DNA from: Salinivenus lutea
GTDB lineage: Bacteria > Bacteroidota > Rhodothermia > Rhodothermales > Salinibacteraceae
DNA: 64,000 nucleotides
Assembly (NCBI GenBank): GCA_002894685.1
Contig: NCRC01000004.1
Location: 1 to 64,000 of the forward strand
Direction: 5' to 3'
Both the position numbers and the translations under genes were made by a program. Shown here piece by piece: positions 1 to 64,000 of the stretch; the stretch's first letter is position 1, and every line of letters begins with the position of its first letter. The notes beneath the pieces were generated by a model. The model was not told the DNA's origin and searched no databases. It was given only the letters and a program-made list of their open reading frames with translations.

Positions 1-735
1 CACCCGTCCCTCCCGCAAGACGCGCAGCAGGGCCCGCACGTGGTCTTCCACGTAGAGCCAGTCGCGCACGTTTTTGCCGTCGCCGTAGACTGGAATGGGC
101 TCTCCGTCCAGCGCATTCAGAATCACGACCGGAATCAGCTTCTCGGGGTGCTGGTACGGGCCGTAGTTGTTCGAGCAGTTGGTGATGAGCACCGGCAGGC
201 CGTAGGTCCGGTGCCAGGCCCGCACGAGGTGATCCGCCCCCGCCTTGCTGGCCGAGTAGGGCGAGCTGGGATCGTAGGGCGTCTCCTCGGTAAACGCGCC
301 GGTTTCGCCGAGCTCCCCGTACACCTCGTCGGTCGAGACGTGCAGGAAGCGAAAGTCTTCCCCCTCCCCCTCGGGCAGGTCTTCCCAGTAGGTGCGCGCC
401 GCCTCCAAGAGGACCTGCGTCCCCACCACATTCGTCTGCACAAACGCCGCCGGGCCGTCGATCGAACGGTCCACGTGCGACTCGGCCGCCAGGTGCATCA
501 CGGCCGTCGGTTCGTATTCCCGAAACAGCCGGTGCATCGCCGGGACGTCGGTGATGTCTTCTTCTTCGAAATGAAGGCGGTCGTTCTCGGCGACCGGAGC
601 CAGGTTCTCCCGATGGCCCGCGTAGGTGAGGCTGTCGATCACGCCGACGGTGGCCTCGGTCTCGCGAATGAGGTGTCGCACCACCGCCGAGCCGATAAAG
701 CCGGCGCCTCCGGTGACTAGAACCGTGTCGTTCAT
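1..735 (-). CDS. rfbB: dTDP-glucose 4,6-dehydratase, C-terminus beyond the window
   Basis: Short-chain dehydrogenase/reductase that converts dTDP-glucose to dTDP-4-keto-6-deoxyglucose, the entry step to rhamnose and other deoxysugars. About 245 N-terminal residues are present and the gene runs off the left edge in frame. Visible are the NAD-binding TGGAGFIGS at residues 8-16, the family motif STDEVYG and a YSASK active-site Tyr/Lys pair. The ATG at 735 places the first strand of the Rossmann fold right at the N-terminus, as usual. It is the last visible gene of the leftward arm of the polysaccharide locus. The closest alternative is another nucleotide-sugar 4,6-dehydratase, but motif spacing favours RfbB. 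Confidence 0.93.
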
Positions 736-775
736 CGTTCTTGCGTTGATTTGAAGACCGAACACATACGTATCT

Positions 776-2623
776 CTACAGCCACACGAGCGAGATGATC
801 GTGACTGTGAGGGTCATGATAAGAAGCGTCACCGGAACCCCAACCCGGGCGTAATCGGCAAAGCGGTAGCCGCCCGGCGCCATCACCATGAGGTTCGTCT
901 GGTAGCCGATGGGCGTGATGAAGCTGGCCGAGGCCGCCACCGCCACCACGACCCCGAAGGCCGTCGGGGGGGCGCCCAGGTTGGCGGCCGTGGACATCGA
1001 GACCGGCAGCATGAGCACCGCCGCGGCGTTGTTGGTGATGATTTCCGTCAGAAGGTTTGTCGTCAGGTAGAGCGCCGCGAGCACCGCGACGGGCCCGAGC
1101 CCCTCGGTGAGCGACAGTACGCCCCCCGCCGCCGCGTCCGCCAGCCCGGTTGTCTCCACGGCCTGCCCAATGCCGAGCGCCGCCGCAATGACGACCAGCA
1201 CCTGCACGTTGAGGGCGCGCTGCGCCTCCGCCCCCGTCAGGCACCCGCTGAGAATCATCAGGAGGCCCGCGACGAACGCGGCCGTCACAATGGGCACCAG
1301 GCCCGTAGCCGCGGCGAGCACCATGCCGCCGGTGAGGCCGAGGGCCAGCGGCGCCAGGGCGCGGCGGTCTTCGTCCCCCGCGTCTTCTTCGTCGGGCGCC
1401 TCCTCCCGGGTCGCCTCCGCCGGTTGGGCCCGCCCATCGCGCGGGGCCACCAGGTAGAACTCGTCGCGGCTGCCGCTGCTCCACCGCTTCTCGAAGTCGC
1501 TGGGCGCCTCCACGATAAGCAGATCGCCGGCCTGCAGGCGGGTCGTCCCCACCGGACTGGTCACGGGCTGGTCCTCACGCTGGATGCCGAGCACCACGCC
1601 CTGGTATTCCTCGCGAAAGTTGGCCTCCCCCAGCGTCTGCCCCACCAGGTCCGACGACTCCGCGACGACGGCCTCGTAGAGCGGAAGGGTTTTGTAGCGG
1701 ATCGGGTCGGCCCCGTCCGGGCCCGGCAGGGTGCGCTTGAGGCCCGGCCGCCGCAACAGGCGCTCCCGCGCCGCCAGCCGGCCATTGAACGTGAGCACGT
1801 CGCCCTGTTCGAGCATCAGGCGGGGCGTGGCCTGCATCATCTGCCCGTCGCGGCGGACGTGCGTGAGGTAGGCATCCCCGAGGTCGCGCAGGCCCGCCTC
1901 CTTCACGGTCTGGCCGATGACGGGCGACTGCACGGTCACCTTCACCTCGAACATGTCGCGCTCCATCTCCGCCTCCACGGCCGGCGCCGACGTGCCCCGA
2001 TTCGGAAGGAGACGATGCCCCCCCAGCGCAAAGTACGCGATCACGGTCAGCACCGCCGGCACGCCGATCCACGTTACGTCAAAGAGGCCGAGCGGCGCGT
2101 AGCCCTCCGCCTCCATAAGCCCCGCCACGATCAGGTTCGTGGACGTGCCCACGAGGGTGAGCATGCCGCCCGTGATGGCCGCGTACGAGAGCGGGATCAT
2201 GACCTTCGACGCCGGAATGTCGCGCTCGTCGGCCCACCGCTGCAGACGCGGGATGAGCATGGCGACGATGGGCGTGTTGTTGAGGAGCCCCGACAGGAAC
2301 GCCGTGGGCCCCATGAAGCGCGCGAGGGCAACCGCCGAGTTTGCCGAATCGGAAAAGAGCCACGCGTCGATGCGCACCAGGGCCCGCGTGTGCTGCACGC
2401 CCGCCGCGACGATGTAGAGGGCCCCAACCGCCAGCACGGCCGAGTTGGAGAACCCGCCGAAGGCCTGCTCGGGTGTCACGACCCCGGCCACGAGCAGGAC
2501 GGCCAGCCCGGCGAGCATCGTAAGGTCGGGCCGCAGCACCTCGCCGACCAGGGCCCCCACAATCCCCACCACCACCGCGAGGGTGATCCAGGCGTCGGGG
2601 CCGAGGGCGGCGAAGGGACCCAT
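776..2623 (-). CDS. SLC13/DASS-type permease with two RCK_C (TrkA-C) domains, probable sulfate transporter
   Basis: Inner-membrane anion transporter of about 615 residues. Hydrophobic helices occupy roughly residues 10-205 and 425-615. The NNTPIV and GTSTN segments are of the type found in divalent-anion:Na+ symporters. Between the helix blocks lie two TrkA-C/RCK_C-like domains (about 225-290 and 315-380) and a very acidic linker (about 400-420), an arrangement seen in SAC1-type sulfate permeases. It lies 124 bases downstream of cysNC on the same strand, which makes sulfate the most likely substrate. A GTG at 2644 would add seven residues; I preferred the ATG at 2623. Substrate is inferred from context only; tricarboxylate or other anions remain possible. 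Confidence 0.85.
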
Positions 2624-2747
2624 CACACAGGGACAAGCAGACACGCGACAGCGACAACAACAGCCCGCCCTCCCACCGTCGTAGGGCGGGCACGCGGGAC
2701 CCGTTCTGCAGTCCCCGCGTCAACTTCCAGCCTCCCCCCTCCAGCCC

Positions 2748-4628
2748 TTAGATGATCCCTTCCGCCTCCAACGTCGCAACGATCTGATCCACGCAGGCCT
2801 CCACGTCGTCCGTGTCGGTGTGCACCACGATCTCCGGGTCCTCCGGGGCCTCGTAGGGAGCAGAGACGCCGGTAAAGTTGGCAATCTCGCCCTTCTCGGC
2901 CTTCGCGTAGAGGCCCTTCGTGTCGCGCTCCTTGCAGACCTCCAGCGGGCAGTCGACGTGCACCTCGAAGAAGCGGCCCTCCGGCAGCAGGCCGCGGATG
3001 CGATCGCGATCCTCCTGGTACGGCGAAATGAAGGTGCAGAGCGTCACGTTGCCCTGCTCAAAGAAGAGGCGGGCCACCTCGCCCACGCGGCGAATGTTTT
3101 CCTTCCGGTCGTTGGGACTGAAGCCGAGGTCCCCGCAGAGCCCGTGGCGCACGTTGTCGCCGTCGAGCATCATCGTCTGCAGGTCTCGATCGAAGAGGCG
3201 TTCCTCCAGCTTGCGCGCAATCGTGGACTTGCCCGACCCCGAAAGGCCGGTGAGCCAGACAACCGCCGCCTGGTGCTCGTTCTTCTCTTCTCGCGCCTGC
3301 CGCGGGATGTTGAGTCCCTCCCACACGACGTTCGGCGAGGTGTCGCGCTCGGTCGCCGTGGCCATTTCTTCCTGGCCGAACGGCGCCACGTCCTCGGCCT
3401 CGCCGCGAATCATGCCCGCGGCCACCGTGTCGTTCGTGTCGGGATCGATGAGGATGAAGCTCCCAGTCGACCGGTTGATCTTGTACGGGTCGATGAAGAG
3501 CGGGTCGGCCGTCTCCAGCTCCACACGCCCAATGTCGTTGAGCTCAAAGGTGTCGGCCTCCTCGCGGTGGAAGGTCTCGACGTTGGTGCGGTACACCACC
3601 TTCGAGACGTAGGCCTGGGTGCGGCGGGTGGTGTGCTGAATGACGTAGGGGCGGTCCTGGCGCATCGCCTCCTCGTTCATCCAGCAGAGGTCGGCGTCGA
3701 TCTGGCGCGTGACGGCCTCGGGTCGGTTGCGGCTGCGGACGAGCATCGACCCGCGGCTCACGTCGATCTCGTCGGTGAGGGAGATCACGACCGAGTCGCC
3801 CGGGCCCGCCTCCTCCACGTCGCCGTCGAGGGTCGTAATCGACTCGACATGGGAGGACCGCTTCGAAGGGAGTTCTAAGACTTCCTCGCCGGGCCGGACC
3901 TTGCCGGAGGCCACCTGTCCCGCAAACCCGCGGAAGTCCTGGTGCGGCCGGATGACGTTCTGGACGGGGAACCGAAAGTCGACCTGGTTGCGGTCGGCCT
4001 CCGGGCGCACGTTTTCGAGGCGGTGCAGGAGCGTGGGCCCGTTGTACCACGGCATGTTTCCCGACGGGTCCACGACGTTGTCGCCCTTCAGGGCCGAGAT
4101 GGGGATGAAGGTGATGTCGTTGATGTCGAGGTTGTCGGAGAACGACTGAAACTCCTCGACAATCTGGCGGAACCGCTCCTCGCTGTAGTCCACGAGGTCC
4201 ATCTTGTTGACCGCCACGATCATGTACGGAATTTGCAGCAGCGAGGCGATGAAGGCGTGCCGCCGCGTCTGCTCAATCACCCCGTTGCGCGCGTCAATCA
4301 GCTCCACGGCCAGCTCCGCCGTCGAGGCGCCCGTCACCATATTGCGGGTGTACTGCTCGTGCCCCGGCGTGTCCGCGATGATAAACTTGCGGTTCGGCGT
4401 CGAGAAGTAGCGGTACGCCACGTCAATCGTGATGCCCTGCTCCCGCTCGGCCCGCAGGCCGTCGGTCAGGAGCCCGAGCTCAATCTCGTCGTCGTCGCGG
4501 TGCGTGTTGCGCCGGATCTCTTCGAGCTTGTCCTCAAAGATCTGCTGGGTGTCGTAGAAGAGGCGCCCGATCAGGGTGCTTTTGCCGTCGTCGACGCTCC
4601 CGGCGGTCGTGAATCGAAGTACGTCCAT
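2748..4628 (-). CDS. cysNC: Bifunctional sulfate adenylyltransferase subunit 1 / adenylylsulfate kinase
   Basis: Fusion of the GTPase subunit of ATP sulfurylase (CysN, about residues 1-430) with APS kinase (CysC, about 450-626). With CysD it converts sulfate to APS and then phosphorylates APS to PAPS in the cytoplasm. CysN shows GSVDDGKST at 10-18, the G3 motif DTPGHEQY and the G4 motif NKMD. CysC has its own P-loop, GLSGSGKST, at about 461-469, followed by DGDNVRHGL. The ATG at 4628 starts directly before the conserved DVLRFTTAGS segment; an upstream start at 4679 would add 17 unconserved residues. It sits just downstream of cysD. No PAPS reductase is in the window, whereas a sulfotransferase is, so the PAPS may feed sulfation. 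Confidence 0.95.
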   Translation of the reverse strand: MDVLRFTTAGSVDDGKSTLIGRLFYDTQQIFEDKLEEIRRNTHRDDDEIELGLLTDGLRAEREQGITIDVAYRYFSTPNRKFIIADTPGHEQYTRNMVTGASTAELAVELIDARNGVIEQTRRHAFIASLLQIPYMIVAVNKMDLVDYSEERFRQIVEEFQSFSDNLDINDITFIPISALKGDNVVDPSGNMPWYNGPTLLHRLENVRPEADRNQVDFRFPVQNVIRPHQDFRGFAGQVASGKVRPGEEVLELPSKRSSHVESITTLDGDVEEAGPGDSVVISLTDEIDVSRGSMLVRSRNRPEAVTRQIDADLCWMNEEAMRQDRPYVIQHTTRRTQAYVSKVVYRTNVETFHREEADTFELNDIGRVELETADPLFIDPYKINRSTGSFILIDPDTNDTVAAGMIRGEAEDVAPFGQEEMATATERDTSPNVVWEGLNIPRQAREEKNEHQAAVVWLTGLSGSGKSTIARKLEERLFDRDLQTMMLDGDNVRHGLCGDLGFSPNDRKENIRRVGEVARLFFEQGNVTLCTFISPYQEDRDRIRGLLPEGRFFEVHVDCPLEVCKERDTKGLYAKAEKGEIANFTGVSAPYEAPEDPEIVVHTDTDDVEACVDQIVATLEAEGII

Positions 4629-4726
4629 CAGGTCGGTTTCGAGTTGCGAGGTTTGATGTTTGAATTGGGCGTGGGGCACGCCCCGAGGGGCCCCATTCGG
4701 CCCCTGCCGTCACAGTGTGCCGGTGC

Positions 4727-5638
4727 CTAGAAGTAGCCTTCGCGCTTGCGGTCTTCCATGGCGGCCTCGGCGCGCTGGTCGTCGGCGCGGGCGCTGCGCT
4801 CGCCCTTCTGCGTGGTGGCCACCTCGGCGACCACTTCCTCGATCGTGGTGGCGGTCGATTCCACGGCCCCCGTACACGTCATGTCGCCGATGGTGCGGAA
4901 GCGGACCATCTTTTCGACGTACTCCTCCTCCTCGCGAAGGTCGTTGTAGGGAGACTTGGGCAGCAGCACGCCGTCGCGCTCAAACATGGTGCGCTCGTGG
5001 GCGAGGTAGAGACTGGGAATCTCCAGGTCCTCCTGCTGGATGTACTGCCACACGTCCAGCTCCGTCCAGTTGCTGAGCGGGAAGGCGCGGAAGTGCTCGC
5101 CGTGCTTGCTGCGGCCGTTGTAGAGGTTCCAGAGCTCGGGGCGCTGGTTCTTCGGGTCCCAGTTCCCAAACCGGTCGCGGTGGGAGAAGAAGCGTTCCTT
5201 GGCGCGGGCCTTTTCCTCGTCGCGCCGGGCCCCGCCGAGGGCCACGTCGAAGCCGTACTCCTTGATCGTGTCGAGCAAGGTGACGATCTGGAGCTTGTTG
5301 CGGCTCGCATCGGGGCCCTGCTCCTCCTTCGCCCGGCCCGACTCGATGGTCTCTTCCACGCTCCCCACAATGAGGTCCAGGTCGTGCTCCTCCATCAGGT
5401 TGTCCCGGAATTCGATGGTTTCGGGGAAGTTGTGGCCCGTATCCACGTGGAGGATCGGGAACGGCACCTGGCCGGGGTAGAAGGCCTTGCGGGCCAGGTG
5501 GATGAGGAGGAGGGAGTCCTTCCCGCCGCTGAACATGAGGACGGGCTTCTCAAATTGAGCCACCGCTTCACGAATCACGTGAATGGCTTCGGACTCCAGC
5601 CAGTCGAGGTGCTTGGAGGTGTCCATTGCGTTCGACAT
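4727..5638 (-). CDS. cysD: Sulfate adenylyltransferase subunit 2
   Basis: Catalytic ATP-pyrophosphatase-fold subunit of ATP sulfurylase, which adenylylates sulfate using the GTPase energy supplied by CysN. At 303 residues it matches the usual length of the family. The PP-loop motif SGGKDS is at residues 37-42, and the conserved C-terminal part with RFRTIGDMTCTGAVES, diagnostic for CysD rather than CysH, is intact. It is immediately upstream of cysNC on the same strand with about 100 bases between them, the standard cysDN order. An in-frame ATG four codons downstream could be the actual start. The downstream SLC13 permease and upstream nucleotide-sugar genes suggest co-expression with glycan synthesis rather than with cysteine synthesis. 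Confidence 0.95.
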   Translation of the reverse strand: MSNAMDTSKHLDWLESEAIHVIREAVAQFEKPVLMFSGGKDSLLLIHLARKAFYPGQVPFPILHVDTGHNFPETIEFRDNLMEEHDLDLIVGSVEETIESGRAKEEQGPDASRNKLQIVTLLDTIKEYGFDVALGGARRDEEKARAKERFFSHRDRFGNWDPKNQRPELWNLYNGRSKHGEHFRAFPLSNWTELDVWQYIQQEDLEIPSLYLAHERTMFERDGVLLPKSPYNDLREEEEYVEKMVRFRTIGDMTCTGAVESTATTIEEVVAEVATTQKGERSARADDQRAEAAMEDRKREGYF

Positions 5639-5727
5639 AAAAGCGAAACGAAACGTCTGTCGGGTGTTGTGGAGAGGAAGCGCCCCCGCCGCGTGCAGGC
5701 CGCCGGGGGCACACAGGGAGATCCGCC

Positions 5728-6690
5728 TCAGGTTTCGGAGGGGGCGGGAGCATCAATCTTCTCCCGGAAGTAGTCGAGCGTGCGGCGCAGGCCCTCGCGG
5801 CGGTCGACCTTGGGCTGCCAGCCCAGCACGTCCCGGGCCTTCGAGATGTCGGGCTGCCGCACCTGCGGGTCGTCTTTGGGGAGCTCTTCGTAGGTGATGG
5901 GGCTGTCGCTCCCCGTAATCTCGATAATTTCCTCGGCGAACTCCTTGATCGTGATCTCGTCGGGGTTGCCGATGTTGACGGGGTCGGTCTCGTCGCTCAG
6001 GAGGAGCCGGTAGATGCCCTCCACGAGGTCGTCGACGTAGCAGAAGGCGCGCGTCTGGCTGCCGTCGCCGTAGACGGTGAGCGGATCGTCGCGGAGGGCC
6101 TGCGACATGAACGTGGGCAGGGCCCGTCCGTCGTCGACCCGCATGCGGGGGCCGTAGGTGTTGAAGATGCGCACGATCCGCGTCTCGACCCCGTGGTACC
6201 GGTTGTAGGCCATCGTGAGGGCCTCGGCAAAGCGCTTGGCCTCGTCGTACACGCCGCGCTCCCCAATCGGGTTGACGTTCCCCCAGTAGTCCTCGGGCTG
6301 CGGGTGCACCAGCGGATCGCCGTACACCTCGCTCGTCGAGGCCAGCAGGAAGCGGGCGTCCTTCGCCTTGGCGAGGCCGAGCGCCTTGTGCGTGCCCAGC
6401 GCCCCGACCTTAAGGGTCTGAATGGGCAGGCGCAGGTAGTCGTCCGGCGCCGCGGGGCTGGCAAAATGAAGGACGTAGTCGAGGTCGCCGTTGACGTGCA
6501 GGTAGTCGGTCACGTCGTACTTCACGAACCGAAACCGATCCTGCCCCAGGTCAAAGAGGTGCTCGATGTTTTCGGTGTCGCCGGTGACGAGGTTGTCCAT
6601 GCAGATGACCTCATGGCCCTCGTCGATGAAGCGATCGCAGAGGTGGGAGCCGAGAAAGCCGGCGCCCCCGGTAATTAGGGTGCGGGGCAT
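5728..6690 (-). CDS. UDP-glucuronate decarboxylase (UDP-xylose synthase)
   Basis: SDR-family enzyme of 320 residues that oxidises and decarboxylates UDP-glucuronate to UDP-xylose (or the 4-keto-pentose). The N-terminal [10 protein letters not shown] binds NAD. Further markers are HFASPAAP, the serine-containing STSEVYGDP and the YDEAK active-site Tyr-x3-Lys. The [10 protein letters not shown] segment and a C-terminal [14 protein letters not shown] are characteristic of the UXS subfamily. Its substrate is the product of the Ugd gene immediately upstream (42 bases), so the two form a two-step pathway. The ATG at 6690 is at the first strand of the fold. A UDP-glucuronate 4-epimerase is a less likely alternative because of the UXS-type SPAAP motif. 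Confidence 0.92.
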
Positions 6691-6732
6691 GGGAGGGAAA
6701 GGGGGATCAATGGAAGGGGGAGGCGACGGAGG

Positions 6733-8124
6733 CTACGCAGGCTGTCCGTTTTCGACAATGGCTTCCTCGATGGCCTCTTCGTCCTGCACGGGCGGGTAGT
6801 GCGGCCGGCCGACGCTGTAGTAGTCGAAGCCCATCTCGGCCATGCGGTCCGGCTCAAAGACATTGCGGCCGTCGAAGATGAGCGGGCGGGCCAGGTGCTC
6901 GCGCACCTTGGCAAGGTTCGGGCGACGGAACTCGTGCCACTCCGTGCAGATGAGGAGCGCGTCGGCCCCGTCGAGCACATCGTACATGTTGTCGCCGTAC
7001 GTCATGCGGTCGCCGAAGGTCTTCCGGGTTGTGTCAATCGCCTCCGGGTCGTAGCCCGCGATGTCCGCGCCCTTGTCCAGCAGGTCCTCGATGATGATGT
7101 GGGAGGGCGCCTCGCGGGTGTCGTCGGTTCCCGGCTTGAAGGAGAGGCCCCACACGGCAATTTTGCGGCCTTCCATGTCGCCCCCAAAGTAGTCGGTGGC
7201 CTGCTCGGCCAGGCGGCGGCGCTGCCGGTCGTTCACGTCCAGCACGGCGTCGAGGATCTGAAAGTCGTACCCCTCCTGCCGTCCCTTTCGCTGCAGGGCC
7301 TGCACGTCTTTCGGGAAGCAACTGCCCCCGAAGCCAATGCCGGCGTACAGGAAGTGCGGCCCGATGCGGTGGTCCTTGCTGATGCCGAGCCGCACCTTGT
7401 CGACGTTGGCGCCGACGCGGTCGCACACGTTCGCGATTTCGTTCATGAACGAGATGCGCGTGGCCAGGAGCGAGTTGGCCGCGTACTTGATCATCTCGGC
7501 CGAGCGCTCGTCGACGACCAGGATGGGATTCCCCTGCCGCACAAACGGCTCGTACAGCCGCTTCATGCGTTCGGCCGCCTTCTCGCTGGAGGTGCCGATC
7601 ACCACACGGTCCGGCTTCATGAAGTCGTCGACCGCCGCGCCCTCGCGCAAGAACTCAGGGTTCGACACCACATCGAAGTGCTCTCCCGGGACGAGGCCTC
7701 GTTCTTCCACCACGGTGCGCACCCGGTCGGCGGTGCCGACGGGGACGGTGCTCTTGTTCACGATGACGCGGTATTTCGGCTCCTCCTCGGCGGCAATCAG
7801 ATCGGCCACCTCGTCCGCCGCGTCCATCACGTAGGACAGGTCCGCCGATCCGTCCTCGCCCGGCGGCGTGGGGAGCGCCATAAAGACGGCGTCGGCCGAC
7901 GCGACGGCCTCTGCCAGGTCCGTCGTAAAGTGCAGCCGGTCCTCCTTCCGGTTGCGCGAGAAGTAGTGCTCAAGATCCGGCTCGTAGATGGGGAGCTCGC
8001 CGTTTCGGAGCATCTCGACCTTGTCCCGGTCGATGTCCACACAGGTCACCTGATTGCCCATTTCGGCAAAGCAGGTTCCAGAGACAAGACCCACATAGCC
8101 GGTCCCAACGATGGCAATATTCAT
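6733..8124 (-). CDS. ugd: UDP-glucose 6-dehydrogenase
   Basis: NAD-dependent four-electron oxidation of UDP-glucose to UDP-glucuronate in the cytoplasm. The 463-residue protein starts with the Rossmann motif GTGYVGLVSG at about residues 7-16. It contains the conserved NPEFLREG substrate segment and the catalytic cysteine in GFGGSCFPKD. The C-terminal UDP-binding domain includes GLSFKPGTDDTR. The ATG at 8124 was chosen because MNIAIVG is the standard N-terminus; upstream in-frame sequence to 8193 is basic and unconserved. It is the first gene of the leftward arm, facing the DegT gene across a 447-base divergent intergenic region, and feeds the decarboxylase downstream. Confidence 0.95.
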   Translation of the reverse strand: MNIAIVGTGYVGLVSGTCFAEMGNQVTCVDIDRDKVEMLRNGELPIYEPDLEHYFSRNRKEDRLHFTTDLAEAVASADAVFMALPTPPGEDGSADLSYVMDAADEVADLIAAEEEPKYRVIVNKSTVPVGTADRVRTVVEERGLVPGEHFDVVSNPEFLREGAAVDDFMKPDRVVIGTSSEKAAERMKRLYEPFVRQGNPILVVDERSAEMIKYAANSLLATRISFMNEIANVCDRVGANVDKVRLGISKDHRIGPHFLYAGIGFGGSCFPKDVQALQRKGRQEGYDFQILDAVLDVNDRQRRRLAEQATDYFGGDMEGRKIAVWGLSFKPGTDDTREAPSHIIIEDLLDKGADIAGYDPEAIDTTRKTFGDRMTYGDNMYDVLDGADALLICTEWHEFRRPNLAKVREHLARPLIFDGRNVFEPDRMAEMGFDYYSVGRPHYPPVQDEEAIEEAIVENGQPA

Positions 8125-8571
8125 AGGGCAAAAAAAGAATCGAAGCAGTAGACGAAATGATGCGGTCTCGGCGCGCCTGCGCCAAAGGGCCAAGAAGAGG
8201 GTACGTCGACGATCGGCGACACGTCAGGTCCTTTTCGCCCCACAGAACACAAACAATGGCGTGTTTCGCCTCATCCTCCGGCGACGCCCCTCCCGAACCT
8301 CCTCCCTCAGCCTGAAGAGGTGACTCTAACCAGAAAGCACTCAGAAAAGGTTGCATGCGGAACGGTGTACAGCACTTGGTATTTTGTGAATCATCGACGA
8401 TAAAAGCAATGGCTGAAGGGCCGCTCCACGTTCATTCCACATTCTTCGTGCTCTTTCCATCGGCGCCTGGCGTCTCGGGCCCTCTCAGCCGGCGATGGGC
8501 CTATCGCTTTCTCCTCTCTTCACCGCCTCCTATGTTGAACGATCCCCTTCTGCCCCAGTCGCCTCCGCTTC
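8125..8571. promoter_or_regulatory. Divergent intergenic region between ugd and the DegT gene
   Basis: Non-coding stretch of 447 bases separating the two arms of the polysaccharide locus; promoters for both arms should lie here. The part at about 8330-8420 is visibly richer in A and T than the surrounding sequence and contains TTGGTATTTTGTG at about 8377-8389, which only loosely resembles the Bacteroidota -7 element (TAnnTTTG). I find no convincing open frame, terminator or long inverted repeat. The regulatory role is inferred from gene orientation. Confidence 0.5.
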
Positions 8572-9705
8572 ATGCCGGATTCCATCCCGCTTGCGCAACC
8601 CGCCATTACGGAGGAAGGTAAGGAGCTCGTGGACACGGTGCTCTCCTCCGGTCGCCTCTCGCGCGGCCCGTTCGTCGAGGCGTTTGAGGAACGGATGGCC
8701 GAGCGCTGCGGCACGACGCACGCCGTGGCGGTGAGCAGCGGGACGGCGGCACTTCACTGCATCGTCCGGGCCCTCGACCTCCCCGCGGGCGCCGGGGTGA
8801 TCACCACCCCGTTCAGCTTCGTGGCCTCGACGAACGTGCTGCTGTACGAAGACCTGCGGCCCCGCTTCGTCGACATCGACCCGGAAACGTACAACCTCGA
8901 CGTGGAGGCCGTCGAGGCCGCCCTCACGCCTCAGACGGAAGCCCTCCTGGCCGTCGATGTGTTCGGCGTACCGGCCGACTGGCCCACGCTGCACGACCTG
9001 GCCGACGCGCACGACCTCCGACTCATCGACGATGCCTGCGAGGCCCTAGGGGCCGCGATCGACGATCAGCCGGCGGGCAGCTGGGGCACGGCGGGGGCCT
9101 TTGGCTTCTACCCAAACAAACAAATCACGACTGGGGAGGGCGGCTGCATTACGACCGACGACGACGCCCTGGCCCGCAGGTGCCGCGCCCTCCGCAATCA
9201 CGGTCGCACCGGCACCGGGCGCATGACCCACGAGCAGTTGGGCTACAACTACCGCCTCGACGAACTCTCAGCCGCCGTGGGCTGCGCTCAGCTGGATCGG
9301 CTCGGCCCGGCCCTCGACGCCCGGGCCGCGGTCGCGGCACAGTATGCCGACGCCCTGGCCCCGCTCCGCGACGACCTCGTGCTGCCGTCCGCGGCCCCGA
9401 ACGGCACGCGGAGCTGGTTCGTCTACGTCGTCCGCCTCCGCGACCACTTTGCCCCCGAGGCCCGCGACCAACTGATGGCCGCCCTCCAGGACGCCGGGAT
9501 CGGGTGCGCACCGTACTTCCCCCCGATCCATCTGCAGCCGTACCACCGGGAGGCGCTGGGCCATGCCCCGGGCGACTTTCCGGTCTGTGAGCACGTCTCC
9601 AATCGCACCCTCGCCCTTCCCTTCCACGAGGACCTGTCCCCGGCCGCCCTCCAGCGCGTCGCGACCGCACTGGCCGACCGGCTTCCGTCGCTTCCCCGCA
9701 CGTAG
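8572..9705 (+). CDS. DegT/DnrJ/EryC1/StrS-family PLP-dependent sugar aminotransferase
   Basis: Fold-type I aminotransferase of 377 residues that transfers an amino group, usually from glutamate, to a nucleotide-linked keto sugar. The family signatures are SSGTAALH near residue 56, TTPFSFVAS, the aspartate in IDDACEALGA and the PLP lysine K183 in FYPNKQITTGEGG, followed by the typical NHGR and YNYRLDE segments. The substrate could be the 4-keto sugar made by the PglF-like dehydratase encoded at 12570, as in the PglF-PglE pair, or the keto product of RfbB. First gene of the rightward arm, with the sulfotransferase gene 21 bases downstream. Exact sugar unknown. Confidence 0.92.
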   Translation: MPDSIPLAQPAITEEGKELVDTVLSSGRLSRGPFVEAFEERMAERCGTTHAVAVSSGTAALHCIVRALDLPAGAGVITTPFSFVASTNVLLYEDLRPRFVDIDPETYNLDVEAVEAALTPQTEALLAVDVFGVPADWPTLHDLADAHDLRLIDDACEALGAAIDDQPAGSWGTAGAFGFYPNKQITTGEGGCITTDDDALARRCRALRNHGRTGTGRMTHEQLGYNYRLDELSAAVGCAQLDRLGPALDARAAVAAQYADALAPLRDDLVLPSAAPNGTRSWFVYVVRLRDHFAPEARDQLMAALQDAGIGCAPYFPPIHLQPYHREALGHAPGDFPVCEHVSNRTLALPFHEDLSPAALQRVATALADRLPSLPRT

Positions 9706-9726
9706 CGGACCACAGCCCTTCGCCCC

Positions 9727-10602
9727 ATGTCGTCTCCTCGCCCCGTTCTCATCCTCGGCGCGGCGCGGTCCGGGACCAAGCTCCTGCGCCGCCTCCTCGG
9801 GACCGCCCCCGACGCCGCCGTGGTGCCGTACGGCGTGCCGGCCGTCTGGAAACGGGGATGTGAGGAGCACCCGCACGACGCCCTCCCGCGCTCCGCCTGC
9901 ACAGACGCGTCCGCCCGGCGCATCCGGGAGGCGCTTCAACAACTCGCACAGGGTCCCCCCGATGCCTCCTTCCTGATCGAAAAAACCTCGGCCAACACCC
10001 TGCGGGTGCCCTTCGTTGACGCTGTGTACCCGAACGCCCGCTTCGTGCATCTGGTGCGGGACGGGGTGGACGTCGTCGAATCGGCCCGGCGACGCTGGCA
10101 GGCGCGGCCCGGCCTGGCCTACCTCGTCCGCAAGGCCCTTTACCTCCGCGGCACGGGCCTGCGGCAGGGCCTCCGCTTCGTGTGGGATCGGCTCCGGGGC
10201 CTCGGCACCGCGTCGCCGTCCCTCTGGGGCCCCCACTACCCCGGCATGGCGAGCGACGCCGCCGCGCGCCCCCTGCTGGACGTCTGTGCAAAGCAGTGGC
10301 GGGCCTGCGTGGAGTCGACCCTCGATGCCCTCGACGCCCTGCCCGACGCACGGGTGCTATCGCTCCGCTACGAATCCCTGGTCCGCGACCCGCACTCGGT
10401 GGACCGCCTGGCCCGCTTTCTGGGCCTGTCGGACGCCGGGCCGATGCGGGCCGCGTACGACCAGGAGGTCGACGACACGTTCGTTGGACGGGGGCGCACC
10501 CGGCTCTCTGCCGCCGAGCGCGACCCCATCGCCCCAATCCTGCACGCCCCGCTGGCCCGACTCGGCTATCCGGCCCCGACCTCGACACGGGCCGCCACAT
10601 AG
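9727..10602 (+). CDS. PAPS-dependent sulfotransferase family protein
   Basis: Protein of 291 residues related to carbohydrate/N-sulfotransferases, which move sulfate from PAPS to a hydroxyl or amine. A P-loop-like 5'-phosphosulfate loop, LGAARSGTKLLRRLLG, lies at about residues 10-25. The 3'-phosphate-binding segment with FVHLVRDGVDVVESARRRW is at about 107-125, and a conserved LRYESLVRDP follows near 215. There is no signal peptide or membrane helix, so it probably acts in the cytoplasm on a lipid-linked or nucleotide sugar. It sits inside the glycan operon, while the opposite arm encodes PAPS synthesis. Acceptor unknown. Confidence 0.85.
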   Translation: MSSPRPVLILGAARSGTKLLRRLLGTAPDAAVVPYGVPAVWKRGCEEHPHDALPRSACTDASARRIREALQQLAQGPPDASFLIEKTSANTLRVPFVDAVYPNARFVHLVRDGVDVVESARRRWQARPGLAYLVRKALYLRGTGLRQGLRFVWDRLRGLGTASPSLWGPHYPGMASDAAARPLLDVCAKQWRACVESTLDALDALPDARVLSLRYESLVRDPHSVDRLARFLGLSDAGPMRAAYDQEVDDTFVGRGRTRLSAAERDPIAPILHAPLARLGYPAPTSTRAAT

Positions 10603-10663
10603 CCCCTCGACCGTGGACCCATCCACTGCACGCCCGTTCGTTTGACCGTCCCCGTCACTGCCT

Positions 10664-11287
10664 GTGGGAAAACGCCTCTTCGATCTCGTCTCGGCGTCGG
10701 CGCTTTTGCTGGCTGCCGCCCCGATCCTCGCGCTCGCGGCTCTGGCCATCTACCTGGAGAGTGGACGCCCAGTCGTGTTCGTCCAGACCCGCGTGGGACA
10801 AAACGGGCGGCTGTTTTCCCTGTACAAGCTCCGTTCGCTCCCGACCGGCCCGCGCGACGCAACCGAGCACACCCCAGAGCCGCTCGCGGTGGGCCGCTGG
10901 CTTCGCCGGTGGGGCCTGGATGAACTGCCCCAGCTCTGGAACGTCCTCCGCGACGAGATGAGTCTCGTCGGCCCCCGCCCCGTCCTTCCCCCCGAAGCCC
11001 GCGGGTACACCGAGCCCCAGCGGGGACGCCTCGACGTCAGGCCGGGCCTCACCGGCTGGGCGCAAATCCACGGCCGCAATGCCCTGCCGTGGGCCGAGCG
11101 CATCGAGTACGACCTGTGGTACGTCGAGCACGCCGGGCCGTGGACCGACCTAAAAATCCTGCTCTACACCCCGGTCGTCCTGGTGTCCGGCACGGGGGTG
11201 CGCGGTCCCGGCGACCGGGACCCGTCCGCACACGAGGTGCGACGGGACGCCGACGAGGCCCCTACCGCCGATGCGCCCGAGACCTAG
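10664..11287 (+). CDS. Small PglC/WcaJ-type phosphoglycosyl transferase
   Basis: Monotopic phosphoglycosyl transferase of 207 residues that would move a sugar-1-phosphate from a UDP-sugar to undecaprenyl phosphate, starting glycan assembly on the inner membrane. The KRLFDLVSA motif followed by one re-entrant hydrophobic helix (about residues 8-30), then LYKLRS, DELPQLWNVL, the SLVGPRP motif and RPGLTGWAQIHGRN are all present. The start is a GTG, since the family motif begins two residues later. The length matches PglC rather than the 460-residue WcaJ type. It begins 61 bases after the sulfotransferase and its stop is 2 bases before the next glycosyltransferase start. Confidence 0.93.
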   Translation: MGKRLFDLVSASALLLAAAPILALAALAIYLESGRPVVFVQTRVGQNGRLFSLYKLRSLPTGPRDATEHTPEPLAVGRWLRRWGLDELPQLWNVLRDEMSLVGPRPVLPPEARGYTEPQRGRLDVRPGLTGWAQIHGRNALPWAERIEYDLWYVEHAGPWTDLKILLYTPVVLVSGTGVRGPGDRDPSAHEVRRDADEAPTADAPET

Positions 11288-11289
11288 CC

Positions 11290-12492
11290 ATGCACATCGT
11301 CTGCCTGTACTTTCATTACGCGTCGCCGGACTGTCCCTCGGGCGGCCGAGCGTACTCCCTCCTCCGCGCCCTCGGGCGGGAGCATCGAGTGACGGTCTTC
11401 ACCGGGGCCCATTACCACACGCTCCGGCAGACGCAGGCGTACGACTGGGCCCCGCCGGGCGTCCGCGTCCGGATGCTGGACGTCCCCTACACCAATGCGA
11501 TGTCCTCCCTTCAGCGGCTCACGGCCTACACCACCTTTCCGCTGTGGGCCGGCGCCCAGGCCGCTCGCGTGCCCGACGCGGACCTGGTGTACGCCATCTC
11601 CACGCCCCTCACCACCCCCATGGCGGCGGCCGTCGCAGCACGCATACAGGGCGTGCCGTGGGTGCTAGAGGTCCGCGACCTGTGGCCCGACGTGCCCATC
11701 CAAATGGGAGCCCTGCCCTCGCCCCTGCTCCGGCGCCCCCTCCGATGGGCTGAGCACGGGCTCTACCACGACGCCGCCCACGTCATCACCGTCTCCCCCG
11801 ACATGACGTCCCACATCGAGCAACACGGCGTGCCCGCTGCGCAGGTCACCACCCTTCCACAGGGAACCGACCCCGCCCTGCTCGACAGCCCGGACGCCCC
11901 CGCATCTTCCGACCTCCGCCGCGCCCACGACCTCGGAGCCGGCCCCGTCGTCCTGTACGCCGGCGCCTTCGGCCGGGCCAACGACATTCCGACGCTCCTC
12001 GCCGCCGCCGAGCGCCTGGCTGGCCGGTCCGACGCGCTCTTCGTGTTTATTGGACATGGGTATTACGAGGCCGAGATTGAGGCGGCGGCCCACCGCCTCC
12101 CACATGTCCGACGCATTCCCGCGCAGCCGCGTCATCGCATGATGCCGTGGTTCCGACTGGCGACCGTCTCGCTCGTCTCGTTCCTCGACCGTCCGGTGCT
12201 GGGCACCAACGCTCCCGCCAAGCTCTTCGACAGCCTCGCCGCCGATACCCCCGTCCTCGTGACCAACCCCGGCTGGATGACCCGCTTCGTTCAGCGCCAC
12301 GACTGCGGATGGGTTGTGCCTCCGTCCTCCCCCGCCGCCCTCGCCACTCGGATTGCGCAGGTGGTCGATGCGCCGGACACCGCCCGGGCCGCGGGGCGCC
12401 GCGGCGGCGCCATCGTCCGCACACGGTACGACCGGTCCCAGCAGGCGGACACCCTCGCGTCAATTTTCCGAACCGCCGTGGCCGCCTCCTAG
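11290..12492 (+). CDS. Glycosyltransferase family 4 (GT-B fold)
   Basis: Cytoplasmic retaining glycosyltransferase of 400 residues that probably extends the lipid-linked sugar made by the preceding gene. The N-terminal domain begins MHIVCLYFHYASPDCPSGGR. The C-terminal nucleotide-binding domain begins near LYAGAFGRANDIPTLL, followed by the acceptor/donor region FDSLAADTPVLV, in the position where many GT4 enzymes carry an EAMA-like E-x7-E motif. The ATG at 11290 gives the expected GT4 start two bases after the phosphoglycosyl transferase stop; in-frame sequence further upstream overlaps that gene and is unconserved. WbuB/PglA-type N-acetylhexosamine transfer is a plausible role but the sugar cannot be read from sequence. 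Confidence 0.9.
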   Translation: MHIVCLYFHYASPDCPSGGRAYSLLRALGREHRVTVFTGAHYHTLRQTQAYDWAPPGVRVRMLDVPYTNAMSSLQRLTAYTTFPLWAGAQAARVPDADLVYAISTPLTTPMAAAVAARIQGVPWVLEVRDLWPDVPIQMGALPSPLLRRPLRWAEHGLYHDAAHVITVSPDMTSHIEQHGVPAAQVTTLPQGTDPALLDSPDAPASSDLRRAHDLGAGPVVLYAGAFGRANDIPTLLAAAERLAGRSDALFVFIGHGYYEAEIEAAAHRLPHVRRIPAQPRHRMMPWFRLATVSLVSFLDRPVLGTNAPAKLFDSLAADTPVLVTNPGWMTRFVQRHDCGWVVPPSSPAALATRIAQVVDAPDTARAAGRRGGAIVRTRYDRSQQADTLASIFRTAVAAS

Positions 12493-12569
12493 CCGGATCG
12501 CCCGGTTGAGGACGACGGGGACCGCCTCTATTATTGAACCACTGCTCCGCCACCGACTCCCTGCCGCTT

Positions 12570-14117
12570 GTGTCGTCGCTTTTCGCCGCCATTCGCCAAC
12601 AGCTTTCCACGAAGTCGCTCGAGCATCCGCGGCGGTGGGCCCTGTTTCTCCTGGACTGCCTTCTGGTGTACGGGAGCCTGGCCGCAAGCCTCGCGATTCA
12701 GTCCGGGCGCATGCAGGTTCCCTCCACGCCCCCGTGGGCCGACGCGGTTCACCTGACCCTGCTGACGTACGTGGGCGGACTGGTGATCGGGGGGCTGTAT
12801 CGGTGGGACGTGCGCGAGATGCACCTCGCGGAATTTCTCCGGGCGGCGGCGGTGCTTCTGATCGCCTGGGTGGGGGCAATGGGCCTGTCGTACCTCGTCG
12901 CCCCAGAGCCCCCGCTCCCCCGAAGTGCCATGAGCATCTTCGGGCTTCTGGCCCTCGTGGCCATTCTCGGAAGCCGGGCCGTGGTGCGCCACGTGCTGGA
13001 GTGGGGGGCCGACTCGCCCCATCCTCCGCACCCTCCCCCGGACCCGCTCACCCTCCACGACCTCGTCTCGCGCGAGCCGGTGCGCATCGACCGCGAGGCG
13101 CTGCGGAACGACCTCTCCGACCGCACGGTCCTTGTCACCGGCGCCGGCGGGTCGATCGGCACGGAGCTCTGCAAGCAGCTCACGGCCCTCCACCCGTTTC
13201 GCCTCGTGCTCGTCGACATCAGCGAGTACAACCTGTACCAGCTCAAGAACACCCTCCGGAACGCCTCCTTCGAGGGCGAGATCGAGTTCTGCATCGGCGA
13301 CGTGCGGGACGAGACGGTCGTGGACGGCTTGTTCGACCGCACCCGGCCCGACGTCGTGCTTCACACCGCCGCGTACAAGCACGTGCCCCTCCTGGAGCGC
13401 CACCCGGCAGAGGCGTTTCGCAACAATACGATGGCGACGGTTCACCTCCTGCGCCTCTGCGAAGAGTACGACACCGAGCAGTTCGTTTTCGTCTCGACCG
13501 ACAAGGCTGTCGAGCCGACGAGCGTCCTCGGCGCCACGAAGCGGCTGGCCGAATGGTACGTGCAGGCCGCGACCTCGCGCGTGCACCGCTCCATCGTCCG
13601 GTTCGGCAACGTGTTCGGGAGCCAGGGCAGCGTCGTCCCACGGTTCGAGCGTCAGTTGGCCAACGGGGAGCCCGTCACCGTCACGCATCCGGACATGGAG
13701 CGGTACTTTATGAGTACCGACGAGGCCTGTGGCCTCACCCTGCAGACCCTTCTCTTTGACGACGCGCCGGTCTACTGCTTCGAAATGGGCACCCCAATCA
13801 AGATCGACCGGCTCGCCCGGACACTGGTGCGCCGATGGTACCCGCAGGTCGACCCGGACACGATGATCGAGTACGTGGGGCGACGGCCCGGCGAGAAGTT
13901 TAGCGAGTCCCTGGTGATGCCCTACGAAACCTCCCACGCCACACCCCACGACAGCATCGTGGGCCTCCGCGGCAGCGCCCCCCACAGCCGGACCGAACTC
14001 GAAGTCTACTTCCGGCACCTGCAAACGCTCTCCGACTCCTCCGGCCCCCAGGCCCGCCTCCGCCGCGCCCTGTTTGCGGACTCGTTAGAAACCTCCCTGG
14101 ACGACGTGTCCCGGTAG
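12570..14117 (+). CDS. PglF/CapD/WbpM-like membrane UDP-sugar 4,6-dehydratase, short form
   Basis: Membrane-bound SDR that should produce a UDP-4-keto-6-deoxy-GlcNAc intermediate. About 515 residues: four hydrophobic helices (about 20-135), then the catalytic domain with GAGGSIGTELC and VSTDKAVEP. Larger relatives of 600-670 residues carry an extra CoA-binding-like Rossmann domain after the helices; this one goes almost directly to the catalytic domain. At the active-site Y/M-x3-K position the sequence is L320-GAT-K324, so neither Tyr nor the WbpM-type Met is present. A GTG at 12570 was taken as start; a TTG at 12534 is the alternative. It could supply the keto sugar for the DegT aminotransferase. 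Confidence 0.88.
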   Translation: MSSLFAAIRQQLSTKSLEHPRRWALFLLDCLLVYGSLAASLAIQSGRMQVPSTPPWADAVHLTLLTYVGGLVIGGLYRWDVREMHLAEFLRAAAVLLIAWVGAMGLSYLVAPEPPLPRSAMSIFGLLALVAILGSRAVVRHVLEWGADSPHPPHPPPDPLTLHDLVSREPVRIDREALRNDLSDRTVLVTGAGGSIGTELCKQLTALHPFRLVLVDISEYNLYQLKNTLRNASFEGEIEFCIGDVRDETVVDGLFDRTRPDVVLHTAAYKHVPLLERHPAEAFRNNTMATVHLLRLCEEYDTEQFVFVSTDKAVEPTSVLGATKRLAEWYVQAATSRVHRSIVRFGNVFGSQGSVVPRFERQLANGEPVTVTHPDMERYFMSTDEACGLTLQTLLFDDAPVYCFEMGTPIKIDRLARTLVRRWYPQVDPDTMIEYVGRRPGEKFSESLVMPYETSHATPHDSIVGLRGSAPHSRTELEVYFRHLQTLSDSSGPQARLRRALFADSLETSLDDVSR

Positions 14118-14237
14118 AGTCGAGCCGGCCGGGCTCTCCGCACGGGGCCGCACGGCCGCCCGGCTTGTTATGTCGCGTTCTGTCCGGGACCTTTCAGTGC
14201 ATCTCCTCCACTACCTTCATCTCCTCCATCGCACGGC

Positions 14238-17200
14238 ATGCCGAGTGTCACGATCATTCGGCCCCTCCTGCTCTGGGCGTGCCTGGCGGCTCTGCTCGTC
14301 CCCCCGGCCCTCGGACAGTCCTACGACGCCTCGTGGTACGATCCCGAGGCCCCGCACGTCAAGATTCAGGTGGTGGAGGATGGCGTGTACCGCGTCACGG
14401 GCGAGGAGCTGAGCCCGGCGCTCCCCCCGAACACAACGCTCGACGACCTTGCGCCCGGCACGCTTCGCCTTCTGGAGAACGGATCCGAAATCCCGATCCA
14501 CGTGACAGGGGGCGCGGATGGGACGTTCGACGCCGACGATGCGATCGAGTTTGTGGGGCAGCGCAACCGAGGCACCGACGAGCGCTGGGCCTACGAGGAG
14601 CCCTCCGATCAGAGCAGCGCCTACCGCAGCCTCTACGCCGACACCACCACCTACTGGCTGACCTGGGGCGGCGCCGAGGGCGAGCGGTACAGCCCCCCTT
14701 CCCCTGCGTCGCAGTCACCCACGACGGCCCTCCGGGACACCGTACACCTGGAACAGGACAACACGTACTACTTCGGGCGCAGCTTCGAGAGTAGCGACGC
14801 GTACTACACCCGCTCCGAGGACTACTACTGGCGCGAATTCTCCCACACGAACCCCGACACGATCTCGGCCACCTACACCCTGCCCGTGGCCCGCCGCACG
14901 GACAGCGCCGACGACCTACACGTGTCGGTCCGGCTCGGGACACAGTCGAACTCGTGTCATCGCGTGCGAGTGGAGGCGCGACTGGAACAGGACACGGGCT
15001 CGCCCGCCTTTGAGACGGTGACCTCGACCGAATGGCGCGGCTATGAGCGAAAGACGCTCCGGGCCGCGATCTCCCAGACCCGGGTCCCCGGCGACCTGGA
15101 CGTGCGCCTCACATCGTTCAATGACGGGTTCTCCGACCCCGACTGCCCCGACCCCGCCAGCACGCCCAACTTCATCCTCCTCGACTATCTGGAGGCCAAC
15201 TATGTGCGCCGCCTGGAGGCCCGCAACGGCGCCCAGCGCTTTGTGGCCCCCTCGGCCGGCGACGCGACCGTCTCGCTCACCGGCTACTCGGCCCCCTCCG
15301 TGCAGGTGTACAACCCGGCCGACGCCCACCGCTACACGGCCTCCACGTCCGGCGACACCGCCACGGTCTCGGTTGCGCCGTCTTCGTCTCACACGCCGTT
15401 CTGGGCCGTGGGGGCGGACGCGCTGAAGTCGCCCGCCGCCATCCAACGGGACGCCCCCAGCAACTGGTCGGTCGCCGACGCGCAGGGGGCCGACTACGTG
15501 ATCCTGACGACCAAAGCCCTCCGGCCCTCGGCCAACGCCCTGGCCGACTACCGGCGCGCGGAGCGGGGCTATGAGGTGGCCGTCGTGAACGTCCAGAACG
15601 TGTTCGACGAGTTCGACTACGGGCGTCCCACCCCTATCGCCATACAGCGCTTCGTGCACTCCCTGCGAGACTGGTCGCCGCAGCCGGACTTCCTGGCCAT
15701 CTACGGCGACGCGGAGTACCCGGTGGATCCCGGCCCCGCCGAGCCGCGGCCCGACTGGAGCGTTCCCTCGTTCGGCTATCCTCCCTCGGACGGGTGGTTC
15801 GCCATGCAGGCCGACGGGCCCGAGGACTGGTCCGAATCCCTGGCGGTGGGACGCATTCCGGTCCGCACCAACGCACAGGGCGAGCTGTTTCTCGACAAGC
15901 TGCAGACCTACGAGGACACCGAGCCCGCCGCCTGGCAGAAGCGCATGCTCCTCCTCGCCGGCGGCACGGATAAAAACGAACAGGAGGCCCTCCAATTCTA
16001 CTCCAACGAGTGGGGCGAACAGGCCACCGGCACCCCCGACACCCTCTACCCCGCCGGTATGGACACGCTCCGCTACTACAAACAGGTGGGCGACGCCCTC
16101 GACACGAGCTTCCAGGATTCCCTCTCCACCGACCTGCAGCGGGGCGCCGGCTGGCTCAGCTACTTCGGCCACTCGGCCGCCCAGACCTGGGAGATTGTGA
16201 CCGACCCGCCGGAAGAGTTCGACAATGCCGGGCGGCTGCCCGTCATCCTCTCGCTCGGCTGCAAAACCGGCTCGTTCGCCGGGGCGCGATTCGGGAGCAA
16301 CACGCGGCCGTCGCTCGGGGAACAGTTTGTCGTCGGGACACTGGCGGACGACGGCACCCCCATCGATGGGGCCCGGAACGGCGGCATCGCCCACTGGGGC
16401 ACCTCCGCCCTCGGCAACCGGCTGCCCTCCGCCCGCCTGGGCGACGCCCTCAACACCCGCGTCTTTGCCGACACCATGCGGGTCCTCGGCCGCGCCATCC
16501 GCGAGGCCAAGGCCGAAATTGCGAAGAACTTCGGCGAAAGCAGCACCTACCAGCGCCACCTGCTCACCTACGGCCTGCTGGGCGACCCGGCCACGCGCAT
16601 CGCCATCGCCGATCAGCCGGACGTCCAGGTGGCGGAGGACCAGATCAGCCTCTCTCCCTCCGCCCCGACGCCCTCCGAGCCGCTCGCTGTCGATGTAGAG
16701 GTCCAAAACTTCGGGCTCGTCCCCCGCGACAGCGTGGACTTCCGGCTGACCTGGCAGCGCCCCGACGGGTCGCAGACCGAGCGCACGCGCCGGCTTCCGC
16801 GCTTTGCCCTCACGACCACCGCCGAGCACACCTTCTCCCTCGACGAGCAGTCGCTGGGCACCAACACCTTCCGCGCCACAGTAGACGGCCCCGACCTGTA
16901 CGACGAGGCCAACGAACTCAACAATCAGGCCGCCACGGAACAGGTGGTCTTCGACACCGGCATCGACCTGATTCGCCCGACCGACCTGGGGCTGGTCCGC
17001 AGCCGCACGCCCCCCCTCCGCGTCAGCGTGCTTCGCCGGTCGGACGACCCCGTGCCCGTGCAGCTCCAGCTCGACACGGTGCCGGACTTCAGCTCGCCGA
17101 TGCGCCGATCGACCCGGATCGAGGCCGCCTCGGCTCAGATCGAGTGGCGCCCCGACGAGGCCCTGGAGGCGGGGACCTCCTACTACTGGCGCGCCCGCCC

Positions 17201-19289
17201 CGACCTCCCAGACCGCCCCACGAACTGGAAGCGCTCGCGGTTCACCGTCCGGCCCGAGGCCGACGCGGACGGATGGACGCAACAGGATGAACTGCTGGCC
17301 GGAAATCCGGAGACCACCCGCCTGCGTTACGACGATGGGGCGTTGGACTTTCAGACGTTTACACGGGAGATCTTCGCCTCCTCCGAGCGCGGGGGCGGCG
17401 CCTTCAAGGGACAGTTTAATGTCGGGGGCAGCGCGCAGTACGAGCGGCTCGGGCGCGGCTTTGGCGTGCTCGTGATCGACGACACGACCGGCCAGGTGGT
17501 CGACCACGGCTCGTTCTGCACGTACGACGTGCGCGACGACCTGCTCGATGATGGTCGCTGCACGAACAACCTGGACGGAAGCGACGCCATCGCCGCGCTG
17601 GAGTCTTTCCTTGAGGAGGTGGAGCCGGGGCAGCACGTGTTCACCCGTACGCGCCACCTCGGCCGCACGAGCGGTCCTACGATTCCCGAAACCGTAAAAG
17701 ATCTCTTCTGCTCGCTGGGGACCGACGGCGTCTCCTGCAGCGACGGCGCCGCCACGTACAGCGACAGCATCGACGGGCTCACGTACAACGACCTCTGGCT
17801 GATGCAAACGCGCAAGGGCGCCCCCGAATCCACCGTCGAGCGGGTGGCCCGGAGCAGCGCGAATACGAACGAGATCACCCGCACCACTACCCTCGCATTT
17901 CGTCACGCCAAGGGCACAATCACGACCGGCCTCATCGGCCCCGTCAGCGCGTGGGACGATCTCCGGTGGTCCTCCACCTTTGCGGACACGGACGATCGCC
18001 TCCAGCTCGACGTGCTCGCCCCCGACTCCACCGTCCTCGTCGACAATCTGCGGGGACGTACCGGCGAGCGCGACCTGAGCCCCATCGACCCCGACCAGCA
18101 TCCGCAGGTGCGCCTCCGCGCGACCCTCACGGACTCTACGCGCCGCACCGCCCCCCGCCTCTCGCAGTGGACGGTCCGCTACACGGGCGTCCCCGAGCTG
18201 TTGGCCGACCCGGCGGGCCTCCAGGCGATTCCGGACACCCTCCTCCAGGGCGAGCCGGCCTCGGTGTCGCTGCCCGTGTTCAACCTCGGCGCGGTGGCCT
18301 CCGCCCCGGTTCGTGTGCGCTACGAACAAACGGACCCGTCGGGCACCACCTCTACGCTCGCCGTCGATACGCTGGGCACGATTGAACCGCTAGGGGAGGC
18401 GACCAGCTCGTTCACCTTTTCCTCGAGCGACGACCAGGCCGGCGCCAACACCCTGACCGCCACGGTGGTGTCGGACGGACCGCCCGAGCGCATCACCTAC
18501 AACAACACCGCCCTTCGGTCCCTCTTCGTGCTGGCGGACGACACCCCGCCCACCCTCACGGTGCGCTCCGAGGGACGAGAGCTCCCCGAAACGCCGAACG
18601 ACCTCCAGGCGCTCCAGGACCCGCGGCTGCCGTTCGTGCCTACGGACCCCACGCTCCGCGTACAGGTGCGCGACGACAACCCGTACCTGCGCCTCACCGA
18701 TACCTCCCGCGTCGAGGTGTACTTCAAGGAGGGGCTCCCGCCCGACGGGCCCGGCCTGGTGTCGCAGTACCGGCGCGTCCCGTTTTCCGGCCCCGCGCTG
18801 GCCTTCGATCCGGCCGAGGACGATCAGGAAAACCAGGCACAGGTTCTCTACGAGCCCCCCCTGCCGGCCGAGGACGCAACGTACACGCTGAAGGTCGAAG
18901 CCACGGACGCCCAGGGGAATGAGGCGGCCCCCTACACGGTCACGTTCCGGGTGCAGCAGGAGCAGGTGATTGAGGACCTGTATCCCTACCCCAACCCGAT
19001 GAGCGACCACACCCGGTTTGCCTTCCGCATCCGGGGCGGCAACACGCGGCCCAGCGACTTTCGACTGCGCATCTACACGGTGAGCGGCCGCCTCGTACGC
19101 GAATTTGACGGGACGGACGTGAACGACGGCGCGGGCCTCCGCCCGACGGGGTGGAACTTCCTGAGATGGAACGGGCGCGACGCGAACGGCGACCGGGTGG
19201 CGACGGGCGTCTACCTCTACCGAGTCCGCATGGAGGGGGAGAACGGAACCGTAGAGGGCGACGTGGAGAAGATCGCCGTCATCCGCTAG
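14238..19289 (+). CDS. Large secreted C25 (gingipain/PorU-like) cysteine peptidase with type IX-like C-terminal domain
   Basis: Exported protein of 1683 residues. A signal peptide covers about residues 1-26 (hydrophobic core, then ALGQ). The C25 catalytic domain spans about 430-800. The likely dyad is H645 in YFGHSA and C675 in LGCKTG, the spacing and context seen in gingipains and PorU. CARDB/Ig-like modules follow (about 810-900 and 1320-1430). The C-terminal 100 residues start at YPYPNP (Y1582) and end with GVYLYRVR and a KIAVIR tail, matching type IX/Por secretion CTDs. PorU is the T9SS sortase of about 1150 residues; this is much longer, so it may be PorU with extra domains or another C25 enzyme. 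It is embedded in the glycan operon. Confidence 0.85.
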   Translation: MPSVTIIRPLLLWACLAALLVPPALGQSYDASWYDPEAPHVKIQVVEDGVYRVTGEELSPALPPNTTLDDLAPGTLRLLENGSEIPIHVTGGADGTFDADDAIEFVGQRNRGTDERWAYEEPSDQSSAYRSLYADTTTYWLTWGGAEGERYSPPSPASQSPTTALRDTVHLEQDNTYYFGRSFESSDAYYTRSEDYYWREFSHTNPDTISATYTLPVARRTDSADDLHVSVRLGTQSNSCHRVRVEARLEQDTGSPAFETVTSTEWRGYERKTLRAAISQTRVPGDLDVRLTSFNDGFSDPDCPDPASTPNFILLDYLEANYVRRLEARNGAQRFVAPSAGDATVSLTGYSAPSVQVYNPADAHRYTASTSGDTATVSVAPSSSHTPFWAVGADALKSPAAIQRDAPSNWSVADAQGADYVILTTKALRPSANALADYRRAERGYEVAVVNVQNVFDEFDYGRPTPIAIQRFVHSLRDWSPQPDFLAIYGDAEYPVDPGPAEPRPDWSVPSFGYPPSDGWFAMQADGPEDWSESLAVGRIPVRTNAQGELFLDKLQTYEDTEPAAWQKRMLLLAGGTDKNEQEALQFYSNEWGEQATGTPDTLYPAGMDTLRYYKQVGDALDTSFQDSLSTDLQRGAGWLSYFGHSAAQTWEIVTDPPEEFDNAGRLPVILSLGCKTGSFAGARFGSNTRPSLGEQFVVGTLADDGTPIDGARNGGIAHWGTSALGNRLPSARLGDALNTRVFADTMRVLGRAIREAKAEIAKNFGESSTYQRHLLTYGLLGDPATRIAIADQPDVQVAEDQISLSPSAPTPSEPLAVDVEVQNFGLVPRDSVDFRLTWQRPDGSQTERTRRLPRFALTTTAEHTFSLDEQSLGTNTFRATVDGPDLYDEANELNNQAATEQVVFDTGIDLIRPTDLGLVRSRTPPLRVSVLRRSDDPVPVQLQLDTVPDFSSPMRRSTRIEAASAQIEWRPDEALEAGTSYYWRARPDLPDRPTNWKRSRFTVRPEADADGWTQQDELLAGNPETTRLRYDDGALDFQTFTREIFASSERGGGAFKGQFNVGGSAQYERLGRGFGVLVIDDTTGQVVDHGSFCTYDVRDDLLDDGRCTNNLDGSDAIAALESFLEEVEPGQHVFTRTRHLGRTSGPTIPETVKDLFCSLGTDGVSCSDGAATYSDSIDGLTYNDLWLMQTRKGAPESTVERVARSSANTNEITRTTTLAFRHAKGTITTGLIGPVSAWDDLRWSSTFADTDDRLQLDVLAPDSTVLVDNLRGRTGERDLSPIDPDQHPQVRLRATLTDSTRRTAPRLSQWTVRYTGVPELLADPAGLQAIPDTLLQGEPASVSLPVFNLGAVASAPVRVRYEQTDPSGTTSTLAVDTLGTIEPLGEATSSFTFSSSDDQAGANTLTATVVSDGPPERITYNNTALRSLFVLADDTPPTLTVRSEGRELPETPNDLQALQDPRLPFVPTDPTLRVQVRDDNPYLRLTDTSRVEVYFKEGLPPDGPGLVSQYRRVPFSGPALAFDPAEDDQENQAQVLYEPPLPAEDATYTLKVEATDAQGNEAAPYTVTFRVQQEQVIEDLYPYPNPMSDHTRFAFRIRGGNTRPSDFRLRIYTVSGRLVREFDGTDVNDGAGLRPTGWNFLRWNGRDANGDRVATGVYLYRVRMEGENGTVEGDVEKIAVIR

Positions 19290-19309
19290 CTGCGCCCGGG
19301 GCTCGCACC

Positions 19310-20482
19310 ATGCACGTTCTCGTCCTTCCCTCCTGGTACCCCACGACCGAAGCGCCGCGCACCGGCATCTACTTCGCAGAGCAGGTCCAGTGCCTCCAGG
19401 CCCACGGACTGCAGATGGGCGTCGTGTACCCCGAGCAGCAGAGCCTACGCCGGGCCTCGTGGAGCGCCCTCCGCCAAAAACGCTGGCAGACCGAGTGGAC
19501 GGATCACTTCGGCATCCCGACGCTGCGCCAGTACGGCTGGAACGTGTGGTGGCGCTTTCCGCCGGGGCAGCGACTCCGCGTCCGCGCCGCCGTGCGCCTG
19601 GGCCGGCGGTACGTGGCCCGGCGCGGCGTGCCCGACCTCCTTCACGCCCACAGCGCCCGCTGGGCCGGGGCCGCCGCGGCCCGCCTCGGGGACGAACTGG
19701 AGATTCCGTACGTTTTGACGGAGCACTTCAGCGGATTCCAGAAGCCAAATGGCGTCTTTCCCTGGCGCTGGCCTCTCGTCGAAGCCGGCTTCCATGGCGC
19801 ACGACGGATCGCCGCCGTCAGCACCGCCCTGCGGGAAGCAATTGCATCGCACGGACTGGCGCTTGCCGACGAGATCGCCGTCCAGCCCAACCCGGTCCGC
19901 ACCTCGTTCTTCACCCTGCCCCCTGAACACCGCTCCCCGCCTCCCCCTCTCCGATTTCTCACCGTCGCCCGGCTCCGCCCTTTAAAAAACGTATCCGAAC
20001 TCTTGGATGCCTTCGCCACTGCCTTCGGCGAGAGCCGTGCCGCCACCCTCACCATCGTGGGCGACGGACCTGAGCGAGGCCCCCTAAAACAGCAGGCCGA
20101 TCGCCTCGGGCTCACTGACCAGATCACTTTTCGCGGCGCGCTGGATCGAGCCGGCGTGCGCGAGGCGCTCTGGGATGCACACGCGTTCGTCCTTCCGAGC
20201 CACCACGAGACCTTCGGCGTCGTGCTGATTGAGGCGATGGCGACCGGGCTCCCCGTCGTGGCCACCCGGTGCGGCGGGCCCGAAGACATCGTGACGCTCG
20301 AAACGGGACGGCTCGTTCCCCCCGACAACACCCAGGCGCTGGCCGAGGCCCTCCGCACGATGCATCGGACGCACGACACGTACGACGCGGCATCCATTCG
20401 CGCGTCTGCACTCGACCGCTACGGGCCCGAGGCGTTCGTTCGACGTACGCGCAACTTTTACCAACGGGCCCTGCCGGGCTGA
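19310..20482 (+). CDS. Glycosyltransferase family 4
   Basis: GT-B glycosyltransferase of 390 residues. It starts MHVLVLPSWYPT, a typical GT4 N-terminus with a following G-I-Y-F acceptor loop. The C-terminal half contains FLTVARLRPLKN, IVGDGPERGPL, LPSHHETFGVVLIEAMATGLPVVATRCGGPEDI, i.e. the E-x7-E nucleotide-sugar motif in full. It begins 20 bases after the C25 peptidase gene, so is probably co-transcribed with it. Its stop codon directly abuts the stop of the convergent glycosyltransferase gene with no spacer. Role: extension of the surface glycan; donor sugar unknown, although GDP-mannose is available from the ManC encoded at 23152. Confidence 0.92.
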   Translation: MHVLVLPSWYPTTEAPRTGIYFAEQVQCLQAHGLQMGVVYPEQQSLRRASWSALRQKRWQTEWTDHFGIPTLRQYGWNVWWRFPPGQRLRVRAAVRLGRRYVARRGVPDLLHAHSARWAGAAAARLGDELEIPYVLTEHFSGFQKPNGVFPWRWPLVEAGFHGARRIAAVSTALREAIASHGLALADEIAVQPNPVRTSFFTLPPEHRSPPPPLRFLTVARLRPLKNVSELLDAFATAFGESRAATLTIVGDGPERGPLKQQADRLGLTDQITFRGALDRAGVREALWDAHAFVLPSHHETFGVVLIEAMATGLPVVATRCGGPEDIVTLETGRLVPPDNTQALAEALRTMHRTHDTYDAASIRASALDRYGPEAFVRRTRNFYQRALPG

Positions 20483-21622
20483 TTAGAGCCCCGTCAGCAG
20501 ATCGCGGTACAACGACACGAGGCGCCCCTCCACCGCGTCCCACCGGTACTGCGAGGCCGCGTCCCGGGCGTTTCGCGCACACTTCCGGTACCGCTCCGGG
20601 TGCTCTTGCCATTCGTCAAGCACTGCCAGCACCGCTTCCGGGGCGCCCGGCGGCACGACGGCACCGCAGGCATGCCGCTCCACAAAGCGACGCCAGAGCG
20701 GAAAATCAGAGCAGATGATGGGCAGGCCGTAATGGAGATACTCAAAAAACTTGGTCGGCATCGATCCGGTGAAGTTTGCCTCCGGCTCGCAGAGGACCAG
20801 CCCAACATCCGCCCGGCGGTAATGGGGCGGCATCGTAGATGGCCGGACGTAGGTGTTCCCCCCCGTCCACTCCATCACGTCGCCGAGCTCTCCCCGCCGA
20901 ACCTGTCGCTCCGCCCAGGCCCGCTGATCGTCGTGGTGGCAAATCCCCACCATCTCGATGGTCTCGGGTCGGCTGGCCCGCTGAATGTGGTTTGCCAGTT
21001 CCACCATTGTCCGGAGCCCGCGGCGGACCGCAAGGGTGCCGGTGTACAGCAATCGGGTCGGAGGGCCCGAATCGTCCGGCGGGGCGGGCGGCCGCTGCTC
21101 CTCGTCCCCAATCGGCCGAAAGTAATTAGGCAGAAAGGTGTGCGCCACGTCCGCACCGGCGACGATCGACCGGTAGCTCTTCTCCGCCAACAGTACGTGG
21201 TCGACCCACCGGAACGCCCAGCGCTCCAGCCCCCGAAGCGCCCGCCCCAGCACTGCCCCCTTCGCCCGATAGTTCTCGTGCATATCGTAGACGACCCGAG
21301 CGCCCGTCACCGCCTTGAGGAGGCCGGCGAGGGGCAACAGTTCCGGATCGTGCACCTGATACAGGGCCGCCTCGAGCCGCCGGGCCCGCCAGAAGAGGCG
21401 CCGCTGAAGCACAAGTCGGTGGAGGCGGTGGCGCGGCCGCGGAAGGGCGTGGATCGGAATGCCGTGCACCTCTTCGTCGGCCTCGTGCGGGGCAACGAGG
21501 TGGGCCGAACACCCGTGCGCTCGGAGCGAGCGGAGCTGCTTGTGAAAGATGCGCGGATCGAACGGCGCGTGGACCGTCGTCAGGTGGGCCACGCAGGGAC
21601 CGGTGGAAACATCTGCCTGCAT
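20483..21622 (-). CDS. Glycosyltransferase, GT4-like, on the opposite strand
   Basis: Protein of 379 residues with a GT-B layout. The N-terminal domain has HLTTVHAPFDPRIFHKQ and a VYDMHENYRAKG segment near residue 130. The C-terminal domain includes LLYTGTLAVRRGL, a YVR..MPPHYRRADVGLVL stretch and TKFFEYLHYGLPIICSDFP, the modified E-x7-E-like region of the WecG/GT4 'DPRIF' subgroup. It is transcribed against its left neighbour with adjoining stop codons and is divergent from the flippase with 113 bases in between. It is the only leftward gene in the right half of the polysaccharide locus. Acceptor and donor are unknown. Confidence 0.88.
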   Translation of the reverse strand: MQADVSTGPCVAHLTTVHAPFDPRIFHKQLRSLRAHGCSAHLVAPHEADEEVHGIPIHALPRPRHRLHRLVLQRRLFWRARRLEAALYQVHDPELLPLAGLLKAVTGARVVYDMHENYRAKGAVLGRALRGLERWAFRWVDHVLLAEKSYRSIVAGADVAHTFLPNYFRPIGDEEQRPPAPPDDSGPPTRLLYTGTLAVRRGLRTMVELANHIQRASRPETIEMVGICHHDDQRAWAERQVRRGELGDVMEWTGGNTYVRPSTMPPHYRRADVGLVLCEPEANFTGSMPTKFFEYLHYGLPIICSDFPLWRRFVERHACGAVVPPGAPEAVLAVLDEWQEHPERYRKCARNARDAASQYRWDAVEGRLVSLYRDLLTGL

Positions 21623-21735
21623 TTTGAGGAGACAGCCAAGTCGTACGATCGATGCCGAGTCGGCGGGAGCGTGCGCCTCTCGTCTCGTCTTTCTACGTTA
21701 CGGTCGCGGATCTGAGCAACGACGGTGCTGCCCCC

Positions 21736-23055
21736 ATGTTCACCTCTGTTCGGCAGGTGTTCTCCTCCTCGCTGTCTCGGGGTGCCGCGGTGACGTTTGG
21801 CATCCGCGTGGCGGGCACCGGGCTGCTCTACGCCCTTCACGTGTGTCTGGCCCGTTGGATGGGGGCCGACGGCTACGGCGTGTACGTGTTTGCCATTAGC
21901 TGGACGAGCGTTCTGGCACGGCTGGGCGCCCTCGGGCTCCCGACAGCGGCCCTTCGCTTCGTTTCCACCTACCGCACCGAGCAGCAAACCAGCGACCTCT
22001 GGGGCTTCGTGCGAACGGGGCGCGTACTGGTGGTCGGGGGGACCGGGGGGCTGGCACTGATGGCCACCGGCGGAGCACTGCTCTTCCCCGCAGGCGCGTT
22101 TTCGTTCGGGGCTCTCCTGACCGGGTTCTGGATCGCCCCGTTGCTCGCCCTTCTGTCGTTCGAGACAGAACTCCTGCGGGCCAGCAACCGGTTTGCGTTG
22201 TCGTACGCCCCCAAATACCTCCTCCGCCCACTTGGGATCGGCGGCGGCGCCGGCGCCATACTCTGGGCCACGGACGCAGTGTCCCCAACGGCCGTCCTCC
22301 TCTGTACCGGCGGCGTGTTCGGGGGCGTGCTGCTCATTCAGCAGTGGGGCGTTCGCTGGGCCCTGCCGTCCGCCCGAGGCGCCCTCTTTCCTCCTCGCAC
22401 GCGTCAGTGGATCGGGGTCGCGCTTCCGCTTCTCCTCACGAACGGGTTCGACCTCGTGCTACAAAAGACGGACGTCGTCCTGCTCGGCGTCCTCGCGGGA
22501 CCGGACGACGTAGGCATTTACTTCGCGGCCATGCGCACCGCACAAGTCGTCACGTTCTTCGGCTTTGCCGTGGACGCCGTGGCCGCGCCTCACATCGCCC
22601 AACTCTACCACAACGGAGACGACCGCTTGCAGGCAGCTGCGTCCCGCTTCGCACACTGGTACTTCTGGCCCACGCTCGCCACCGCAGGGGGACTGGTGCT
22701 TTTCGCCACTCCCATCCTCTCCCTCTTCGGCGGGGAGTTTCTCGCGGGGACCCCCGTCATGTATGCCTTCCTGGCGGGGCTGTTGGTAAACGCGGCCACC
22801 GGTCCCCAAACCCACCTGCTCAGCCTCACGGGCCACGAACGCTCCTGCGCCTCCATCTTCGGCTGGTGTGCCCTGCTCAATGTGGTGCTGAATCTCGGCG
22901 GCATCTATGCGCTTGGGACCTTGGGCGCCGCCCTGGCCACGGCCACGACAATCGCAGTCCGCAACCTGTGGGTGCACTCCCACGTCATCCGACAGACGGG
23001 CATTCGGCCCTCCATCATCGCCGCCCTCCGGTCCAGCTCTCGCTCTCCCGCCTGA
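21736..23055 (+). CDS. Wzx-like oligosaccharide flippase (MOP/MATE superfamily)
   Basis: Polytopic inner-membrane protein of 439 residues with about 12-14 hydrophobic helices spread over its length, expected to flip undecaprenyl-linked repeat units to the periplasm. The N-terminal segment has GAAVTFGIRVAGTGLLYALH and then RWMGADGYGVYVFAI, the classical Polysacc_synt pattern in which an amphipathic ARxMG-x-YG loop follows the first helix. The ATG at 21736 precedes this helix closely; upstream in-frame residues are polar and overlap the divergent promoter. A Wzy-type polymerase is not visible nearby, so polymer length control or an alternative export route must be encoded elsewhere. Confidence 0.9.
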   Translation: MFTSVRQVFSSSLSRGAAVTFGIRVAGTGLLYALHVCLARWMGADGYGVYVFAISWTSVLARLGALGLPTAALRFVSTYRTEQQTSDLWGFVRTGRVLVVGGTGGLALMATGGALLFPAGAFSFGALLTGFWIAPLLALLSFETELLRASNRFALSYAPKYLLRPLGIGGGAGAILWATDAVSPTAVLLCTGGVFGGVLLIQQWGVRWALPSARGALFPPRTRQWIGVALPLLLTNGFDLVLQKTDVVLLGVLAGPDDVGIYFAAMRTAQVVTFFGFAVDAVAAPHIAQLYHNGDDRLQAAASRFAHWYFWPTLATAGGLVLFATPILSLFGGEFLAGTPVMYAFLAGLLVNAATGPQTHLLSLTGHERSCASIFGWCALLNVVLNLGGIYALGTLGAALATATTIAVRNLWVHSHVIRQTGIRPSIIAALRSSSRSPA

Positions 23056-23151
23056 CCCGCCGCGTCGGGCCCCCTCGGATGCAACTTTCGCGGTCAACAT
23101 CTATGTTGGACCGCCCATCGATGTCTCTTGCCACTTCCCCCCTTCCTCAAC

Positions 23152-24222
23152 ATGCACTACGCCGTGATTATGGCCGGCGGCATCGGGAGCCGCTTCTGGC
23201 CCGCCAGCCGCAAGGAAAAGCCCAAGCAGTTCCTCGATGTATTTGGGGACGGCACCCTCATCCAGAACACCGTGGCGCGCCTCCAGGGCCTCATTCCCCC
23301 GGAGCGCTGCCTGATCGTGACCCACAACCGGTACGTGGAGCAGACCCAAAAACAGCTGCCCGCCGTCCCCGACGAGAACATCCTGGCGGAGCCCATCAGT
23401 CGCAACACGGCCCCCTGCATCACCTACGCCGCCGCCGTGCTGGCCGACCGCGACCCCGACGCCACGATGGCCGTCCTCCCCGCCGACCACGTGATCGGCA
23501 ACGTGGAGGCGTTCCACAACACCCTGCGCGTGGCGCTGGAGGCCGCCCAGGAGCCCGACGCCCTCGTCACGATCGGCATTGAGCCCACCTATCCGGCCAC
23601 CGGCTACGGATACATTCAGTACGACGGCGACGCGGCCGACGACGGGGCCCTGCAGGCCCACCCCGTGCGCACCTTCGCCGAAAAGCCCGACCAGTCCACC
23701 GCCGAACGCTTTATCGACTCCGGCGACTTCCTGTGGAACAGCGGCATGTTCATCTGGCGGGCCGACACCATCCTGGACCAGATTCAGGAGCACCTCCCCG
23801 ACGCCCACGAGGCCTTCGCGTCGGTGCGCCAGGCCGGCGACGATACGGGGCCGGACACCCTGGAGACGGCCTTCCGAAACAGCCCGCGCATCTCCATCGA
23901 CTACGGCGTGATGGAGCAGGCCGACAGCGTGTACGTCGTGCCGGGGGCGTTCGACTGGAACGATGTGGGCGACTGGCGCGCCGTCTACGACCTGAGCGAA
24001 AAAAACGAGCTCGGCAACGTCATTGAGGGGAACGTCATCATGCAGGACTCCAGCCGGTGCTACGTGCAGGCCGGCGATCGGCTCGTGGTGCTCGTCGGCA
24101 TCCACGATTGCGTGGTGGTTGACACCGACGACGCCGTCCTCGTCTGCAACCGTGAGAGCGCACAGCAAGTGAAGCAGGTCGTCGAGTACCTCCACGCCCA
24201 CCAGTTTGAGGACTACGTGTAG
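23152..24222 (+). CDS. manC: Mannose-1-phosphate guanylyltransferase
   Basis: Makes GDP-mannose from mannose-1-phosphate and GTP. Of its 356 residues, the first show MAGGIGSRFWPASRKEKPKQ, the nucleotidyltransferase signature with the GMP motif. AEPISRNTAPC, LPADH and EKP follow, and the FDWNDVGDW segment near residue 265 is diagnostic for GDP-mannose pyrophosphorylases. It is the single-domain form without the phosphomannose isomerase cupin found in longer ManC/AlgA proteins. The ATG at 23152 is directly before the HYAVIMAGG strand. It is the last gene of the polysaccharide locus and is closed by the terminator at 24254. It presumably feeds mannose- or fucose-type donors to the GT4 enzymes. 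Confidence 0.94.
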   Translation: MHYAVIMAGGIGSRFWPASRKEKPKQFLDVFGDGTLIQNTVARLQGLIPPERCLIVTHNRYVEQTQKQLPAVPDENILAEPISRNTAPCITYAAAVLADRDPDATMAVLPADHVIGNVEAFHNTLRVALEAAQEPDALVTIGIEPTYPATGYGYIQYDGDAADDGALQAHPVRTFAEKPDQSTAERFIDSGDFLWNSGMFIWRADTILDQIQEHLPDAHEAFASVRQAGDDTGPDTLETAFRNSPRISIDYGVMEQADSVYVVPGAFDWNDVGDWRAVYDLSEKNELGNVIEGNVIMQDSSRCYVQAGDRLVVLVGIHDCVVVDTDDAVLVCNRESAQQVKQVVEYLHAHQFEDYV

Positions 24223-24253
24223 CGGGTCCTCGTCCGGCATTGGCGTAACCGTC

Positions 24254-24292
24254 ACGCCCCTCCCGTCGTGTTCGGGAGGGGTGTTCTTTTTG
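24254..24292 (+). terminator. Intrinsic terminator after manC
   Basis: A 12-base stem at 24254-24265 pairs with 24273-24284 with a single G-T wobble and a seven-base loop (TCGTGTT). A run TCTTTTT follows. It lies 31 bases after the manC stop codon and closes the polysaccharide locus before the efflux operon promoter. Confidence 0.88.
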
Positions 24293-24357
24293 CCCCGAGG
24301 CGCACCGGGGATCTTCGCCCCGTCTTCGTGTTGCAGACTGAACATCGAGTCAGAAAG

Positions 24358-24392
24358 TGACGTTACGGTCATCGTCTGACTAATCAGTCAGA
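24358..24392. promoter_or_regulatory. Two TGAC/GTCA palindromes, likely TetR operator
   Basis: A strong inverted repeat, TCTGACT-AATC-AGTCAGA, lies at 24375-24392, 33 bases before the tetR start codon. Just upstream, 24358-24371 reads TGAC-GTTACG-GTCA, with the same half-site and a wider centre. TetR-family repressors of efflux pumps commonly bind short palindromes of this TGAC..GTCA kind in front of their own gene, so autoregulation of the tetR-tolC-RND operon is the likely function. Binding is inferred. Confidence 0.65.
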
Positions 24393-24425
24393 TTCAGCTC
24401 CTTTGGTCCGTCTCGCTCGCGTTCT

Positions 24426-25118
24426 ATGTCTCAGTCGTCCGACGCCGCCCTTTCTCGACGCGAACGGGAACGCCGCATGCGTCGCCGGGCCATGCTCGAC
24501 GCCGCCCAGGCCGTCTTTGCAGAAAAGGGGTACACCGACGCCACCCTCGACGAAATCGCCGAGCGAGCTGAATTTGGGAAAGGGACGCTCTACAACTACT
24601 TCGAGGACGGGAAGAAGGGGATCCTCCTCGCTGTGTTCGACGACATCATCCGGGAAATGGAGTCGCTCATCCACACGGTCTTTCAGGAGGAGCGCGGCGC
24701 GGATCAGTCCCTGCGGAGCGCCTTCCACACGTTCGTGGAGCGGTACTTCGAAATGATCCAGAACCAGCGGGAGCTCTTCCTCATCCTCGTGCGGGAGGCC
24801 CACCGAATGGCCCTGAGCGACGATCCGGACCGCACCCGCTTCTTTCAGGAGCAGAAGGAGCGACTCGTCGACGCCCTCAGGCCCACCCTCGACGCGGCCG
24901 TCGAGGCCGGCGAAATCCAGCCGCTGCCCACCGCCGCCGTGGCCAACCTGCTCTTGGCCAACGTGCGGGGCATGGGCACCCACTCCACCCTGGAAAAACG
25001 TCACCGCCCCGGCGAAGAGCAGCCTTTTCTCGACAACCCTACGGAGGCGGCAAATTTTTTGACAACCCTTCTGTTTGACGGGTTGGCCGCTCACAGCCGC
25101 TCCGAAGCGCCTGCGTAA
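24426..25118 (+). CDS. TetR/AcrR-family transcriptional regulator of the efflux operon
   Basis: DNA-binding repressor of 230 residues. The N-terminal helix-turn-helix has AMLDAAQAVFAEKGY, ATLDEIAERAEFGKGTLYNYF (helices 2-3, about residues 22-60), the usual TetR signature. The all-helical C-terminal ligand domain shows no recognisable ligand motif. It is the first gene of a tetR-tolC-adaptor-RND operon; its TAA stop overlaps the ATG of the next gene (TAATG), indicating translational coupling. Palindromes upstream are its probable operator. Expected behaviour: release by a pump substrate. The ligand cannot be predicted. Confidence 0.93.
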   Translation: MSQSSDAALSRRERERRMRRRAMLDAAQAVFAEKGYTDATLDEIAERAEFGKGTLYNYFEDGKKGILLAVFDDIIREMESLIHTVFQEERGADQSLRSAFHTFVERYFEMIQNQRELFLILVREAHRMALSDDPDRTRFFQEQKERLVDALRPTLDAAVEAGEIQPLPTAAVANLLLANVRGMGTHSTLEKRHRPGEEQPFLDNPTEAANFLTTLLFDGLAAHSRSEAPA

Positions 25119-26818
25119 TGCTTGGTTTCTCTCTCCGATCTCTTATGCATCGTGTTCGCCCCTCTCGTCTGGTCTTCGTTCTCGTCCTGTGCGTGTGCGC
25201 GGGTCCGTGGCTGCCGGTAGACGCCCGGGCGCAACAGGCGCAGGCCCTGGACCGCCCCCCCGTCCCCACGGCCTCCACCGACACCGCGGAGACCCTCACC
25301 CTGACCCTTCAGGACGCCGTTCGGACGGGCCTAGAGCAGAATCACGACCTGCAGTCCGCCCGGCTCGACGTCCGCGACGCCGACGCCCAGGTGCGCGAGG
25401 CGTGGGGCAACCTGTACCCGTCGCTCGACCTGACCGGAAGCTACACCCGCAACGTGGTGACGGCCAACCCCTTCGCCGGGAGCGACGCCGCTACCCTGCT
25501 GGGCGGCGGGGGCGAGACCGACTGGCTCGCCTTTAACGAGCGCCGGCGCCTGGACCCGAATGCGCCCCCGCCCATCACCTTTCCTGAGTTCCAGCAGCGA
25601 CAGCGCGACAGCCTCGCCGCCGCCGGCATCTCACTCGGATCGGGCGGCAACCCGTTCGGGGTCGACAACGAGTTTCAGGGCGGCCTTCAGCTCACGCAGA
25701 CCCTCTACAGCAAGCAGGCGTTTGCCTCGGTGCGTGGGTCCGAGCAGTTTAAGGACGTGAATCGATACGCGCAGGATCGGCAGGTGCAGATGACCACCAA
25801 CGAGGTGGTGACGGCCTTCTACGAAGCCCTGCTGGCCGAAGAACAGGCCCGCGTCCGCGAGCAACGGGTGGACCGCGCCGAAACCACGCTCCAGGAGGTC
25901 TCCCTGCAGGTACAGCGCGGGGTGACGCCCAAGGCCCAGCGCCTGGGGGCCGAGGTCGAACTCGCCAATGCCCGCACCCAGATGATCGAGGCGCGCAACG
26001 CCGCCAACGCGGCCCGCGACAACCTGAAGCGCGTCATCGGCCTTTCTCCGGAGCAGCCCGTGGACCTCCAGGGCTCTCTGGACCGCGATCAGGTGGACGA
26101 GATGCAGGGCATCTCGCTGGAATCCCTCTCGCTCTCGAACGCCGTCACGCAGGCGATCGAGAACCGACCGGACCTCCAGCGCGCCCGCCTCAACGTGGAG
26201 CTCCGCGGCATTCAGAAGGAGGCAAGCCGGTCCGAATTCTTCCCGCGTGTGGAGGCCGTGGCCAACCTCAACTACTCGGGGCGCGTGCCCGACGATCGAT
26301 CTGAGATCCTCACGACCGACCCCGAGGACCCGACGAACCCGTTCTTCTACGACGAGCAGAGCCGGGGCTTCTTCAACGACGACTTCTGGAATCCGTCGCT
26401 GAGCGTCGGGCTGCAACTGACCTGGAACCTCTTCAACGGCTTCCAGAGCGCCGCCCGTCTTCAGCAGGCCGAGATTCAGCGGCGCCGGGCCCAGGTGCAA
26501 CTCGACCAATTGCGACAGGCCGTGAAGGTGGAGGTGCGCCGGGCCGTGCGCGACCTGGAGGCGGCCCGCGAACGCATCGAATCCCAGCAGACGACTGTGC
26601 GCCGGGCCGAGCTCAACTACGACCACGTGTCGCAGCGCGTGAGCGAGGGCGTCGCCCGCCCCATCGAGTTGCGGGAGGCGTCCGACCAGCTCGACCAGAG
26701 CCGCCTCAACTACCTGCAGGCCATCTACGACTTCCTGGTCGCCCGCAGCAACCTCGAAACGGCCCTGGGACAGCCCCTCACGCCCACCTCCGAGTCCTAC
26801 CTCATGACGCAGCGCTGA
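25118..26818 (+). CDS. TolC-family outer membrane efflux protein
   Basis: Outer-membrane channel component of a tripartite efflux system. The 566-residue precursor begins with a signal peptide (hydrophobic segment at about 16-30, cleavage probably near VDARAQ). Two OEP repeats follow: LTLQDAVRTGLEQNHDLQSARLDV near residue 65 and a second beginning LSLSNAVTQAIENRPDLQRARLNV near 340, each leading into long helical coiled-coil segments. Length is slightly above the usual 450-500 because of an inserted loop after the first strand (residues about 115-185, rich in N, P and G). It is translationally coupled to tetR. The next start is 59 bases downstream. Confidence 0.93.
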   Translation: MLGFSLRSLMHRVRPSRLVFVLVLCVCAGPWLPVDARAQQAQALDRPPVPTASTDTAETLTLTLQDAVRTGLEQNHDLQSARLDVRDADAQVREAWGNLYPSLDLTGSYTRNVVTANPFAGSDAATLLGGGGETDWLAFNERRRLDPNAPPPITFPEFQQRQRDSLAAAGISLGSGGNPFGVDNEFQGGLQLTQTLYSKQAFASVRGSEQFKDVNRYAQDRQVQMTTNEVVTAFYEALLAEEQARVREQRVDRAETTLQEVSLQVQRGVTPKAQRLGAEVELANARTQMIEARNAANAARDNLKRVIGLSPEQPVDLQGSLDRDQVDEMQGISLESLSLSNAVTQAIENRPDLQRARLNVELRGIQKEASRSEFFPRVEAVANLNYSGRVPDDRSEILTTDPEDPTNPFFYDEQSRGFFNDDFWNPSLSVGLQLTWNLFNGFQSAARLQQAEIQRRRAQVQLDQLRQAVKVEVRRAVRDLEAARERIESQQTTVRRAELNYDHVSQRVSEGVARPIELREASDQLDQSRLNYLQAIYDFLVARSNLETALGQPLTPTSESYLMTQR

Positions 26819-26877
26819 AGGGCCCCTCCGCGTCGCCGATGTCGTTCCTCTCCAACCCGTTCTTCCCTCCCGTGTCC

Positions 26878-28017
26878 ATGCTTCGTTTTCGCTCCCTTCT
26901 CGTTGTGACCCTCCTTCTCGGCGGCGTCGTGGCCGTAGCGAGCGGCTGCGGGGGCGACCCGGCCGCGTCGGAGGAAGACGACGGTGCCTCCGAGCGCCCC
27001 ACGACGCGCGTCGAGACGCTCGTGCTGGAGCCGACCTCGTTCACCGACGTGATCGAAGTCACCGGCACCGTTGAGGCCCTCGACGACGCCGTGCTCTCGT
27101 CCCAGACGGACGGCCGGGTGACCATGCTCCGCGACCTCGGCACGCGCGTGTCGGCCGGGGCGACCGTGGCGGAGATCAACGCCGACGAGGCCCGCGCGGC
27201 CGTGGAGCAGGCGGAAGCCCAGTACGACCTCGCACAGGATCGGTTTGAACGTCAGGAGCCTCTGTACCGCGACTCGGTCATTAGCGCCCTTGAGTTTGAA
27301 CAGGTGCGCTCGGAGCGCAACCAGGCCCGCGCCGCCCTTTCGCAGGCCCAGACGCGCCTCACCAACGCTCAGGTCGACGCCCCCTTTGCCGGCACCGTCG
27401 AGGAGCGGTTCATCGAAGAGGGGGAGCAGGCCGCCCCGGGCACGCGGCTGGCCCGACTGGTCAACACGCGCCGGGTCAAGGTCACCGCCGGGGTGCCCGA
27501 GCGGTACGCCAACGACATCCAGGAGGGCACGCCGGTGCAGCTCGACTTTCGGCGGTATGGCGCGGGCGTGCGCACCGCAGCCGTGACGTTTGCCGGGAGC
27601 ACGATTGATCCGGAGAGCCGCACCTTTAGCATCGAGGTGACGGTGTCGAACGAAAACGGACGCCTCAAACCCGAGATGAGCACCACCCTCCGCGTCACCC
27701 GCGCCACCCTCGACAGCGCCATCGTGCTCCCCCGCACGGCCATCCTCCGCGACGAATCCGGCCCGCACGTGTACGTGGTCGACCGCACCGACTCCACCGC
27801 CGTGGCCCGCAACCAGGAGGTGACCCTCGGGTCGGAGACCGGCGCCCGGGTGGTGGCCGACTCGGGGCTTGCCGCGGGCGACGAGGTCATCGTGGTGGGG
27901 CAGAACAACGCCGCGCCGGAGGCCCCACTGGAAATCACGAGCCAGTACACGCGCCTCTCGGCCGCCGGCACGCCCTTTAACAGCGATGACTCGCTCCCCG
28001 CCCCGCCCACGGACTAA
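26878..28017 (+). CDS. RND efflux periplasmic adaptor (membrane fusion protein), lipoprotein
   Basis: HlyD/AcrA-type adaptor of 379 residues that bridges the RND pump and TolC. The N-terminus has a short basic region, a hydrophobic core and the lipobox-like VASGC, so Cys22 or so is probably lipidated. Then come the lipoyl-half motif VTGTVEALDDAVLSSQTDGRV, a short coiled-coil hairpin (about 95-150), the second lipoyl half DAPFAGTVEERFIEEGEQ and beta-barrel and membrane-proximal domains. ATG 26878 gives a compact lipoprotein signal; ATG 26839 would add 13 residues. It is followed 44 bases later by the RND permease. Confidence 0.92.
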   Translation: MLRFRSLLVVTLLLGGVVAVASGCGGDPAASEEDDGASERPTTRVETLVLEPTSFTDVIEVTGTVEALDDAVLSSQTDGRVTMLRDLGTRVSAGATVAEINADEARAAVEQAEAQYDLAQDRFERQEPLYRDSVISALEFEQVRSERNQARAALSQAQTRLTNAQVDAPFAGTVEERFIEEGEQAAPGTRLARLVNTRRVKVTAGVPERYANDIQEGTPVQLDFRRYGAGVRTAAVTFAGSTIDPESRTFSIEVTVSNENGRLKPEMSTTLRVTRATLDSAIVLPRTAILRDESGPHVYVVDRTDSTAVARNQEVTLGSETGARVVADSGLAAGDEVIVVGQNNAAPEAPLEITSQYTRLSAAGTPFNSDDSLPAPPTD

Positions 28018-28061
28018 CGTCGCCTCCTCCGCACTGTCCCGCACGAACGGAGCCCCCCGCG

Positions 28062-31000
28062 ATGAAGATCACCACCCTGTCCATCAATTACCGCACGGCG
28101 GTCGCCGCCTTCACGCTTCTCCTGGCGGTAGGAGGGCTGGCGAGCTACCTCACGATCCCGAAGGAGTCGCAGCCGTCCATCGAGTTTCCGCAGATTGTGG
28201 TCACCTCGGTGTATCCGGGCGCCAGTCCCAGCGACGTGGAGTCCACCGTCTCCCAGGTCATCGAGCAGGAGATCAGCTCCATCAACGGGATCGACGAGAT
28301 GCGGTCGACATCCTCCGAGGGCGTCTCCACCATCGTCGTCGAGTTCACGCCCGACGTCGAGACGGACAAGGCGTACCAGGAAGTGAACCGGGCCGTCGAC
28401 CGCGCCCAGCCGGACCTGCCGGACGCCGTGGAGGAGCCCCTGATCGATGAGATCAACACGGACGACTTCCCCGTCATGACCGTCAACCTGTCGGGGACCT
28501 ACTCGGGGTCCCGGCTCAAAGAAGTGGGGGAGGACCTGCAGGACGACCTCGAAGGCATCTCCAGCGTGCTGGAGGCCAACCTGATTGGCGGCCTCACCCG
28601 CGAGGTGCAGGTGAACGTGGACCTGGCCGCGCTGAAGACCTACAACGTCTCCTTCAACGACCTCGTGAGCACCATCGAGGAGGAGAACACCAACATCCCC
28701 GGCGGCTCGATCGACATCGACCGCCTCAACTACCTGGTGCGGGTGGACGGGCAGTTCGACGACCCGGCCGACCAGATCAAAGACCTCGTGGTGAAAACCA
28801 CGCCCAGCGGGCGCACCGTGCAGATCCGCGACGTGGCGGACGTCATCTTCGGGTTCAAGGATCGATCCACGTACTCCCGCCTCCGTGTGCTGAAGCGCGA
28901 GAATGACGCGGGCGAGACCGTTTCGGTGCCGGCGTCGGAGCGGCGCACGGCGCAAGTCATCTCACTGAACGTAACGAAGCGGCCCGGCGCCAACATTCTG
29001 GAGACCTCCGAGCAGGTCAAGTCGACGATCGATAATTTCAGCTTCCCCAGCGGCACGGAGGTGCTGATTACCGGGGACCAGAGCGAGAACGTGCAGTCGC
29101 TGGTGACGGATCTGGAAAACAACATCATCAGCGGGCTGATCTTCGTGATCGCCGTGCTGCTGTTCTTCCTGGGCGTGCGCAACGCCACCCTCGTGGGCAT
29201 TGCCATTCCGCTCTCGATGTTCACCAGCTTCCTGGTGTTTCAGGCGTTCGGCTACACCCTGAACTTCATTATCCTCTTCTCGCTCATCATCGCGCTGGGC
29301 ATGCTGGTGGACAACGCGGTGGTCGTCATCGAAAACATCTACCGGTTCCGCGAGGAGGGGTACTCACGCTGGGAATCCGCACGCCTGGGAACGGCCGAGG
29401 TGGGGCCCGCCGTGGTCGCGTCGACGGCCACCACGGTGTCGGCCTTCGCCCCGATGCTGTTCTGGCCGGGCATCATCGGCGAGTTCATGGGCTACCTGCC
29501 CCTCACACTCATCATTACCCTCACGAGCTCGCTGTTCGTGGCCCTCGTCCTCAACCCCGTCATCACTGGGTTTTTCGTGGAGGTGAAGGGCCGCGACGAC
29601 GAAGATGCCGGGCGCGAGTGGCCGCCCATTGCCCGGTACGGCGGTGCGGCGTTGATTCTTCTGCTCGGCCTTACGCTGGGGATCGCCAACTGGAAAACCC
29701 TGGTGGTCGTCGCCGTCGGCGTTCCGGCGCTCTACCTCCTGCACGTGTACGTGATGGCCCCCATCGGCGACCGCTTCGTCGAGTCCGGCCTGCCGCGGCT
29801 CGTGTCGTGGTACCGCAGCTTCCTGGAACGGATGCTGCGGCGCGACTACTCGGTGCCGTACGCGTTCGTCCGCAACATGGGCGCCCTCGCCACTCTGACC
29901 GCGGGGGCCGTGCTCGCTGCCCTTGGCGGGCTCGTCGCCCTGGGCGCGGGCCAGACCGCCGCCCTGCTCCTGCTCGTGCCCGGCGGCGCGCTGGCCGCCC
30001 TCGGGGCCGTGGGCGTCCTCCTCCACACCCTCGAAAACATCTATCTGGGGGCCTGGACGAGCGTGGGCCTCGGCGCCGCGCTCCTCGTCGTCATGGCGGC
30101 CATCCTCGGGCTCAACGTGCTGCTCAACAACCTGGCGGTTGCGCTCTTCCTCACGCTCCTGGCCGCCCCCGTCGGAATCATGGGGATCGGGCTGCTCGGG
30201 GTCCTCTTCCGCACGCGCTCCCACCTGATCCTCACCGACAACCGCGCCGCCCTGCTCAACAGCTCTCTCGGGGGCCTCGCCCTCATCGTGGGCCTCTTCG
30301 TCGTCGCGCCCACCGGGCAGGCCTTCTTCCCGGACACCGACCCGAACCGGGTGCAGATCAACGCCGAGGCGCCCCTGGGCACCAACATCGAGGCCTCCAA
30401 CCGGGTGGCCCAGACGATGGAGGAGCGGATCCTCGGCCTCTTGGAGAAGAACCCCAACTCCGAGGCCAACATCGAAAACCTGCTCGTGAACGTCGGGGTC
30501 GGCGGCGACGCCATGTTTGGCGGCGGCGCCCAGCAACCCGAGCAGTCGCGCATCTCGCTCAACATGGTCGACTACGCCGAGCGCCCCGAGTCGTCGAACC
30601 GCACGCTCGAGAAGCTGCGCGCCCAGTTGCAGGGCATCCCCGGCACCGACATCGAGTTCACCAAGCAGCAGCAGGGCCCGCCCACCGGCCCGCCGGTCAA
30701 CATCGAGATCTCGGGGCCCGAGTTTGACCGCATCGTGTCGATTTCGCAGGACATCAAGCAGCGCCTCTCCGACGCCGCCCGGAGCGGCCGCCTTCCCGGC
30801 CTGGTCGACGTAAGCGACAACCTCAACACGGGCCGGCCCGAGGTGCAGGTGGACGTGGATCGGTCCCAGGCCGCAAGATACGGCCTCTCCACGAGCCAGA
30901 TCGCCCAGACGGTGCGCTCGGCCATCCAGGGCATTGAGGCCGACACCTACCGCAGCGGCGAAGACGAATACGACATTACGGTGCGCCTCCAGCAGGCCGA

Positions 31001-31982
31001 CCGGCAGAGCCTCGAAAGCCTCTCGAGCCTCAACATCACGAACCTGCAGGGACAGCAGATCCCCCTCACGTCCGTGGCCGACATCCGCGAGGGCACCGGG
31101 TTCGGCTCCATTACCCGCATCGACCAGAGCCGCGTGGTCACCGTCTCCGGAGACGCCGCCCCCGGCTACAACGGCCCCGACGTGCTCACGCGTGTGCAAG
31201 ACGAACTATCGGAGTACCGGGAGGGACTCCCGTCCGGCTACACCATGCAGTACACCGGCGGCAACGAGGAGCAGCAGGAATCCTTCGGCTTCCTCACAAC
31301 GGCCCTGCTCGTCGGCGTCTCCCTCATCCTGCTCATCCTGATCGTTGAGTTCAACTCGATCAGCGCGCCCTTCATCATCATGGCCGCCGTGGGGCTGAGC
31401 CTGATTGGAGTTCTCCTCGGCCTGATTCTTACCCGCACCCCGTTCAACCTCTTCACGTTTATCGGCATCATCGCCCTCGCCGGCATCGTCGTGAACAACA
31501 ACATCGTGCTGGTCGACTACATCATGCAGCTCCGGCGGCGCGGCCTCGCCAAGCAGGAGGCCATCGTCGACGGCGGGGCCACTCGCCTGCGCCCCGTGCT
31601 GCTGACGGCCCTGACGACCGTGCTCGGCCTGGTGCCCCTTACCTTCGGCATCAACGTCGACTTTGTCGGGTTCCTGACGGACTTTGCGCCCAACTTCCAG
31701 TTCGGCAGCGAAAACACCCAGTTCTGGGGCCCGATGGGGACGGCCATCATTTCCGGACTCACCTTCGCCACCTTTCTGACGCTCGTGATCGTACCGGTCA
31801 TGTACTCGACGTTTGACTCGCTGAGTCTCCGGCTCACCGCCCTCTTCGGGGGGCGCGCGGAAACGGGGGCGATCGTCAGCGAGACGGTCGGCACCGACGA
31901 CCTGATCAACGACGTCCCGGACAACGGCGACCCACAGTCGACCGACCCGTCCCCCGCGTCTACGTCCCCGTCCTCCCAATGA
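28062..31982 (+). CDS. RND efflux permease with an extra membrane block between TM6 and TM7
   Basis: AcrB-superfamily proton-driven exporter of 1306 residues, far longer than the usual 1020-1060. The first half (TM1 at 10-30, porter domain, TM2-TM6 to about 515) is standard; TM4 has LVDNAVVVIEN, one acidic residue where AcrB has two. Residues about 525-730 form an additional hydrophobic block with roughly six helices (ALILLLGLTLGI, LAALGGLVALGAG, LLVVMAAILGLN and others). TM7 (ALIVGLFVVAPTG) and the second porter domain, with FFPDTDPN at its start, then continue normally. The C-terminal TM block ends near 1260 with a polar tail. It is the last pump gene of the operon. The substrate is unknown; the HAE-like sequence argues for organic compounds, not metals. 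Confidence 0.93.
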   Translation: MKITTLSINYRTAVAAFTLLLAVGGLASYLTIPKESQPSIEFPQIVVTSVYPGASPSDVESTVSQVIEQEISSINGIDEMRSTSSEGVSTIVVEFTPDVETDKAYQEVNRAVDRAQPDLPDAVEEPLIDEINTDDFPVMTVNLSGTYSGSRLKEVGEDLQDDLEGISSVLEANLIGGLTREVQVNVDLAALKTYNVSFNDLVSTIEEENTNIPGGSIDIDRLNYLVRVDGQFDDPADQIKDLVVKTTPSGRTVQIRDVADVIFGFKDRSTYSRLRVLKRENDAGETVSVPASERRTAQVISLNVTKRPGANILETSEQVKSTIDNFSFPSGTEVLITGDQSENVQSLVTDLENNIISGLIFVIAVLLFFLGVRNATLVGIAIPLSMFTSFLVFQAFGYTLNFIILFSLIIALGMLVDNAVVVIENIYRFREEGYSRWESARLGTAEVGPAVVASTATTVSAFAPMLFWPGIIGEFMGYLPLTLIITLTSSLFVALVLNPVITGFFVEVKGRDDEDAGREWPPIARYGGAALILLLGLTLGIANWKTLVVVAVGVPALYLLHVYVMAPIGDRFVESGLPRLVSWYRSFLERMLRRDYSVPYAFVRNMGALATLTAGAVLAALGGLVALGAGQTAALLLLVPGGALAALGAVGVLLHTLENIYLGAWTSVGLGAALLVVMAAILGLNVLLNNLAVALFLTLLAAPVGIMGIGLLGVLFRTRSHLILTDNRAALLNSSLGGLALIVGLFVVAPTGQAFFPDTDPNRVQINAEAPLGTNIEASNRVAQTMEERILGLLEKNPNSEANIENLLVNVGVGGDAMFGGGAQQPEQSRISLNMVDYAERPESSNRTLEKLRAQLQGIPGTDIEFTKQQQGPPTGPPVNIEISGPEFDRIVSISQDIKQRLSDAARSGRLPGLVDVSDNLNTGRPEVQVDVDRSQAARYGLSTSQIAQTVRSAIQGIEADTYRSGEDEYDITVRLQQADRQSLESLSSLNITNLQGQQIPLTSVADIREGTGFGSITRIDQSRVVTVSGDAAPGYNGPDVLTRVQDELSEYREGLPSGYTMQYTGGNEEQQESFGFLTTALLVGVSLILLILIVEFNSISAPFIIMAAVGLSLIGVLLGLILTRTPFNLFTFIGIIALAGIVVNNNIVLVDYIMQLRRRGLAKQEAIVDGGATRLRPVLLTALTTVLGLVPLTFGINVDFVGFLTDFAPNFQFGSENTQFWGPMGTAIISGLTFATFLTLVIVPVMYSTFDSLSLRLTALFGGRAETGAIVSETVGTDDLINDVPDNGDPQSTDPSPASTSPSSQ

Positions 31983-32080
31983 GCGCCTCTACGAGGCCGT
32001 GAAACCATCCGGAGGCCCGCCCATCTTGCACACGGGGCCCGGCCCGCAACTATCCCTTCACGTGGTCTTCCCTTCTCCCA

Positions 32081-32863
32081 ATGAGTTCTCCAGCCAACTC
32101 AAACAGACAGACCTTTCGGGAGCGCGACGATTCGTTTCTTAAACAGCTCGGGCACAAGGCCATTCATGCGCTCGACAGCTTCTACGGCGGCTTCTCGACC
32201 GTCGGCGACAAACCCGTTCACGCCCCCTCCACCTTCCCCTGGACCCGTCGGCTGGAGGACAACTGGACGGTGATGCGGGACGAGCTCGACGACATCCTGC
32301 AGCACCGGGAGGCCCTGCCCAGCTTCCACGACATCGCCGAGGACGCCTCCACCATCTCGCAGGACGACGACTGGAAAACCTTTTTCCTGTACGGCTACGG
32401 CGAGAAGGCCGAGGAGAACTGCGCGCGGTGCCCCCGCACCACCGACCTCATCGAGCAGGTGCCGGGCATGACCACCGCCTTCTTTTCCATTCTGTCGCCC
32501 GGAAAGCACATTCCGCCCCACCGCGGCCCGTACAAGGGCGTGCTGCGCTACCACCTGGGCCTAAAAGTGCCCGACCCGGCGGAGCAGTGTCGCATCCGCG
32601 TGGACGACGAAATCGTGCACTGGGAAGAAGGGGACAGCCTGGTGTTCGACGACACCTACAACCACGAGGTATGGAACGACACGGACGGGGAGCGCGCCAT
32701 TCTCTTTCTGGACGTGAAACGGCCCATGCGTCAGCCCGCCGCCGCCCTCAACGACCTGCTGCTGGGCCTCCTCCGCTACACGCCGGTGGTGCAGGACGCC
32801 CGTGAAAACCAGAAGCAGTGGTCGAAGAAACTGGACCAGGCCGAGGCGAACGCCCCTGCGTAG
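32081..32863 (+). CDS. Aspartyl/asparaginyl beta-hydroxylase family protein
   Basis: 2-oxoglutarate/Fe(II)-dependent dioxygenase of the AspH/LpxO-like cupin family, 260 residues. The metal site is expected from H147 in IPPHRGPYKGVLRYHLGL and H195 in DDTYNHEVWN, with the conserved arginine in GERAILFLDVKRP for 2-oxoglutarate. The catalytic core is about residues 60-220. There is no signal peptide or clear membrane anchor, unlike LpxO. It follows the RND permease by 98 bases on the same strand but is probably its own unit. Bacterial relatives hydroxylate lipid A acyl chains or peptide Asp/Asn; I cannot choose between these from the sequence. Confidence 0.88.
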   Translation: MSSPANSNRQTFRERDDSFLKQLGHKAIHALDSFYGGFSTVGDKPVHAPSTFPWTRRLEDNWTVMRDELDDILQHREALPSFHDIAEDASTISQDDDWKTFFLYGYGEKAEENCARCPRTTDLIEQVPGMTTAFFSILSPGKHIPPHRGPYKGVLRYHLGLKVPDPAEQCRIRVDDEIVHWEEGDSLVFDDTYNHEVWNDTDGERAILFLDVKRPMRQPAAALNDLLLGLLRYTPVVQDARENQKQWSKKLDQAEANAPA

Positions 32864-33008
32864 CCGGCCCGCTCGGGCGCTCTCCCGGGCCTTCACAAAA
32901 CTCCACTCGGCCTGCGCCGTACATGCGGGTCCGAAAATGGCCCAGACCCGTTCCTCCTCGGGCAAAAGACGAGAAACTGTGCGCGTTTCCCGCGCATTTG
33001 TTCTCGCA

Positions 33009-33028
33009 CCCCCCGTGGAGTAGGGGGG
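33009..33028. other. GC hairpin upstream of the CNNM gene
   Basis: Six C residues at 33009-33014 can pair with six G residues at 33023-33028 around the loop GTGGAGTA. It lies 68 bases before the next start codon and is not followed by a T-run, so it is not a standard terminator. It may be a leader structure or chance. Confidence 0.25.
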
Positions 33029-33096
33029 ACCGTCCGTGCGATGGGTGTGTCCACGGGCCTGCGTTGCCGGACTCTGCCCAGCTTTTCCGCGTTCGA

Positions 33097-34296
33097 ATGG
33101 GCTTACTCCTTCTTTACGTTGCGCTGGCGATCGGCGTATCCTTCCTGTGCTCCATCATGGAGGCCGTGCTGCTGAGTGTGACCCCGTCGTACGTGGCCGC
33201 ACTCGAACGCGAGGGCGAGCTGGTGGGCCAGCGGCTCCACCAAATGAAGGAGGACATCGATCGGCCCCTCTCGGCCATCCTCAGCCTCAATACCATCGCC
33301 CACACCGTCGGGGCGGCCGGGGCCGGTGCCCAGGCCGCCATGGTGTTTGAGAGCGTGCCGGTGGGCGTGATCTCCGCGGTGCTCACGTTGCTGATCCTCA
33401 TCTTCTCGGAAATCATCCCGAAAACGCTGGGGGCCGTGTACTGGAGAACGCTCGCCCCGGCCGTCGTGAGCACGCTGGTCCCTACCATCATCCTCATGTG
33501 GCCCTTCGTGAAGCTCTCGCAGGGCCTCACCTACCTGCTGTCGCGGGACGACGATGAGACGTCCTTCAGCCGCGAGGAGTTTACCGCCATGGCCGAGCTG
33601 GGGGAAGAAGAGGGCGTCTTCGAAGAAAAGGAGTCGCGCATCCTGCGGAACCTGTTCCGGTTCAACTCCCTCCGGGTGCAGGACGTGATGACGCCGCGCA
33701 CCGTGGTGTTCGACCTGCCGGAGGGCAAAACCATCGGTGAGGTGGTGGAAGAGCACGACGAATTCCGCTTTTCTCGGATTCCGGTGTACGACGACGACCC
33801 GGACGACGTGACCGGCTACGTGCTGAAGGACGAGATCCTGCTCCGGGCAGCCCAGGAGGAGCACGAAGTGTCCCTGGAAGAGATGGCCCGCGAGATTCTG
33901 GTCGTGCGCGAGAACCTTCCCCTCCCCGACCTCCTCGAACGCCTGCTCGATCGGCTGGAGCACATCGCCCTTGTCGTCGACGAGTACGGCGGCGTCGCCG
34001 GCGTGGTTAGCATGGAGGACGTGGTCGAAACTCTCCTGGGCCTCGAAATCGTCGACGAGGCCGACTCCGTCGAGGACATGCAGGCCCTCGCCCGGAAGCA
34101 ATGGTTTAAACGGGCCCGCGAGCTGGGCATGCTGTCGGAAGAGGCGTTCGAGGCCATCTCGGCTCCCTCGTCCGAGACTTCCCCTATCCCGAAAGAGGAG
34201 GCGCTCTCGTCCTCCGATGGGGAGCCCGCCGACGAAGAGGTGTCGGTGTCCCCGCCCTCTCCCCGCGAGTCGCGCCCGGACCCCACGGACGAATAA
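33097..34296 (+). CDS. CNNM/CorC-HlyC-like membrane protein with CBS pair
   Basis: Member of the CNNM (DUF21) family implicated in Mg2+/Co2+ efflux or homeostasis. Of 399 residues, the first 140 form a CNNM domain with about four hydrophobic segments and the conserved FSEIIPKTLG loop. A CBS pair (about 190-320) follows with VQDVMTPR and VVDEYGGVAGVVSMEDVVE. The C-terminal CorC_HlyC domain found in 420-450-residue relatives is absent; instead there is an acidic, Ser/Pro-rich tail of about 60 residues. ATG 33097 was chosen because it is directly before the first membrane helix; upstream in-frame sequence is Pro/Arg-rich. mpl starts 21 bases after its stop. Confidence 0.9.
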   Translation: MGLLLLYVALAIGVSFLCSIMEAVLLSVTPSYVAALEREGELVGQRLHQMKEDIDRPLSAILSLNTIAHTVGAAGAGAQAAMVFESVPVGVISAVLTLLILIFSEIIPKTLGAVYWRTLAPAVVSTLVPTIILMWPFVKLSQGLTYLLSRDDDETSFSREEFTAMAELGEEEGVFEEKESRILRNLFRFNSLRVQDVMTPRTVVFDLPEGKTIGEVVEEHDEFRFSRIPVYDDDPDDVTGYVLKDEILLRAAQEEHEVSLEEMAREILVVRENLPLPDLLERLLDRLEHIALVVDEYGGVAGVVSMEDVVETLLGLEIVDEADSVEDMQALARKQWFKRARELGMLSEEAFEAISAPSSETSPIPKEEALSSSDGEPADEEVSVSPPSPRESRPDPTDE

Positions 34297-34317
34297 CGGC
34301 CCGGCGCCGCCCCGCCT

Positions 34318-35796
34318 ATGCCCCCGTCGATCGACGACCGGCCCGACGCCGACCTGCGGCACTTCGATCGCCCGCCGGTGCCCGCCCCCGAGGCCATCGA
34401 TGACGTGTACCTCATCGGAATATGTGGGACGGGAATGGGCGCCCTCGCCGGCCTCCTCAAACAAGCCGGCTACGACGTGCGCGGGGCCGACGACGGTGTG
34501 TACCCGCCGATGAGCACGCACCTCGCCGAGCAGAACATTCCCGTACTGGAGGGCTACGACCCGGCTCATCTCGACCCGCCCCCCGACCTCACGGTGGTGG
34601 GCAACGCCTGCACGCCCACTCACGCGGAAGCCACCTACGCCCGGGAGCACCGCCTCGTCCAGCAGTCCTTCCCTGAAACCCTGGCCCACTGCTTCCTGAC
34701 GAAGGCCCGTCGCCCGCTCGTCGTGACGGGCACCCACGGAAAAACGACCACGACCGGCCTGCTCGTTCACCTTCTTCGCCACGCCGGGGTCGATCCCGGC
34801 TTTCTCATCGGCGGGGTCACTCAAAACACAAACGAAAGCTACGCGCTCGGGAGCGATCCACCGTTCGTCGTGGAGGGCGACGAATACGACAGCGCCTACT
34901 TCGACAAGCAGCCTAAATTCCTGCACTACCGGCCCCAGCGCGCCATCGTCACCTCGCTGGAGTTCGACCACGCCGACATCTACGACGGCGTCGCGGCGTA
35001 CCGCCGGGCGTTCGAGCGTTTTGCCGGCCTGCTCCCCTCCGACGGCCTGCTGGCCCTCTGCGGCGACCATCCAGCGGTCCGCCCCCTCGCCGAGCAGACG
35101 AAGGCCACGGTGCGCACCTACGGGGGGGCGCCCTCCAACGACGTGCGCGCAGCCGACCTGTCCGCGACCGAGGAGGGCACCCGCTTCACAATGACCCTCG
35201 GTGGCACAGAGACGGACGTCCACGTCTCCCTCCACGGGCGCCACAACGTCCAGAACGCCCTCGGCGCCGCCACCCTCGCCCACGCCGAGGGCCTGTCGCC
35301 CGCCCAGATCGCGGACGGCCTCGCGACGTTCAAGGGCATGAAGCGGCGCCAGGAGGTGCGCGGGACGCCCAACGACATCCTCATTCTCGACGACTTCGCC
35401 CACCATCCCACCGCCGTCGAGGCCACCCTGCAGGCCGTCCGGGCGGCCCACCCGGCGCGGCGCCTGGTCGCCGTCTTCGAGCCGCGCTCCAACACCAGCC
35501 GGCGCAAACGCTTCGAAACGGCCTACGGCGCGGCCTTCGATGCCGCCGACACCGTTTTCCTGAAGCCCCCCCCGGTCCGCCATAACGACACTACGGACGA
35601 CATGCTCGACCCGGAGGCGGTGGCGCACACCATCGTGGACCGCGGCGTCCCCGCCCGCACCTTTGCGTCCGTCGACGACCTGCTGCCCCACCTGGTCGAC
35701 ACGCTCCGGCCCGGGAACGTGGCCCTGCTCATGAGCAACGGCAGCTTTGACGGCCTCCCGGACCGCCTCCTCCAGGCCCTCTCCACGGACGAATAG
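34318..35796 (+). CDS. mpl: UDP-N-acetylmuramate:L-alanyl-gamma-D-glutamyl-meso-diaminopimelate ligase
   Basis: Murein-recycling ligase that attaches the recovered tripeptide to UDP-MurNAc in the cytoplasm. The 492 residues show an N-terminal Rossmann domain with LIGICGTGMGALAGLLK, the Mur ligase P-loop GTHGKTTTTG at about 138-147, then GDEYDSAYFDKQPKF, which is an Mpl-specific segment, and SLEFDHADIYD. The C-terminal domain has DDFAHHPTAVEATL. The family is normally about 450 residues; here there is a 25-residue N-terminal extension. It follows the CNNM gene closely. MurC is the nearest paralog, but the Mpl-specific segment argues against it. Confidence 0.92.
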   Translation: MPPSIDDRPDADLRHFDRPPVPAPEAIDDVYLIGICGTGMGALAGLLKQAGYDVRGADDGVYPPMSTHLAEQNIPVLEGYDPAHLDPPPDLTVVGNACTPTHAEATYAREHRLVQQSFPETLAHCFLTKARRPLVVTGTHGKTTTTGLLVHLLRHAGVDPGFLIGGVTQNTNESYALGSDPPFVVEGDEYDSAYFDKQPKFLHYRPQRAIVTSLEFDHADIYDGVAAYRRAFERFAGLLPSDGLLALCGDHPAVRPLAEQTKATVRTYGGAPSNDVRAADLSATEEGTRFTMTLGGTETDVHVSLHGRHNVQNALGAATLAHAEGLSPAQIADGLATFKGMKRRQEVRGTPNDILILDDFAHHPTAVEATLQAVRAAHPARRLVAVFEPRSNTSRRKRFETAYGAAFDAADTVFLKPPPVRHNDTTDDMLDPEAVAHTIVDRGVPARTFASVDDLLPHLVDTLRPGNVALLMSNGSFDGLPDRLLQALSTDE

Positions 35797-35963
35797 AACG
35801 GCGTGAACACGGGAGTCGACGGCGACCAATCAGGCCCCCGGCAACGGCTCCGTGGATCGTGGCGCCCCGCAACAAGTTAAGAGTCCCCCAGCAGGCGTCG
35901 TCTCGGGGGCACGCCCCGAGGCCTCGCTGATCCGCTCCCCTCGTACCGGTCCGCCCCGCCTCC

Positions 35964-36776
35964 ATGCCCGCTGCCACCGACGCCCGGGACCGCGAGATCG
36001 CCCTCGACCCTCCCCCCCGTCGGATCGTCTCGCTCGTGCCGAGCCAGACCGAGCTCTTGGCCTCCCTGGGCCTCGACGAGGCCGTCGTGGGCATTACCCG
36101 ATTCTGCGAGCGTCCCGAGGACTGGCGCGACCGAAAACCCATCGTCGGCGGCACGAAGCAGGTCGACATCGACACGGTGCACGACCTGGCCCCCGACCTC
36201 ATCCTCGCCAACCACGAGGAGAATACCGCCGAGGACGTGGCCGCCCTGGAGGAAATTGCCCCCGTCTTCGTGACCGAGGTCAAAACCGTGCCCGAGGCCT
36301 GCAACATGATCCGCACGGTCGGGACGCTCACCGGTACCTCGGACCAGACGTCCACCCTGGTCGGCAAAATCATTTCCCGGTTCAAGGCCCTTCCCGGGGT
36401 GGAGCCGCTGCGGGCCGTGTACTTCATCTGGCGCGAACCGTACATGACCGTCGGCGGCGACACCTTTATCCACGACGTGATGCAGCGCGCCGGCTTCGAG
36501 AATGCATTTGGCGACCGCACGCGCTATCCGGAGATCTCACTCGACGATCTGGCCGACCGGGACCTCGACGTGGTGCTCTGCGCCACCGAGCCCTTCCCCT
36601 TCCACCAGAAGGACGCCTTTACCGCCGACATCGACGCCGCCCTCCCCGACACGCCCATCGAAATCGTCGACGGGCAGGCCTTCTCGTGGTACGGCTCCCG
36701 CCTGCTCGACGCCCCTGCGTACCTGCAGGACCTCCGCGCCTCTCTCGCCCCGCGCCGCCCAACCGCCCCGCGGTAG
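35964..36776 (+). CDS. BtuF-like helical-backbone metal/cobalamin-binding protein without signal peptide
   Basis: Protein of 270 residues with the ABC-type periplasmic-binding fold of BtuF/FhuD. Characteristic stretches are RRIVSLVPSQTELLASLGL near the N-terminus, VVGITRFCERP, KQVDIDTVHDLAPDLILAN and a second lobe containing YFIWREPYMTVGGDTFIHDV. The N-terminus is short and charged with no signal peptide or lipobox, so if the start at 35964 is right the protein stays in the cytoplasm, unusual for a transporter-binding protein. No ABC permease or ATPase is adjacent. The next gene, a CoA transferase, begins 42 bases later. Function beyond the fold unknown. Confidence 0.82.
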   Translation: MPAATDARDREIALDPPPRRIVSLVPSQTELLASLGLDEAVVGITRFCERPEDWRDRKPIVGGTKQVDIDTVHDLAPDLILANHEENTAEDVAALEEIAPVFVTEVKTVPEACNMIRTVGTLTGTSDQTSTLVGKIISRFKALPGVEPLRAVYFIWREPYMTVGGDTFIHDVMQRAGFENAFGDRTRYPEISLDDLADRDLDVVLCATEPFPFHQKDAFTADIDAALPDTPIEIVDGQAFSWYGSRLLDAPAYLQDLRASLAPRRPTAPR

Positions 36777-36818
36777 CTCTCCCCCGTCCGCGCCCTTCCG
36801 CCCTGGCCCGCTTCCCCG

Positions 36819-38006
36819 ATGTTCGACGACCTCCTCGTCCTGGAACTCGCGTCCGTCCTGGCCGGCCCGAGCGTAGGGCAGTTCTTCGCCGAGCTCGGCG
36901 CGACGGTGATCAAAGTGGAAAACCCGCGGACGGGGGGCGATGTGACGCGGCAGTGGACGGCCCCCAGTGGAAAGTCGCGCGACGACGATCGCTCCGCCTA
37001 CTTCTGCTGCTGCAACCACGGCAAGCAGTCGATCGCCCTCGACCTGTCGACCGACGACGGGCAGGCCCTCCTCCATGCCCTCGCACGGGAGGCCGACCTC
37101 GTGCTTGCCAGCTACCGTCCCGGCACCGCCGACGCCCTTGGCGCCGACCACGAGACGCTGCTGGCGCTCAACCCGGATCTGATCTACGGCCACGTCACCG
37201 GCTACGGCCCCACCCGGCCCCGCGCGGGCTACGACGCCGTCATCCAGGCCGAGAGCGGCTTCATGCACATGAACGGTCCCGCGGACGGCCCGCCGACGAA
37301 GCTGCCGGTGGCGCTCATGGACGTGCTGGCGGCCCACCAGCTCAAGGAGGGGCTGCTCGTGGCGCTCCTGCGGCGAACGCAGGGGCAGGGCGGCGACTAC
37401 GTGCCGGTGTCCCTCCTCCACTCCGCCGTGAGCGGCCTGGCCAATCAGGCAACCAACTGGCTCGTGTCTGAACACAGCCCCCAGCGGATGGGCTCGGCCC
37501 ACCCCAACATCGCCCCCTACGGCACGCCCTACGCCACCGCCGACGGCCCGCCCCTCGTCCTCGCTGTCGGCACGGACCAGCAGTTTGCGGCGCTGTGCGA
37601 CATCATCGATCGTCCCCACCTTGCCGACGATGCCCGCTTCGCGACGAATGCCCAGCGCGTGGCGCACCGCGAGGCGCTCAACCGTGTGCTGGAGGATCGC
37701 TTCGCCCACTTCGACACCGAGTCGCTCCTCGACGCCCTTCATGAGCACAATGTCCCCGCGGGCGTCGTCCGCGACGTGCCGGCCGTCTTCGACGAGCCGG
37801 CGGCGCAGGACATGGTGCTCCCCCCAGACGACGAGCCGGCTGGGCTTCGCCAGGCGGCCTTTCCCCACCCGGACGACTCGGCTTCGTCCCTGCCCCCGCC
37901 CCCGCACTACGCCGAGCACACCGCCCGTGTCCTTCAGGATCGACTCGGCTGCTCAACAGAGCGTCTCAAGCAGCTTCGGGAGAATGGCGCCATCGAAGAG
38001 GCGTAG
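36819..38006 (+). CDS. Family III (CaiB/BaiF) CoA transferase
   Basis: Enzyme of 395 residues that transfers CoA between carboxylic acids. The N-terminus has the family start LLVLELASVLAGPSVGQFFAELGATVIKVE. The putative catalytic aspartate is D168 in VALMDVLAAH, at the position of the formyl-CoA transferase Asp169. The segment GYGPTRPRAGYDAVIQAESGFM is also typical. The second domain has the usual DPRF-like segment DDARFATNAQRVAHREAL. The substrate acid cannot be read from sequence. It is probably co-transcribed with the BtuF-like gene and ends 30 bases from the convergent glycyl-tRNA synthetase stop. Confidence 0.9.
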   Translation: MFDDLLVLELASVLAGPSVGQFFAELGATVIKVENPRTGGDVTRQWTAPSGKSRDDDRSAYFCCCNHGKQSIALDLSTDDGQALLHALAREADLVLASYRPGTADALGADHETLLALNPDLIYGHVTGYGPTRPRAGYDAVIQAESGFMHMNGPADGPPTKLPVALMDVLAAHQLKEGLLVALLRRTQGQGGDYVPVSLLHSAVSGLANQATNWLVSEHSPQRMGSAHPNIAPYGTPYATADGPPLVLAVGTDQQFAALCDIIDRPHLADDARFATNAQRVAHREALNRVLEDRFAHFDTESLLDALHEHNVPAGVVRDVPAVFDEPAAQDMVLPPDDEPAGLRQAAFPHPDDSASSLPPPPHYAEHTARVLQDRLGCSTERLKQLRENGAIEEA

Positions 38007-38036
38007 CCTTCCCCCGCCACGCGACGTCCCTGCCGG

Positions 38037-39479
38037 CTACGTGTCGCGCCGCTCCCAGTTCTTCGTCCGGTCGAAGATGTAGGTCGCGAGCTGGTCGATG
38101 GCCACGCGGTCCTGCTCCATCGTGTCGCGGTCGCGCACCGTCACCTGCTGGTCGTCCAGCGTGTCGAAGTCGACGGTGATGCAGAAGGGGGTTCCCGCCT
38201 CGTCCTGGCGGCGGTACCGCTTGCCCATCGAGCCGCGCTCGTCGTAGAGGACGTTGAAGTGCTGATTGAGGTCGTTCTCGATGTCTCGGGCAATGTCGGG
38301 GAGCCCCTCCTTGTCCATGAGCGGAAAGATGGCCGCCCGGACCGGCGCCACCTTCGGGTGAAACTGGAGGACCGAGCGCGTGTCGCCCTTCACCTCCTCC
38401 TCGTAGTACGCGTCGCAGAGGAGCATAAAGATCGTGCGGTCGAGGCCCACCGAGGTCTCCACCACGTACGGGGTGTAGCGCTCCTCCGCCCACGGGTCGT
38501 AGTACGACATCTTCTTGCCCGAGTACTCCTCGTGCCGCTTCAGGTCGTAGTCGGTGCGGGAGTGGATGCCCTCCACCTCCTTCCAGCCGATGGGAAAGTC
38601 GAATTGTATGTCGACCGCGGCGTTGGCGTAGTGGGAGAGCTGCTCGTGCTCGTGGAAGCGGAGGCTGGCGGGGTCGATGCCCAGGCTCTGGTGCCACTTC
38701 ATCCGGCGCTCCTTCCACTGCTCGTACCAGTCGAGCTCCTCGCCCGGCTTCACGAAGTACTGCATCTCCATCTGCTCGAACTCCCGCATGCGGAAGACGA
38801 ACTGCCGGGCCACGATTTCATTACGGAATGCCTTGCCGATCTGGGCCACGCCAAACGGAATGTGCTGGCGCGCCGGCTCGCGGGCGTTGTGGAAGTTCAC
38901 GAAGATGCCCTGCGCCGTTTCGGGCCGCAGGAAGACCTTCTGCCCGTCCACCGGCCCCATCTGCGTCTCAAACATCAGGTTGAACTGGCGCACCTCCGTC
39001 CAGTCGAACGCGCCGGACTCGGGCGCCGGAATTTCCTCGTCCATGATGATCTGGTGGAGGGCGTCGTTCATCTCCTCGCCCGCGTTCAGGGCCTCCACCA
39101 GCCGCTCGTGCACCTCCGCGGCGCGCTCCTCCTGCCCGTCCTCCCGCAGGTCGCGGATGTAGTCTTCGATGAGCGTGTCGGCGCGGTAGCGGTTGCCCGA
39201 CGCCTTATCGTCGATCAGCGGGTCGTTGAACGCCTCCGTGTGGCCCGACGCGTCCCACGTCTTCGGGTGCATCATGATGGCGGCGTCCAGCCCCACGATG
39301 TCATCGTTCTGGTACACCATCGACTGCCACCACTCGTCCTTCACGTTCCGCTTGAGCTCCACCCCCAACGGGCCGTAGTCGTAGGTCGCGCTCAGGCCGC
39401 CGTAGATCTCCGACGACTGCACGATGAAGCCGCGCTGCTTGGAAAGGGAGACGATGGTGTCGAACAGATCGTCGCTCAT
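38037..39479 (-). CDS. glyS: Glycyl-tRNA synthetase, alpha2 type
   Basis: Class II aminoacyl-tRNA synthetase of 480 residues, the single-chain homodimeric GlyRS, not the alpha/beta tetramer. Near the N-terminus are SLSKQRGFIVQSSEIYGG and YDYGPLGVELKRN (motif 1 region). Motif 2 is seen around GIFVNFHNAREPARQHIPFGVAQIGKAFRNE and motif 3 around VETSVGLDRTIF. The anticodon-binding domain occupies about the last 110 residues (KVAPVRAAIFPL). The ATG at 39479 is preferred over the in-frame start at 39494. Transcribed leftward as the last gene after rho, radC and the four-helix-bundle gene. Confidence 0.95.
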   Translation of the reverse strand: MSDDLFDTIVSLSKQRGFIVQSSEIYGGLSATYDYGPLGVELKRNVKDEWWQSMVYQNDDIVGLDAAIMMHPKTWDASGHTEAFNDPLIDDKASGNRYRADTLIEDYIRDLREDGQEERAAEVHERLVEALNAGEEMNDALHQIIMDEEIPAPESGAFDWTEVRQFNLMFETQMGPVDGQKVFLRPETAQGIFVNFHNAREPARQHIPFGVAQIGKAFRNEIVARQFVFRMREFEQMEMQYFVKPGEELDWYEQWKERRMKWHQSLGIDPASLRFHEHEQLSHYANAAVDIQFDFPIGWKEVEGIHSRTDYDLKRHEEYSGKKMSYYDPWAEERYTPYVVETSVGLDRTIFMLLCDAYYEEEVKGDTRSVLQFHPKVAPVRAAIFPLMDKEGLPDIARDIENDLNQHFNVLYDERGSMGKRYRRQDEAGTPFCITVDFDTLDDQQVTVRDRDTMEQDRVAIDQLATYIFDRTKNWERRDT

Positions 39480-39570
39480 GGGCGCTCGGGACACTGATGA
39501 CGGAGAGGTCGCGTGGTCACGTTAAAGTCTATCAACCGCTTGTGCTGGATGCAACGGGGAGCGGCCATTG

Positions 39571-39585
39571 TTCATTGATCATTGG
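39571..39585 (+). repeat. Left copy of 15-bp inverted repeat
   Basis: TTCATTGATCATTGG, preceded by CCATTG, so that a TCATTG-like heptamer occurs three times in a row (39564-39585). It is the exact reverse complement of 40005-40019. The pair brackets the four-helix-bundle gene. Confidence 0.85.
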
Positions 39586-39598
39586 TGTGCTTTCTGAC

Positions 39599-39976
39599 CT
39601 ATCGACCGCGCCCCTTCTTCTTCGCCGTATGCACGGATTTTGAGAGGATCGCACAGAGTTGGTCGGCCTCGTCGGTGATGGCGTAGAGCCGTTGACTGGG
39701 CAGTAAGTTGGCCTTTCGGATAAGGCGGAGCCACGTTTTGGTCTCTCGCATCTCCTTGAGACTGATGCTGAGCTTGTGAGCAAAATCGCGCCGGCTTTCT
39801 GCAGCACACCCTTCCGAGTAGTTTGGCGCCGGCGACGTTCCACTCCGCACAATTTGGTTTGCGATGTGCTGTCCCAACCGGGTCTCCGGCAACGCATCCG
39901 CCACACGCCCAATCCGCACGGCAAAGTCGATTAGACGATCTTCAAGCTCTTCAGGGGTCACGTTGTCATTTCTCAT
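39599..39976 (-). CDS. Four-helix-bundle (S23 / 23S rRNA intervening-sequence type) protein
   Basis: Small all-helical protein of 125 residues of the family first known from intervening sequences in 23S rRNA genes and related to the diversity-generating-retroelement protein Avd. Visible signatures are RLIDFAVRIGRVADALP, the highly typical HIANQIVRSGTSPAPNYSEG near residue 40, then SRRDFAHKLSISLKEMRETKTWLRLI. The last residues are Lys/Arg-rich. No molecular function is established. It stands alone, not inside rRNA, between radC and glyS. Flanks are AT-richer than neighbours and carry a perfect 15-bp inverted repeat, suggesting insertion as a unit. ATG 39976 is taken; a TTG at 40015 would lie in the repeat. 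Confidence 0.88.
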   Translation of the reverse strand: MRNDNVTPEELEDRLIDFAVRIGRVADALPETRLGQHIANQIVRSGTSPAPNYSEGCAAESRRDFAHKLSISLKEMRETKTWLRLIRKANLLPSQRLYAITDEADQLCAILSKSVHTAKKKGRGR

Positions 39977-40004
39977 TTTATCATTTCCCACTGTCTCATT
40001 TTTT

Positions 40005-40019
40005 CCAATGATCAATGAA
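40005..40019 (-). repeat. Right copy of 15-bp inverted repeat
   Basis: CCAATGATCAATGAA, exact reverse complement of 39571-39585. Further CCAATGA copies occur at 40035-40041 and 40051-40057, the last within the final codons of radC. Confidence 0.85.
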
Positions 40020-40046
40020 AGAAATCAACAGATGACCAATGATGCT

Positions 40047-40823
40047 TCATCCAATGACACCGCGCTCCGCCAGCGACGTGTGCTCGGTGCCGGCAATGAT
40101 GAGGTGGTCGTGAACGGGAATGCCCATCGTGTTTCCCGCCTCCACCAGCTGGCGGGTGATGCGAATATCTTCGCGGCTGGGCTCGGGGTTGCCGGAGGGG
40201 TGGTTGTGCAGACAGATGACGGCCGCCGCGTCGTCGAGGATGGCCTGCTCGAAGACGCCGCGCGGCTCGACCACGCTGGAGGAGAGGCCGCCCTCGCTCA
40301 CGGTGTAGTCGCCCATGATCACGTTGGCCGTGTTGAGGTGGACGACCTTAAACACCTCTTTGTCTAGGTCGCGGAGGAGCGGGCCGTACACATCGGCCAC
40401 GTCGGCGGGGCAGGTGACCTGCACGCGCTCCTCCTCGGCCCGCTGCGACTCTACCCGCCGCCCGGCCTCAAACGCCGCGGTGAGCTTGGCCGCCTTGGCC
40501 GGACCGATGCCCTGGATGCGCGTGAGCTCTTTGGGCTTGCGCTGCGACACATCGTGGAGCGAGCCGTAGGTCCGGAGCAGCGACCGCCCCAGCTCCACGG
40601 CCGAGAGGGCCCCCTCGTTCGTCCGGGTGCCCGATCCCAGCAGGAGCGCCAGCACCTCAGCGTCGGAGAGGACGGTGGGCCCGTGCTTCAGCAGCTTCTC
40701 ACGGGGCTGGTCCGATTCGTCCCACTCGTGGATGGGGACGTGGTACAGCAGGTCGGGCTCGTCGGCTTCCTCCGACCCGTCGTCGGGGCCGGACGCGTTG
40801 GGGGCGGGCGGCGGAGAAGACAT
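40047..40823 (-). CDS. radC: RadC-family JAB/MPN-domain protein
   Basis: Protein of 258 residues formerly linked to DNA repair; the molecular role is unsettled. An N-terminal acidic extension (about 30 residues) precedes REKLLKHGPTVLSDAEVLALLLGSGT, then a helix-hairpin-helix element (LTRIQGIGPAKAAKLTAAFE, about 105-125). The JAB metalloprotease-like domain carries the full zinc signature HNHPSGNPEPSREDI with the upstream glutamate in SEGGLSSS. Length exceeds the usual 225 because of the N-terminal extension. It lies 80 bases downstream of rho, same strand. Its 3' end touches the repeat-rich flank of the four-helix-bundle gene. Confidence 0.93.
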   Translation of the reverse strand: MSSPPPAPNASGPDDGSEEADEPDLLYHVPIHEWDESDQPREKLLKHGPTVLSDAEVLALLLGSGTRTNEGALSAVELGRSLLRTYGSLHDVSQRKPKELTRIQGIGPAKAAKLTAAFEAGRRVESQRAEEERVQVTCPADVADVYGPLLRDLDKEVFKVVHLNTANVIMGDYTVSEGGLSSSVVEPRGVFEQAILDDAAAVICLHNHPSGNPEPSREDIRITRQLVEAGNTMGIPVHDHLIIAGTEHTSLAERGVIG

Positions 40824-40903
40824 AAGCGCGGGGAAATTCGGTCGGGACGGTGTGCCGTACAGACACGTGTCCCCCGCTCGCCCTAACGCCGCGGGCGCGC
40901 CGG

Positions 40904-42025
40904 CTACTCAACCACCAGCTCATTGAGCAGGTGGGCGTTCGACGGGCTGTTCTTCATGTGCCGCAGCAGCGCCTGCATCGCCTCAATGGGCGAGCGCGAG
41001 TTGAGCGCCCGAAACAGCTGGTTGTGCTTCTTCCGGCGCACCTCGCCCAGCAGTCGCTCCTCGTTGCGCGTGCCACTCTCCCGGAGGTTGACGGCCGGGA
41101 AAATGCGCTTGTCGGCCATCTCGCGGTCGAGCACGATTTCGGAGTTTCCGGTGCCCTTGAACTCCTCAAAGATCACCTCGTCCATCCGGCTGCCGGTCTC
41201 GACCAGCGCGGACGCGATGATGGTCAGCGAGCCGCCGCCCTCCACGTTCCGGGCCGCACCAAAGATCTGGCGGGGCACCTTCAGGGCCTCCGCGTCGAGG
41301 CCGCCGGACAGGGTGCGTCCGCTGCCGTCCACCCACAGGTTGAACGTGCGGCCGAGACGAGTCAGCGAGTCGAGCAGGAGCACCACGTCCTTCCCCATCT
41401 CTACCAGCCGCTTGGCGTGCTCCAGGGCCAGCGTCGAGACGCGCACGTGGTTGTCTTCGCCCCGATCGTTGGAGGACGCAAAGACGCGCGCCTCGGTGGT
41501 CCGGCGAAAGTCCGTCACCTCCTCCGGGCGCTCATCCACGAGCAGCGCCACGAGCTCCACCTCCGGGTGGTTCTGCGTCACCCCGGCGGCGATGCCCTTC
41601 AGCATCACCGTCTTGCCGGCCCGGGGCGGCGACACGATGAGGGCCCGCTGTCCCTTCCCGAGCGGCGCCACCAGGTCCAGGACGCGCATCGACATGTCGT
41701 CCGGGCCCGTCACCAGGTTCAGCTTCTCCTCGGGATAAATGCTGGCCCCGTGGTCAAAGGTTTTGAGCTGCGCCCACTCGCCGGGCGGCATGCCCATCAC
41801 GGAGTCGATCCAGCCGACCTGCATCCCTCCTTTTCGGCCGGGCTTCAGGTCCCCTTCCACGATGACGCCATCGCGGAGATTAAACTTTCGGATGAGCGGC
41901 GGGGGCATGAACGGGTCGTCGTCATCCTTCGGAAGCTCCGGCCGCAGCTCGCGCATAAAGCCGTACTTCTTATCCCCAATCAGCTCAAGGAGACGCTCAA
42001 ACTTCTTCTGTTCGTTGTCGGACAT
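40904..42025 (-). CDS. rho: Transcription termination factor Rho, short form
   Basis: Hexameric RNA helicase core of 373 residues. All ATPase elements are present: Walker A LIVSPPRAGKT, Walker B DVVLLLDSLTRLGR, the Q-loop segment, the R-loop with DGSGRTLSGGLDAEAL, and FEEFKGTGNSEIVLDREMADKRIFPAVN. The N-terminal Rho_N helical domain of E. coli Rho (419 residues) is missing, and the remaining OB-like segment (about residues 45-95) is divergent. Most Bacteroidota Rho proteins are instead longer, with N-terminal insertions. It may be the only Rho or a shortened paralog; the window cannot decide. It leads a leftward group with radC. Confidence 0.9.
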   Translation of the reverse strand: MSDNEQKKFERLLELIGDKKYGFMRELRPELPKDDDDPFMPPPLIRKFNLRDGVIVEGDLKPGRKGGMQVGWIDSVMGMPPGEWAQLKTFDHGASIYPEEKLNLVTGPDDMSMRVLDLVAPLGKGQRALIVSPPRAGKTVMLKGIAAGVTQNHPEVELVALLVDERPEEVTDFRRTTEARVFASSNDRGEDNHVRVSTLALEHAKRLVEMGKDVVLLLDSLTRLGRTFNLWVDGSGRTLSGGLDAEALKVPRQIFGAARNVEGGGSLTIIASALVETGSRMDEVIFEEFKGTGNSEIVLDREMADKRIFPAVNLRESGTRNEERLLGEVRRKKHNQLFRALNSRSPIEAMQALLRHMKNSPSNAHLLNELVVE

Positions 42026-42576
42026 AATCTGTTGTGCGGTGAGTAATGAAGCGGACCGGCCCCATCCCCGACAGGAGGGGCCGCCGGTACGCTACCGATT
42101 GAATACGCTCGTTTTGAATGCCTCGCCTTTGCCCTACGAGTCAGGGACCTTCAGACGTTATCCCGCCGCCGAATGACGCGGCACCGGAAAGCCCCTCGCC
42201 ATCATGTACCCATCCGTACGGGGGGCGTGCAGAGAAACCGTTCCCACGACTGCGCCCACAGCGGTCTTCGACACAAACGAGCGGTGGGCAGGACAGCAAG
42301 CGAGAATGCTCTGCATAGGACCGGAGCAAATCCAGCTCCGTCGTTTCGGTACTCAATTCGACCGTTGGATCATCTCTTCTGTCGTCGACAGGCACACTCG
42401 ATCTCCGTGCCATACACCCGTGAGACACCAGATGCAGACCGACGTCGGAGATCGACACGCCCTCACGTCGGGGAGAGACCATCCGGACAAGCTACAAGAC
42501 TCCACGCTAAGGTCGGAGACCGGGAGCCTCAAGACAAACGCTGTGATAGTCGCCTCTGGAACGCCGCCGTATAGAG
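42026..42576. other. 551-base region between rho and the alpha/beta hydrolase gene with no supported gene
   Basis: Divergent intergenic region. Frames on both strands exceed 100 codons (for example 42141-42482 reverse and 42173-42574 forward), but their translations are compositionally odd (many Cys, Arg, His, Ser), lack recognisable motifs and lack the strong third-position GC bias of the true genes. Base composition is lower in GC than the neighbours. Short imperfect repeats of GTCGGAGA/GTCGGGGAGA type occur at about 42440-42520. It may be a decayed gene, an untranslated leader or an unrecognised RNA. Confidence 0.5.
42057..42083 (-). promoter_or_regulatory. Hairpin in the rho leader
   Basis: CGGCCCC at 42057-42063 pairs with GGGGCCG at 42077-42083 around a 13-base loop, 31 bases before the rho start codon on the transcribed side. 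Rho genes are often autoregulated through their leader, but this link is only suggestive here. Confidence 0.3.
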
Positions 42577-43401
42577 ATGGTTTCCGCGTTCCGGTTTGCT
42601 CCGCCTCCAGATCTGCACCGCGTCGTGACCTCGCACGACCTTCACGTTGAGACCCACGGTCCGGCCGACGCCCTCCCCCTCCTGCTTCTCCACGGTTGGG
42701 GCAGCGACGCAAGCAACATGCGCCCGCTGGCCCACGCCCTGTCCGACACCTACCGCACCTACGCGGTCGACCTGCCCGGGCACGGCGCCTCGCCGCCCCC
42801 GCCGTCTCCGTGGGGCGTGCCCGAGTACGCCCACCTGGTGCGGGACCTGATCCAAAACCGGATCGAGCGCCCCGCAACGGTGATTGGCCACTCCAACGGC
42901 GGTCGCATTGCCCTCCACATGGCCAGTACTCCCGACCTGGCCGAGTGGATTCAGCGGCTGGTGCTCATCAGTCCCTCCGGGATCCCCCCCGAGCGCTCCT
43001 GGGGACAGGTGCTTCGGTCCGGCCTGGCCACCACCCTCAAAACCCCCGTCCAGGCCCTTCCGTCCCCGCTCCGGGAACCGGCGGCGGACTGGCTCCGACA
43101 CACCCTTCTGTGGCGCTGGCTCGGCTCCGCCGACTACAACGCGGCGTCCGGCGTCATGCGTGAAACGTTCGTCAAAACGGTGAACTTCCACCTCGACGAT
43201 GCGCTCGAGCGCATTCAGGTGCCGACGCTCCTGTTCTGGGGCACCGACGACCCGGCGGTCTCGCGACGACAGGTGGAGATCCTGGAATCGAACATCAAAG
43301 ACTGTGGGCTCGTGGAGCTGGAGGGCGCCGGGCACTACGGGCACCTCGACGACATTGACACCGTCCACTCCGGCATTCGATATTTCGTGGAGCATACGTA
43401 G
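42577..43401 (+). CDS. Alpha/beta-hydrolase fold protein
   Basis: Probable esterase or amidase of 274 residues. The oxyanion segment is LLLLHGWGSDASN. The nucleophile elbow GHSNGG places S106; D224 or D225 in WGTDDPAVS and H253 in GAGHYGHLDD complete the triad. The AVDLPGHGAS motif before the elbow is typical. A lid-like insertion is present at about 145-195. No signal peptide. It is followed after 40 bases by a membrane-anchored MurF-like ligase on the same strand, so a role in cell-wall precursor chemistry is conceivable, but the substrate cannot be inferred from the hydrolase itself. Confidence 0.9.
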   Translation: MVSAFRFAPPPDLHRVVTSHDLHVETHGPADALPLLLLHGWGSDASNMRPLAHALSDTYRTYAVDLPGHGASPPPPSPWGVPEYAHLVRDLIQNRIERPATVIGHSNGGRIALHMASTPDLAEWIQRLVLISPSGIPPERSWGQVLRSGLATTLKTPVQALPSPLREPAADWLRHTLLWRWLGSADYNAASGVMRETFVKTVNFHLDDALERIQVPTLLFWGTDDPAVSRRQVEILESNIKDCGLVELEGAGHYGHLDDIDTVHSGIRYFVEHT

Positions 43402-43441
43402 GAGCTTTCTCTCTCGCTCCAACTTGAGCTTCCCCCCGCGC

Positions 43442-45073
43442 ATGACTGTCACGCTCTCACTTCTCGCCGTCATCGCGACGCTCTTTGCCGGATGGCGGGC
43501 CATGCGACGGGTTCGGTTCTTCCTGCACATCTTTCAGTTGGAGACCTACAAGTTCGACCGCTACGGACGGTGGCTGGCCGACCACGTGCGGTCGACGGTC
43601 CTCCGTCCGTCGCACGCCGCCGGGGCCGCCATCCTGGGCCTTGCCGCGCTGGGCCTCCCCGCGGCCGACCCCTCGGCGATCGCTGCGGGGGCGCTCGTGC
43701 TGTGGACGTTCGCCTTCATCTCCTCGCGCCGCTACCGCAGCGACCAGGAGAAAAAACCGCTCGCGTTCACCGACCGCATGACCCGCCTGGCCGTCGCCAC
43801 GGGCGTGGTGACCGCGCTTCCGGTGATTTTGGGCGGCCTCTACGGATGGAGCACGGGCCGACCGGTCGGGATTCTCTGGTACCTGCTCGGGTTCTGGTGT
43901 GCCGACCTCGGCGCGCCGCTCTGGACGGCCCTCGGCGCCGCCTTCATGCAACCGGTCGAGACCTATATCCAGGAGGGCTTTAAACGCCAGGCCCGGCGGC
44001 GCCTGCGCGAGCGGCCCGACCTACCCGTGGTGGGCGTAACCGGGTCGTACGGCAAGACGAGCACCAAATTTATTCTCGCGGAGCTGCTCCGACAGAAGTA
44101 TAACGTCTACGCCACGCCCAGCTCCTACAACACCCCGATGGGCATGTGCCTGGCCATCAACGAGCACCTGAAGCCCGAGCATCAGGTGCTGGTGCTGGAG
44201 TACGGCATCCGGTATCCGGGCGACATGGACGAACTCTGCGACATTGCCGAGCCGGACGTGTCTGTCGTCACCACCATCGGCGTGGCCCACCTCGACACCA
44301 TGGGCTCGCAGGACGCCATCGCCGAGGAGAAGGGGCGGCTCGTGGAGCGCACCGCCGCCGACGGAACCACGGTCCTCAACGCCGACGACGACCGCGTGCG
44401 CGGCATGACCGACCGGGCGGACGGCACGGTGTGGACGGTGTCCGTGGAGGGGGAATCAGAGGCCCATTTGACGGCCCACGACGTGCAATACGACACGAGC
44501 GGCACCTCCTTCACGATCCGCGACGATACGGGAGCGGAGGCCTCCTTTCAGACCCAACTGCTGGGCGCCCACAACGTGCTCAACGTGCTCCTGGGTGTCG
44601 CCGTGGGGCGAAGCATGGGGCTCCGCCTCCGACAGATGGCCCACGCCGCCCGCCGGATTGACCCGATCGAGCACCGCCTGCAGCTCCGGCACGAGGGCGC
44701 CCTTACGGTGATCGACGACGCGTTTAACTCCAACCCGGTGGGCGCCCGCAACGCCGTCGAAATTCTGGGGGAGATGTCAGGCGGGCGCCGCGCCATCGTG
44801 ACGCCCGGCATGGTGGAGATGGGGGAGCGGCAGTGGGAGGAGAACAAGACGCTGGGAACGCACATCGCCCGCCACGACATTGACTGGGCCGTGCTCGTCG
44901 GGGAGGAGCAGACCGCGGCGATCCGGGACGGGCTCGCCGAGGCGGGGTATCCGAGCGACCGGGTCGTCGTCGTATCGTCCCTCTTCGAGGCGCGGGAGTG
45001 GATTTCGTCCCACCTGCGGGCCGACGACGTCGTGCTCTACGAGAACGACCTGCCGGATCAGTACGAGGTGTAA
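43442..45073 (+). CDS. MurF-like Mur ligase with N-terminal membrane segments
   Basis: Mur-ligase family protein of 543 residues. Unlike standard MurF (about 450 residues, soluble), the first 160-180 residues contain four or so hydrophobic segments (about 3-15, 57-85, 108-130, 140-165). The ligase core then shows VVGVTGSYGKTSTKF (P-loop), SSYNTPMG, LEYGIRYPGDMDEL, the conserved HLDTMGS and, in the C-terminal domain, IDDAFNSNPVGARNAVEIL plus TPGMVEMGE. These are MurF-type motifs. ATG 43442 starts the first hydrophobic segment. Expected reaction: ATP-dependent addition of an amino acid or dipeptide to a muropeptide-like acceptor at the membrane. The acceptor is uncertain. Confidence 0.86.
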   Translation: MTVTLSLLAVIATLFAGWRAMRRVRFFLHIFQLETYKFDRYGRWLADHVRSTVLRPSHAAGAAILGLAALGLPAADPSAIAAGALVLWTFAFISSRRYRSDQEKKPLAFTDRMTRLAVATGVVTALPVILGGLYGWSTGRPVGILWYLLGFWCADLGAPLWTALGAAFMQPVETYIQEGFKRQARRRLRERPDLPVVGVTGSYGKTSTKFILAELLRQKYNVYATPSSYNTPMGMCLAINEHLKPEHQVLVLEYGIRYPGDMDELCDIAEPDVSVVTTIGVAHLDTMGSQDAIAEEKGRLVERTAADGTTVLNADDDRVRGMTDRADGTVWTVSVEGESEAHLTAHDVQYDTSGTSFTIRDDTGAEASFQTQLLGAHNVLNVLLGVAVGRSMGLRLRQMAHAARRIDPIEHRLQLRHEGALTVIDDAFNSNPVGARNAVEILGEMSGGRRAIVTPGMVEMGERQWEENKTLGTHIARHDIDWAVLVGEEQTAAIRDGLAEAGYPSDRVVVVSSLFEAREWISSHLRADDVVLYENDLPDQYEV

Positions 45074-45197
45074 GGGCGACCGGTGGATTTTGCCGTGGGG
45101 AATTCGGAGATTGGCCCACGCGCTGGGGCCGATTGCCTTTGTGCCTCCTGCGTCCCTCGCCGCTTTCTCGCACGCTCTATTTCCCTACGCGCCTTCC

Positions 45198-45800
45198 ATG
45201 CTGGACTACGAACGCCAACTCTGGAACGACGGATACGAGCGGGTGGCCGGGCTGGACGAGGCGGGGCGGGGCTGCCTGGCCGGGCCCGTCGTGGCCGCGG
45301 CCGTCATCTTACCGCCCGGGGTGAAGATGCCGGCCGTGCAGGACAGCAAGGCGCTCTCGGAGCCAAAACGACGCTCCCTGCGGAAAGAAATCGAGGAACG
45401 GGCCGTTGCCGCAGCCATTGCCGCGTCGTCTCCCACGGAGATTGACGACCTCAACATCCTGCAGGCGGCCCTCCAGGCCATGCGCCGGGCCGCGGCCGAC
45501 TGCGACCCGTCGCCCGACTTTCTGCTCATCGACGGCAACCAGTGGACGCGCGACCTCGTGGAGGCGCCCTGGCCGCACGAGACCGTCGTGCAGGGGGACG
45601 CGACGAGCCAGTCCATCGCCGCCGCCTCCATCCTGGCCAAGACGGAGCGCGACGCCCTCATGCGCGAGCTCCACGACGAGCACCCGGCGTACGGATGGGA
45701 CTCGAACGTGGGATACCCTACGCAGGCACACTACGACGCGCTACGGGCCCACGGCGCCACGCGGCACCACCGCCGGTCGTTCACTCTCTTCCGCGACTGA
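45198..45800 (+). CDS. rnhB: Ribonuclease HII
   Basis: Endoribonuclease that nicks RNA in RNA-DNA hybrids and at single ribonucleotides. The protein has 200 residues. The metal site begins with D20 and E21 in AGLDEAGRGCLAGP. Next come DSKALSE, the FLLIDGNQ strand supplying another Asp, and GDATSQSIAAASILAKTERD with the last conserved Asp. The C-terminal GYPTQAHYDALRAHGATRHHRRSF is standard. The ATG at 45198 sits 18 codons before the active site, as expected. Its stop lies 4 bases from the convergent shikimate kinase stop. Confidence 0.95.
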   Translation: MLDYERQLWNDGYERVAGLDEAGRGCLAGPVVAAAVILPPGVKMPAVQDSKALSEPKRRSLRKEIEERAVAAAIAASSPTEIDDLNILQAALQAMRRAAADCDPSPDFLLIDGNQWTRDLVEAPWPHETVVQGDATSQSIAAASILAKTERDALMRELHDEHPAYGWDSNVGYPTQAHYDALRAHGATRHHRRSFTLFRD

Positions 45801-45804
45801 GCGC

Positions 45805-46341
45805 CTACGCCCACCCGCGGCCCTCGACCACCTCGACCACCGCCTGCGTCACCTCCGGCACCGGGCCGGTCGCATCGACGGTCGCGTGGGCCGCCTCGTA
45901 TCGCGATCGACGGGCCGACAGTAGCTCCTCGATTCGGTGCCGCATCCGATCGTCGGACAGCGGCCGCCCCTCCTCGTCCTGCAGCAGCGGGCGGCGATCG
46001 GCCTCGTCCGCCACGCGCGATCGAATCGTCTCCGGATCGACCTCCAGGTACACGACGCGCCCGTGCTCTTGGGCCATCGCCCAGTTGTCGTCGTCGACCA
46101 GCGCCCCGCCCCCGAGCGCCACGACGAGGTCGTCCACCTCCGTCGTGCGGCGCAGGAAGTGGGCCTCCTGTTCGCGGAAGGCGTCCTCCCCGTCCTCTTC
46201 AAAGATCGTGGGGATCGAACGGCCGTCGTGGGCCCGGATCAGGCGGTCAAGATCCCAGAAGACGGTGCCCAGGCGGGCCGCCAGCCGGGGCCCTACGCTC
46301 GACTTTCCGCTCGCCATGAAGCCGGTTAGGTAGATACGCAT
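45805..46341 (-). CDS. aroK: Shikimate kinase
   Basis: Phosphorylates shikimate at O3 with ATP, fifth step of the chorismate pathway. At 178 residues it is the standard AroK length. The Walker A motif GFMASGKSSVG is at residues 7-17, the shikimate-binding DLDRLI and the GGGALVDD motif follow, and a lid with DRRPLLQ is present. The start ATG at 46341 leaves only six residues before the P-loop. The gene is isolated from other aro genes in this window except for the aroA fragment at the right edge. It faces truA divergently. Confidence 0.93.
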   Translation of the reverse strand: MRIYLTGFMASGKSSVGPRLAARLGTVFWDLDRLIRAHDGRSIPTIFEEDGEDAFREQEAHFLRRTTEVDDLVVALGGGALVDDDNWAMAQEHGRVVYLEVDPETIRSRVADEADRRPLLQDEEGRPLSDDRMRHRIEELLSARRSRYEAAHATVDATGPVPEVTQAVVEVVEGRGWA

Positions 46342-46484
46342 AGAGGAAGGAGGACGAATGGGAGATCAGAGTGTTGGATGCAGGAACCGGCGGCCGGATC
46401 TTACGGTGAGGGACGAGCATGCCTGTCCCCCATGAGGGGCCTCCCTCGCTACACTGAAACGCTCGCTTCTGCGTCGCCCGACTC

Positions 46485-47288
46485 ATGCCCCGCTACCGAC
46501 TCCTCATCGAGTACGACGGAACCGACTTCCACGGGTGGCAGATCCAACCCGACGTGCCGACAGTGCAGGGGGCTCTGGAAGAGGCCGTAACAACCGTCGT
46601 GGGCTCCCACTGCCGGATCACCGGCTCGGGGCGCACAGACGCCGGGGTCCATGCCCGTGCCCAGGTGGCCCACGTCGATCTTCCGACGGCCCGCGACCCG
46701 TTCCGACTACGAGGCTCACTGAACGGCCTTACGCCGAATGCGGTGGCGGTGCGAGGCGTGGAGCGGGCCCCGGACGATTTTCACGCCCGGTACGACGCCC
46801 GCCTCCGTCGCTACCACTATCGCGTACACACCCAGCCCTGCGCCCTGGAGCGCCACAGCCGCACGCTCCTGCGGCCCGTCCCCGACTTTGCCCGCATGCG
46901 CGCCGCCGCGCCCGACCTCCTGGGGCAACACAACTTCAGTTCGTTCTGCCTCACGCAGTCCGAGACGACCAATCGCGTCTGCACCCTCCGGCGCGCCCGC
47001 TGGATAGACGAGCCCCGGCGCGGCCACTGGCGGTTCGAGGTGAGCGGCACCCGCTTCCTGCACGGCATGGTGCGGGCCCTCGTCGGCACCCTCGTCGAGA
47101 TCGGTCGCGGAAAGCGCCCGGCGGACGGCCTGCCGTCTCTGATTGCGGCCGAGGACCGCCGGCGGGCCGGCCCGTCGATGCCGGCGGAGGGACTGATCCT
47201 CGAGTCCGTCCGATACGAAACCAACCTATTCGAACGCCGCGACGGGGCGCCGTCCGTGCCTGCGGTGCCCCCCGCGCTTCGCTCGTAG
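46485..47288 (+). CDS. truA: tRNA pseudouridine synthase A
   Basis: Converts uridines 38-40 in the anticodon arm of tRNAs to pseudouridine. The protein has 267 residues; the catalytic aspartate is D52 in [22 protein letters not shown] lies at the N-terminus, and [12 protein letters not shown] plus RRYHYRV segments follow. The C-terminal [23 protein letters not shown] is the expected second half. It is divergent from aroK with a 143-base gap and is followed by a small membrane protein gene after 161 bases. A standard single-copy housekeeping enzyme. Confidence 0.95.
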
Positions 47289-47449
47289 CCGAGCCCCCCT
47301 GTCGCCCTCGCCTCGTCGGCAGTGAAGGGCTGCAAACGAACCGGGGCTGCGCCCTCACCGGCGATCGCCCCACCGGGACGTAACACTGCCCGACGCCGCC
47401 CCGTCTACAACGCCCGTCTCCGTTTTCTCACACGAGCCGATTCCTCCCC

Positions 47450-47635
47450 ATGGACCTCGACATCCGCACGCTGCTTCGGTGGCTCATCCTCGGCGTCCTC
47501 GTCTTCATCGGCCTCAGCCTGCTCGGCATCATGGTCGACGTGGCCGGGGCCCTGTTGTCGTTCGTCCTCGAGGTTGGGGTCGTGATTCTCGTGGTTCTGG
47601 TCGTCATCCGTGTGCTGGAACACCTCCGCGGCTAG
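47450..47635 (+). CDS. Small membrane protein of unknown function
   Basis: A 61-residue protein with two strongly hydrophobic stretches (about 9-33 and 36-54), charged ends (MDLDIRT at the start, RVLEHLRG at the end) and no known motif. It is probably an inner-membrane hairpin. The frame has the expected GC bias and the gap between truA and arginine deiminase is otherwise empty, which supports it being real. The start is an ATG at 47450. No function can be assigned. Confidence 0.6.
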   Translation: MDLDIRTLLRWLILGVLVFIGLSLLGIMVDVAGALLSFVLEVGVVILVVLVVIRVLEHLRG

Positions 47636-47727
47636 CGGCACAGAATCGAATCTGGTTTTTCCGCGGCGCAGTTGCGACCTTGCAGGATCCCCAACGTCGC
47701 TGTTTTTCGAACCATCCGTTTGTTCTC

Positions 47728-49020
47728 GTGGATACGCTGGACGCTCCCGCCCCGCCCTCGCTCGACGACTCCGCCGCCGTCTTTGGCGTGCCGGCCGAGG
47801 CTCACCTACTGAAGCAGGTGATCGTCCATACGCCGGGGCAGGAGATGGAACTGGTGGCGCCCGACAACCGCGCCGAACTGCTCTTCGACGACATCCTGTT
47901 CGTGGGAAACGCCCGGCAGGAGCACCTGCTCATGTGCTCGGTCTTCGAGAAGATTGTCGGGCGGCCGGACACCGTGCTGCAGGTGAGCGAGCTCCTCCTG
48001 GAGGCCTTTGAGAAGGAAGAGGCCCGGTACGCGTTCGTGGAAAAGCTCTGCCGCAGCCTGCCGGAGCAGAACCTCGGGGCCGTAGAAGGAGAGTTGAAAC
48101 AGTTTTCGCCGTCCGACCTGCAGCAGTTTGCCCTCACGGGAGAGTCGGACCTCCCCATCCGGGTACAGCCGGTGCCCAACCTCATGTTCACACGCGACCT
48201 GGCGGCGGTCGTACACGACCACATCATTCTAAGCCACGCCGCCACGGCGGCCCGCACGCGCGAGAGCATCATCATCAGCGTCATCCTGAACTACCACCCG
48301 CGCTTCGCCCCGCACAGCGACAAGGTCGTCGAGCTTCCCCCGGGCGTCACGTTCGAGGGCGGCGACCTGCTTGTGGCCAGCCCCGACACCGTGCTAATCG
48401 GGCACTCGGAGCGCACCTCGTACAGCGCCATCATGGCCATCGCGCACGAGCTGTTCGAGCGAACGCAGATCGAGCACGTGCTGGCGGTCGACCTGCCGAA
48501 GCGACGAGCAACCATGCACCTCGACACGGTGTTCACCTTTGCCTCGCCCACCGAGGCGATCGTCTTTCCCCCGCTCCTCGACACCCACGGCTTCGGCTAC
48601 TCAGTGCATCTGACGGCCGGCGACACGCCGGGCCGCTTCGTGACGGACATGCGCATGAACCTGCGCGATGCGCTGAATGACCTGCTGGAGCGGGACTTGA
48701 CCTTCATCCCGTGCGGGGGCAGCGAGCGCCTGCACCAGGAGCGCGAGCAGTGGACCGACGGCGCAAACGTCTTTGCGGCCGCCCCGGGGGCCATTCTTGG
48801 CTACGAGCGGAACCGGCGGACCTTCGACCGGCTCCACGAGCACGGCTACCGCGTGGTGTCGGCCGAGAGCTTCCTCTCGTACTTCGATTCCGGCACCTTC
48901 GACCCCGGCGGAGAAAAGGTTGCCATTCAACTGGCGGGCACGGAGCTCTCGCGGGGCCGCGGCGGGCCGCGGTGCATGACCCTGCCGGTTGCCCGCCACG
49001 CAACCCCGCACGGCTCGTAG
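47728..49020 (+). CDS. arcA: Arginine deiminase
   Basis: Hydrolyses arginine to citrulline and ammonia. The 430 residues carry the complete guanidine-modifying enzyme set: NLMFTRDLAAVV, GVTFEGGDLLV, the catalytic histidine in ATMHLDTVF and the nucleophile C416 in GGPRCMTLPVAR near the C-terminus. The N-terminal region with VFGVPAEAHLLKQVIVHTPGQEMELV is the usual ADI start. No ATG is near, so a GTG at 47728 was chosen. Ornithine carbamoyltransferase, carbamate kinase and antiporter genes are not adjacent, so the ADI pathway, if complete, is dispersed. Confidence 0.93.
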   Translation: MDTLDAPAPPSLDDSAAVFGVPAEAHLLKQVIVHTPGQEMELVAPDNRAELLFDDILFVGNARQEHLLMCSVFEKIVGRPDTVLQVSELLLEAFEKEEARYAFVEKLCRSLPEQNLGAVEGELKQFSPSDLQQFALTGESDLPIRVQPVPNLMFTRDLAAVVHDHIILSHAATAARTRESIIISVILNYHPRFAPHSDKVVELPPGVTFEGGDLLVASPDTVLIGHSERTSYSAIMAIAHELFERTQIEHVLAVDLPKRRATMHLDTVFTFASPTEAIVFPPLLDTHGFGYSVHLTAGDTPGRFVTDMRMNLRDALNDLLERDLTFIPCGGSERLHQEREQWTDGANVFAAAPGAILGYERNRRTFDRLHEHGYRVVSAESFLSYFDSGTFDPGGEKVAIQLAGTELSRGRGGPRCMTLPVARHATPHGS

Positions 49021-49067
49021 GTCGGCGCGGGGCACCGGTCGGATGTGTAGACGGACGCGCGGCCCAG

Positions 49068-49099
49068 GCCGTCAGACGCGGCTGCCGTCAGATGCGGCT
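49068..49099. repeat. Tandem 16-bp duplication at the stop codon of the acidic hypothetical gene
   Basis: GCCGTCAGACGCGGCT (49068-49083) is followed directly by the same unit with one change (49084-49099). The second unit contains the stop codon of the leftward gene ending at 49088, and the first copy holds a duplicate of it in the 3' flank. Confidence 0.8.
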
Positions 49100-49630
49100 G
49101 TAGTACTGGTCGTCGTCCTCATCATCGCTGTCGACCATGTAGTCGTCGGCCCCCACGTCGAGGTACGCCATGAGCCAGTCGAGGGCCCATACGTCCGTCT
49201 CGCCTCCGTCCCAGGCATACCCTTTCTGCGTGCGGTCGGCCACCTGCTCCCAGTCAACCGTCCAGTCCTCATAGACCGGGAAGGCAAACGGGTGGTCGTC
49301 CGTCTCGAAGTACAGGACGCCTTCCCCCGGATCGTACACAGTTTCTGCCTCTCCGTCCTCGCGGGCCAGCGAGGCGCCCAGCACAAGCAGGGGCACCTTA
49401 AACTGAAGGTCCAGGTTGGGGACTTCCTCTTCCTGGCTCAGCAGAAAATTGGCGAGGGTTGCACATCCGTCACTCACTTCCAGGGCGGCCTCGGCCGCCT
49501 GGCGCGTCGTCGGGTCGGCGTCGATCGAGTCGAGCGCCTTGTCGACGAGCGGCCAGACCTTGAGAGGTTCCTCTCCCTTGGTCGTATTCTCTTTGCGCGG
49601 GATCGTGACGGTTTGGTTCTCGATGTCCAC
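49088..49630 (-). CDS. Acidic hypothetical protein
   Basis: Protein of 180 residues, strongly acidic, ending in a run of Asp/Glu and Tyr (DSDDEDDDQYYSRI). No recognised domain. The N-terminal third is helical (VWPLVDKALDSIDADP, RQAAEAALEVSDGCATLANFLL); the middle has aromatic and beta-prone stretches such as YFETDDHPFAFPVYEDW. There is no signal peptide or membrane helix. It is downstream of sbcD on the same strand with a 169-base gap. The acidity is in line with a high-salt cytoplasm. Function unknown. Confidence 0.65.
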   Translation of the reverse strand: MDIENQTVTIPRKENTTKGEEPLKVWPLVDKALDSIDADPTTRQAAEAALEVSDGCATLANFLLSQEEEVPNLDLQFKVPLLVLGASLAREDGEAETVYDPGEGVLYFETDDHPFAFPVYEDWTVDWEQVADRTQKGYAWDGGETDVWALDWLMAYLDVGADDYMVDSDDEDDDQYYSRI

Positions 49631-49799
49631 GGGTCTGTATGTGTGATGGTGAAGCCGGACGGCACGGCCTTCTGGCGTGTACCTCCCTGCTTCGTTGATG
49701 GTGGTGTCGTTATGGACTTATACAACATGAGCGCGGGTGGGCGAACATGCAACCCGCAGGCTCGCTTCAGCGCCGCGTCCGGACATGGTCACACGGTCC

Positions 49800-51107
49800 T
49801 CACGATCTATCGTCCGGCACCTCCGCATCGAGGGCGAGCGCAGCCTCGACGAGGTCGTCCTCCATGCTGCTCAGGTCCTCGTGCTGGCCCACGTACTGCC
49901 GAATCGCGTCTTCGAGACTCGACTCTCGGGTTACGACGGTCCGGCGCTTCCGCTCCACCGGGTCGACGGTGCGCTCAATGGCCGCAATGGTGTGCGCCTC
50001 CGCCAGTGCGTCCCGAATACGCGCCTGATCCACTGTGGCAAGCTGGGCTTCCTCGATCCGATACCGCACCCGCACGATGGCCTCGGACACGTCCGCCCCC
50101 TCGAGCACCTGAAGAATGTCCTCGGTGGGCGCCTCGGACTCGCGCACGTCGACCTGAAACGCCCGAAATGGGCGGGCCGGCGTCTCAACGAAGGTGGGTC
50201 GGGTGGTCGGATCCCGTCCAGAGTCGATGTCGACGAGGTAGCACCCCTTCGACTCGTCGCGCTCCTTGAACGTAATCCGCTCGATGCTGCCGGCATAGGC
50301 GACCGGCGGGTGCCCGTCTGGGTTCTGCACCTGTGCCCGATGGATGTGGCCGAGCGCGACGTAGTCGATGGGCCGCACCGACAGCTGCCCGACGGTGAAC
50401 TTCGGTTCGGACGCGATGAGGGTGGTCCGCTCCGACCCCGCCATCTCGGCGCCCTGCACCGTGACGTGTCCCGCCAGTACGGTGGGCACGTCCGGCGAGA
50501 GGGCACGGGCCTCGCCCCCGGGCCCGAGGCCCGTGCCCTTCTCTAGAATATCGTCGGCCCGGCGCTGGATGTAGGTCACGTACTTCTCCTCAATAAACGC
50601 CTGCAGCTCCTCCGGCTCCATCGAGCGGTACGCCTCCTTCGTCAGGATCTGACTGCGGATGGGCCAGGGGAGCGGAATGAGCTGGAGCGGCCCGCTCTTC
50701 GTCTCCACGACCTGCACGGCCTCCGTCGGCTTGCGGTAGCAGTAGATGTCGCCGTCCAGGTACTCGAAAATGTCGAGGGAGGAGGCCCGGCCGTACGTGA
50801 CCGGGTGATCGTGATTGCCGATGATGAGCACGATCGGCACGCCTGCATCGGCGAGGGGCTGCAGGCACTGGGCAAAGATCTTTTGCTGCGTGGGGGTGGG
50901 GTCGGCGGTGTGGTACGCATCGCCACAGAACAAAAACGCGTCGGCCTCCGCGTCGAGGGCACGCGCCACGACGGCGTCGAGCGAGCGCTGCACGTCGAGC
51001 AGGCGCGTGTTGAGCCCCGTCTCCGGGTCGCGGCGCCCGTACGTCTTGGCGCCGAGGTGAATGTCGGCCGTGTGGAGTAGCTTCAATGTCCCGCGTCGCG
51101 GCTTCAT
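49800..51107 (-). CDS. sbcD: SbcD-type DNA exonuclease / metallophosphoesterase
   Basis: Mre11/SbcD-family nuclease subunit of 435 residues, acting with the SbcC ATPase on hairpins and double-strand ends. Phosphoesterase motifs are in order: HTADIHLG, FCGDAYH, IIGNHDHP, LAGHVT and LGHIHRAQV. A C-terminal capping region includes the family's EAIVRVRYRI. The start ATG at 51107 leaves a short basic lead. sbcC is not next to it: downstream is the acidic hypothetical gene, upstream the class A PBP gene (28 bases). The SbcC partner must be elsewhere. Confidence 0.92.
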   Translation of the reverse strand: MKPRRGTLKLLHTADIHLGAKTYGRRDPETGLNTRLLDVQRSLDAVVARALDAEADAFLFCGDAYHTADPTPTQQKIFAQCLQPLADAGVPIVLIIGNHDHPVTYGRASSLDIFEYLDGDIYCYRKPTEAVQVVETKSGPLQLIPLPWPIRSQILTKEAYRSMEPEELQAFIEEKYVTYIQRRADDILEKGTGLGPGGEARALSPDVPTVLAGHVTVQGAEMAGSERTTLIASEPKFTVGQLSVRPIDYVALGHIHRAQVQNPDGHPPVAYAGSIERITFKERDESKGCYLVDIDSGRDPTTRPTFVETPARPFRAFQVDVRESEAPTEDILQVLEGADVSEAIVRVRYRIEEAQLATVDQARIRDALAEAHTIAAIERTVDPVERKRRTVVTRESSLEDAIRQYVGQHEDLSSMEDDLVEAALALDAEVPDDRS

Positions 51108-51135
51108 GGTGCAAGAAAAGGGACGGGCGCTCGTC

Positions 51136-53487
51136 CTACCAGCCGACCCGCCCGCCGTCCTGGGTGCCCGTGGTATCCTCGGGGGCTCCGTAGCTCTCCA
51201 CCATCGGGAACGTGGCCTCCTCGGAGAGCGACAGGCTGTCGTTGTCGGCGACCCGGCGATAGTAGTCCCCCACGAGGAAGAGGGCGCTGTGGGCGCCCTG
51301 CCCCCACCAGCTCGTCCGAAAGGTGAGCCGCTGATCGTCGAATCCCACCCAGGCCCCGCTCACAAGTTGGGGATGCATGAGCATGAACCAGGTGTCGGCG
51401 GACCGCTCGGTCGTGCCCGTCTTTCCGGCGAGGTCGTAGTCGCCCAGCTCGTACTGCGTCCGGATGCGCTGCCCCGTGCCGTAGTCGATCACGCCCCGCA
51501 TCATGTCGACCACCGTGTAGGCCGTGCGGCGCGACAGCACCTCGCTGGGGGTCGGCGAGGCCTCCCAGAGCACATTGCCGTAGCGGTCCTCCACGCGCGT
51601 GATCACCACCGGGTCGTTGCGGATGCCGCCACTGGCGAGCGTCGTGTAGGCCGAGGCCATCTCCAGAAGCGTGACGTTGCTCGTCCCGAGCGCGATCGAC
51701 GGCACCTCAACGAGCGGGCTTTGAACGCCCATCCGTCGCGCGTACCGGGCGACCGTACTGGGATTGAGGTCGAGCGCGAGACGGGCCGTGATGGTGTTTT
51801 TGGAGTTGGCCAGCCCCTGGCTCAGCGTGAGCATCTGCCCGCTGGACTCCTGGTTGTAGTTCTTCGGGCTCCAGGTCGTATCCGCTCCCGTGTCCTCCCA
51901 CGTAAAGGTGCTGTCGAGCAGCGTGTCGTAGGGGGACCAGCCGTTGTCGATGGCGGCGGTATAGGTGAACGGTTTAAAGGTGGACCCGGGCTGTCGACGG
52001 GCGATGCCGACCTTATCGTACTTATCGGAGCGAAAATCTCGCCCCCCAATCCACGCCTTCACGTGCCCGTTCCGTGGATCGATCGACACCATTCCCGCGC
52101 CGAGCTGGCTTCGGCGCGTCTTCAGGGAGTCGAGGTACTCCTCGTTGTCACGAAGCTGCGTGAGGGCCTCCTGCTCGGTCCGCCCGCGGGCACGGAGGGT
52201 GTCGTAGCGGGCCGTTCGGCGGATGGCATCGTTCAGCACCGCGGGGTGCGTCTCCCAGAAGTGGTCGAACGGTTCGTAGTCCTCACCGGGAGTGAGGTCC
52301 CGGTACTCGTCGAGCGACTGGCTGTAGAGCGCCCGGTCCGCCGCGCTCCACTGGTAGCCGACGACCTTCTGGAGGGCCGACATGTTGTGCTCGACCGACT
52401 GGTGGGCCTGCTCCTGCAGCTCCGAGTCGAGGGTCGTGTACACCCGCAGGCCGTCGCCGTAGATGTCGTGCCCGTTGAGCGGATGGTTCGGGTTCCGGGT
52501 CCACCGGGCCAGGGTGGTGCGCACGTGTTCGGCAAAGTACGGGGCCAGGCTGTTGTACAGCTCCGCTGAATGGTATTCGGCTTTGACCGGGCGCCCCTTG
52601 TGGGTCTCGTAGAACGACGACGAGAGGTATCCCTGATCCACCATCAGGCGCAGAACGACGTTGCGGCGCTGGCGGGCGTTGTTGGGGTTGCGAATCGGGT
52701 TGTAGTACGAGGTCGCCTGGAGCATGCCCACGAGGGTCGCCGCCTGCAGCTCATTGAGGTCCTGGGCCGGCTCGCCGAAATACGTCTGCGCCGCGGCTTC
52801 GATGCCGAACGCATTGCTTCCGAAGCTTACGGTGTTGAGGTACATCTCAATGATCTCCTGTTTCGTGTACCGGCGCTCCAGCTCCACGGCCGTCACCATC
52901 TCCTTGAGCTTGCGCTCGATGGTGACCGCGCGGCCCACCTCTTCGTTGTACAGGTTGCGCGCCAGCTGCTGGGTAATGGTGGAGGCCCCTCGGAAGTCGC
53001 GGAAGGTGACGATGTCGACCACGGCGGCCATGATGCCCACGGGGTCCACCCCCCAGTGCTGGTAAAAGCGCTGGTCCTCGGTGGCGGTGAGGGCGTTGAT
53101 GGCGTGCGACGAGATGCTGTCGTACGGCGCCCAGGACCGATTCTGGGAGGCAAAGCGCGCCAGCTCCTCCCCGTCGGCCGTGTAGGCGACGGTGGCGAGT
53201 TGCATGGAGGGGTTCTCCAGGCGCTCGGTGGAAGGAATCTCGTCGGTCAGGGTCCACACGTAGCCGCCGCCCCCAAGGAGGCCGAGGAGCAGGAGGGCGA
53301 CGATCGTGGAGAGGGCAAGGGCGGCCTGCGCCTTCTGCGGGTCGGCAAACCGGCGGTGGAAGAACCCGCGGATCCCGCTGGTGGGGCGGCGGTCCGCGTC
53401 GGACGAGGAGTCGGCGTGCTCGGTCCGAGCCGACGGGTCCTCGAAGTACTCGTCGAGCTCCTCTTCAGAATATGACCAGTCAGACAT
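51136..53487 (-). CDS. Class A penicillin-binding protein (PBP1A-type)
   Basis: Bifunctional peptidoglycan synthase of 783 residues. An acidic cytoplasmic tail (about 1-60) precedes one membrane helix (LALSTIVALLLLGLLGGGG). The glycosyltransferase domain (GT51) has its catalytic Glu in ATEDQRFYQHWGVDP, followed by GASTITQQLARNLY and RKLKEMVTAVELER. The transpeptidase domain has the acyl-serine S502 in GSTFKP, then SKN and KTGTT. The start at ATG 53487 is preferred; another 12 codons upstream (53523) are possible. It lies between the LpxH-like and sbcD genes on the same strand, a leftward cluster with envelope functions at its head. Confidence 0.94.
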   Translation of the reverse strand: MSDWSYSEEELDEYFEDPSARTEHADSSSDADRRPTSGIRGFFHRRFADPQKAQAALALSTIVALLLLGLLGGGGYVWTLTDEIPSTERLENPSMQLATVAYTADGEELARFASQNRSWAPYDSISSHAINALTATEDQRFYQHWGVDPVGIMAAVVDIVTFRDFRGASTITQQLARNLYNEEVGRAVTIERKLKEMVTAVELERRYTKQEIIEMYLNTVSFGSNAFGIEAAAQTYFGEPAQDLNELQAATLVGMLQATSYYNPIRNPNNARQRRNVVLRLMVDQGYLSSSFYETHKGRPVKAEYHSAELYNSLAPYFAEHVRTTLARWTRNPNHPLNGHDIYGDGLRVYTTLDSELQEQAHQSVEHNMSALQKVVGYQWSAADRALYSQSLDEYRDLTPGEDYEPFDHFWETHPAVLNDAIRRTARYDTLRARGRTEQEALTQLRDNEEYLDSLKTRRSQLGAGMVSIDPRNGHVKAWIGGRDFRSDKYDKVGIARRQPGSTFKPFTYTAAIDNGWSPYDTLLDSTFTWEDTGADTTWSPKNYNQESSGQMLTLSQGLANSKNTITARLALDLNPSTVARYARRMGVQSPLVEVPSIALGTSNVTLLEMASAYTTLASGGIRNDPVVITRVEDRYGNVLWEASPTPSEVLSRRTAYTVVDMMRGVIDYGTGQRIRTQYELGDYDLAGKTGTTERSADTWFMLMHPQLVSGAWVGFDDQRLTFRTSWWGQGAHSALFLVGDYYRRVADNDSLSLSEEATFPMVESYGAPEDTTGTQDGGRVGW

Positions 53488-53567
53488 GGAAGAAAGATCC
53501 AGGTTGAGGCCGAGAGCACGCATCGCAGCCCGTGTCCCTCGCGGGGCCCGGATGGGGCGGGGCGGCC

Positions 53568-54323
53568 CTATGGTGCATCGGCGGATTCAATGTCGACGGC
53601 GCGCGTCCCGTTCCAGCGCTGCAGGCGAAGGGTGCCGGGGTCTAAACGGCCGAAGGTGCGCCGTTCGTACCAGTTTCCGGTATTTAGGTAGAGGCCCTCG
53701 GCCCACGCGTGGAGGGCCGGCACGTGGCTGTGGCCCATCACGACGGCGTCGGTTCCGTGGTGCTGAAGGTGGGCTCGCGCATGGGTCCGGAGCGCCGTAA
53801 CCACCTCGGGGTCGGGCGCCTCGTCGTGCAGCTGGCGGCTCACCCAGCGGGCCAGGGCCAGGCCCAGGTCCGCCGGCAGGAGCGAGCGGTAGAGCCGCAC
53901 GGCCCACGGATGGCGGAGGAGCGGGCGCAGCCAGGGATACAGTGTGTGCGTGGATCCGTGGGCGTCCCCGTGGGCGAGATGCAACCGGACCCCCTCGTGC
54001 TCCACCTCCAGCGCGTCGGCGACGACCCGCACGCCCAGCTCCTCCGAAAAGTAGCTTTCGTGCCAGGGGTCGTGATTGCCGACAAGGTACGTAACCGGCA
54101 CGCCCCGATCCGTCCACCGCGCCAGGAGCCCCTGGAAGCGCGTCGTGCCCTTCGGCACCAGGTGGCGGTACTCAATGTATCCGTCGAACACATCGCCGAC
54201 CAGGTACAGATGCTCAACCTGATCGGCGTGCGCATCCAGACAGTCGATGAGCGCCGCCTCCTTCGCTCGTTCGTGGGCGGGCGCCCCTCGCCCAAAATGC
54301 ATGTCCGAGAGAAAGAGAATCAC
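53568..54323 (-). CDS. LpxH-like UDP-2,3-diacylglucosamine diphosphatase / metallophosphoesterase
   Basis: Calcineurin-like phosphoesterase of 251 residues. Motifs: FLSDMHFG (residues 4-11), YLVGDVFDGY, YLVGNHDPW, LHLAHGDAHG and VMGHSHVPAL, a full dinuclear metal site. The HWYEYR-like C-terminal segment NTGNWYERRTFGRL fits the LpxH branch used in Bacteroidota for lipid A synthesis, which hydrolyses UDP-diacylglucosamine to lipid X. Substrate is inferred from similarity of length and motif layout, so other phosphoesterase roles remain possible. It heads the leftward cluster; the rhomboid gene is divergent at 177 bases. Confidence 0.82.
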   Translation of the reverse strand: MILFLSDMHFGRGAPAHERAKEAALIDCLDAHADQVEHLYLVGDVFDGYIEYRHLVPKGTTRFQGLLARWTDRGVPVTYLVGNHDPWHESYFSEELGVRVVADALEVEHEGVRLHLAHGDAHGSTHTLYPWLRPLLRHPWAVRLYRSLLPADLGLALARWVSRQLHDEAPDPEVVTALRTHARAHLQHHGTDAVVMGHSHVPALHAWAEGLYLNTGNWYERRTFGRLDPGTLRLQRWNGTRAVDIESADAP

Positions 54324-54500
54324 GGTGGAAAGTCTCCCGCAGGAGAACCGACGGGCGGCCCCTCCCGGGAGAACATCATAACCTATCCAAAATCACACAA
54401 AATGGGACGGGGCCCTCCCGAACGGTTCGACGGGCCAGCACGTACGATCGGGTCGTGTTGCTCGTTGCGCCATTCACCTGCGCGCCCTTCCCCACCCCCC

Positions 54501-55235
54501 ATGCCCCGACAACGTACCTCCTACCGGCCGCCGACGCAATTTTCGGTTATGCCGCCGGTCATCAAGAACCTTCTCATCCTCAACGGGCTGTTTTTTCTCG
54601 CGCAGTTCGTTGCCGGGCAGACCCTCGGCTCGTCGTCGGCCCTGGGCAGCGTGCTGAACTACCTCGCGCTCTATCCGGTGGGGGGACCCGAGCAGGGATT
54701 TGCCATCACCGGGGGGCGATCGCTCGCCGAGGTCCCGGGCTTCTATCCGTGGCAGATGATCTCCTACGGCTTCCTGCACGGGAGCTTTGGTCACCTGTTT
54801 TTCAATATGTTTGCCCTCTGGATGTTTGGGGTGCAGGTGGAGAACCGATGGGGATCGCAGCGTTTTGGGGTCTTCTACTTCGCCTGCGTCATCGGCGCGG
54901 CGCTGACGCATCTGGTGTTTGCTCCCCTGCTGATGCCCGGGGGATTGGAGGTCGCCGTCCCCACGGTCGGCGCCTCGGGCGGGGTGTACGGCATCCTGCT
55001 GGCCTTCGGCATGATGTTTCCGAATCAGCCCATCTACCTCTGGTTCATGGTTCCCATCAAGGCAAAGTGGCTCGTGATCGGGTTTGGGGCCCTGGAGCTG
55101 TACTCCGCCGTCACGGGAACGTCGGCCGGCATTGCCAACTTTGCCCACCTCGGCGGCATGGTGTTCGGGTTTTTGCTCATTCAATACTGGCGCGGCAAGC
55201 TGCCGCTGCAGCCGAGGCGACTCATGCGCTGGTAG
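54501..55235 (+). CDS. Rhomboid-family intramembrane serine protease (first of two)
   Basis: Inner-membrane protease of 244 residues with six or so helices. Visible are the L1-loop-like WRM-type segment PWQMISYGFLHGSFGHLFFNMFALW, the nucleophile S159 in GASGG, and the catalytic H216 in NFAHLGG. The N-terminus (about 20 residues) is basic and cytoplasmic. The ATG at 54501 was chosen because it directly precedes that basic lead; the upstream in-frame sequence crosses the divergent promoter. The second rhomboid gene lies 151 bases downstream, possibly after a weak terminator. The substrate is unknown. Confidence 0.93.
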   Translation: MPRQRTSYRPPTQFSVMPPVIKNLLILNGLFFLAQFVAGQTLGSSSALGSVLNYLALYPVGGPEQGFAITGGRSLAEVPGFYPWQMISYGFLHGSFGHLFFNMFALWMFGVQVENRWGSQRFGVFYFACVIGAALTHLVFAPLLMPGGLEVAVPTVGASGGVYGILLAFGMMFPNQPIYLWFMVPIKAKWLVIGFGALELYSAVTGTSAGIANFAHLGGMVFGFLLIQYWRGKLPLQPRRLMRW

Positions 55236-55328
55236 CGGGGATGACACGCCCTCAGCGCGCAACCCATCCGGGGGCTACACGGTATACGCACCGTGCTGAC
55301 TCGCCGACCCCGTCTCTGCAATCAAGAG

Positions 55329-55354
55329 CAGAGTCGGGCCCGATTCTGTTTTAG
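55329..55354 (+). terminator. Possible intrinsic terminator between the rhomboid genes
   Basis: CAGAGTCG at 55329-55336 pairs with CGATTCTG at 55341-55348 (one G-T wobble, loop GGCC), followed by TTTTAG. The T-run is short. It would separate the two rhomboid genes transcriptionally. Confidence 0.45.
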
Positions 55355-55386
55355 ACACAACGGGGCTAACAGCCGCACGAACGGTC

Positions 55387-56307
55387 GTGAATCAGTTTCA
55401 ATCCTGGTACTACCGACAGCCCGTGGCGCTGCGCACCATCGTCGCGATCAACGTGGCGGTGTACGTCCTTGCGCAGTTCCTGCACCTGTGGCCCGGGGGG
55501 CTCCAGTTCATTATGGAGCACTTTGCCCTCCACCCGGTCTTCCCGGACGTGCTCCTGGAGCCCTGGCAGCTCGTGACCTACAACTTCATGCACACGAGCG
55601 GGGGCCTCGGGGGACTGCTGCACGTGGGGTTCAACATGCTGTGGCTGTTCTGGATTGGGCGGGAGTTTGAGCAGATGCATGGCTCCCAGCAGATGTGGAC
55701 CGTCTATCTGGTGGCGGGCGTGGGCGGCGGGCTCATGTGCCTGCTGCTCCAGCCCCTCTTCCCCACCATCTCGGGCACGGGCGTCATGCCGGTCGTCGGC
55801 GCCTCGGCCTCGGTGCTGGGCGTCATCATGACGGTCGCCATCATGTACCCGCACAAGCAGATCGCCCTGCTCTTCTTCGGGGTGGTGCGGCTCCTGTACC
55901 TCGTGATCGGCTTCCTCGTCATCGACGCGCTCCTCATGCTCTCGACCAGCGGCACGGCCGTGGCGGCGCACTGGGGCGGTGCCCTCACAGGCTTCCTGTA
56001 CGCGAAGAACGTGCGGGGCGAGTTCGGGCTGCCCGCGTGGCTCGGCGGGCCCGGATCGTCGCGGGGGCGTCGCTCGTCGGATGGGGTGTGGACGCGCGTG
56101 AAGGGCTGGTTTGGGATCGAACCCAACGGCTCCGCGTCCTCGTCGTCCACCTCCCGCCCCTCGCCCAGTGCCGCGGACGACGCGAAGCAACGCGTCAAAG
56201 ACCGGTCGAAGGAAGTCGACCGCATCCTCGACAAAATCAGCGAACAGGGATACGACGCCCTCAGCGACGACGAGAAGAAAACGCTCTACGAGGCCAGTGA
56301 GTCCTGA
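55387..56307 (+). CDS. Rhomboid-family intramembrane serine protease (second of two) with C-terminal helical domain
   Basis: Protein of 306 residues with a GTG start. The membrane part (about 1-215) has PWQLVTYNFMHT, HVGFNMLWLFWIG, the nucleophile S140 in VVGASASVLG and the catalytic H195 in AAHWGGALTG. The GxSx motif is GASA rather than the GASG of the first copy. After the last helix a hydrophilic region of about 90 residues follows, with a low-complexity Ser/Pro linker and a C-terminal EVDRILDKISEQGYDALSDDEKKTL helical module typical of Bacteroidota rhomboids. This tail is the main difference from the first copy and may bind partners. Substrate unknown. Confidence 0.92.
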   Translation: MNQFQSWYYRQPVALRTIVAINVAVYVLAQFLHLWPGGLQFIMEHFALHPVFPDVLLEPWQLVTYNFMHTSGGLGGLLHVGFNMLWLFWIGREFEQMHGSQQMWTVYLVAGVGGGLMCLLLQPLFPTISGTGVMPVVGASASVLGVIMTVAIMYPHKQIALLFFGVVRLLYLVIGFLVIDALLMLSTSGTAVAAHWGGALTGFLYAKNVRGEFGLPAWLGGPGSSRGRRSSDGVWTRVKGWFGIEPNGSASSSSTSRPSPSAADDAKQRVKDRSKEVDRILDKISEQGYDALSDDEKKTLYEASES

Positions 56308-56524
56308 TTGCCAACGGGCATGGGCCTCGTGCCCCTATCCGTCAGGGCAAATGGTCCTGGCCAGGGCCTCAGGGTTCCCGCCCAGGTGCCGAGGCCGCCT
56401 CTCGCTCGATCTGGGACGACGTGAACACAACGTTGCACCGGGAGACGGGCCCCGATGGAGCCCGTGCCGGCGATCCCCGTAATGATTGTGCAATCCTGAC
56501 CTCTCACGAATCCCCTTCCCCCTC

Positions 56525-57712
56525 ATGGAACGACCCCGCCGCGAAACCCGCCCCGTGCAGGTGGGCGACGTACAGATCGGGGGCGATGCCCCGGTGTCCG
56601 TTCAGTCGATGACCACGACCAAAACCCACGAGGTGGAGACGACCCTCGACGAGATTGAGCGCCTGGCCGAGGCCGGCGCCGACATCTTGCGGGTGGCGGT
56701 GCCGCGCCCCGAGGACGCCGACGCGCTGGCCGACATCGTGCAGGGGGCGTCCGTGCCCATCGTGGCCGACATTCACTTCAACTACCAGTACGCCCTCAAG
56801 GCCATCGAGGCGGGCATCCACAAGGTCCGCATCAACCCCGGCAACATCGGCAAGCCGGAATGGGAACGGGAGGTGTTGCAGGCGGCCAAGGACGCCGGCA
56901 TCCCCATCCGCATTGGCGTAAACTCCGGCTCGCTGGAGGAGGACATCCTCGAAAAGCACGGCTATCCCAAGCCGCAGGCCCTTTTCGAGAGCGCCATGCG
57001 CCACGTGGAGGTGTGCCACAAGAACAACTTCGAGGACATCGTCATCTCGGTGAAGCACTCCGACCCGTACATGATGATTCAGGCCTACCGCAAGGTGGCC
57101 GAGGAGACAAACTACCCGCTCCACCTGGGCGTCACCGAGAGCGGCACGCTCGACACGGGGACGGTCAAGAGCTCGATCGGGATCGGGTCGCTCCTGGCCG
57201 ACGGCATCGGCGACACGATTCGGGTCTCCCTGGCCGCCGACCCGGTGGAGGAAGTGAAGGTCGGCCACCGCATCCTCAAGTCGCTCGGCATTGGGCAGCC
57301 CGGCGTCAACATCATCGCGTGCCCCACCTGCGGCCGCCTCGTGGGCGACCTCTTCTCGATCGTCGAGGAGGTGGAGGAGGCCATTGCCGGGCGCAGCTTC
57401 GACAAGGACCTGAACGTGGCCCTCATGGGCTGCGCCGTGAACGGGCCCGGGGAGGCCGCGGGCGCCGACCTTGGCATTTCGCTGGGGCGGGGCCGCGCCC
57501 ACTTCTTCAAGCACGGCGAGGTGATCGACACCATCCCCGAGGACCAGATCGTGGACCGCGTCCTGGAAGCCATCGAAAACTGGGACGAGGAGGACGAGGC
57601 CGCGGACGCCCCCGACCCCACCAGTGGGGACGGCGCCCCGTCCGACGGCACGGCCGACGACGAAGAGACGGACGGCGTGAGCGTAACGAAGCCGGACCTC
57701 CCGACGTCGTAG
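56525..57712 (+). CDS. ispG: 4-hydroxy-3-methylbut-2-enyl diphosphate synthase, short form
   Basis: Penultimate enzyme of the MEP isoprenoid pathway, a [4Fe-4S] enzyme reducing MEcPP to HMBPP. The TIM-barrel N-terminal part shows SVQSMTTTKTHE, VPIVADIHFNY and RINPGNIG. The cluster cysteines are in ACPTCGR and MGCAVNGPGEA. Of 395 residues, the last 45 form an acidic, Gly/Ser-rich tail not found in the core enzyme. It is the compact form without the large inserted domain seen in many Bacteroidota, chlamydiae and plants. ATG 56525 is just before the conserved segment. Its stop is 9 bases from the convergent LDH stop. Confidence 0.94.
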   Translation: MERPRRETRPVQVGDVQIGGDAPVSVQSMTTTKTHEVETTLDEIERLAEAGADILRVAVPRPEDADALADIVQGASVPIVADIHFNYQYALKAIEAGIHKVRINPGNIGKPEWEREVLQAAKDAGIPIRIGVNSGSLEEDILEKHGYPKPQALFESAMRHVEVCHKNNFEDIVISVKHSDPYMMIQAYRKVAEETNYPLHLGVTESGTLDTGTVKSSIGIGSLLADGIGDTIRVSLAADPVEEVKVGHRILKSLGIGQPGVNIIACPTCGRLVGDLFSIVEEVEEAIAGRSFDKDLNVALMGCAVNGPGEAAGADLGISLGRGRAHFFKHGEVIDTIPEDQIVDRVLEAIENWDEEDEAADAPDPTSGDGAPSDGTADDEETDGVSVTKPDLPTS

Positions 57713-57721
57713 CCCTCCGAC

Positions 57722-58669
57722 CTATTCGACGGAGAGCCCGGAGAGGCTGTCCTTGAGGGCCTGGGCCGACCCCTGAAGGGCCGTGCGCTCATCGTCGGAG
57801 AGCGTCGGATTCACGTGGGCCTCCACGCCCTCCAGCCCCAGCACGCAGGGCGTACTCAGGCACACGTCGTCAATGTCGTAGGCGCCCCGGGGCCGCACGC
57901 TCACCGGCAGCACGTTCTGCTGATCCTCCACGATCGCCCGCACAATCCGGGCAATCACGACGCCGATGGCCGCATCGGTGTAGCCCTTTCGGTCGATGAT
58001 CTCGTAGGCGGCGTTGCGGGCCTGCTCAAAGAGGGCGTCCATCGTCTCGTCCTTCCACTCGCGGCCCAGCACCGTCTCCTTGTAGATGCCCTGGCCCCCA
58101 ATCGTGGCGTTGCTCCAGATGGGCACCTCCGAGTCGCCGTGCTCGCCCAGGATGTACGCGTGCACCGACCGAGGGTCTACGCCGTAGTGGCGCCCGAGGA
58201 GGGCGCGGAAGCGTGCCGTGTCGAGCAGCGTGCCGGTGCCAATGATGCGACGGGCGGGCCGCCGGCTCATCTCCTGTGACAGGTAGGTGAGCACATCGAC
58301 GGGGTTTGTGGCCACCACCAGGATGGCCTCCGGGGCGTGCTTGTCGAGCTGCGTGATGACCTCCCGGAAGATGCGGGCATTGCGCTCCAAGAGCTCCAGG
58401 CGCGACTCGTCGGGCGACTTCTGGCTCGATCCGGCCGCGAGCACAATCACCTGGGCATCGCCCATCTCCGGGTACTCTACGGCCCGGCACGAGACGCGCC
58501 CCACCAGGAGTTGCCCGTGCATCAGGTCCATCGCCTCCCCTTCGGCGCGGCGACTGTCTTTGTCTAGAAGGAGGATTTCACTGGCGAGGCTCTGATTGAA
58601 CAGAGCGTAGGCCGCGGCACTGCCCACGTTTCCGGTTCCGACAATGCCGACGGTGCGTCGTTGAATCAT
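57722..58669 (-). CDS. ldh: L-lactate dehydrogenase
   Basis: NAD-dependent 2-hydroxyacid dehydrogenase of the LDH/MDH superfamily, 315 residues. The Rossmann motif is GIVGTGNVGSAAA. The mobile specificity loop reads GSSQKSPDESRLELL; Gln at the specificity position indicates lactate rather than malate (which would have Arg). The catalytic histidine is in LGEHGDSEVPIWS. The GTGTLLDTARFRALLG segment is LDH-like. It is preceded on the same strand by the tail-anchored fibronectin-type gene, 46 bases upstream, so both may form one transcript. Functional prediction is good; direction of flux is unknown. Confidence 0.92.
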   Translation of the reverse strand: MIQRRTVGIVGTGNVGSAAAYALFNQSLASEILLLDKDSRRAEGEAMDLMHGQLLVGRVSCRAVEYPEMGDAQVIVLAAGSSQKSPDESRLELLERNARIFREVITQLDKHAPEAILVVATNPVDVLTYLSQEMSRRPARRIIGTGTLLDTARFRALLGRHYGVDPRSVHAYILGEHGDSEVPIWSNATIGGQGIYKETVLGREWKDETMDALFEQARNAAYEIIDRKGYTDAAIGVVIARIVRAIVEDQQNVLPVSVRPRGAYDIDDVCLSTPCVLGLEGVEAHVNPTLSDDERTALQGSAQALKDSLSGLSVE

Positions 58670-58715
58670 AGAAGAGAAAAGACTTAGCAGAAGAAAAGAA
58701 AGAGAGCAGGCGGCG

Positions 58716-59531
58716 CTATCCGAGCCACGCCACGATGCCGATCGTCACGAGAAAGCTGACGACGACGATCAGGATGTACAGGATGGAGGCCAAACGCCCG
58801 GTGCGGGCGTGGCGGGCCGGCCCGGCCGCGGCCGCCTGATCCTGCGACGGGTCCCGGGCCTCGTCCGGCCCCGAGGCCGTGTCCTCCTCCGCCCCCACGG
58901 TCGAGAAAGACACGAGATTGCTCCACGGCCCCGCCGGGCCCTCCGGAAAGAGCGTCCGCACCCGCCAATGCAACGCCTCCACCTCCGGAAGCGGGTCGTA
59001 AAGCACGAGGGCGGCCGTCTGGTCGACCGTCAGGTCCACAATTGGCGACTCCATCTCCGGGGTCGTCCCCACCTGCACCTGGTATCCACTCGCCTCCGGC
59101 ACGCCCTCCCAGGTAAACGTCGCGGGGCTGGGGTCGATGACGGCATTGCGGGCGGGGGTGACGGGCACCGGCTCCGCCTGCACCACGACCGACTCGTCGT
59201 CCAGGTCCGTTGCTCCGGGCGTCGCAAAGTGGGCCGTGTTGCTCCACCGGTCCTCCTCCACGGCCCGCACCCGCCAGTAGACCGTGCCCGCGTCGTCCGG
59301 AAGCGCCTCGTGCAGGTCGAGCGTAGCCGGCCGCTCCACCGTCTCGTCGTACGCGAGGGTGTCGAACGTGTCCGTCGTCGCCACCTGTAGGCGATAGCGC
59401 GTCGTGTTGGGCAGCGGCGTCCAGTCGAACGTCAGGGACAGATCGTCAACCGGACGCCCCGCCACCGGTTGCGTCGGGTAGGGCGTAGGCGTCGTGGCGG
59501 TGGGGTCCTGGTGCGGTGTAAGCGTAGGCAT
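58716..59531 (-). CDS. Tail-anchored protein with two fibronectin-type III-like repeats
   Basis: Unrecognised protein of 271 residues. Two similar beta-sandwich modules are visible: about 25-105 (LTFDWTPLPNTTRYRLQVATTDTF ... VYWRVRAVEEDRWSN) and about 120-205 (FTWEGVPEASGYQVQVGTTPEM ... LHWRVRTLFPEGPAGPWSN), each ending in a W-R-V-R strand. A polar linker rich in Asp, Gln and Ala then leads to a single C-terminal hydrophobic helix (ILYILIVVVSFLVTIGIVAW). There is no N-terminal signal, so the modules may be cytoplasmic with the tail in the membrane, an unusual topology for such domains. It is upstream of ldh on the same strand. Confidence 0.75.
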   Translation of the reverse strand: MPTLTPHQDPTATTPTPYPTQPVAGRPVDDLSLTFDWTPLPNTTRYRLQVATTDTFDTLAYDETVERPATLDLHEALPDDAGTVYWRVRAVEEDRWSNTAHFATPGATDLDDESVVVQAEPVPVTPARNAVIDPSPATFTWEGVPEASGYQVQVGTTPEMESPIVDLTVDQTAALVLYDPLPEVEALHWRVRTLFPEGPAGPWSNLVSFSTVGAEEDTASGPDEARDPSQDQAAAAGPARHARTGRLASILYILIVVVSFLVTIGIVAWLG

Positions 59532-59587
59532 AAACAGACACAGATCCGGAGAACAGTGTCGAGCGGAATGGCCAATGTAAGAAAACA

Positions 59588-59604
59588 AATGGATCTCGTC
59601 CATT
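59588..59604. promoter_or_regulatory. Short inverted repeat in the divergent promoter region
   Basis: AATGGA-TCTCG-TCCATT lies between the tail-anchored protein gene and the universal stress protein gene, in a locally AT-richer segment. It could be an operator for either gene; the six-base arms alone are not conclusive. Confidence 0.35.
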
Positions 59605-59743
59605 CTGCCGTCCGGGCGGGCCTCCGTGTTGTCTTGTTGCCCCACCCTCCCTATCATGGAACTCCCACATCCGAACCGGCCCACGGATGCCGCGCGTCCG
59701 TATGCCGTCTCCCCTCGTTTCGTCGAATCGCCCCGTTCCCGCC

Positions 59744-60676
59744 ATGCTAAACATTGACACAATCCTCTTTCCCACCGACTTTTCGTCCGTGGCCGAGGGC
59801 GCATTTGCCCACGCCGCCCACCTCGCCCTGCGCACCGGGGCTACCATTCACGTCTTCAATGTCCTCTCCCCCGACGAGGGCGACGCAGAAAACCCGATGG
59901 AGTTTTTGCCGGTGGAGCCGGTGGAGGGGACCCAGGTTGCCGACGCCTCCCCCCAACGCGTGGAGGTCAAAACCGCCACCCAGGAGCGCGGGACGGTCTC
60001 GGTGGTGTACATCCAGACCGACAGCTCCTCTCCGACGGAAGCGATCAACGAGCATGCCCGCACGCACGACATTGATCTCGTGGTGATGGGCACCCACGGC
60101 CGCGAGGGCGTGAATCGACTGCTGAGCGGGAGCGTGGCGGAGGAGGTCGTCCGACAAGCCCCCTGCCCCGTCTTCACCGTGCTGGCCGGCGAGGACGAGC
60201 GCACGCCCCCCACCATCGACCGGGTCCTGGCCCCGGTCGACCTGTCCGAACAGTCCCCGTCGGTGGTCGACCACGCCGCCGGGCTCTCCGAGGCATACGC
60301 CGCCCCGCTCGACCTGCTGCACGTGGTCGAGGAGGCCGCCTACCCGACCGTCTACGGCATCGATCCGCTAACTCCCTCCCTGCCCGACGTGCAGGACCGG
60401 GCCCGCGAGGCCCTCGAAACGCTCGCCGCCCGGGTCGACGCCGGCCCCGACATGGTGCACGCCCACGTCCTCTCCGGCTACGCCGCGCGCGACATCGTCG
60501 AGTTCGCCGAAGAGAATGCCTCGGACCTCATTGTGATGGCCACCCACGGGCGCACCGGGCTGGAGCGCTTCCTGATCGGGAGCGTGGCCGAAAAGGTGGT
60601 TCGGCGCGCCCCCTGCCCCGTCTTCACCATCAAGAGCTTCGGTAAGTCCCTGGTGCCCGACCCCGAAGATGCGTAG
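59744..60676 (+). CDS. Tandem-domain universal stress protein
   Basis: Cytoplasmic protein of 310 residues with two UspA domains. Domain 1 (about 1-150) starts NIDTILFPTDFSSVAEGAF and ends with the ATP-binding glycine motif GTHGREGVNRLLSGSVAE. Domain 2 (about 160-300) starts IDRVLAPVDLSEQSPSVVDHA and ends with ATHGRTGLERFLIGSVAEK. Both keep the G-x2-G-x9-G-S pattern, so both may bind ATP. The ATG at 59744 is directly before the first beta strand. It lies 212 bases from the divergent tail-anchored gene and 45 bases before the amylase gene. Role: general stress response; partners unknown. Confidence 0.92.
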   Translation: MLNIDTILFPTDFSSVAEGAFAHAAHLALRTGATIHVFNVLSPDEGDAENPMEFLPVEPVEGTQVADASPQRVEVKTATQERGTVSVVYIQTDSSSPTEAINEHARTHDIDLVVMGTHGREGVNRLLSGSVAEEVVRQAPCPVFTVLAGEDERTPPTIDRVLAPVDLSEQSPSVVDHAAGLSEAYAAPLDLLHVVEEAAYPTVYGIDPLTPSLPDVQDRAREALETLAARVDAGPDMVHAHVLSGYAARDIVEFAEENASDLIVMATHGRTGLERFLIGSVAEKVVRRAPCPVFTIKSFGKSLVPDPEDA

Positions 60677-60721
60677 CCGCCTCCCTCCTCACCGCCTTCG
60701 GCCTGTTCAGCCCTCCCTTGT

Positions 60722-62605
60722 ATGACGCGCCGCCTGCTCCTCGGACTTGCCACGGCGAGTGTCCTCGTGCTGCTCGCGGCCTGCCAGTCCGCCGAGCCGC
60801 CCCCCGCGCCCGCCGATCGGGTGCCGGACTGGGCCCAGGACGCGGTCGTCTACCAGATCTTTCCGGAGCGCTTCGCCAACGGGGACTCGACCAACGACCC
60901 GACCCGCGCCAGCCTCACAGAGCCGTCGGCCGTGCCCCCTTCCTGGGCCCCGAGCGACTGGACCGGGGACTGGTACGCCCAGGCCGACTGGGAGCGCGAG
61001 ATGGGCGGCTTCTACGAGAGTGTCTACGACCGCCGCTACGGCGGCGACCTGCAGGGCGTCATCGACCACCTTCCCTACCTCGACTCCCTCGGCGTCAACA
61101 CGCTGTACCTCAACCCCGTCTTCTGGTCTCCCTCCCTCCACAAGTACGACGGCCGCAGTTTCCACCACATCGACCCCCACTTCGGCCCGGACCCCGAAGG
61201 CGACAAGGCCCTGATCGCCGAGGAAGACCCCACCGATCCGTCAACCTGGCACGTGACGGCCGCCGACTCGCTGTTCTTCGCGTTCCTGGAGAAGGCCCAC
61301 GCCCGCGACCTCCGCGTCATCATCGACGGCGTCTTTAACCACACCGGGCGCCAGTTCTTTGCCTTCCGCGACCTGGCGGAGCGGCAGCAGGACTCCCGAT
61401 ACGCCGACTGGTACGAGGTCCACTCGTTCGACGACCCGGAGACCCCCGACACCAGCGAGTTCGACTACGCCGGCTGGTGGGGCCTCGACTCGATGCCCGA
61501 GTTCGCCGTCAGCGACGACAGCACCACCCTTGCCGAGGGCCCCCGGCAGTACATCTTCGACGCGACGACCCGCTGGATGGACCCAAACGGCGACGGCGAT
61601 CCCCAAGACGGAATCGACGGCTGGCGGCTCGACGTGGCCGAGGAGGTCCCGACCGGCTTCTGGGCCGACTGGCACGCCCACGTCCGCTCCCTCAACCCGG
61701 AGGCCTACACCGTCGCGGAGGTGTGGGAGGACGCCTCCGAATTCCTGCGTGACGGCGGCTTCTCGGCCACCATGAACTACCACGGCTTCGCCTACCCCGT
61801 CAAGGGCTTCCTGATCGACAACACCATCGGGCCCGCGGCCTTCGCGGAAATGGTGCGCACCCGTCGGCAGAATTACGCCCCGGCGGTGCGACCGGCCCTC
61901 CTGAACCTCATGGACTCCCACGACACGCCGCGGCTGGCCACCATGCTCGTAAACCGAGCCGACACCGGCTACGCTCAGCCCGACCGGCTCGACTACGACT
62001 GGGGCGGGGTGGTCGACCTCCGCCAAAACCCCGACTACAAGGTGCGCGCCCCAACCGACGCGGACCGTCACCTCCAGCGCCTCGTCGCCCTCACCCAGAT
62101 GACCCTCTCGGGCATGCCCATGATCTACTACGGAACCGCGGCCGGCATGTGGGGCGCCGACGACCCGGACGACCGCAAGCCGATGGTGTGGCCCGATCGC
62201 TCCTACGCAGTCGAGGACCGCCATCCCTACGGCCACGACCGACCGGCCGACTCCGTCCAGTTCCGGCGCCCGCTCTTCAACACGTACCAGTCCCTCGTCT
62301 CCCTCCGCACCGAGCATGACGCCCTGCGGCGCGGCGCCACCACGGTGCTCGCGGCTGACGACGAGCGGGACCTGCTCTCGTATGCCCGCTCGCACGAAGA
62401 CGCCCCCGCGCTCGTCACCGTACTCAACCGAAGCGACGAGGCGCACTCCGCGCGCATCCCCCTGCCCGACTCCCTGGAGGCCGCCTACGAACCGGTCTTT
62501 GAAACCCCGAGCGGCGGCGCCTTCCGCGTACAACAGGACGGCACGGCCCTGCTCCTGGAGCTGCCCCCGCACGCCGGCCTCCTCCTCCGCGAGACTGCCC
62601 CGTAG
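60722..62605 (+). CDS. Lipoprotein GH13 alpha-amylase-family glycosidase
   Basis: Surface or periplasmic alpha-glucan hydrolase of 627 residues. The signal peptide ends in a clear lipobox, VLLAAC (Cys20 or so). The GH13 barrel starts VVYQIFPERFANGD. Catalytic residues are the nucleophile D304 in GWRLDVAEE, the acid/base E333 in YTVAEVWEDA and D401 in LMDSHDTPRL, with DGVFNHTG for substrate binding. The layout resembles cyclomaltodextrinase/neopullulanase without the N-terminal starch-binding domain. The C-terminal domain is beta-rich (about 545-625). Its stop codon lies in a tandem 16-bp duplication. Substrate specificity within alpha-glucans is uncertain. Confidence 0.92.
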   Translation: MTRRLLLGLATASVLVLLAACQSAEPPPAPADRVPDWAQDAVVYQIFPERFANGDSTNDPTRASLTEPSAVPPSWAPSDWTGDWYAQADWEREMGGFYESVYDRRYGGDLQGVIDHLPYLDSLGVNTLYLNPVFWSPSLHKYDGRSFHHIDPHFGPDPEGDKALIAEEDPTDPSTWHVTAADSLFFAFLEKAHARDLRVIIDGVFNHTGRQFFAFRDLAERQQDSRYADWYEVHSFDDPETPDTSEFDYAGWWGLDSMPEFAVSDDSTTLAEGPRQYIFDATTRWMDPNGDGDPQDGIDGWRLDVAEEVPTGFWADWHAHVRSLNPEAYTVAEVWEDASEFLRDGGFSATMNYHGFAYPVKGFLIDNTIGPAAFAEMVRTRRQNYAPAVRPALLNLMDSHDTPRLATMLVNRADTGYAQPDRLDYDWGGVVDLRQNPDYKVRAPTDADRHLQRLVALTQMTLSGMPMIYYGTAAGMWGADDPDDRKPMVWPDRSYAVEDRHPYGHDRPADSVQFRRPLFNTYQSLVSLRTEHDALRRGATTVLAADDERDLLSYARSHEDAPALVTVLNRSDEAHSARIPLPDSLEAAYEPVFETPSGGAFRVQQDGTALLLELPPHAGLLLRETAP

Positions 62606-62629
62606 CCCCAATTCCCCGTAGCCCCAATT
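62598..62629. repeat. Perfect tandem 16-bp duplication at the amylase stop codon
   Basis: CCCCGTAGCCCCAATT occurs twice head to tail (62598-62613 and 62614-62629). The TAG stop of the amylase gene is in the first copy and is repeated, out of use, in the second. Confidence 0.85.
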
Positions 62630-62678
62630 CTCGGAGGGCCGGGACATCGGACGTGCCGACGGGCCGCCCAATCCGGGG

Positions 62679-62969
62679 CTATCGGTCGTTCCGGTCCCCC
62701 ATGTCCCCGCCCCCGAACAGACGGCCGAGGCCCGCCCGGAGTCGCGTCCAGGCCGACGCACAGGCACCGGTGAGGGACGCGCGGAGGGCCGCCCCCGTCA
62801 TCATCATGCGCTCGCGGCGCCACACGAAGGTGCCGTACAGCTCCTCGGCGACCTCTTCTTCCGACATGGACGGCGACAGATGAAGCGCTCGGCGGACCCG
62901 TCGGGCGACCTGTCGCTCCCGCTCGGACAGCGAATGGGAGGGATCGAAGTGCGGCGTGGGCGTCGGCAT
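62679..62969 (-). CDS. Small hypothetical protein, possible helical DNA-binding segment
   Basis: A 96-residue protein with start ATG at 62969. The N-terminal third includes SLSERERQVARRVRRALHL, reminiscent of the first helix of a LuxR-type helix-turn-helix, and then SMSEEEVAEELYGTFVWRRERM. The rest is helical and moderately hydrophobic (TGAALRASLTGACASAWTRL) followed by a glycine-rich tail. No domain can be assigned with confidence. It is alone between convergent neighbours. The composition fits a real gene but the short length leaves doubt. Confidence 0.45.
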   Translation of the reverse strand: MPTPTPHFDPSHSLSERERQVARRVRRALHLSPSMSEEEVAEELYGTFVWRRERMMMTGAALRASLTGACASAWTRLRAGLGRLFGGGDMGDRNDR

Positions 62970-63184
62970 CGGGATCGGTTGGCAGTGAGCATGGGAGTGC
63001 GTACGCTGTCAGCGTCCGCATTGCTTCCGGACGGGGTCGGGGTGCCGTTCGGATTCCCGAAGCGTTCGGTCCGTGGCGGGGCAGATATTGGCGCTTGGTT
63101 ACGGTTTGCCCGGGACACGAAGGTGCCGCGGGTGTTCTGTAAGAGAGAACTGCCTCCCTCTCAACCGCCCCCCCGACACGCCCG

Positions 63185-63484
63185 ATGGCCGCCGAACGCA
63201 AAGCCCTTCTCGCCCGCCTCCACGCCAAGCCCGACACGGTCGACGAGGTCCGCTCCTTTCTCGAAGATGCCCTTCCGCGTGCCGAGGACGAGGAGAAGAC
63301 CATCGCCTGGTACGCCCTTCAGATCGACGACACCACGTTCGGCATCTTCGACACGTTTGCGGGCGAGGAGGGGCGACAGGCCCACCTCGACGGCGAGATT
63401 GCCACGGAACTGCTGGCACGGGCCGACGAGTTGCTACAGGAGCCGCCCCAGATTGAGGAGGTCGAGGTGCTGGCCGCGAAATAG
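63185..63484 (+). CDS. ABM-type (antibiotic biosynthesis monooxygenase/quinol monooxygenase-like) small protein
   Basis: A 99-residue protein with a ferredoxin-like alpha/beta dimer fold. The pattern ALLARLHAKPDTVDEVRSFLEDAL, then EKTIAWYALQIDDTTFGIFDTFAGEEGRQAHLDGEIATEL is characteristic of the ABM superfamily (YgiN, HmoB and relatives). The conserved Trp and the F-D-T-F strand are present. Members range from quinol oxidases to haem-degrading enzymes and many have no known substrate, so none is claimed. It is followed by the next small gene after 24 bases on the same strand. Confidence 0.78.
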   Translation: MAAERKALLARLHAKPDTVDEVRSFLEDALPRAEDEEKTIAWYALQIDDTTFGIFDTFAGEEGRQAHLDGEIATELLARADELLQEPPQIEEVEVLAAK

Positions 63485-63508
63485 TCGCAACGATCCCCCC
63501 GACGCCCC

Positions 63509-63853
63509 ATGTCCGTCCCCTTGGCCGTGATCGGCCGGAAGTTCTCGGAGCCGGTGACCGGCCCGAATGGACGCCCGATCGACCTTTCGGACCGCGTCCT
63601 TCCCCGCTCCCTCGACGAGCCCTCGGCCGAACGCCTCCTCGACGCCGTGGAGCGGGCCGTCCGTGAAATGCGGATTCGACAGCGGAGTGCCCCGATGAGC
63701 ACGACCGCGCCCCTCCGGCTCGGCCTCGTCTTGCCCCGCAGCGTGGACACCGCCGACCTTGATCTGCAGTCGGTTGACTTTGACTCGGCGGACGACCGGT
63801 CGGAGGTGCTCGACGCCCTCCGCTCGCTGGAGAGCGGCTTCCTGTCAGGGTGA
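63509..63853 (+). CDS. Hypothetical protein
   Basis: A 114-residue soluble, acidic protein with no recognised motif. Two regions are visible: an N-terminal half ending in a helix (PSAERLLDAVERAVREMRIRQ) and a C-terminal half starting LRLGLVLPRSVDTADL with an Asp-rich middle. It begins 24 bases after the ABM gene and is probably co-transcribed. Convergent with aroA, 14 bases apart. Confidence 0.55.
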   Translation: MSVPLAVIGRKFSEPVTGPNGRPIDLSDRVLPRSLDEPSAERLLDAVERAVREMRIRQRSAPMSTTAPLRLGLVLPRSVDTADLDLQSVDFDSADDRSEVLDALRSLESGFLSG

Positions 63854-63867
63854 CCCAACGATCGGCC

Positions 63868-64000
63868 TCAGACGGATGCGAGGCGGTGAAGCTCCGTCCA
63901 GAAGTCTGGAAACGACACGCGGGCGCACTCGGCGTCGGTGATGGTCGTCGCCCCGTGTGCCACGAGGCCCGCGACCCCCATCGACATGGCGATCCGGTGG
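63868..64000 (-). CDS. aroA: 3-phosphoshikimate 1-carboxyvinyltransferase (EPSP synthase), C-terminal fragment
   Basis: Only the last 43 residues are inside the window; the gene continues past the right edge. They read HRIAMSMGVAGLVA..., then ITDAECARVSFPDFW and end with LHRLASV. The HRIAMS motif (the DHRIAM substrate/product site of EPSP synthase) followed by a D-x-C..V..FPxF segment is diagnostic for AroA. The stop is TGA at 63868-63870. It would act one step after the shikimate kinase encoded at 45805. Confidence 0.88.
   Translation of the reverse strand, partial: HRIAMSMGVAGLVAHGATTITDAECARVSFPDFWTELHRLASV

Follow-up and report, generated by a model that had tools for sequence, protein, structure and literature searches.

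The question raised by this locus is why Salinivenus lutea, a salt-lake bacterium, carries a large C25 peptidase gene among genes of polysaccharide synthesis. The first-pass annotation of the window, i.e., the whole stretch of 64,000 nucleotides analysed here, proposed that the encoded enzyme uses or modifies the glycan of the locus as an anchor for secreted proteins, and that its length might make it a new sortase-like subtype.

The open reading frame at 14238–19289 on the forward strand comprises 1683 codons with no internal stop, and its GC content at the three codon positions is 0.67/0.50/0.89, a strong bias with the same pattern as in the adjoining genes; it is a real gene. The protein begins with a signal peptide, judged by eye as MPSVTIIRPLLLWACLAALLVPPALGQ (residues 1–26, 14238–14315). 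The Peptidase C25 domain (residues 420–787, 15495–16598; Pfam Peptidase_C25, 206 bits) contains the catalytic residues His645 (16170–16172) and Cys675 (16260–16262), and this dyad shows no variation across 16 aligned relatives. It is followed by a CARDB module (residues 793–898, 16614–16931; Pfam, 36 bits), a fibronectin-III/Ig-like module recognized from the predicted model and PDB matches with Z of about 9–10 (residues about 906–1005, 16953–17252), a FAM3/ILEI, POMGnT1-stem-like domain (residues about 1041–1223, 17358–17906), and a C-terminal domain (CTD) resembling type A of the type IX secretion system, T9SS (residues about 1590–1683, 19005–19286). The CTD scores 23.3 bits with TIGR04183 in the genome scan (cut-off 23) and 18.3 bits in the single-protein scan; its motif, YPYPNPM...RLRIYT..GRLVREF...VATGVYLYRV...EKI.VIR, is kept in 20 relatives, and the top PDB match of its profile is the C-terminus of Porphyromonas gingivalis PorU (E 1.4e-7). 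The matches of a fold search with the predicted CTD model were dominated by antibody chains. The signal peptide, dyad, CARDB/Ig-like modules and type IX CTD, all named in the first-pass annotation, were thus confirmed.

Gingipains likewise carry a C25 domain and a CTD, and the protein could on this ground be read as an ordinary secreted gingipain-like peptidase that lies between glycan genes by chance. This reading is highly improbable. In the PDB sequence search with E up to 1, the single match was PorU 6za2 (E 1e-16), with no gingipain among the matches; moreover, the N-terminal region is of the PorU type, and the glycan neighbourhood described below is conserved. The PorU2 profile NF052324 of NCBIfam ("putative type IX secretion system sortase PorU2"; 879 residues, cut-off 450 bits) aligns over its whole length to the N-terminal 880 residues, with 428.1 bits for the protein and 425 bits in the genome scan, which is below the curated cut-off. 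The canonical PorU profile NF033707 gives 240.8 bits and does not reach its cut-off of 420, whereas the canonical PorU proteins of the class mostly score 870–1110 bits. The first-pass annotation had suggested a C25 phylogeny against PorU and gingipains; in a 70-row tree (quick method, midpoint root, rows without gingipains), 20 canonical PorU proteins form one clade with support 100, and the window protein falls apart from them on the PorU2 side, within the branch of its own order. This branch scores under the NF052324 cut-off (425–428 against 450 bits), and PorU2 exceeds the cut-off in 32 of the 394 genomes of the phylum, mostly with proteins of 1650–1780 aa. Judged by its sequence, the gene encodes a PorU2-type C25 paralogue of PorU. 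The suggestion of a new subtype did not hold, because NCBI has an existing PorU2 model for this branch, whose usual length of 1650–1800 aa takes in the 1683 aa found here. The papers found in our literature search neither mentioned the name PorU2 nor characterized such a protein.

The proposed anchoring presupposes a T9SS and would be weakened by a separate PorU elsewhere. The genome (99.6% complete) encodes SprA (1669 bits), PorV (340 bits) and 18 CTD-protein matches, i.e., the PorU2-type protein and 17 others, and the PorU2-type gene is its only C25 gene; both points support the first-pass annotation. Canonical PorU is common across the 195 genomes of the class that were surveyed, and in this survey it was found in no member of the window's family, in which PorU2 is present in 15 of 20 genomes, partial copies counted. 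In relatives, porU lies beside porV, and PorV is present in all 20 canonical porU regions. The window's genome retains porV and the conserved genes next to it, on a contig other than that of PorU2; the space left there amounts to a few hundred bases, and porU is absent. PorZ, which in P. gingivalis binds the acceptor glycan and delivers it, exceeds its cut-off in 8/8 PorU genomes tested versus 0/8 genomes tested of the window's family. Because porU and PorZ are absent and SprA and PorV are present, the PorU–PorZ attachment pair was lost in this family while the translocon was kept. Separately, at one locus of another genome (G000:C68:39000-42500, L055), a PorV-family gene lies immediately beside a CTD-bearing gene.

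A second reading takes PorU2 not as a sortase but as a surface protease or transpeptidase with a narrow substrate, for example one that matures a single surface or polysaccharide-export protein. Many of the genomes surveyed carry PorU2 together with canonical PorU, and PorU2 must therefore have a separate job there. The CTD proteins also persist where no C25 protein is found: family members without any C25 still have 13–23 of them, compared with 10 to at least 28 in the PorU2 carriers, and a sortase is therefore not essential for these members. Against this reading, PorU2 is the sole C25 protein in the window's family, where it occurs with the 17 other CTD proteins of the window's genome, and its N-terminal region, C25 domain and CTD match the PorU type rather than gingipains. 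We consider the narrow-substrate reading unlikely. As a side observation, SprA and CTD proteins were found and C25 was not in G026, G124, G160, G188 and the genera g49 and g51 of f17, which apparently have a T9SS without a sortase.

The position of the gene between glycan-synthesis genes, noted in the first-pass annotation, agrees with the annotation of its neighbours. A same-strand run at 8572–20482 consists of a PglE/PseC-like DegT aminotransferase (8572–9705), a sulfotransferase (9727–10602), a PglC-like phosphoglycosyl transferase (Bac_transf, 10664–11287; 186.6 bits), a GT4 glycosyltransferase (11290–12492), a PglF-like membrane UDP-sugar 4,6-dehydratase (Polysacc_synt_2, 12534–14117) that ends 120 bp upstream of PorU2, PorU2 itself, and a second GT4 glycosyltransferase (19310–20482), all on the forward strand. 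The ATG of this last gene at 19310 lies 20 bp after the PorU2 stop codon; a start inside the PorU2 gene was considered and is wrong. A third GT4 glycosyltransferase (20483–21622, reverse strand) is convergent, and it is followed on the forward strand by a Wzx-like flippase (Polysacc_synt, 21652–23055) and a ManC-like mannose-1-phosphate guanylyltransferase (23128–24222). On the reverse strand upstream are genes for a UDP-glucose 6-dehydrogenase-like protein (6733–8193), an NDP-sugar epimerase/decarboxylase-like SDR (5728–6690), and CysD and CysNC (2748–5638), which supply activated sulfate (PAPS). Upstream, two reading frames of 620–640 aa that were considered as asparagine synthases proved to encode an anion symporter and CysNC. 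The scanned part of the window showed no Wbp/Vim linking-sugar genes, and a Wbp/Vim pathway was ruled out, the dehydrogenase being of the UDP-glucose (TuaD) type. Given the sulfotransferase and the adjoining CysD/CysNC genes, the glycan of the locus may be sulfated. A TetR gene and an RND efflux operon follow ManC at 24426–31982, and since the same arrangement is found in G032, G120, G137 and G152, this linkage is old.

Across seven GTDB families of the order, PorU2 is again accompanied by homologues of the glycan genes. If a locus counts as linked when three or more of the eight core glycan genes (PglF/PglE/PglC/GT4/ManC-type locus) lie within 10 kb, linkage is found at 15 of 21 PorU2 loci, at none of 20 canonical porU loci and at none of 20 arbitrarily chosen 20-kb regions. 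The Fisher p between PorU2 loci and canonical porU regions is about 1e-6, a value that serves only as a guide because the genomes are related. At least one glycan gene of the locus type is present at all 23 loci in named records (L212–L234, largely the same genomes as in the 21-locus count), which include those of Salinivenus iranica, Salinibacter altiplanensis, Longimonas halophila and Roseithermus sacchariphilus. The dehydratase follows PorU2 in its losses as well: a full-length PglF-like protein is present in 14 of the 15 PorU2-bearing members of the window's family versus none of the five PorU2-less members, and among 14 PorU-only genomes of the order, any homologue present is a different and weaker one. 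This comparison traced PglF alone, and the losses may represent few independent events.

The same neighbourhoods contain the evidence for a third reading, in which PorU2 is a general T9SS sortase that uses another acceptor glycan, such as LPS, and the locus is merely an island that gathers variable surface genes. The gene content of the locus varies between relatives, and PglF lies about 20 kb from PorU2 in G036, G112 and G037. In G008 with its congeners (L088) and in G065 (L092), there is no glycan locus, and PorU2 lies 7–8 kb from sprA. Outside the order, PorU2 was not found beside glycan genes, which rules out glycan linkage as a general PorU2 trait; the link is therefore not part of PorU2 as such. 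However, the linkage within the order is held over seven families, never occurs at canonical porU and exceeds the expectation from drift, as does the joint absence of PorU2 and PglF. A general sortase with another acceptor thus appears rather unlikely here. Apart from these loci, C25 relatives in Ignavibacteria-type genomes (L253, L254, L256 and L273) have PglC and/or DegT or PglF homologues nearby; this association is possibly independent, and these would be exceptions outside the order.

The domain at residues about 1041–1223 gives a further indication of a relation to sugars. In the predicted structure of residues 897–1396 (pLDDT 85.7 over the whole model), this region matched POMGnT1 stem/FAM3 in Foldseek (E 3.7e-7, TMt 0.76), and a VIA superposition gave Z 16.3 over 143 residues at 2.5 Å. 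Independently of the fold search, a sequence profile of the domain matched the POMGnT1 stem 5ggj (E 2e-8), and Pfam ILEI matched in 14 of 16 relatives. The domain is present in all complete PorU2 proteins examined from the order and perhaps weakly in other PorU2 proteins; it was not found in the canonical PorU proteins examined. The POMGnT1 stem binds beta-linked GlcNAc through Arg129, Asp179 and Arg207, and FAM3C and FAM3A are likewise sugar binders (PMC9802357). By template numbering read by hand, the columns aligned to these three residues have, respectively, Arg in the window protein alone, mostly His, and mixed residues. The GlcNAc-contact residues are not conserved, and the ligand of the PorU2 domain is therefore not predictable from them; judging from the modelled fold, a sugar ligand is plausible.

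The reading that we favour, with confidence slightly above even, is that PorU2 is a T9SS sortase that anchors cargo to the glycan of its own locus. PorU2 would be exported by Sec and then cross the outer membrane through SprA/PorV; like PorU, it would probably be kept at the surface by a CTD that is not cleaved off. There, Cys675 would cut the CTDs from the other CTD proteins, roughly 17 in number, and the acyl-enzyme would be passed on to a surface-glycan amine. The acceptor would most likely be the polysaccharide made by the surrounding PglF/PglE/PglC/GT4/Wzx genes, and it might be recognized through the POMGnT1-stem-like domain. In the window's family, PorU2 would have taken the place of the lost PorU–PorZ attachment pair.

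PglF and PglE together would yield a 4-amino-4,6-dideoxy sugar, the amine of which a PglD-type acetyltransferase would cap. Seven relatives encode such an acetyltransferase, and the sulfotransferase at 9727–10602 of the window stands where several relatives have it; none was found in the window, and a free sugar amine as the acceptor is therefore conceivable, as a speculation. Known acceptors of PorU cargo are amine-bearing linking sugars, which differ between the three oral species found in the literature: a 2-N-seryl, 3-N-acetylglucuronamide in P. gingivalis, a 2-N-glycyl, 3-N-acetylmannuronic acid in T. forsythia and an N-alanyl deoxyhexose in P. intermedia (PMC7468200, PMC11969387). A bolder version, which we regard as doubtful, is that a single PorU2 acts as both sortase and glycan reader, replaces PorU and PorZ, and attaches cargo to a dedicated polysaccharide that is initiated by PglC, possibly sulfated, and encoded in the operon of PorU2 itself. 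If true, PorU2 and this polysaccharide would constitute a matched sortase–glycan pair distinct from the PorU/PorZ/A-LPS system.

A locus that pairs a putative sortase with a candidate glycan pathway would make the question of linking-sugar genes testable, and it gives PorU2 a candidate function. The results suggest that some T9SS bacteria replaced, or do without, the PorU/PorZ attachment step, and that PorU2 may tie exported proteins to the sugar chain of its own locus. They also draw attention to a domain of FAM3/POMGnT1-stem type, which is unusual for a bacterial enzyme resembling a sortase.

Compared with known systems, the window protein shares the PorU-type N-terminal region, the C25 His/Cys dyad and a PorU-like CTD with P. 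gingivalis PorU (6za2) and the canonical PorU of Rhodothermia. However, it exceeds P. gingivalis PorU (1156 aa) in length by about 500 residues, belongs to a separate clade, and is encoded away from porV, in a family without PorZ. With the NF052324 family it has in common the 879-residue N-terminal profile, overall length and domain order, whereas the PorU2 proteins of its order differ in their glycan-locus linkage, clear FAM3/POMGnT1-stem domain and scores below the cut-off. The fold of residues about 1041–1223 is that of POMGnT1 stem/FAM3 (5ggj, 5lc2; Z 15–16), although the PorU2 domain is bacterial, lies within a C25 protein and lacks the conserved GlcNAc-contact residues. Exosortase/PEP-CTERM systems, which lie beside exopolysaccharide and Vim-like genes, also place a protein-sorting enzyme in a glycan locus, as here; those systems, however, use an unrelated inner-membrane enzyme and signal (PMC7468200), whereas the present locus combines a C25 enzyme with T9SS CTDs.
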